Source: a virus. From it: DNA of 22,453 nucleotides. Within the stretch, counting starts at the first letter, position 1. The number at the start of each line of letters is the position of its first letter. Below, piece by piece: positions 1 to 22,453 of the stretch. The notes under the pieces are model-generated. The model searched no databases, was not told the origin of the DNA, and was given only the letters and a program-made list of their open reading frames with translations. The stretch lies in the IMG/VR virus record IMGVR_UViG_3300017782_000250, positions 1 through 22,453 of that record, one strand, 5' to 3'. Made by a program: the position numbers and the translations under genes.

Positions 1-804
1 AATATTGGTGCAGACATTGGCAAAAAAATACGTACAGCTTTAGGTGACGTACCAGTAGACGGAGAACTTAATCCAGGTGGATCAATTGGTGATGCAAACC
101 GTCCAGCAAATGCAACATTTGGTAAAAGTGTTGAAAGAGATTGGCGTGTTAAGTTAAGTATTCCCAATGTGTCTCCATATGATACAGCCCCAATGCTTGC
201 CCCACTTCGTAAAACAGGTGGACTGGTATTTCCGTATACGCCTACAATTATTGTTGCTCATAGTGCCAACTACAATTCTATTGCGCCTACACATACTAAT
301 TATCCGTATTTTGCTTATCAGAATTCACAAGTGGATCAGCTTGTTATTACAGGTGACTTTTTTGTACAGAATGGTACAGAAGCACGTTATTGGGCAGGTG
401 CTTTACATTATTTAAGAAGCATGACAAAAATGTTCTTTGGTGGCGAAGCAAGTACACTTGGTGCACCACCTCCAATAGCAAAACTAAATGGTTATGGAGA
501 ACATATTTTTAATGATGTACCTGTAGTTATTACACAGTTTACAATCGACTTACCACAAGACGTTGATTATATCGCAATGGGACTACCAGGATCATCAACA
601 GCAGGTCAAACTAACAGTCCAGGACACCCTGCTAATCAAGGTAATAGCACGGTACAAGATAAACGTAACTTCGTAGGCTGGGCACCTTCACAAAGTTTAA
701 TCACAGTTACAGTACAACCAGTTTACAGCAGACGTGATATTGCTAAATTTAGTTTAAAGAAATATGTTAACGGTGGATATGTTGGCGACGGAGGATTTAT
801 TTAA
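1..804 (+). CDS. 48: Baseplate-tail tube junction protein, gp48-like (5'-truncated by window)
   Basis: The frame is open from base 1 and ends at TAA 802-804, giving 267 visible residues with the N-terminus outside the window. A GTG at 169 is internal, because the frame continues upstream with a conserved-looking stretch (DWRVKLSIPN just before it). Visible blocks are GGLVFPYTPTI, a YWAGALHYLRSMTKMFFGG segment, a GAPPP turn and a C-terminal FTIDLPQDVDYI block. I associate these with the tail-tube cap/baseplate protein of marine T4-like phages. In T4, gp48 and gp54 sit on top of the baseplate hub and start tail-tube polymerisation. The gene overlaps gp53 by one base, which fits a baseplate operon. 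The gp48 name rests on recalled family patterns and gene order; gp54 or another tube-related protein is the main alternative. Confidence 0.6.
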   Translation, partial: NIGADIGKKIRTALGDVPVDGELNPGGSIGDANRPANATFGKSVERDWRVKLSIPNVSPYDTAPMLAPLRKTGGLVFPYTPTIIVAHSANYNSIAPTHTNYPYFAYQNSQVDQLVITGDFFVQNGTEARYWAGALHYLRSMTKMFFGGEASTLGAPPPIAKLNGYGEHIFNDVPVVITQFTIDLPQDVDYIAMGLPGSSTAGQTNSPGHPANQGNSTVQDKRNFVGWAPSQSLITVTVQPVYSRRDIAKFSLKKYVNGGYVGDGGFI

Positions 805-1109
805 TGTCAGACACAACTAGTCCTTGGAAGAATACACCTCTCAACAAAGCTACTAAAGAGTATATGGACTTCTTTAGAATTAGAGCCATACCTGCAAGTA
901 GTGATGATGTTGAATATACCATTGCTCCACAATACAATCAAAGACCAGACCTGTTAGCACACGACATTTATGATAATGCAAGGCTATGGTGGGTTTTTGC
1001 ACAAAGAAATATGGACATAATTGAGGATCCCATATATGATTTCAAATCCGGAACAACAATAAAAATTCCAAAGGGCGGACCATTAAAAAGTGCATTAGGA
1101 GGAGAATAA
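804..1109 (+). CDS. 53: Baseplate wedge protein gp53 (short, LysM-like core)
   Basis: This 101-residue protein carries the gp53 signature RPDLLAHDIYDNARLWWVFA at residues 47-66, followed by a DP turn (75-76) and a GTTIKIP strand (83-89). The pattern of a short helix pair, LWW and a terminal beta strand is the LysM-like fold of gp53. In T4, gp53 clamps neighbouring wedges together when six wedges close around the hub. T4 gp53 is about twice as long, so this is a minimal form that keeps mainly the core. The ATG at 804 shares its A with the stop of the upstream gene (TAATG) and has a GGAGG at 790-794, which fixes the start and suggests translational coupling. I am confident of the family; its role here is inferred from T4. 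Confidence 0.9.
   Translation: MSDTTSPWKNTPLNKATKEYMDFFRIRAIPASSDDVEYTIAPQYNQRPDLLAHDIYDNARLWWVFAQRNMDIIEDPIYDFKSGTTIKIPKGGPLKSALGGE
1097..1104 (+). promoter_or_regulatory. Strong Shine-Dalgarno for the 792-residue gene
   Basis: AGGAGGAG lies in the last codons of gp53, nine bases before the ATG at 1114. It is the closest match to the anti-Shine-Dalgarno consensus in the window and fixes the start of the downstream gene. Confidence 0.75.
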
Positions 1110-1113
1110 TAAT

Positions 1114-3492
1114 ATGGCTCTTTCTAAAGAAGATCAATCAATTGTAAATTCAGGTGCAGACTACACTGAAGACTTTTCCAAAGGACCAGATAAAGTAGAC
1201 CCTAAAGACGAAAAAGAAGTTTTAGACGGCAAAGCAACTAATAGAGAAGAAGGTATAGACGGAGGGAGCTATCAGGATGCCGCCAAAGTCCCTGTCAAAA
1301 AAGAACCTACAAAAATTGTATACACAACAACTTCTAATATAAAAGAAAACATCTTAGATCAGTTTATTACACACAATCAAGTTTGGAGTATGTATTGTTT
1401 AAGTCCAAACGAAATGCAATTTCCAGACGATACCTACATGAAAAGCGAACCTGTGATTAATATTATCAGCGGTGCTGGTGGTAATCAAAATATAAAAGGT
1501 CGCAGAGTAACAACTGCACAAGAAGAGAATTTAGGAGCCAGGGTTGAATACTATATTGACAATGTAGTAATAGAAAGTGTACTAGGTCAAGGTGGTCCAA
1601 GTAGAATGCCCCCAGTACATCAATTTAGATTTGAAGTAACAGAACCTTACAGTATGGGAATGTTTTTAGAAGCATTACAAATTGCGGCACAAACATCTGG
1701 ATATAACAGTTACATTGATGCTCCTATGTGTTTGATGTGTGACTTTATAGGACACACAGACGATGGACAAACAAAAAGAGTAGCAAGAAGATTCTTTCCA
1801 ATTCAAATGTCAGGGGCTAACATGACAGTTGATGCAGGTGGAACAAAGTATGAGTGTGAAGCTATTGCAACTAGTGGAATGGCAAATAGAGATTCAGTAC
1901 AAAGACTACAAACTGATATAACAGTTATCGGCGGCACAGTTGAACAAGCATTACAAAGCGGAAGCCAAAGTTTAACAAGGGTAATGAATTCAACATTACT
2001 TGAAAGAGAACCCACTGAAACACAGGCGTTTGCTGATGAATACATTATTGTATTTCCTAAGGCAGAAAATCTTGCAAGTAGTAACTCACAATCGGAACAG
2101 AACGATAGTGGCGAATCTGCAACGTATGATCCTCAAGAGGAATACAGAACAAGATACGGTGACACAGGCGGTAAGCAAGATGTCAACTATGAGGAATGGT
2201 TTAAGAATGTTACGGGATTTAGTGTTAAGAGATCTAAGACCTCAGATGCACTCAAGGCCCAAAGTGTAGAAATTGAAACCATGAACGAAATAGGAAAAGG
2301 TAAGCTACTTGAAGATAAGCTAGACAAGGGTGGAGTAAGACCAGCAAACTATTACGCAAGTTATGACAAAGAAAAAAATGTTTATGAACAAGGTAATATT
2401 TCAATACCACCTAACCTAAGAGCATTTAAATTTACAAAGGGAACCAAGGTTAATAACATAATTGAGGAATTAGTTGTTGGAAGTTCCTTTGGTAAAGAAC
2501 TATTAGATAAAGAACCAGATGACAAGGGTTTTAGAGAATGGTTTACGATACAACACATGGTGTTTAGTGTTCCTGTAAAACAAGTGCAAGAAAAAAAAGC
2601 ACGTATGCCTAAGATTTATCTTTTCAAGATTATACCTTACAAGGTTCATGCAAGTTTATGGATGAAGCCTAGTGATAATCCACCAGGTGTAAAGGAAATG
2701 ATACGTGAAGTAAGAAAAGAATACAATTATATCTATACAGGTAAAAACAAAGATATCATAAATTTTGATATCAAGTACGACTATAGATTTTTTACACCAG
2801 TACCTAAAGACAAAGGTGCTGTAGCAGAACACAACTTTGCAGGAGAATCGTCAAGAGACAAAACAGAAGACGGTAAGAAACTTGTTGAAGGTAATGGAAG
2901 TTCCAGTTACACTGATCATAAGTTTCCTGTAAAACAGGTTGGTGCGTCAGATGTACAACCAATTGTTTCAGGTATGAGTGCAGTTGGTGGAGACGAGAAA
3001 GATAAGATAGCAAGAGAATTCCATAACGCACTGATCAACAGTAACGTTGACTTGGTCAAGTGTAACTTACAAATAATGGGGGATCCTTGGTACCTAAGCG
3101 ACAGCGGTATAGGAAACTATCAAGCTGATGCAGGACCAATAATGTTTGACACAGATCAAAAACCACCACAGATGGATTACATAAGACAACAGGTTTTTAT
3201 TTTATTAAACTTCAGAACACCTTTTGATTATCCAGACGAACTTGACCAGCGTCGTGTTAGAAACGGATCGATGGATAATAATTCTTTGTTGGACGGAAAA
3301 GGCTTTGTTGAAAAAGTTGATACGTTTAGTGGACTTTACAGAATAACAAGAGTAACAAGTGAATTTAGCCAAGGACAATTCAGCCAGACGCTAGAGATGT
3401 TACGTATGCCAAATCAAAGTGTAACAGAAGATGCACCAGAATCAAAAACAGCAAACTTAGAAGTTGAAAAAGTAGAAAGTAAAAACCCATAA
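1114..3492 (+). CDS. Large baseplate protein of unknown identity, candidate hub subunit
   Basis: This 792-residue protein lies between gp53 and gp5. I cannot give it a T4 name. The first 70 or so residues are charged and look disordered. A beta-rich block follows, with EPYSMGMFLEALQIAA at residues 177-192, then a cysteine-containing strand segment and a GGTKYECEA strand. A second charged, linker-like region lies around 320-390. Near the C-terminus are CNLQIMGDPWYLSDSG (650-665) and FSGLYRITRVTSEFSQGQF (738-756). A GDPxxL element followed by a final 'G-Y-x-I-xxV-x-x-x-F-xxG-x-F-xQ-x-L-xMLR' strand pair recalls the C-terminal part of phage hub proteins such as gp27 and gpD. Its position just before the gp5 spike gene supports a hub role. 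T4 gp27 is about half this length, so homology is unproven. No transmembrane segment or signal peptide is visible. Confidence 0.5.
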   Translation: MALSKEDQSIVNSGADYTEDFSKGPDKVDPKDEKEVLDGKATNREEGIDGGSYQDAAKVPVKKEPTKIVYTTTSNIKENILDQFITHNQVWSMYCLSPNEMQFPDDTYMKSEPVINIISGAGGNQNIKGRRVTTAQEENLGARVEYYIDNVVIESVLGQGGPSRMPPVHQFRFEVTEPYSMGMFLEALQIAAQTSGYNSYIDAPMCLMCDFIGHTDDGQTKRVARRFFPIQMSGANMTVDAGGTKYECEAIATSGMANRDSVQRLQTDITVIGGTVEQALQSGSQSLTRVMNSTLLEREPTETQAFADEYIIVFPKAENLASSNSQSEQNDSGESATYDPQEEYRTRYGDTGGKQDVNYEEWFKNVTGFSVKRSKTSDALKAQSVEIETMNEIGKGKLLEDKLDKGGVRPANYYASYDKEKNVYEQGNISIPPNLRAFKFTKGTKVNNIIEELVVGSSFGKELLDKEPDDKGFREWFTIQHMVFSVPVKQVQEKKARMPKIYLFKIIPYKVHASLWMKPSDNPPGVKEMIREVRKEYNYIYTGKNKDIINFDIKYDYRFFTPVPKDKGAVAEHNFAGESSRDKTEDGKKLVEGNGSSSYTDHKFPVKQVGASDVQPIVSGMSAVGGDEKDKIAREFHNALINSNVDLVKCNLQIMGDPWYLSDSGIGNYQADAGPIMFDTDQKPPQMDYIRQQVFILLNFRTPFDYPDELDQRRVRNGSMDNNSLLDGKGFVEKVDTFSGLYRITRVTSEFSQGQFSQTLEMLRMPNQSVTEDAPESKTANLEVEKVESKNP

Positions 3493-3502
3493 CAGGATAG
3501 AC

Positions 3503-5062
3503 ATGGCAGTACAAAGAAATCAAAACATAGACAGAACTAGTAAGCATGAAATAGTAACCATGGAGCCAGGCCCGTATGAGGCTATCGTTATCAATAACTT
3601 GGATCCAACATATCATGGTGCCCTTACTGTAAACTTGTTAAAAACAAACACAGCATCAAACGAAGCGTTTGCAGATGGCGAACTTTATACTGCAAAATAT
3701 CTTTCACCGTTTGCAGGTAACACACCTGCGTTTGCAAACACAAAGAATGACAGCTACAAGGAATCACAACAGAGTTACGGTATGTGGTTTGTTCCACCAG
3801 ACGTAGGAACAAAGGTACTTGTTATATTTGCAGAAGGTAATCCAAATATGTGTTACTGGATAGGTTGTGTAAATGACCAGTATCAAAACTTTGCAGTACC
3901 TGGCAACGCCGCAACCACATATACAACGGACGGAACACCTAGTTATTTAAAAGGTAAGAAATTACCAACGGGTGAATACAATAAAAAAATTGAAACAGCG
4001 GTAAACCAGGATCCTACAAAATTTAAAAAGCCATATCAGAAAGAATTTACTGATAGCCTTATGGCACAAGGATTGTTGGACGACGAAACACGTGGTATAA
4101 CAAGTTCAAGTGCAAGACGTGAAGTACCTAGTGCGGTATTTGGAATAAGCACACCAGGACCCATTGACAAGAGTATAGGATCGCCTAAAGCAAAGATAGG
4201 ATCAAAGGAAGACTTTACAACGGTATTTAAGGCAAGACTTGGCGGAACCAGTTTGGTATTTGACGACGGTAATGACAAGTACCTAAGAAAAAAATCTGCA
4301 GGTGACGGAGCACCAGAATATGCAAACGTAAACCTTGGAGAGACCGACGGTAAGTCAGACCTATTACACAACGAATTAGTAAGACTGCGTACACGTACAG
4401 GACATCAAATATTATTACACAACACGGAAGATTTAATCTACATAGGTAACAGCAGAGGTACAGCTTGGCTTGAATTAACTTCAGATGGTAAGATTGATAT
4501 ATTTGCTGAAGACTCAATCAGTATGCACACAAAAAACGACTTTAACCTTACAGCAGACAGAAACGTCACAATAGAAGCAGGTGCTAATCTAAGCCTAAAA
4601 GCATCAGGTGATTACAAGGGTGAAAAACTTTCTGTAGGCAGGGTACAGGTAGAATCAGACAAGGACACAAACATACTTGTAGGTGGTAGCACAAAGATCA
4701 CAACAGAAATGGACCTTGATATTAATAGTGGCTTTAGTAACAAACTTACAGCAGGTTCAACAACAGAAATACTCAGCTCAGGAAACCATATAGAAACCGC
4801 TTCCGAAATCCATATGAATGGACCGCAGGCGGCTACGGCCGCTACCGCGTCCGCTCTGTCTGTACATCGCGTACCTGGTCACACAATCGAAGGCATTCTT
4901 TCACAACGTTCACCACAGGAAGAACCATGGACACACCATGAAAACTTAAACCCATTGGCATTTAAAATAGTGCTTACGGATAGGGATTCTATTACTACAG
5001 TAACTAATCCACTACCAAACCCAACTACGCCAGATGTGTTCAAGAAGGAGTTTAAAGGATAG
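3503..5062 (+). CDS. 5: Baseplate hub/spike protein gp5, lacking the lysozyme domain
   Basis: A 519-residue spike protein. Residues about 23-125 form the OB-fold, with YEAIVINNLDPTYHGALTV and YGMWFVPPDVGTKVLVIF as its first and later strands. A linker at 196-214 contains TRGITSSSARREVPSAVFG, which I know from marine T4-like gp5 proteins. From about 289 to 440, short repeating polar/hydrophobic strands (ELTSDGKIDIFAEDSISM, NVTIEAGANLSL) fit the gp5/VgrG-type triple-stranded beta-helix that pierces the outer membrane. The C-terminus has a tryptophan-histidine block (EPWTHHENLNPL, near 475). T4 gp5 has a catalytic lysozyme between OB-fold and helix; here that space holds only the linker and no lysozyme-like catalytic motif. 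An AGGA at 3494-3497 precedes the ATG. A GC-rich hairpin lies inside the gene near 4829-4842. Confidence 0.88.
   Translation: MAVQRNQNIDRTSKHEIVTMEPGPYEAIVINNLDPTYHGALTVNLLKTNTASNEAFADGELYTAKYLSPFAGNTPAFANTKNDSYKESQQSYGMWFVPPDVGTKVLVIFAEGNPNMCYWIGCVNDQYQNFAVPGNAATTYTTDGTPSYLKGKKLPTGEYNKKIETAVNQDPTKFKKPYQKEFTDSLMAQGLLDDETRGITSSSARREVPSAVFGISTPGPIDKSIGSPKAKIGSKEDFTTVFKARLGGTSLVFDDGNDKYLRKKSAGDGAPEYANVNLGETDGKSDLLHNELVRLRTRTGHQILLHNTEDLIYIGNSRGTAWLELTSDGKIDIFAEDSISMHTKNDFNLTADRNVTIEAGANLSLKASGDYKGEKLSVGRVQVESDKDTNILVGGSTKITTEMDLDINSGFSNKLTAGSTTEILSSGNHIETASEIHMNGPQAATAATASALSVHRVPGHTIEGILSQRSPQEEPWTHHENLNPLAFKIVLTDRDSITTVTNPLPNPTTPDVFKKEFKG
4829..4842 (+). other. Intragenic GC-rich hairpin with cUACGg tetraloop
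   Basis: GCGGC (4829-4833), TACG (4834-4837) and GCCGC (4838-4842) form a perfect five-pair stem closed by C-G over a UACG loop, a member of the very stable UNCG tetraloop class. Bases 4821-4860 contain 30 G/C out of 40, in otherwise AT-rich DNA. No T-run follows, so it is not a standard intrinsic terminator. The stretch encodes an alanine/threonine-rich segment of gp5 (GPQAATAATASALS). Confidence 0.6.
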
Positions 5063-5074
5063 GTAAATATTGTT

Positions 5075-5506
5075 ATGGCAGACTTATATAAAAAAATCAC
5101 AGTTCCAACAGCAGACAGAGGCAAACCCGTAGTCACTAATCGTGCATACAAAGGGTTAAGCACGGTCAATCCAAATAACAACAGCAAATCCCTATTTGAC
5201 ATAGCATTGATCAAACAAGATATACTGAATCATTTTCATATAAGACAGGGTGAAAAGCTGATGAATCCTACTTTTGGAACAGTTATATGGGACGCAATAC
5301 ACGAACCGCTAACAGAACCAATGAAAGAAGCCATAGCAAAGAACGTTACAAGTATTGTAAACAGCGACCCACGTGTGGTAGCAAGTAAAATTAACATAGA
5401 TTCATATGAAAGCGGACTTCAAGTAGACGTAGACTTGATGTATTTGCCATATAATATTTCAGAAAGTTTAAGACTAAAATTTGATGAAAATAACGCACCG
5501 TATTAA
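5075..5506 (+). CDS. 25: Baseplate wedge protein gp25 (GPW/gp25 family)
   Basis: This 143-residue protein has the family hallmark RQGE at 57-60, NPTFGT at 64-69 and HEPL at 76-79. It is followed by a helix (MKEAIAKNV) and the closing strand pair KINIDSYESGLQVDVDLMY. In T4 and in type VI secretion (TssE), gp25 binds the gp6 core and seeds sheath polymerisation on the wedge. Older databases label the family 'lysozyme', but it is structural. T4 gp25 is of similar length, so the protein looks complete. The start is the ATG 12 bases after the gp5 stop, with only a weak AGGT upstream (5061-5064); the better AAGGAG at 5045-5050 is rather far away. That suggests coupling to gp5 translation. The gene lies directly before gp6, its expected partner. 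Confidence 0.93.
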   Translation: MADLYKKITVPTADRGKPVVTNRAYKGLSTVNPNNNSKSLFDIALIKQDILNHFHIRQGEKLMNPTFGTVIWDAIHEPLTEPMKEAIAKNVTSIVNSDPRVVASKINIDSYESGLQVDVDLMYLPYNISESLRLKFDENNAPY

Positions 5507-5526
5507 GTACGCAGATTATGAAGTCA

Positions 5527-5534
5527 AATAAATA
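5527..5534 (+). promoter_or_regulatory. T4-type late promoter-like element before gp6
   Basis: AATAAATA matches seven of eight positions of the T4 late-promoter consensus TATAAATA, which is read by sigma factor gp55. It lies in the largest intergenic gap of the window (5507-5556), 22 bases before the gp6 ATG. That leaves room for a start site roughly ten bases downstream and a ribosome site after it. In AT-rich DNA such matches also arise by chance; position is the main support. Confidence 0.45.
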
Positions 5535-5544
5535 GTATTATATT

Positions 5545-5549
5545 AAGGA
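5545..5549 (+). promoter_or_regulatory. Ribosome binding site of gp6
   Basis: AAGGA lies seven bases before the ATG at 5557 and confirms that start. The first codons then read directly into the conserved gp6 N-terminus. Confidence 0.65.
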
Positions 5550-5556
5550 AAGCAAA

Positions 5557-8500
5557 ATGTCGTCAACAAATAGACAAAATAGATTATTGTTAGCTGAAGA
5601 TTGGAAGAAGGTCTATCAGTCATTTAGAAATGCGGAGTTCAAGTCATATGACTTTGATAACTTACGCAGAACAATGATCAACTATTTAAGACAGAACTAT
5701 CCAGAAGATTTTAACGACTATATTGAATCAAGTGAATATCTTGCACTTATTGACCTAATTGCTTTCCTAGGTCAAAACCTAGCTTTCCGCGTAGATTTAA
5801 ATGCAAGAGAAAACTTTTTAGAGTTAGCTGAACGTAGAGAATCAATTTTACGTTTAGCTAGACTCTTATCATACAGTCCAAAACGTAACCAATGTGCTAA
5901 CGGCTTATTAAAGTTTGAAAGTATTGCTACAACAGAAGATATTGTAGACAGCAACGGAACTAACCTAGCTAGTCAAACTATCCTATGGAACGATCCGTCA
6001 AACATCAATTGGAGAGAACAATTTGAAAAAGTTCTTAATGCGGCATTACCGGTAAACAGCACAGTTGGAAAACCTATCAAGAAAGATACAGTTGAAGGTG
6101 TACCAACAGACCAATATAGATTTGATTCAAGCAACTCAGACGTTCCTGTTTATACTTTTAGTAAAAACGTTGACGGTAAGAATATGCAGTTTCAAGTTGT
6201 ATCAACTAATGTTACTGGTGGAGTTATTGAAGAAGAAGCACCACTACCAGGAAACAACCTAGCATTTTTATACAGAGATGATGGACGTGGCCCAGGAAGT
6301 TCTAACACAGGATACTTTGCACATTTTAGACAAGGTATATTAGACCAAGGTACGTTTAATGTTGATTCACCAAGCACTAATCAAACTATTAGTCTTGAAG
6401 CAACAAACGTCAATAACACAGATATCTGGTTATACAAATTAGATTCAATTGGTGCTGAATCGGAATCATGGACTAAAGTTGATTCAATTGAAGGTAACAA
6501 TATTGTTTACAACAGTTTACGTAAAAGCATAAGAAACATTTATGGAACTTTAAGTAAGACACAGGATAAAGTAGATTTAATTTTTAGTGATGGTACGTTT
6601 GGTAACTTACCAAAAGGACAGTTTAGGGTTTATTACAGAACAAGTATTAATGATCAGTATAATATTGTACCTTCAGATTTAGTTGCAATTAGTGTTACAA
6701 TTCCTTACACTTCTAAAACAGGTAATCCAGAAAATATAACATTAAGTTTGGAACTAAAATATACTGTAGACAATGCTACGGTTTCTGAAACCAATGCAAG
6801 TATTAGAGAAAATGCACCAAGCACTTATTATACACAGAATAGAATGGTTACTGGTGAGGACTATCAAGTTAGTCCATTAGGAATCAGCCAAGAAATTATT
6901 AAAACTAAAAGTGTTAATAGAACAAGTTCAGGTATTTCAAGATACTACGATTTGTTAGATAGCACAGGAAAATATAGTTCAACTAATTTATATGGTGCTG
7001 ACGGAATCATATACAAAGATAAGTTTACAGAAAAGAAAACATTTACTTTTAGTACTAAAACAGACGTACAAGGAGTTATTGCAAATACCATAACACCTAT
7101 TCTAAGTCAAAAGCAAATGTTAAATTATTATTTGACTAACTTTCCTAAGACACTAGTTGCTGACTTAGGTGCTAAATGGTCACAGAAAACAGCTATAACA
7201 AATCAAGCAACAGGATCATTTGTTGATGTAACAGATTCTACGTTACAAGTAGGAACGTTTACAAGTAGTGCGTTAAAATTTATTGAAGCAGGAACACTAT
7301 TAAAGTTTGTTGCTCCAACAGGTTTTCATTTTATGTCAAACAACAGCCATGCACTTATGCAAGGCAATGCAGATCATCCTAATGCAATAACTTACAAATG
7401 GGTAAAAGTTGTAAGTGTTACTGGAGATGGTAGAACTGACAATGATGACGGTACAGGACCTATCATACTAAATGATATTATTCCTACAGGTGCTATTCTT
7501 TCAGAACTAAGACCTAAGTTTGGTAAAACATTATTATCAGATGTACAGTCACAGATAGTTGACCAAGTATTTGCATTCAAAACATTTGGATTACGTTATG
7601 ATGTAAACCTAAGACAATGGCGTATGATTACGCAAAACAATTTAGATATTACAAGTGACTTTAGTACAGGTAAAACAGGAGATGTTACTGATCAACAGTT
7701 AGACAGTTCTTGGTTATTGCTATTTGAAACAGATGGTGAAAAGTACACAATTACTTCTAGAGGACAAAGATACATTTTTGAAAGTAATGAAGAGATTAGA
7801 TTCTATTATGATAGTACAAGCAAGATATTTGATAATAGAACAGGACAAATTATTAAAGACAAGATTAACATATTAAGCATTAACACACGACCAGACAGTA
7901 CAAGTGCGTTTACTGTTGATTATCCTTGGGAAGTATCTAAGGAATACAGAGACGGTGACGGATATATTGATAGTAAGAAGGTAGAAATTTCTTTCTTTGA
8001 TTCAGACAGTGACGGTGTAGTTGATGATCCAGAAACTTTTGTAACAGTTGTTGATGAAGCTACAAATCCATTGACGAAATATATCTTCCAAAAGAAATAT
8101 ACAACGTCAGATGGTATTGAAGATTACAAATATATGGACAATAGTTCCAATGCAGTACAAATAAAACAAAGCGAAAGTGTAGTAGGTGCATTAAGCTCTT
8201 ACACAGACGGGCAAGTGTTTTATCTAGTTACTGAAGGTGTGTTTAAAATTTACAGTTCAACAGCAGGCACACTAGCATTAACAACAGACTACAAAGCATA
8301 CGTAGGTAGAGATGGAATTAAATTCCATTATATTCACTCTGCAGACGATGACAGTAGAATCGATCCAAGTTCAAGTAACATCATTGACACTTATTTGTTA
8401 ACTAGAACTTATGATACAAACTTTAGACAATACTTAGATGGCACACTTACAGCTAAACCATTACCGCCAAGTAGCGATAATCTGTTTAACAACTATGGTG

Positions 8501-9087
8501 GAGAAATTAATAAAATTAAATCTATCAGTGATGACGTAATTTACCATCCAGTAAAATATAAAGTTTTATTTGGAGCAAAAGCTGACGCTCAGGTTCAAGC
8601 TAATATTAAAATTGTAAAGAACCCAGATCAAGTTGTTAATGATAACGATATTAAAGCAAGAGTGATTTCTGCAATAAATGAATACTTTGCTTTAGAAAAC
8701 TGGGACTTCGGTGACAGTTTTCATTTCTCAGAGATGGCTACTTATGTAATGAATCAAGTTGCACCTGATCTAGTTAACATTGTAATTGTTCCTAAGCAAG
8801 ACTCACAAGGATTTGGAAGTCTTTATGAAATTAAGTCTGAATCAGATGAAGTTTTCATAAGTGGAGCAACAGTTGATGACGTAACAATTATCGATGCAAT
8901 TACGGCAAGTAAGTTAAAAGCATCAGGTACAGTTATTACAGGAACAACAGCTACAACAAGCGGTGTTACAAGCGGATCAAGTTATACTTCAGGAAATACA
9001 ACAAGTTCAAGCAGTTCTAGTTCAAGCAGTTCAAGTTCAAGCAGTTCTAGTTCAAGCAGTAGCGGATCGTCTGGGAGTGGATATTAA
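5557..9087 (+). CDS. 6: Baseplate wedge protein gp6 (J-like), enlarged, with poly-serine tail
   Basis: This 1,176-residue protein starts with the conserved gp6 N-terminus: a helical block (FDNLRRTMINYLRQNYPEDF near 34-53, then ALIDLIAFLGQNLAFRVDLN and an arginine-rich helix to about 110). The C-terminal part has the baseplate-J closing pattern: NEYFALENWDFGDSFHFSEM (near 1043-1062), then NIVIVPKQDSQGFGSLYEI and DEVFISGA. In T4, gp6 forms the ring connecting all six wedges and clamps gp25 and gp7. T4 gp6 is about 660 residues, so this one carries roughly 500 extra residues, mostly in the middle. At 815-826 there is a perfect EF-hand-like loop, DSDSDGVVDDPE. The last 45 residues are Thr/Ser/Gly-rich and include 20 consecutive serines. 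The stop overlaps the next start (TAATG). Confidence 0.92.
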   Translation: MSSTNRQNRLLLAEDWKKVYQSFRNAEFKSYDFDNLRRTMINYLRQNYPEDFNDYIESSEYLALIDLIAFLGQNLAFRVDLNARENFLELAERRESILRLARLLSYSPKRNQCANGLLKFESIATTEDIVDSNGTNLASQTILWNDPSNINWREQFEKVLNAALPVNSTVGKPIKKDTVEGVPTDQYRFDSSNSDVPVYTFSKNVDGKNMQFQVVSTNVTGGVIEEEAPLPGNNLAFLYRDDGRGPGSSNTGYFAHFRQGILDQGTFNVDSPSTNQTISLEATNVNNTDIWLYKLDSIGAESESWTKVDSIEGNNIVYNSLRKSIRNIYGTLSKTQDKVDLIFSDGTFGNLPKGQFRVYYRTSINDQYNIVPSDLVAISVTIPYTSKTGNPENITLSLELKYTVDNATVSETNASIRENAPSTYYTQNRMVTGEDYQVSPLGISQEIIKTKSVNRTSSGISRYYDLLDSTGKYSSTNLYGADGIIYKDKFTEKKTFTFSTKTDVQGVIANTITPILSQKQMLNYYLTNFPKTLVADLGAKWSQKTAITNQATGSFVDVTDSTLQVGTFTSSALKFIEAGTLLKFVAPTGFHFMSNNSHALMQGNADHPNAITYKWVKVVSVTGDGRTDNDDGTGPIILNDIIPTGAILSELRPKFGKTLLSDVQSQIVDQVFAFKTFGLRYDVNLRQWRMITQNNLDITSDFSTGKTGDVTDQQLDSSWLLLFETDGEKYTITSRGQRYIFESNEEIRFYYDSTSKIFDNRTGQIIKDKINILSINTRPDSTSAFTVDYPWEVSKEYRDGDGYIDSKKVEISFFDSDSDGVVDDPETFVTVVDEATNPLTKYIFQKKYTTSDGIEDYKYMDNSSNAVQIKQSESVVGALSSYTDGQVFYLVTEGVFKIYSSTAGTLALTTDYKAYVGRDGIKFHYIHSADDDSRIDPSSSNIIDTYLLTRTYDTNFRQYLDGTLTAKPLPPSSDNLFNNYGGEINKIKSISDDVIYHPVKYKVLFGAKADAQVQANIKIVKNPDQVVNDNDIKARVISAINEYFALENWDFGDSFHFSEMATYVMNQVAPDLVNIVIVPKQDSQGFGSLYEIKSESDEVFISGATVDDVTIIDAITASKLKASGTVITGTTATTSGVTSGSSYTSGNTTSSSSSSSSSSSSSSSSSSSSGSSGSGY
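7999..8034 (+). other. EF-hand-like calcium loop encoded in gp6
   Basis: Residues 815-826 of gp6 read DSDSDGVVDDPE. This satisfies the EF-hand/dockerin loop spacing: D1, D3, D5, G6, hydrophobic at 8, D9, E12. A weaker DGDGYID lies just upstream (7951-7971). Calcium binding is inferred from the pattern only. Confidence 0.55.
9004..9063 (+). repeat. Serine-codon repeat at the 3' end of gp6 (15-base unit)
   Basis: Twenty serine codons in a row are built from a 15-base unit AGTTCTAGTTCAAGC at 9013-9027 and 9043-9057, with a one-base variant at 9028-9042 and a partial unit before. Only AGT, AGC, TCA and TCT are used. The stretch is followed by GSSGSGY and the stop. It should form a flexible tail, and the DNA repeat could change length by slippage. 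Confidence 0.9.
9073..9077 (+). promoter_or_regulatory. Ribosome binding site of the giant gene
   Basis: GGGAG within the last codons of gp6 ends nine bases before ATG 9087, which itself overlaps the gp6 stop as TAATG. This supports the chosen start and coupled translation. Confidence 0.6.
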
Positions 9088-12000
9088 TGTCATATGATGA
9101 TAACCAAAACGAATATCCGTTACCAGTTCCAGGACAAGAAGACAAACGTACTAGAACTAGTGCAGAACATCTGCCAAGATACTTTCGTACTTCACACAAC
9201 AAAAAGTTTTTACAAGGTACACTAGATCAACTTACACAACCAGGTGTTGCTGAAAAGATTAGTGCTTACTATGGTAGAAGAATTTCTAAAGCACGTAAGG
9301 CGGCTGACAACTATGTTGGTGATGTAAGTACTCAAAGAGAAAATTATCAGTTAGAGCCTGCAACAGTAATCAAGGACGAATTAAACAACGTTACTTTTTA
9401 CAAAGACTATAACGATTTAAAAAATCAAATCAAAGCATTTAACGGTACTGTAGACAACGACAGTAAATTGTTTAGCCAAGAATATTATGCTTGGAATCCT
9501 AACATTGATTGGGATAAGTTTACAAACTTTAGAGATTACTATTGGTTAGAGAACGGACCATTGTCTATTCCTGTTGTTGGACAAGCAAGAGGACTAGTAA
9601 GCACATACACGGTTACAAGCCAAGACAACTTGGATAACAAAGCATACATATTTTCCACAGACGGAAATACATCTAATCCAACACTTAAATTATACAGAGG
9701 ACAAACATATAAGTTTGATATTAATACTCCTGGTATGCCGTTGTCAATCAAGACAGCTAGAACATTAGATTCACAATACAATTATAGTGTAGGTATTAGC
9801 GATAGTACACACAGCACAGACGTTGGTATCATTGAGTTTGAAGTAGACTTACTTGCACCAGACACATTATATTATGTAAATGGCAATGATATTAATGCAA
9901 GTGGATTAATACAAGTTTATGATATTTTAGAAAATACTGAAATTGATGTAGAAAAAGAGATTGTTGGTAAGAAAACTTACAAAATGACAAACGGTTACGA
10001 GTTGTCAAATGGTATGAAGCTAGACTTCCAAGGTACAGTAACACCTGCCAAGTATGCAGAAGGTAATTGGTATGTTGAAGGCGTTGGTGATGAGATTAGA
10101 TTAATCAACGAACAAGAAATAGAAGTACCAGGTACTGTAAGCACAAACAAATCTATTCCTTTTGATAGCGAAAGTTTTGATAGAGCACCTTTCAGTAATG
10201 CCAATGCTTGGGCAAAAGACAAAGATTACATTATACAAAACAGAGCAAGTCCAAGTAAATCACAATGGTCAAGATATAACAGATGGTTTCACAAAGATGT
10301 TTTAGAAACTATAGCATTAATTAACAAGCAACCTAGTGATGTTAACCAAACAGGTAGAGCGGCAAGACCTATTATTGAATTTGATAGCGATCTTAAACTT
10401 TGGAACTTTGGTACATCTGCAAAAGATAATGTTGACTTATTAGATACTTTTACAACTGATGTATTTTCAACTATTGAAGGAGCATTAGGTTACAACATTG
10501 ACGGAGTAGACGTAGCGGACGGAATGAGACTTCTGTTTACTGCTGATCCTGATACAAGAGTTGCAGGTAAAATTTTTAAAGTAAAATTTATCACACATAA
10601 CTTTATTAGACAAATTAGTTTAATTGAAGAAACAGATACTGATCCATTAGAGAATGAAACAGTATTGATTAATGATGGTACAGACTATAAAGGTAAGATG
10701 TGGTACTTCAATGGTACCAAGTGGTTAGCTGGACAGGATAAAACTGCAATTAACCAATCTCCTACGTTTGACTTATTTGATCAAAGCGGTAACAGTTTCA
10801 ATAGTGCAACAATTTATAACAATTCAACGTTTAGTGGAACTAAAGTATTTTCATATAAAAAAGGAACAGGAACTAATGATGTTGTATTAGGATTCCCTTT
10901 AACTTATAGAGCATTAGAAAACACAGGTGATATTGTATTTGACTTTAACTTATTACAAGATTCATTTACATACCAAGACGAAGACAATGCAAACGTAACA
11001 GCTAACACAGATGTAGGTCTTTTAAGAAGATATTCAGGTAGAACTACATTTACGTATACATCAGGTTGGACTAAAGGCTATGAAGATAGCAAACAGTTAG
11101 TAGAACGTCAATATATTGTAGATACACAATACAATGACTTTGGAATTGATGTTTACGATAACAGTGGCGATCTAAACGACTTGTTTGTAAGAGTATACGT
11201 AAACAACAAAAGAAAAATGAATGGTATAGATTATACCATCAACAGAATTAATAGAACTGCATTTGTAACATTTGTTACAGATCTTAAAGTAGATGACATA
11301 CTTGTTATTAAAACAAAAAGTGCTACAAAGAAAAATGCTAACGGTGTTTATGAAATAGCATCAAACTTAGAACACAATCCACTTAACAATAACATAGATT
11401 CTTTTACACTAGGTGAAGTTAACGATCATGTGTTAAGCATCTGCGAGATGCGTGATGATTTTGTAGGAGACTTTCCAGGTACAGGTAATTTAAGAGATTT
11501 AGGAAATTTATCTGCATATGGTAACAGATTTGTACAACACAGTGGACCATTTAATTTAGCAAACTATCATATCACAAGCAAAGATGCTAACATTATTAAA
11601 TCGTTACAATTTGCAAAAAGAGAATACGGCAAGTTTAGAAAGCTGTTCTTACAAACAGCAGACAAGCTAGGATTTGACGGACAGAATAAGATTCACTTTG
11701 ATTTAGTGATGGAAAAACTTAATAAAGATAAGTCAAATGATATGCCGTTCTACTTCAGTGATATGCTTGGCTATACAAGTGCTAAGAGGTCAACACACGT
11801 TGTAGAGAATCCAAGCACACAATATTACGCATTGAATACAGCATTTGATCTTACAACACTTTCTAATAAGTCCGTAAACGTTTATATAAATGGGGTTCAA
11901 CTTATAGAAGGCACTGATTACAAATTTGAATCAGACTTTAGTGGCTTTGTAACTATTACTAAAACAAAAGTTATTAATGATGTTATTGATATTTACGAAT

Positions 12001-15000
12001 ACAATACAACTGACGGAAGTTACATTCCTGCAACTCCTACTAAACTAGGTTTGTATCCAAAGTTTAAACCAGAGATATTTACTGATACAACATATCAAGT
12101 TCCAACTAAAGTTATTCAAGGACACGACGGAAGTATTTTTGTTGCGTACGAAGACTTTAGAGATGATTTATTATTAGAACTAGAAAAAAGAATTTATAAT
12201 AATATCAAAGTAGAATATGATGCTACTATGATAAACATATTTGAATTCATCGGCGGTGAAAGTAGGGATACAACATTTACAAGATCAGCTAGAGACAAGT
12301 CATTGTTACCAGAATTTATTGAATGGAATAATGCAGTAGGTTCTCCGGACTATGCAGATAACAGCTTTTGGTCAAGAACTAACAGCTTTACATTTAATTA
12401 CAGCAACACCAATAGTCCAAGCGGAAAACAAAACGCAGGGTATTGGAGAGCAATATACAAAGAAGCATATGATACTGATCGTCCTCATACACACCCTTGG
12501 GAAATATTAGGATACAGCGAAGAGCCAACTTGGTGGCAGACTGTTTATGGTGCGGCACCTTATACAAGTGAAAATAAAATACTATGGCAAGACATAGAGA
12601 AGGGTGCATATAGAATACCTAATGAACCTGTAACTTATAACAGCAAGTATGCTAGAGCAAATATAACAAAACATATTCCTGTAGATGATGGCGGCGAACT
12701 GTTAAGTCCATTGGATTCAAACTATGCAAAAGATTATATTAGTAATAGAACACAACAGACGTTTGTGTTTGGAGATCAAGCACCTACAGAAACAGCTTGG
12801 CGTAGAAGTTCAGAGTATCCATTTGCACTAATGATTGCTTGGTTGTTAAATCAGCCAACTAAAATCTTAGGACTAGGTTATGATAGATCAAGAATTAAAC
12901 GTAACCCTGCTAAAGAAGTTATTTACAGTGAAACAAATAAAAGATTAAGACTTGAAGATGTTGTTTTTCCTAATACAACTTCAGATGCTATTAGAGTACA
13001 AACAGCAGGACTAGTAAACTATGTTCATGATTACATGAATAGTAGAACAGTTAAGTATTACAAAAATTATCAAACAGATCTTAAAAATGTTACTAACCAA
13101 TTGGGATTAAAGATTGGCGGATTTACTGACAAGAGTAAATTTAAACTTATACTAGATTCAAGAACACCGTTCAACGAAGGTAACGTGTTTGTTCCTGAAG
13201 AAAACTATCAAATATTTTTAAACAAGTCAAGTGTAATTGACCTTGTTCCATACAGTGGTGTAATCATTGAAAAGGTCCAAGGCGGATTTGTTATTAGAGG
13301 TTACAACTATAATAATCCTTACTTTAAATATTACTCACCAATATCATTAGCAGACGATCCTGTAGTGAGAGTGGGCGGAGTAAGTGCAGACTTTGTAACT
13401 TGGACAGAAGGACAAAGTTACAGCCCAGGACTAATTGTAGAGTTTGGTGGACGTTACTTTATGACAGAAAGCCAACACATTGCCGCTGAAAGTTTTGATC
13501 AAACAAAATTTGTTGCTATGCCAGAACTTCCTGTAGAGGGTGGCAGAACAGCAGTATTCCATAGACAGTGGAATGAAGGAATAAATGACGAACCATTAGA
13601 ACTTGCTTACGGAACACAATTACAAACTATTCAACAAGTAGTAGACTTCTTGCTAGGTTATGAAAGATATTTAAAAGTTCAAGGATTTGTTTTTGAGAAT
13701 TACAATACAGATATAAACGAAGTTGAGGATTGGCGTTTAAGTGCAAAAGAATATATGTTCTGGACTACACAGAACTGGGCAGAGAAAAGTGTTATTACTT
13801 TAAGTGCTGGTGCAAACAAGATTTGCTACTATAAAAAATATCACGTAGCTGATGATATCTTTGATAACTTTTACGGTTATAACTTATTCAAAGCAGATGG
13901 TAAAAAATTAATTCCTGCTTATGCAAGTGTTTATAGAGACAATGATAACAGGATTGAGATCACTACTAAAAATACACCGGACGGAATCTTTAGTGTTAAG
14001 TTACCATTAGTACAAACTGAACACGTTGTATTATTAGACAATACAACTGTGTTTAAAGATTACATTTACGATCTAGAACCAGGCTACCGTCAGTCAAGAA
14101 TAAAAGTTATGGGCTACAGAACAGACAAATGGACTGGTGGCTTTAACATTCCAGGATTTATATATGACAATGCCAAGGTTACAGAATGGGCAGAGTGGAC
14201 AGATTACGCAGTTGGCGATACAGTAAAACACAAAGAATTTTATTATGTTGCAAAAGTAAAAATTCCAGGACAATTAAACTTTGATGCTAAACAATGGGAA
14301 CGTTTAGATAAACGACCAGAGCCAGGACTAATGGCAAACTTTGATTACAAAGCAAAACAGTTTGAAGATTTCTATGATTTAGATACAGATAACTTTGATA
14401 CTTCACAACAAAGAGTTGCACAGCATTTAATTGGTTATCAGAAACGTAAGTATTTGGAAAACATTATTAATGATGATGTTTCACAGTATAAATTCTATCA
14501 AGGATTTATTCAAGACAAAGGTACAAAGAATAGTTTAACTAAACTGTTTGATGCTTTATCAAACACAGATGCTGATAGTGTAGAGTTTCATGAAGAATGG
14601 GCTTTACGTTTAGGACAAATAGGTGCGGCACAATCCTTTGACGAAGTAGAATACAAACTTGACGAAGCGAAGTTTAGATTATCTCCGCAACCTGTTGCAC
14701 TTGTAGATAGTGTCACAGGAACAGAAACTGATTTAATTTACAGACAAAGACCGTTTGAAACTTATTTAAAACCAGATGGATATAATCATAAACCATTCCC
14801 TACAAAATATAAAGATGTTGATTACATTCAAACAGCAGGATACGTTAATCCTTCAGATGTTAAAACACAGGTTGCAAACTATGATGCAATTTTAAATATT
14901 GCAATTACAACTCTTAACGTTGGTGATTATATTTGGACAGGTACAAACAAAACTAACGACTGGGACGTATTTAAATATCTACGTACAGAAGACAAAGTAA

Positions 15001-18000
15001 TTAAGCTAACAAAAAATAGTACAACTGATGAAGTTGAAGTAAAACTAAACAATCAAGCAAGATATGTCAAAGACGATATCATTGGTTTAGTTGATGTTAC
15101 TGACAATGAAAGATTTTACAAAGTATTACGTTCAGAATTAGATACTGTATTTTGTACTGAAAATGGAAAAACAACAGATGTAGATCCTGCAACAGGATTT
15201 GTTACTAACTTTACTTCTGTTAGAGTTGCAGACCTAGAAGCGGCAAATACAAAACTTATAAACAGTGAAATAAAAGTAGGTGAAACTATTTGGGTTGACG
15301 ATGATAGTTCTAGCAAATGGGTAGTAATTAAAAACAATCCTGTACATAGCCAACACCAAGTTATTTCTAATGTAGAAACAAGTGATATTACCACAAACTT
15401 TGGTAAAGTAATTGCTTGTGATGAAAGAAACTCAACACTAGTTGTAGGTGCAAGTGAATCCAACAAGGTTTACATATACAATAGAACAAACGATGGCGGA
15501 CAATATATACACGCACAAACATTAGACGCACCAACAGGTATTTACACAGGTGACGGTAAGTTTGGTACAGGACTTGCGTTATCAAGAGATAGCAAATGGT
15601 TAGTGGTAGGTGCACCGCAGGCAAGTAACGTTAAAACAAAATTTGCAGGAAGCTTCACAGGTGCTCAGTCTTATGTTAAGAACGACATTGTAAACTATCA
15701 GGAAAACTTCTGGGAAGCACAATTTCCTATTGCACAGGCACAAGGTACATTAACATTTAACAGTTTTTATGATACTGCCACAGTAGCAGAAGCTTCATGG
15801 AACGGGTCAAACTATCCAGAAGTTGTTTATGCTGTAAGGGGTAATTATCACTTTAATGTTCCAACGGATCATATGTTAATTAGAGCTCCGTTGTCTCAAT
15901 ACGAAGCAACAGCGGCTGGCGACACTATTGTATTAAACTGGGATCAATATTCACAAAATTATCCAGCGGGTATTTTACCTTTTGGTAGCAACGGCCCGGG
16001 CGTAGCACAATTCGAAGGAAGTAAAACTATTGCAAGTAAAGTAGATGCAATACTATACTTTGATAATATGTTAAGAACACCTAACGTTGGTGATACTATT
16101 AGTACAACAACTGCAATAGGTACAGTTGATTACATCCATGTTGAAAACGTAAACCAAGCAACTATCTATATCAAAGACATGAACGGTGAGTTCACTGACA
16201 GTGGTAGTGCAACACTTGGTACGCAAAACATGGGAACTTATGTTGCATTGAATCCTTTAAATTCTGGAGCAACGTTTGGCGGCTGGTGGAAAGTAACTGG
16301 CTTAACAAGTTTTACAAGTTCAGTTAAGAGTGTAACAACTCCACAGTTTGTAGTACAGGATATTATTACACAATCAGAAAGTAAATCACCTGAAGTATAC
16401 TATAACACAATGGACGATGTGTATGCGTTGAATCAAGTTAGTGATCCAACCAAGGGCGGTAAGTTAGGACATTTAAGTTTCTACAACAAACAAGGTATGC
16501 CAGACCTAAGTCCATACTGGTTCTTTAGAGCAAACAAGGCTTGGACAGATACACTAAACACAGGCGATACATTTAAGATGTATGTCAATAAGGTTAGAAA
16601 TAGTTTGAATACTGTATTTGATCCTGCAACACTAGGAATAAACACAAACTACATTAACCAAGCACTAGGACACGAAGTTTATGATCTATGGGACGGTTAT
16701 GTAGATGTTACATTTACAAACTTTGATAACCAAGGTAATGCTTTTATTCCTCAGATAGGACAAACGATTATTGATCAAAATACAAACGCAACTGGTGAAG
16801 TTGTTTATGTACAAGAACAATTATTGGATTGTAGAGTATACGTTAAAAATAGAAGCGGTACATTTAGCTTTGGTAATTTACACTCCGCAACAAGCACCAT
16901 TGCAATTAAAGATGGAGTAAGTGCAGGCATTGACAGACTATCAGGTAGATTAGACAATATGGATATGTCTAGTTCGTTAACTGGTAAGTTAGTAGTTGTA
17001 AGATTTACAGACTCAACACAATTACCTGTAACAACACCTACATTTAGAAATGAAGTTGAAATACAAGTTTATAACGATAGGACCGTAAATGGTGTAGCAA
17101 GAACACCTAACTATCCTAATCCACTTAACAAGGATTGGAAACAAGTTTCAGCACTTAAAACAGACAGTACTGGTTCAGCAAGTTCATTTACAAACGAAGG
17201 TGTATATTTTGTTTATGAAAAAATGGGTACAGGACTTTATAGTTACCAGCATGGTTACACAAATCCTCAAAGAGCAAGTAACCGTAATCTAGGTACTCAG
17301 ATAGAATTATGTAAGTCAAATACAATAACAGATTTTTATAGATTATATGTAAGTGCTCCAGGAAACTTAGATGTTAGCAACAGTGGTAGAATACACTTTG
17401 TTAATCACGGTACAGATGCAGACGGTACAGTTTACGAATGGGGTAGAAGTAAGAATCTATTCTTTAGAGGCGAGTATGATGTCGCACAAACTTATTACAC
17501 AGACGATATAGTTTTATATCAAGGAAGTTTCTATCAAGCAAAAACTAATTTAACACCAGGTGCGTTTGTTTTAACGTATTGGACATTGTTAGCAAACAAC
17601 ATTGACTACATTGGTTATGTTCCTAATGATACAGGATTAAGTGTAAGTGATGATAGCACATTTGATAAAGGCAACTTAATACAGTATGCACACCCATTCT
17701 CAATTAGCAAATACGGAGATGTACTTGCAACTGTGGCAGACTTTAACAACAGTGATCCTAAGATTATAATTTACAGAATTAACAACGGCCACTATGAATT
17801 TTCACAGATGCTTCCTGCTCCGACAGTTGGAATAAAATATGGAAGTGCAATTAGTCTAAACGACACAGGAGATATGTTAGCCGTAGGTGCACCAGAAGAC
17901 GATACACGTTCAGACAATAACGGTAAGGTATTTGTATACACTAGTGTAGGCGGTGTGTTTAGTCAAACACAAACTTTATACAGTCCTGAAAATGATGTAG

Positions 18001-21000
18001 CTGAAAGATTTGGAGCCGCGATAGACTTTGAAGGCAATGATTTAATTGTAAGTTCTAAAGGCGGAGACCTTGTAACAAGCACAACGTTTGATGTGTTGTC
18101 AACTACATTTGATAATAACTTAACACAGTTTGAAAGTGTAAACACAGATAGCGGACAAGTGTTTATGTATCAGAAGGTACAAAACAAATTATTATACGCA
18201 GAGAAGTTTAATTACAAAAATGCTTCAGTAGAAAGATTTGGCGAATACTTATTGTTTAATGAGAATCACGTTTACGTTCCGATGCCAGAGCTTTCAGTTA
18301 GAGATATGGAAGATTCATCTACTTGGAACAACTACATAGGTACGTTACTAGATTACAAGAGAGATAGAGAAGCTCTACCTTGGCAAACTTTGCACACACC
18401 AACTGACCAAGTTGACTTAACTAAATTTAAAGGCGTATTCATTTACACAATGGGACCTAATCCTATTGCACAAAAAATAGATTACATTGATCCTATACAA
18501 GGAAAAATTGCCGGAGCGGCTGAGGAAGAATTAACTTTCAAAACACATTATGATCCAGCAGTTTATACTAACGGAACTAACACACCTAATACTGTAATTG
18601 ATCCAGAAAATTATTGGAATAATGCAAACGTAGGCAGACTATGGTGGGATATTAGCACAGCTAAATTTGTAAACCCATACCAAGGAAACATAATTTACAA
18701 TACAGCTAACTGGAATAAATTATTTACTGGAGCAAGTATTGATGTTTATGAATGGGTTGAATCTACACTTACTCCAACACAATGGAACGAAACAGCAGAC
18801 ACAGAAGAAGGTCTTGCAAAAGGTATAAGTGGTACAGCTAAAGATGTAAACACCTTTGTACAAGTACAAGTTTACAATGAAATATCAAAAGGATTTAGTA
18901 ACAAATATTACTATTGGGTTAAGAATACAAAAGTTATTCCAGACTTAGAGTGGAGAAAAACTTCTGCTTATGACGTAGCACAATTAATTACGGATCCAAT
19001 GGCAATGGGACAAAAATTTGTTGCACTTTACAGCAACAATAAATTTGGTTTATACAACTGTGAATCACTTGTAAGTGGACCAGACAATGCAATCAACTTC
19101 CGTTATTGGACTATTGATAATAAAGAAATTAACATACACAATCAGTATCAGTTAATGTCAGAAGGTTTAGGTACAAGTAAACCAAATGCAGATATTGAAC
19201 GTAAATGGTATGACAGTTTAATTGGTGTTGATACAAACGAAAGACCGGTGCCAGACACTATCTTAAGTGAAAAACAAAAATATGGTATACTAGACAGACC
19301 AAGACAAGGTATGTTTAAAAATAGAGTTGAAGCACTTAAACAAGTTGTTGAAAGAGCTAACACTACATTAAAAGCAAACCTAATTGTTGACGAATTAAAT
19401 CTAAGTGCTTTCTTAAGCAAAGATCCTACACCAACATTGTTAAGCAAACAGTTTGACAAGTCAGTTACAACAAATGCAGAACTACAGTTTGTTGGAGTAT
19501 CAAATGTTATTCCAGCAGTACTAACACCTGTGTTTGTAAACGGCAAACTTGAAAGAGTTGATATTGCAAATGGTGGTAAAGGTTACGTTACAGTTCCAAC
19601 ATACGAGTTTGGATTAGTAGGTAACGGTAGCGGTGCAGAAATTACAATTACAATGAATACAGCAGGTACCATTACAAATGTTGCTGTTAAGAATGCAGGT
19701 TCAGGATATCCTAGCACAACAACATTGTCAGTAAGAAAATATAGTGTACTTGTTGCTGTTGATGAAACAGTTAGTAACAAGTGGGCAATATATGCCTACA
19801 ACAACACAACTAAATTATGGGAAAGAACATCAAGTTCAAGTTACGACACAACTAAATGGTGGAGTTACACAGACTGGTATGACATAGGTTACAGCGAATT
19901 TACAGATATTAATTTCCTAGTTGATTATTCATATGAATTAGAAAGTTTAACTGACACAGTTGGTGATATTGTAAAAATTAGTACAATAGGATCAGGTGGT
20001 TGGTTACTGTTAGAAAAGATCAGCGATATCGGTACAGACTACACAACAAAATATAAAACTGTTGGTAGACAGAACGGAACAATAGCTTTATCAAGAGCAT
20101 TATACGATCCAGCAAGTAGTAATATTGGTTACGACGGATTAAGTTATGATACTTCATTCTATGACGATCAACCAACACTAGAGTTAAGAAAAATCTTAAC
20201 AGCATTAAGAGATGATATCTTTATAAATGATCTTGCTGTACACTATAACGAACTGTTCTTTGCAAGTTTAAGATATGCGTTTAGCGAACAACCAATGGTT
20301 GATTGGGCATTTAAAACTTCATTCTTGAAAGCTAAACATAACGCAGGTGATTTAACACAGAAAATTACTTTCCAAAATGATAGCTTACCTAGTTATGAAG
20401 ATTTTGTTGAAGAAGCTAAACCATACAAAACAAAAATTAGAGAATACATTAGTTCTTACACAAAAACAGATCCAACTGCAACAGGTGTAACGGACTTTGA
20501 TATACCACCAGCTTACAGCATTGATGATGGTAAGATTGTTCCTTCAAGTTTAAAAGTTAAAGATGATTTAATATATGGACAAGATGCAAACATAGTTGAT
20601 TACCCTAACAAGTATTGGGCTGAAAATGTTGGCTTTGAAGTATTAACGGTAAACATCAAGAATGGCGGAACAGGTTATTTAGATGTACCAGTAATTAAAT
20701 TTACAGGCGGCGGCGGATCAGGTGCAACTGCAACAGCAACACTTGGTACAGGCGGAGCAATAAAATATATTACAGTTACAAATCCAGGAAGTGGATATCT
20801 AAGTGCTCCTACAGTTAGCATTAATGGAACACAGTCAACAGGTTCGGTTGCGGCAGTTGTTTCAGCACAGTTAGGTAACAGCAAGGTTAGAGCATTACAT
20901 CACGTATCTAAGTTTGATAGAGTAACAGGAACGTTCTTAATTACTACACTATCGCAGACAGAAAACTTTACAGGTACAGGAAGTAAAACAACATTTAACC

Positions 21001-22453
21001 TAACATGGCCAATGGATTTAAGAAAGACTCAAATAGAAGTTACTGTAGATGGTGTTGAATCATTACAAAGTGAATACACATACAGCAACGTTGAATACTC
21101 AGATAAGTCCTATGTTAGAACCAAAGGACAAATCATGTTTGCTGAACCTCCGGCAAATAATGCTGTGATTGTTGTTAAGTATTCTAAAGAAATTACTATG
21201 CTACAAGCACAGGATAGAATTAACTTGTTCTATACTCCATCAACAGGTATGTTAGGAAATGACGTATCGCAGTTAATGGACGGTATTGATTACGGAGGAA
21301 TTGAAGTTAAGAGTTTCACGTTTGGAGCAGGTACAGGTTGGGCTAGTGATCCTTACTACACAACAACTTGGGACACTTATGATAACACATACGAAGATGA
21401 AGTTTTTGTATTAGACGGAAGTACAAATGTATTTGCACTTGCTAAACCATTAGCGAATGGCGTAGTATATAACGTATACAAAAATGGTATTAGAGTAGAT
21501 GATCCGCAATACGATGGTTCAACAGTTCCTACAAATGTAAATGCTGTAATGCAAAGTATTACAGGAACAGGACAAACTACAGTACAGTTAGACGAAGAAA
21601 AAATTCCAACAGTAGCAAATGATGTTATTGTAATTAGAAAAGCATCAAGTGACGGTTCGTTTATTCCAGATCCAGATGGATATGATACATTAGTACAAGG
21701 TGGTGACCTAGCTTATGCTACTGCCAAAGGTATTAGTGCAGAAGAAATTGTTATTGACGGTGACGGATTTGTTACTCCACTAACTTCAAAAGGACCTGAA
21801 GAGCTTGTTCCAGGACAAGTTTTAGATACACTAGATATTAAGGTTTATGAAAGAACTGGAGACGGTTCAAGTGTGTTACATAGTTACAACTATTTAGGTG
21901 ACGGAACTAATAAAGACTTTGATATTAATTACGTACCATTAAGTCAAAAGGACGTTTGGGTAAAAGTACATGGCACTATTTTATCACACTCAGAGTTTAC
22001 AGTTGACTATCAAAACAAAAAACTTAAATTAACAACTGCACCAGGTGACAAACAACAGGTACACATTATTACAATGAGTAACAATGGTGAGAAAATACTT
22101 GATGTTGATCAGTTTATAGGTGACGGTTCAACTGCACAGTTTGTTACAAGCATTCCATTTAAATCAACATTAAGTTTCTTCTTAACAGTTGACGGTGTAA
22201 CAACAAACGTTGACATGGCAGAAACAGATGGCACTTATGCACAAAAAGGAATGTGTGTGTTTAAACTAGGTACTGCACCTCTTAACAGTACTGTAATACA
22301 ATATGCAATATTTGATAGTGCAAGTAAATCATTCTCACAGATTGCAACAGATACATTTACAGGTGACGGAACAAACAAAGAATTTGCTCTTGCACAAACT
22401 CCACTAAATCAAAAACCATTAGAACATAATGTAATTGTTAAAGTTGGAAACAA
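9087..22453 (+). CDS. Giant multi-domain baseplate/tail structural protein in the gp7 position (3'-truncated by window)
   Basis: I read this frame codon by codon from ATG 9087 to the window end and found no stop: 4,455 full codons, roughly 490 kDa, and still open. It lies where gp7, the wedge initiator, lies in T4 (1,032 residues there). The N-terminus (residues 1-165: LPRYFRTSHNKKFLQGTLDQL, YYAWNPNIDWDKFTNFRDYY) matches what I know of giant structural proteins after gp6 in marine T4-like phages. Further conserved-looking blocks are QGHDGSIFVAYEDFRDDLLL (1011-1030) and EPTWWQTVYGAAPY (about 1146). A helical KGT segment with YKFYQGFIQDKGTKNSLTKL (about 1800) resembles helical wedge segments of gp7/tail-protein-I type. 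Others are YIDPIQGKIAGAAEEEL (about 3132) and RPRQGMFKNR (about 3406). Between them lie W/Y modules, FG-GAP-like repeats, glycine-rich pairs and C-terminal beta repeats. Only about eight cysteines are present. No signal or membrane segment is seen. A wedge/fibre-scaffold role is inferred; it may combine gp7 and fibre-like functions. Confidence 0.85.
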   Translation, partial: MSYDDNQNEYPLPVPGQEDKRTRTSAEHLPRYFRTSHNKKFLQGTLDQLTQPGVAEKISAYYGRRISKARKAADNYVGDVSTQRENYQLEPATVIKDELNNVTFYKDYNDLKNQIKAFNGTVDNDSKLFSQEYYAWNPNIDWDKFTNFRDYYWLENGPLSIPVVGQARGLVSTYTVTSQDNLDNKAYIFSTDGNTSNPTLKLYRGQTYKFDINTPGMPLSIKTARTLDSQYNYSVGISDSTHSTDVGIIEFEVDLLAPDTLYYVNGNDINASGLIQVYDILENTEIDVEKEIVGKKTYKMTNGYELSNGMKLDFQGTVTPAKYAEGNWYVEGVGDEIRLINEQEIEVPGTVSTNKSIPFDSESFDRAPFSNANAWAKDKDYIIQNRASPSKSQWSRYNRWFHKDVLETIALINKQPSDVNQTGRAARPIIEFDSDLKLWNFGTSAKDNVDLLDTFTTDVFSTIEGALGYNIDGVDVADGMRLLFTADPDTRVAGKIFKVKFITHNFIRQISLIEETDTDPLENETVLINDGTDYKGKMWYFNGTKWLAGQDKTAINQSPTFDLFDQSGNSFNSATIYNNSTFSGTKVFSYKKGTGTNDVVLGFPLTYRALENTGDIVFDFNLLQDSFTYQDEDNANVTANTDVGLLRRYSGRTTFTYTSGWTKGYEDSKQLVERQYIVDTQYNDFGIDVYDNSGDLNDLFVRVYVNNKRKMNGIDYTINRINRTAFVTFVTDLKVDDILVIKTKSATKKNANGVYEIASNLEHNPLNNNIDSFTLGEVNDHVLSICEMRDDFVGDFPGTGNLRDLGNLSAYGNRFVQHSGPFNLANYHITSKDANIIKSLQFAKREYGKFRKLFLQTADKLGFDGQNKIHFDLVMEKLNKDKSNDMPFYFSDMLGYTSAKRSTHVVENPSTQYYALNTAFDLTTLSNKSVNVYINGVQLIEGTDYKFESDFSGFVTITKTKVINDVIDIYEYNTTDGSYIPATPTKLGLYPKFKPEIFTDTTYQVPTKVIQGHDGSIFVAYEDFRDDLLLELEKRIYNNIKVEYDATMINIFEFIGGESRDTTFTRSARDKSLLPEFIEWNNAVGSPDYADNSFWSRTNSFTFNYSNTNSPSGKQNAGYWRAIYKEAYDTDRPHTHPWEILGYSEEPTWWQTVYGAAPYTSENKILWQDIEKGAYRIPNEPVTYNSKYARANITKHIPVDDGGELLSPLDSNYAKDYISNRTQQTFVFGDQAPTETAWRRSSEYPFALMIAWLLNQPTKILGLGYDRSRIKRNPAKEVIYSETNKRLRLEDVVFPNTTSDAIRVQTAGLVNYVHDYMNSRTVKYYKNYQTDLKNVTNQLGLKIGGFTDKSKFKLILDSRTPFNEGNVFVPEENYQIFLNKSSVIDLVPYSGVIIEKVQGGFVIRGYNYNNPYFKYYSPISLADDPVVRVGGVSADFVTWTEGQSYSPGLIVEFGGRYFMTESQHIAAESFDQTKFVAMPELPVEGGRTAVFHRQWNEGINDEPLELAYGTQLQTIQQVVDFLLGYERYLKVQGFVFENYNTDINEVEDWRLSAKEYMFWTTQNWAEKSVITLSAGANKICYYKKYHVADDIFDNFYGYNLFKADGKKLIPAYASVYRDNDNRIEITTKNTPDGIFSVKLPLVQTEHVVLLDNTTVFKDYIYDLEPGYRQSRIKVMGYRTDKWTGGFNIPGFIYDNAKVTEWAEWTDYAVGDTVKHKEFYYVAKVKIPGQLNFDAKQWERLDKRPEPGLMANFDYKAKQFEDFYDLDTDNFDTSQQRVAQHLIGYQKRKYLENIINDDVSQYKFYQGFIQDKGTKNSLTKLFDALSNTDADSVEFHEEWALRLGQIGAAQSFDEVEYKLDEAKFRLSPQPVALVDSVTGTETDLIYRQRPFETYLKPDGYNHKPFPTKYKDVDYIQTAGYVNPSDVKTQVANYDAILNIAITTLNVGDYIWTGTNKTNDWDVFKYLRTEDKVIKLTKNSTTDEVEVKLNNQARYVKDDIIGLVDVTDNERFYKVLRSELDTVFCTENGKTTDVDPATGFVTNFTSVRVADLEAANTKLINSEIKVGETIWVDDDSSSKWVVIKNNPVHSQHQVISNVETSDITTNFGKVIACDERNSTLVVGASESNKVYIYNRTNDGGQYIHAQTLDAPTGIYTGDGKFGTGLALSRDSKWLVVGAPQASNVKTKFAGSFTGAQSYVKNDIVNYQENFWEAQFPIAQAQGTLTFNSFYDTATVAEASWNGSNYPEVVYAVRGNYHFNVPTDHMLIRAPLSQYEATAAGDTIVLNWDQYSQNYPAGILPFGSNGPGVAQFEGSKTIASKVDAILYFDNMLRTPNVGDTISTTTAIGTVDYIHVENVNQATIYIKDMNGEFTDSGSATLGTQNMGTYVALNPLNSGATFGGWWKVTGLTSFTSSVKSVTTPQFVVQDIITQSESKSPEVYYNTMDDVYALNQVSDPTKGGKLGHLSFYNKQGMPDLSPYWFFRANKAWTDTLNTGDTFKMYVNKVRNSLNTVFDPATLGINTNYINQALGHEVYDLWDGYVDVTFTNFDNQGNAFIPQIGQTIIDQNTNATGEVVYVQEQLLDCRVYVKNRSGTFSFGNLHSATSTIAIKDGVSAGIDRLSGRLDNMDMSSSLTGKLVVVRFTDSTQLPVTTPTFRNEVEIQVYNDRTVNGVARTPNYPNPLNKDWKQVSALKTDSTGSASSFTNEGVYFVYEKMGTGLYSYQHGYTNPQRASNRNLGTQIELCKSNTITDFYRLYVSAPGNLDVSNSGRIHFVNHGTDADGTVYEWGRSKNLFFRGEYDVAQTYYTDDIVLYQGSFYQAKTNLTPGAFVLTYWTLLANNIDYIGYVPNDTGLSVSDDSTFDKGNLIQYAHPFSISKYGDVLATVADFNNSDPKIIIYRINNGHYEFSQMLPAPTVGIKYGSAISLNDTGDMLAVGAPEDDTRSDNNGKVFVYTSVGGVFSQTQTLYSPENDVAERFGAAIDFEGNDLIVSSKGGDLVTSTTFDVLSTTFDNNLTQFESVNTDSGQVFMYQKVQNKLLYAEKFNYKNASVERFGEYLLFNENHVYVPMPELSVRDMEDSSTWNNYIGTLLDYKRDREALPWQTLHTPTDQVDLTKFKGVFIYTMGPNPIAQKIDYIDPIQGKIAGAAEEELTFKTHYDPAVYTNGTNTPNTVIDPENYWNNANVGRLWWDISTAKFVNPYQGNIIYNTANWNKLFTGASIDVYEWVESTLTPTQWNETADTEEGLAKGISGTAKDVNTFVQVQVYNEISKGFSNKYYYWVKNTKVIPDLEWRKTSAYDVAQLITDPMAMGQKFVALYSNNKFGLYNCESLVSGPDNAINFRYWTIDNKEINIHNQYQLMSEGLGTSKPNADIERKWYDSLIGVDTNERPVPDTILSEKQKYGILDRPRQGMFKNRVEALKQVVERANTTLKANLIVDELNLSAFLSKDPTPTLLSKQFDKSVTTNAELQFVGVSNVIPAVLTPVFVNGKLERVDIANGGKGYVTVPTYEFGLVGNGSGAEITITMNTAGTITNVAVKNAGSGYPSTTTLSVRKYSVLVAVDETVSNKWAIYAYNNTTKLWERTSSSSYDTTKWWSYTDWYDIGYSEFTDINFLVDYSYELESLTDTVGDIVKISTIGSGGWLLLEKISDIGTDYTTKYKTVGRQNGTIALSRALYDPASSNIGYDGLSYDTSFYDDQPTLELRKILTALRDDIFINDLAVHYNELFFASLRYAFSEQPMVDWAFKTSFLKAKHNAGDLTQKITFQNDSLPSYEDFVEEAKPYKTKIREYISSYTKTDPTATGVTDFDIPPAYSIDDGKIVPSSLKVKDDLIYGQDANIVDYPNKYWAENVGFEVLTVNIKNGGTGYLDVPVIKFTGGGGSGATATATLGTGGAIKYITVTNPGSGYLSAPTVSINGTQSTGSVAAVVSAQLGNSKVRALHHVSKFDRVTGTFLITTLSQTENFTGTGSKTTFNLTWPMDLRKTQIEVTVDGVESLQSEYTYSNVEYSDKSYVRTKGQIMFAEPPANNAVIVVKYSKEITMLQAQDRINLFYTPSTGMLGNDVSQLMDGIDYGGIEVKSFTFGAGTGWASDPYYTTTWDTYDNTYEDEVFVLDGSTNVFALAKPLANGVVYNVYKNGIRVDDPQYDGSTVPTNVNAVMQSITGTGQTTVQLDEEKIPTVANDVIVIRKASSDGSFIPDPDGYDTLVQGGDLAYATAKGISAEEIVIDGDGFVTPLTSKGPEELVPGQVLDTLDIKVYERTGDGSSVLHSYNYLGDGTNKDFDINYVPLSQKDVWVKVHGTILSHSEFTVDYQNKKLKLTTAPGDKQQVHIITMSNNGEKILDVDQFIGDGSTAQFVTSIPFKSTLSFFLTVDGVTTNVDMAETDGTYAQKGMCVFKLGTAPLNSTVIQYAIFDSASKSFSQIATDTFTGDGTNKEFALAQTPLNQKPLEHNVIVKVGN
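13401..13520 (+). other. W/Y carbohydrate-binding-like module A (giant protein ~1439-1478)
   Basis: The encoded segment WTEGQSYSPGLIVEFGGRYF followed by MTES shows the pattern W-x-x-G-x-x-Y-x-x-G-x-x-V-x-x-x-x-x-x-Y, like small chitin-binding-type (CBM5/12-like) modules. It is the first of four similar copies. Confidence 0.45.
14187..14306 (+). other. W/Y carbohydrate-binding-like module B (giant protein ~1701-1740)
   Basis: WTDYAVGDTVKHKEFYYVAK and a closing W-E-R-L keep the W, Y, GD, V, Y and terminal W positions of the module. This is the best-preserved copy. It is followed directly by the KGT helical segment. Confidence 0.5.
14403..14690 (+). other. Helical KGT-motif segment (giant protein ~1773-1868)
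   Basis: The stretch is helix-rich: RVAQHLIGYQKRKYLENII, then YKFYQGFIQDKGTKNSLTKL and EFHEEWALRLG. A KGT-type turn followed by a helix is typical of wedge proteins such as T4 gp7 and P2 gpI, as I recall them. It is the main internal link of this protein to the gp7 role. Confidence 0.4.
15399..15632 (+). repeat. FG-GAP-like propeller repeats, cluster 1 (giant protein ~2105-2182)
   Basis: Two units are visible: FGKVIACDERNSTLVVGASE followed by KVYIYN, and FGTGLALSRDSKWLVVGAPQ. Both show FG, then a D-rich turn, then L-x-VGA, the hallmark of integrin-alpha-type FG-GAP blades. The acidic loop is degenerate compared with the full calcium-binding form. Confidence 0.6.
15648..15731 (+). other. W/Y carbohydrate-binding-like module C (giant protein ~2188-2215)
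   Basis: SFTGAQSYVKNDIVNYQENF followed by WEA keeps the Y-x-x-x-D-I-V-x-Y-x-x-x-x-W pattern of the other modules and begins right after the first FG-GAP-like cluster. Confidence 0.45.
16083..16230 (+). repeat. Duplicated beta module, copy 1 (giant protein ~2333-2381)
   Basis: NVGDTISTTTAIGTVDYIHV, then ATIYIKDMNGEFTDSGSAT. The spacing G-x-T-I, T/I-G-x-V, I-Y-I-K-x-x-x-G-x-F-x-x-G matches the segment at 16753-16905, indicating an internal duplication. Confidence 0.5.
16753..16905 (+). repeat. Duplicated beta module, copy 2 (giant protein ~2556-2606)
   Basis: IGQTIIDQNTNATGEVVYVQ, then RVYVKNRSGTFSFGNLHSAT. It aligns with the copy at 16083-16230 over the same motif positions with about one residue of length difference. 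Confidence 0.5.
17484..17591 (+). other. W/Y carbohydrate-binding-like module D (giant protein ~2800-2835)
   Basis: AQTYYTDDIVLYQGSFYQAK, then a GAFVLTYWTLL ending, preserve the Y, D-I-V-x-Y, F-Y-x-A-K and final W-x-x-L positions. It closely matches module C and precedes the second FG-GAP-like cluster. Confidence 0.5.
17691..18290 (+). repeat. FG-GAP-like propeller repeats, cluster 2 (giant protein ~2869-3068)
   Basis: About four units are visible: SISKYGDVLATVADFNNSDP; YGSAISLNDTGDMLAVGAPE with GKVFVYT; RFGAAIDFEGNDLIVSSKGG with GQVFMYQ; and RFGEYLLFNENHVYVPMPEL. The L-A-VGAPEDD and G-x-V-F-V-Y patterns are typical of FG-GAP blades. Together with cluster 1 they would make about six blades. 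Confidence 0.6.
19540..19745 (+). repeat. GxGY glycine-rich beta repeat, copy 1
   Basis: GKLERVDIANGGKGYVTVPT, then GNGSGAEITITMNTAGTITN and AGSGYPSTTTLSV. The arrangement of two G-x-GY turns flanking an alternating Thr/Ala strand segment recurs at 20638-20876. Confidence 0.6.
20638..20876 (+). repeat. GxGY glycine-rich beta repeat, copy 2
   Basis: VLTVNIKNGGTGYLDVPVIK, then TGGGGSGATATATLGTGGAI and PGSGYLSAPTVSI. It has the same order of elements as the copy about 1.1 kb upstream: N-G-G-x-GY, a Gly/Ala/Thr strand, then GSGY-x-x-x-P/T. Confidence 0.65.
20961..22453 (+). repeat. Tandem GDGT...VDG beta-sandwich-like repeats, continuing past the window
   Basis: At least six degenerate units start with G-[DT]-G-[TS] or a related turn: FTGTGSKTTFNL (20967), LDGSTNVFAL (21411), ITGTGQTTVQL (21555), YLGDGTNKDFDI (21891), FIGDGSTAQFV (22116) and FTGDGTNKEFAL (22356). 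Most are followed by a hydrophobic V-x-V-x-[VH/DG]-G strand (VTVDGVE, VKVHGTI, LTVDGVT) and an acidic-aromatic D-Y/E-Y strand. This architecture is common in phage tail and fibre proteins. A conserved-looking block, RINLFYTPSTGMLGNDVSQL, lies between units 1 and 2. Confidence 0.6.

Follow-up and report, generated by a model that had tools for sequence, protein, structure and literature searches.

The window, that is, the whole stretch of 22,453 bases analyzed here, corresponds to a virus record that is probably a fragment. Its baseplate genes and the features of the giant gene that follows them are listed in Table 1. The wedge subunit gene that precedes the gp6-type gene is presumably of the gp25 kind, and one of the two PHROG families matched by the gp6-type gene itself, phrog_219, is the family to which T4 gp6 belongs. 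The stop codon of the gp6-type gene and the start codon of the giant gene overlap by one base (TAATG). From the ATG at 9087, the frame runs to the window end through 4,455 codons with zero stops and zero ambiguous bases (N), the last two bases forming a partial codon, exactly as in the original prediction of a single open frame of this length. Given the base composition of the window, a stop-free run of 4,455 codons is expected by chance with a probability of about 10^-155. The frame occupies 13,365 of the 22,453 bases (59.5%, the share having been put at about 60%), is situated 3' of gp6, at the gp7 locus, and exceeds T4 gp7 by 4.3 times already in its window part (4,455 and 1,032 codons, respectively), in agreement with the more than fourfold excess that had been claimed.

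Table 1. Genes and features of the analyzed locus (aa, residues of the giant protein unless a gene size is given)
Feature	Position	Strand	Basis
Small baseplate wedge subunit gene	804..1109	+	PHROG search
Baseplate hub / tail lysozyme, gp5-type	3503..5062	+	PHROG search
Baseplate wedge subunit gene	5075..5506	+	PHROG 'baseplate wedge subunit'
gp6-type baseplate wedge gene, 1,176 aa	5557..9087	+	phrog_10646, E 4.6e-294; phrog_219, E 3.2e-25
Giant, probable baseplate gene, first 4,455 of 4,906 codons	9087..22451	+	open frame; near-identical records; PHROG 10938
Conserved core 1, aa 1-1880	9087..14726	+	length CV 0.03, 53 proteins
Module aa 176-301, also in cyanophage gp9 / fiber / tail proteins	9612..9989	+	sequence matches
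Fiber-docking-type beta-sandwich repeat, aa 674-743	11106..11315	+	profile only
Fiber-docking-type beta-sandwich repeat, aa 904-974	11796..12008	+	profile and model; CBA120 TSP4 domain-like (7rfv, Z 8.8, rmsd 1.9, 64 aligned)
CBM5/12-like fold, aa 1436-1480	13392..13526	+	model; 9jeo_A, Z 7.5, rmsd 1.2, 45 aligned
CBM5/12-like fold, ~aa 1697-1742	14175..14312	+	model; Milano baseplate 8fqc_Q1, Z 7.5, rmsd 1.6, 45 aligned
gp7-type core motif KGTxxSxxxLF at aa 1811, aligned stretch aa 1807-1828	14505..14570	+	motif profile
Hypervariable insert, aa 1881-3110	14727..18416	+	length CV 0.226; 313-1,536 aa in aligned homologs (53 proteins)
Two FG-GAP-like propeller blades, aa 2105-2122 and 2159-2176	15399..15614	+	own pattern
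CBM_5_12 (Pfam PF02839), aa 2796-2820	17472..17546	+	E 1.4e-7, above Pfam cut-off
FG-GAP_2 (Pfam PF14312), aa 2918-2951, and further blade, aa 2975-2990	17838..18056	+	Pfam; own pattern for the further blade
Conserved core 2, aa 3111-3830	18417..20576	+	length CV 0.048, 53 proteins
GSGY...P repeat module, ~aa 3478-3549, many copies in common with P-SSM4 gp7	19518..19733	+	profile comparison
GSGY...P repeat module, aa 3851-3944 (phrog_460 match)	20637..20918	+	PHROG and profile comparison
C-terminal fiber-docking-type repeat array, starts near aa 3950, 4103, 4262, 4336, 4420	20934..22451	+	profile; model for first copy only

The window end is also present in four near-identical IMG/VR records (3300017757_000157, 3300017751_003243, 3300047383_000319, and 3300031774_002071; L005-L008, respectively), and the extension that had been recommended for finding the stop was successful in all four. 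The frame has 4,906 codons in three records and 4,912 in L005 because of a one-base difference beside the stop. The full protein of 4,906 codons has a computed mass of 550.8 kDa, the 3' end of its gene being outside the window. Compared ungapped with the window over 8681-22453, L005 has 19 mismatches and L006 has 13; over the parts that they cover, L007 (from 14615) and L008 (from 13912) have five and four. None of these four comparisons shows a sign of an indel, a frameshift, or a join in the giant frame, the latter two being events named in the original prediction as grounds for its refutation. Further, the longest frame is closed and exceeds 2,500 codons in 84 of 163 loci, a set in which some contigs are present twice. 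The pN/pS ratio against six relatives (75-93% identity) is 0.09-0.34 in each 500-residue block, every one of which is under purifying selection. The giant open frame is one real gene of about 4,900 codons, not an assembly join.

The giant is matched in four stretches by the profile of PHROG 10938, a family of giant virion structural proteins from jumbo phages (hmmscan, E 1.6e-300). The 'head and packaging' category of this family finds no support in the position of the giant next to gp6. Among 50,697 phage records searched by tblastn, relatives at ~23-32% identity were found in the jumbo phages PA5oct, MIJ3 and its kin, Atu_ph07, Phosso, SCTP-2, RaK2, K64-1, 121Q, PBECO4, GAP32, CBB, Munch, and others. 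Residues 1-2800 matched 62 records (40 among the matches listed; three are of Prochlorococcus), residues 1901-4455 matched 57 (40 among the matches listed), and residues 700-1900 matched 60; with residues 1-700, the cyanophages match only the module at ~aa 176-324 (best 60 of 93 matches listed). A search with the first gene of the window likewise led to these jumbo phages (10 of its 57 records are among the matches listed). The jumbo-phage matches and PHROG 10938 therefore place the virus with the RaK2/PA5oct/Atu_ph07 kind and not with the cyanophages. Thus, the statement that giant proteins at this locus are known in marine T4-like phages is correct for P-SSM4, with its gp7 of 7,312 aa, but the nearest isolated relatives of the present giant are RaK2/121Q/PA5oct/Atu_ph07-type jumbo phages. 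The giant belongs to an existing jumbo-phage family, whose members and locus are already on record.

In all, 525 related stretches were identified. For the alignment, 54 less redundant proteins (51 from contigs and three from isolates) were picked from the 163 loci. Their lengths are 3,680-5,247 residues; the 3,680-residue protein (L107) closes nine bases before its contig end, which is probably an end error, and it was excluded from the length and pair statistics and included in the 54-protein alignment and the motif counts. Two conserved cores, a hypervariable insert between them (Table 1), and a C-terminal region (aa 3831-4906; length CV 0.119, 53 proteins) can be distinguished. Identity is lower in the insert than in core 1 in 1,366 of the 1,368 homolog pairs that fell in the comparison bins (ten of the 1,378 pairs were outside). 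The pN/pS ratio peaks in the insert among the four regions in five of six comparisons and stays well below 1.

Homologous cores are present in jumbo-phage isolates. FDI40_gp180 of Atu_ph07 (4,449 aa), annotated as a structural protein, is homologous to the giant over aa 19-1878 (27% identity) and in core 2; in the alignment its insert measures 1,536 aa, and its C-terminal region, at 508 aa, is far shorter. According to the accessible part of its description, phage AP-J-162 encodes a 4,455-aa 'structural protein' (gp58), 49.6% identical to that of Atu_ph07, beside its wedge protein (PMC11242549). Homologous cores directly after gp6 are also found in RaK2 ORF070w, K64-1, and 121Q gp582 / phAPEC6 gp245 (~3,320 aa each; 3,323 aa in 121Q), with local matches to the giant at 23-31% identity for 121Q and K64-1; the RaK2, K64-1, and 121Q proteins are ~1,580 aa shorter than the full protein of the window. 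The giant gene of phage Sharanji, for which E. coli K-12 MG1655 is the listed host, is 99% identical to that of 121Q. In the RefSeq annotation, the K64-1 gene is given in pieces, yet its frame is open over 3,326 codons. Finally, the giants of PA5oct/MIJ3 (3,857 aa in MIJ3) and SCTP-2 (gp140, 3,807 aa) have homologous cores but short inserts, of 313 aa in MIJ3 and 506 aa in SCTP-2, the latter being without an adjacent gp6-like gene.

The gene order is largely conserved. In five of the six isolate records (MIJ3, Atu_ph07, K64-1, 121Q, and RaK2), the giant lies directly 3' of the annotated wedge (gp6) gene. The exception is SCTP-2, where the preceding gene encodes a protein of 3,096 aa that shows no similarity to the gp6 of the window; a comparison did not support the idea of an enlarged gp6 (best E 0.31). 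The stop of the long upstream frame, putatively gp6, overlaps the giant start by exactly one base in 38 of 49 measurable loci (contigs may repeat), which suggests coupled translation; the gp6/giant overlap of one base also occurs in Atu_ph07. In the near-identical record L006, the giant is followed by a 203-aa protein and three fiber-like proteins, whose N-termini have PHROGs 14394 and 15511 in common.

The predicted mosaic of binding-type modules was supported by Pfam, structure models, and profiles, the components including carbohydrate-binding-type (CBM5/12), FG-GAP propeller, and fiber-docking-type domains. Modules of these types are also present in tail proteins of other phages. In the insert, FG-GAP-like blades flank ~740 residues that include CBM5/12. 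Among ten proteins scanned with Pfam at E 0.01 (the window and nine homologs), FG-GAP was found in seven and CBM5/12 in five, one FG-GAP and two CBM matches falling below Pfam's own cut-off, and three homologs (L002, L003, and L081) had neither at this threshold. The docking-type repeat is ~70 residues long. One iterated profile finds ten copies in the full protein, including two in core 1 and, beyond the window, copies near aa 4463, 4599, and 4788, whereas profiles from two other seeds give six each. With the first profile, nine homologs have from two to 11 copies; the E-values of this search are too small because an iterated profile was run on a 54-protein database. The label 'head closure Hc2' of phrog_460 was rejected as a hint to function, as the matched stretch is the GSGY repeat that P-SSM4 gp7 carries many times.

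Structure models of aa 701-1900 (mean pLDDT 77.6) and aa 3095-4250 (mean pLDDT 72.6) place the docking-type repeat at aa 898-973 and ~3955-4034. Both share the fold of CBA120 TSP4, T7 gp17 N-terminal, and T5-type neck domains (VIA-align 2), the second matching 7rfv with Z 9.4 (rmsd 1.5, 64 aligned); the Z values of such domain matches, 7-9.4, are near the common-fold level. The T4 baseplate chain 5iv5_B, which from its length we take to be gp6, also is in the lists of matches to the repeat, with Z 5.8 and 6.5, and the CBM5/12-like folds match pieces of other baseplates. Among the Foldseek matches listed for the two models, none reached E 0.001. No gp7 chain is among the 50 matches listed per fold search, which does not imply its absence further down. 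Fiber docking by the beta-sandwich repeats, a common phage-tail fold matched here at middling Z, and glycan binding by the CBM modules are the functions that we would predict from these similarities.

In T4, gp7 is the wedge initiator, which binds two copies of gp6 and thereby begins the assembly of the wedge. The original suggestion that the giant is a wedge initiator with added fiber or receptor-binding functions is upheld as to the locus and the docking-type modules, but not as to receptor binding or to clear gp7 homology, for which the profile match is at the level of a motif. Plain sequence search gave no significant gp7 match (hmmscan of PHROGs and Pfam; hhalign against T4 gp7, including T4-only profiles). 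A phmmer search of aa 1-1900 against PDB sequences had one match, a flagellin at E 0.29, and profiles of 300-residue pieces of the giant matched the proteins of P-SSM4 and Bellamy only in the shared modules and T4 gp7 not at all.

The signal of interest is a motif, FYxx[KR]G[TI]xxSxxx followed by a hydrophobic pair (mostly LF), which is present in gp7 or gp7-like proteins of T4, P-SSM4, P-HM2, S-PM2, Bellamy, phiM7, ACP17, and Ps15 and, loosely, of PhiW-14. The compared protein lies directly 3' of gp6 or an annotated wedge subunit in T4, Aeh1, F86, P-SSM4, Bellamy, phiM7, ACP17, Ps15, and PhiW-14; for P-HM2 and S-PM2, the comparison covered the matched protein. The proteins vary widely in size: 246 aa in PhiW-14, 482 in ACP17, 503 in Ps15, 1,006 in phiM7, 1,032 in T4, 3,048 in S-PM2, 4,067 in Bellamy, 4,454 in P-HM2, and 7,312 in P-SSM4. 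Run on T4 gp7 and cyanophage gp7 as a positive control, hhalign connects the two over just this motif (95%, E 2.4e-8, 29 columns). The giant carries KGTKNSLTKLF from aa 1811, with the same KG[TI]xxSxxxLF spacing as T4 gp7 at the same place after gp6, and with FY four residues further from KG than in T4. KG[TS] is found in all 54 homologs and the strict form KG[TI]xxSxxxL[FM] in 28 of them.

The best alignment of the giant with a T4-gp7-only profile falls on the KGT motif at E 0.14 (0.25 in another run), with 68 of 300 shuffles as good; that with a cyanophage-only profile falls there at E 0.078, a level equaled by 17 of 300 shuffles, and neither is significant. A broad motif profile built from 62 gp7-locus sequences, all chosen for carrying the motif (four of 66 were dropped for lack of an anchor), scores 23.4-23.7 (E 0.0019-0.0033), a level reached by none of 300 column shuffles (best 20.2). 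When the giant was tiled into 61 segments, the two with the motif (aa 1806-1828) scored 23.7 and 23.6 and the next 14.6; the KGT of the giant had been noticed before the profile was built, and the tiling removes the choice of place, not that of profile. A second segment, HPxG[FY], found near the C-terminus of T4 gp7 and in PhiW-14 and ACP17, is present in none of the 54 giant homologs; it is absent from P-SSM4 gp7 too and therefore does not define the gp7 family. The KGT region was modeled with a pLDDT below 50, too low for a comparison of its fold with that of gp7. From motif and locus, the giant is likely homologous to gp7. The cyanophage proteins of P-SSM4, P-HM2, and Bellamy, which are annotated as gp7, have giant size and the KGT motif in common with the jumbo-phage giant, and P-SSM4 also the GSGY modules. 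They differ in the place of KGT, which lies toward the N-terminus (at aa 703 in P-SSM4 and aa 204 in Bellamy), and only modules and motif align, not the cores. VrlC as a general stand-in for gp7, considered in view of the accessible part of PMC7029224, appears doubtful, since phiM7 and ACP17 have both.

Evidence from virions comes from the jumbo coliphage phAPEC6. Its structural proteome, as given in the accessible text, includes gp245, a 'hypothetical protein' of 381.88 kDa (17 unique peptides, 7.6% coverage), and the adjoining gp244, a 'baseplate wedge' of 131.18 kDa (21 unique peptides) (PMC7247149). The computed masses of 121Q gp582 and its neighbor gp583 are 381.87 and 131.21 kDa, and gp245 was equated with gp582 by mass and order because no phAPEC6 record is among the matches listed. 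Very probably, gp245 is a homolog of the giant reported in virions.

On this evidence we consider it probable that the giant is a single very large baseplate-wedge virion protein of a jumbo myophage, a chassis that meets gp6 and docks fibers. The core blocks (aa 1-1880 and 3111-3830) would form the wedge chassis, and core 1, ending in the gp7-like segment with the KGT motif, may pack against gp6 by analogy with T4 gp7. The ~10 beta-sandwich copies counted by profile, of a kind that docks fibers or adaptors in other phage tails, could be attachment points for the adaptors and fibers encoded just downstream, and the hypervariable FG-GAP propeller / CBM cassette would face outward and change with host or habitat. 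The giant thus probably serves as a building part of the wedge and at the same time offers these fibers surfaces for docking and for carbohydrate binding. Rather unlikely, in our judgment, is a separate giant adhesin or fiber-like baseplate protein that occupies the gp7 locus while the gp7 role is filled elsewhere, the KGT likeness being convergence. It would explain why T4 gp7 is unmatched by sequence, why PHROG 10938 is distinct from the families matched by T4 gp7 (964 and 2885 among them), and why the SCTP-2 giant lies away from a recognizable gp6; against it, the motif segment clearly stands apart in the tiling, the giant follows gp6 in five of the six isolate records, and the core block lengths hardly vary, unlike the insert.

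That the giant is an assembly artifact, or a polyprotein cleaved into smaller functional proteins, we regard as very improbable. The pieces annotated for K64-1 would favor it; against an artifact, that frame is itself open, and the four near-identical records together with dozens of divergent homologs keep one frame. As regards cleavage, the phAPEC6 table presumably gives predicted masses, which are no argument against it, and no gel position of a giant was found in the accessible parts of that paper (PMC7247149). A further question is whether the hypervariable insert is a host-range determinant, a receptor-binding domain and not a structural ornament. We hold this to be possible, if less than even in its chances: the nearly universal drop of identity relative to core 1, the regional pN/pS maximum, and the frequent FG-GAP and CBM_5_12 domains speak for it, but no host is known for the contigs, pN/pS indicates constraint (well below 1), separate fiber-like genes lie downstream, and CBM5/12-like folds match other baseplates.

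Returning to the giant as a wedge chassis, we tentatively propose a wider scenario, to which we give a distinctly lower probability than to the chassis itself. In it, gp7 would be an ancient small core, with the 246-aa protein of PhiW-14 as a candidate representative, enlarged in separate phage lineages to a chassis of 3,000 to more than 7,000 residues; in jumbo phages it would have become a multivalent fiber-docking rack, with ~10 beta-sandwich copies and an exchangeable FG-GAP/CBM cassette, so that the wedge initiator would set the number of fiber kinds. The literature searched (subscription journals were mostly beyond reach), including the accessible parts of PMC6892783, PMC7029224, PMC11242549, PMC6102473, PMC7247149, PMC3037559, PMC9700779, and PMC3622015, yielded no description of the jumbo-phage giant as gp7 or of its modules and anatomy; ORF070/gp070 is not named in the main text of the RaK2 paper, nor gp180 in that of the Atu_ph07 paper. 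The present analysis describes the anatomy, and proposes a probable baseplate location, of a very large protein that is labeled 'hypothetical' or 'virion structural' in most of the records considered here. Should the gp7 link hold, proteins at the gp7 locus span 246-7,312 residues around one motif, and jumbo-phage fibers gain a candidate attachment rack that is open to structural work. The RaK2 baseplate, as described in the accessible part of PMC3622015, bears six ramified long tail fibers, an arrangement that fits a docking rack without being a proof of it.

VrlC has been proposed, in PMC7029224, as a replacement for gp7 in pelagi- and cyanomyophages. In both phiM7 and ACP17, however, a protein with the gp7 core motif is encoded behind gp6 and coexists with a distinct VrlC (2/2 phages; see the table). 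Because each phage has both proteins, their gene content speaks against VrlC as the gp7 replacement. In PhiW-14, the gene next after gp6, gp64, contains a loose version of the KGT motif, and by its place and this motif its product is a candidate minimal gp7, despite the 'head closure Hc2' label.

Coordinates of the features at and around the gp6/gp7 locus and in the giant proteins
Feature	Location	Remarks
phiM7 gp7-motif protein	L365:5803-8823	after gp6
phiM7 VrlC	L365:10636-12213	separate protein
ACP17 gp7-motif protein	L366:5749-7197	after gp6
ACP17 VrlC	L366:8684-12150	separate protein
PhiW-14 gp64	L368:3587-4327	246 aa; annotated 'head closure Hc2'
K64-1 giant	L181:5950-15927 (NC_027399)	open frame, 3,326 codons
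SCTP-2 second giant protein	L004:5624-14914	3,096 aa; directly before homologue of giant
Tandem repeat	window 9002-9060	15-base unit, 3.8 copies; near 3' end of gp6-type gene
Module aa 176-301	window 9612-9989	in giant
Three consecutive fibre-like genes	L006:15767-21121	N-termini match PHROGs 14394/15511

The K64-1 homologue of the giant protein is a single open frame, which the NC_027399 annotation splits into 18 small CDSs on both strands and one 1,373-aa piece. The second giant protein of SCTP-2 is without similarity to the gp6 of the window.

In the window, the tandem repeat encodes a serine-rich C-terminal stretch of the gp6-type protein, shortly before the start of the giant. Further upstream, around window position 3469, a small insertion or deletion puts the near-identical 83-kb contig L084 and the window out of register. 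In L005, another near-identical contig, a 1-base difference adjoining the stop codon (~15117) yields a giant of 4,912 codons with a different C-terminal end. The tabulated module of the giant also occurs, at 29-38% identity, in gp9, fibre, and tail proteins of cyanophages such as P-SSM2, P-SSM4, and Bellamy. Finally, all three fibre-like genes of the near-identical contig L006 have the N-terminal PHROGs in common, as if a single type of docking end were used by three fibres.
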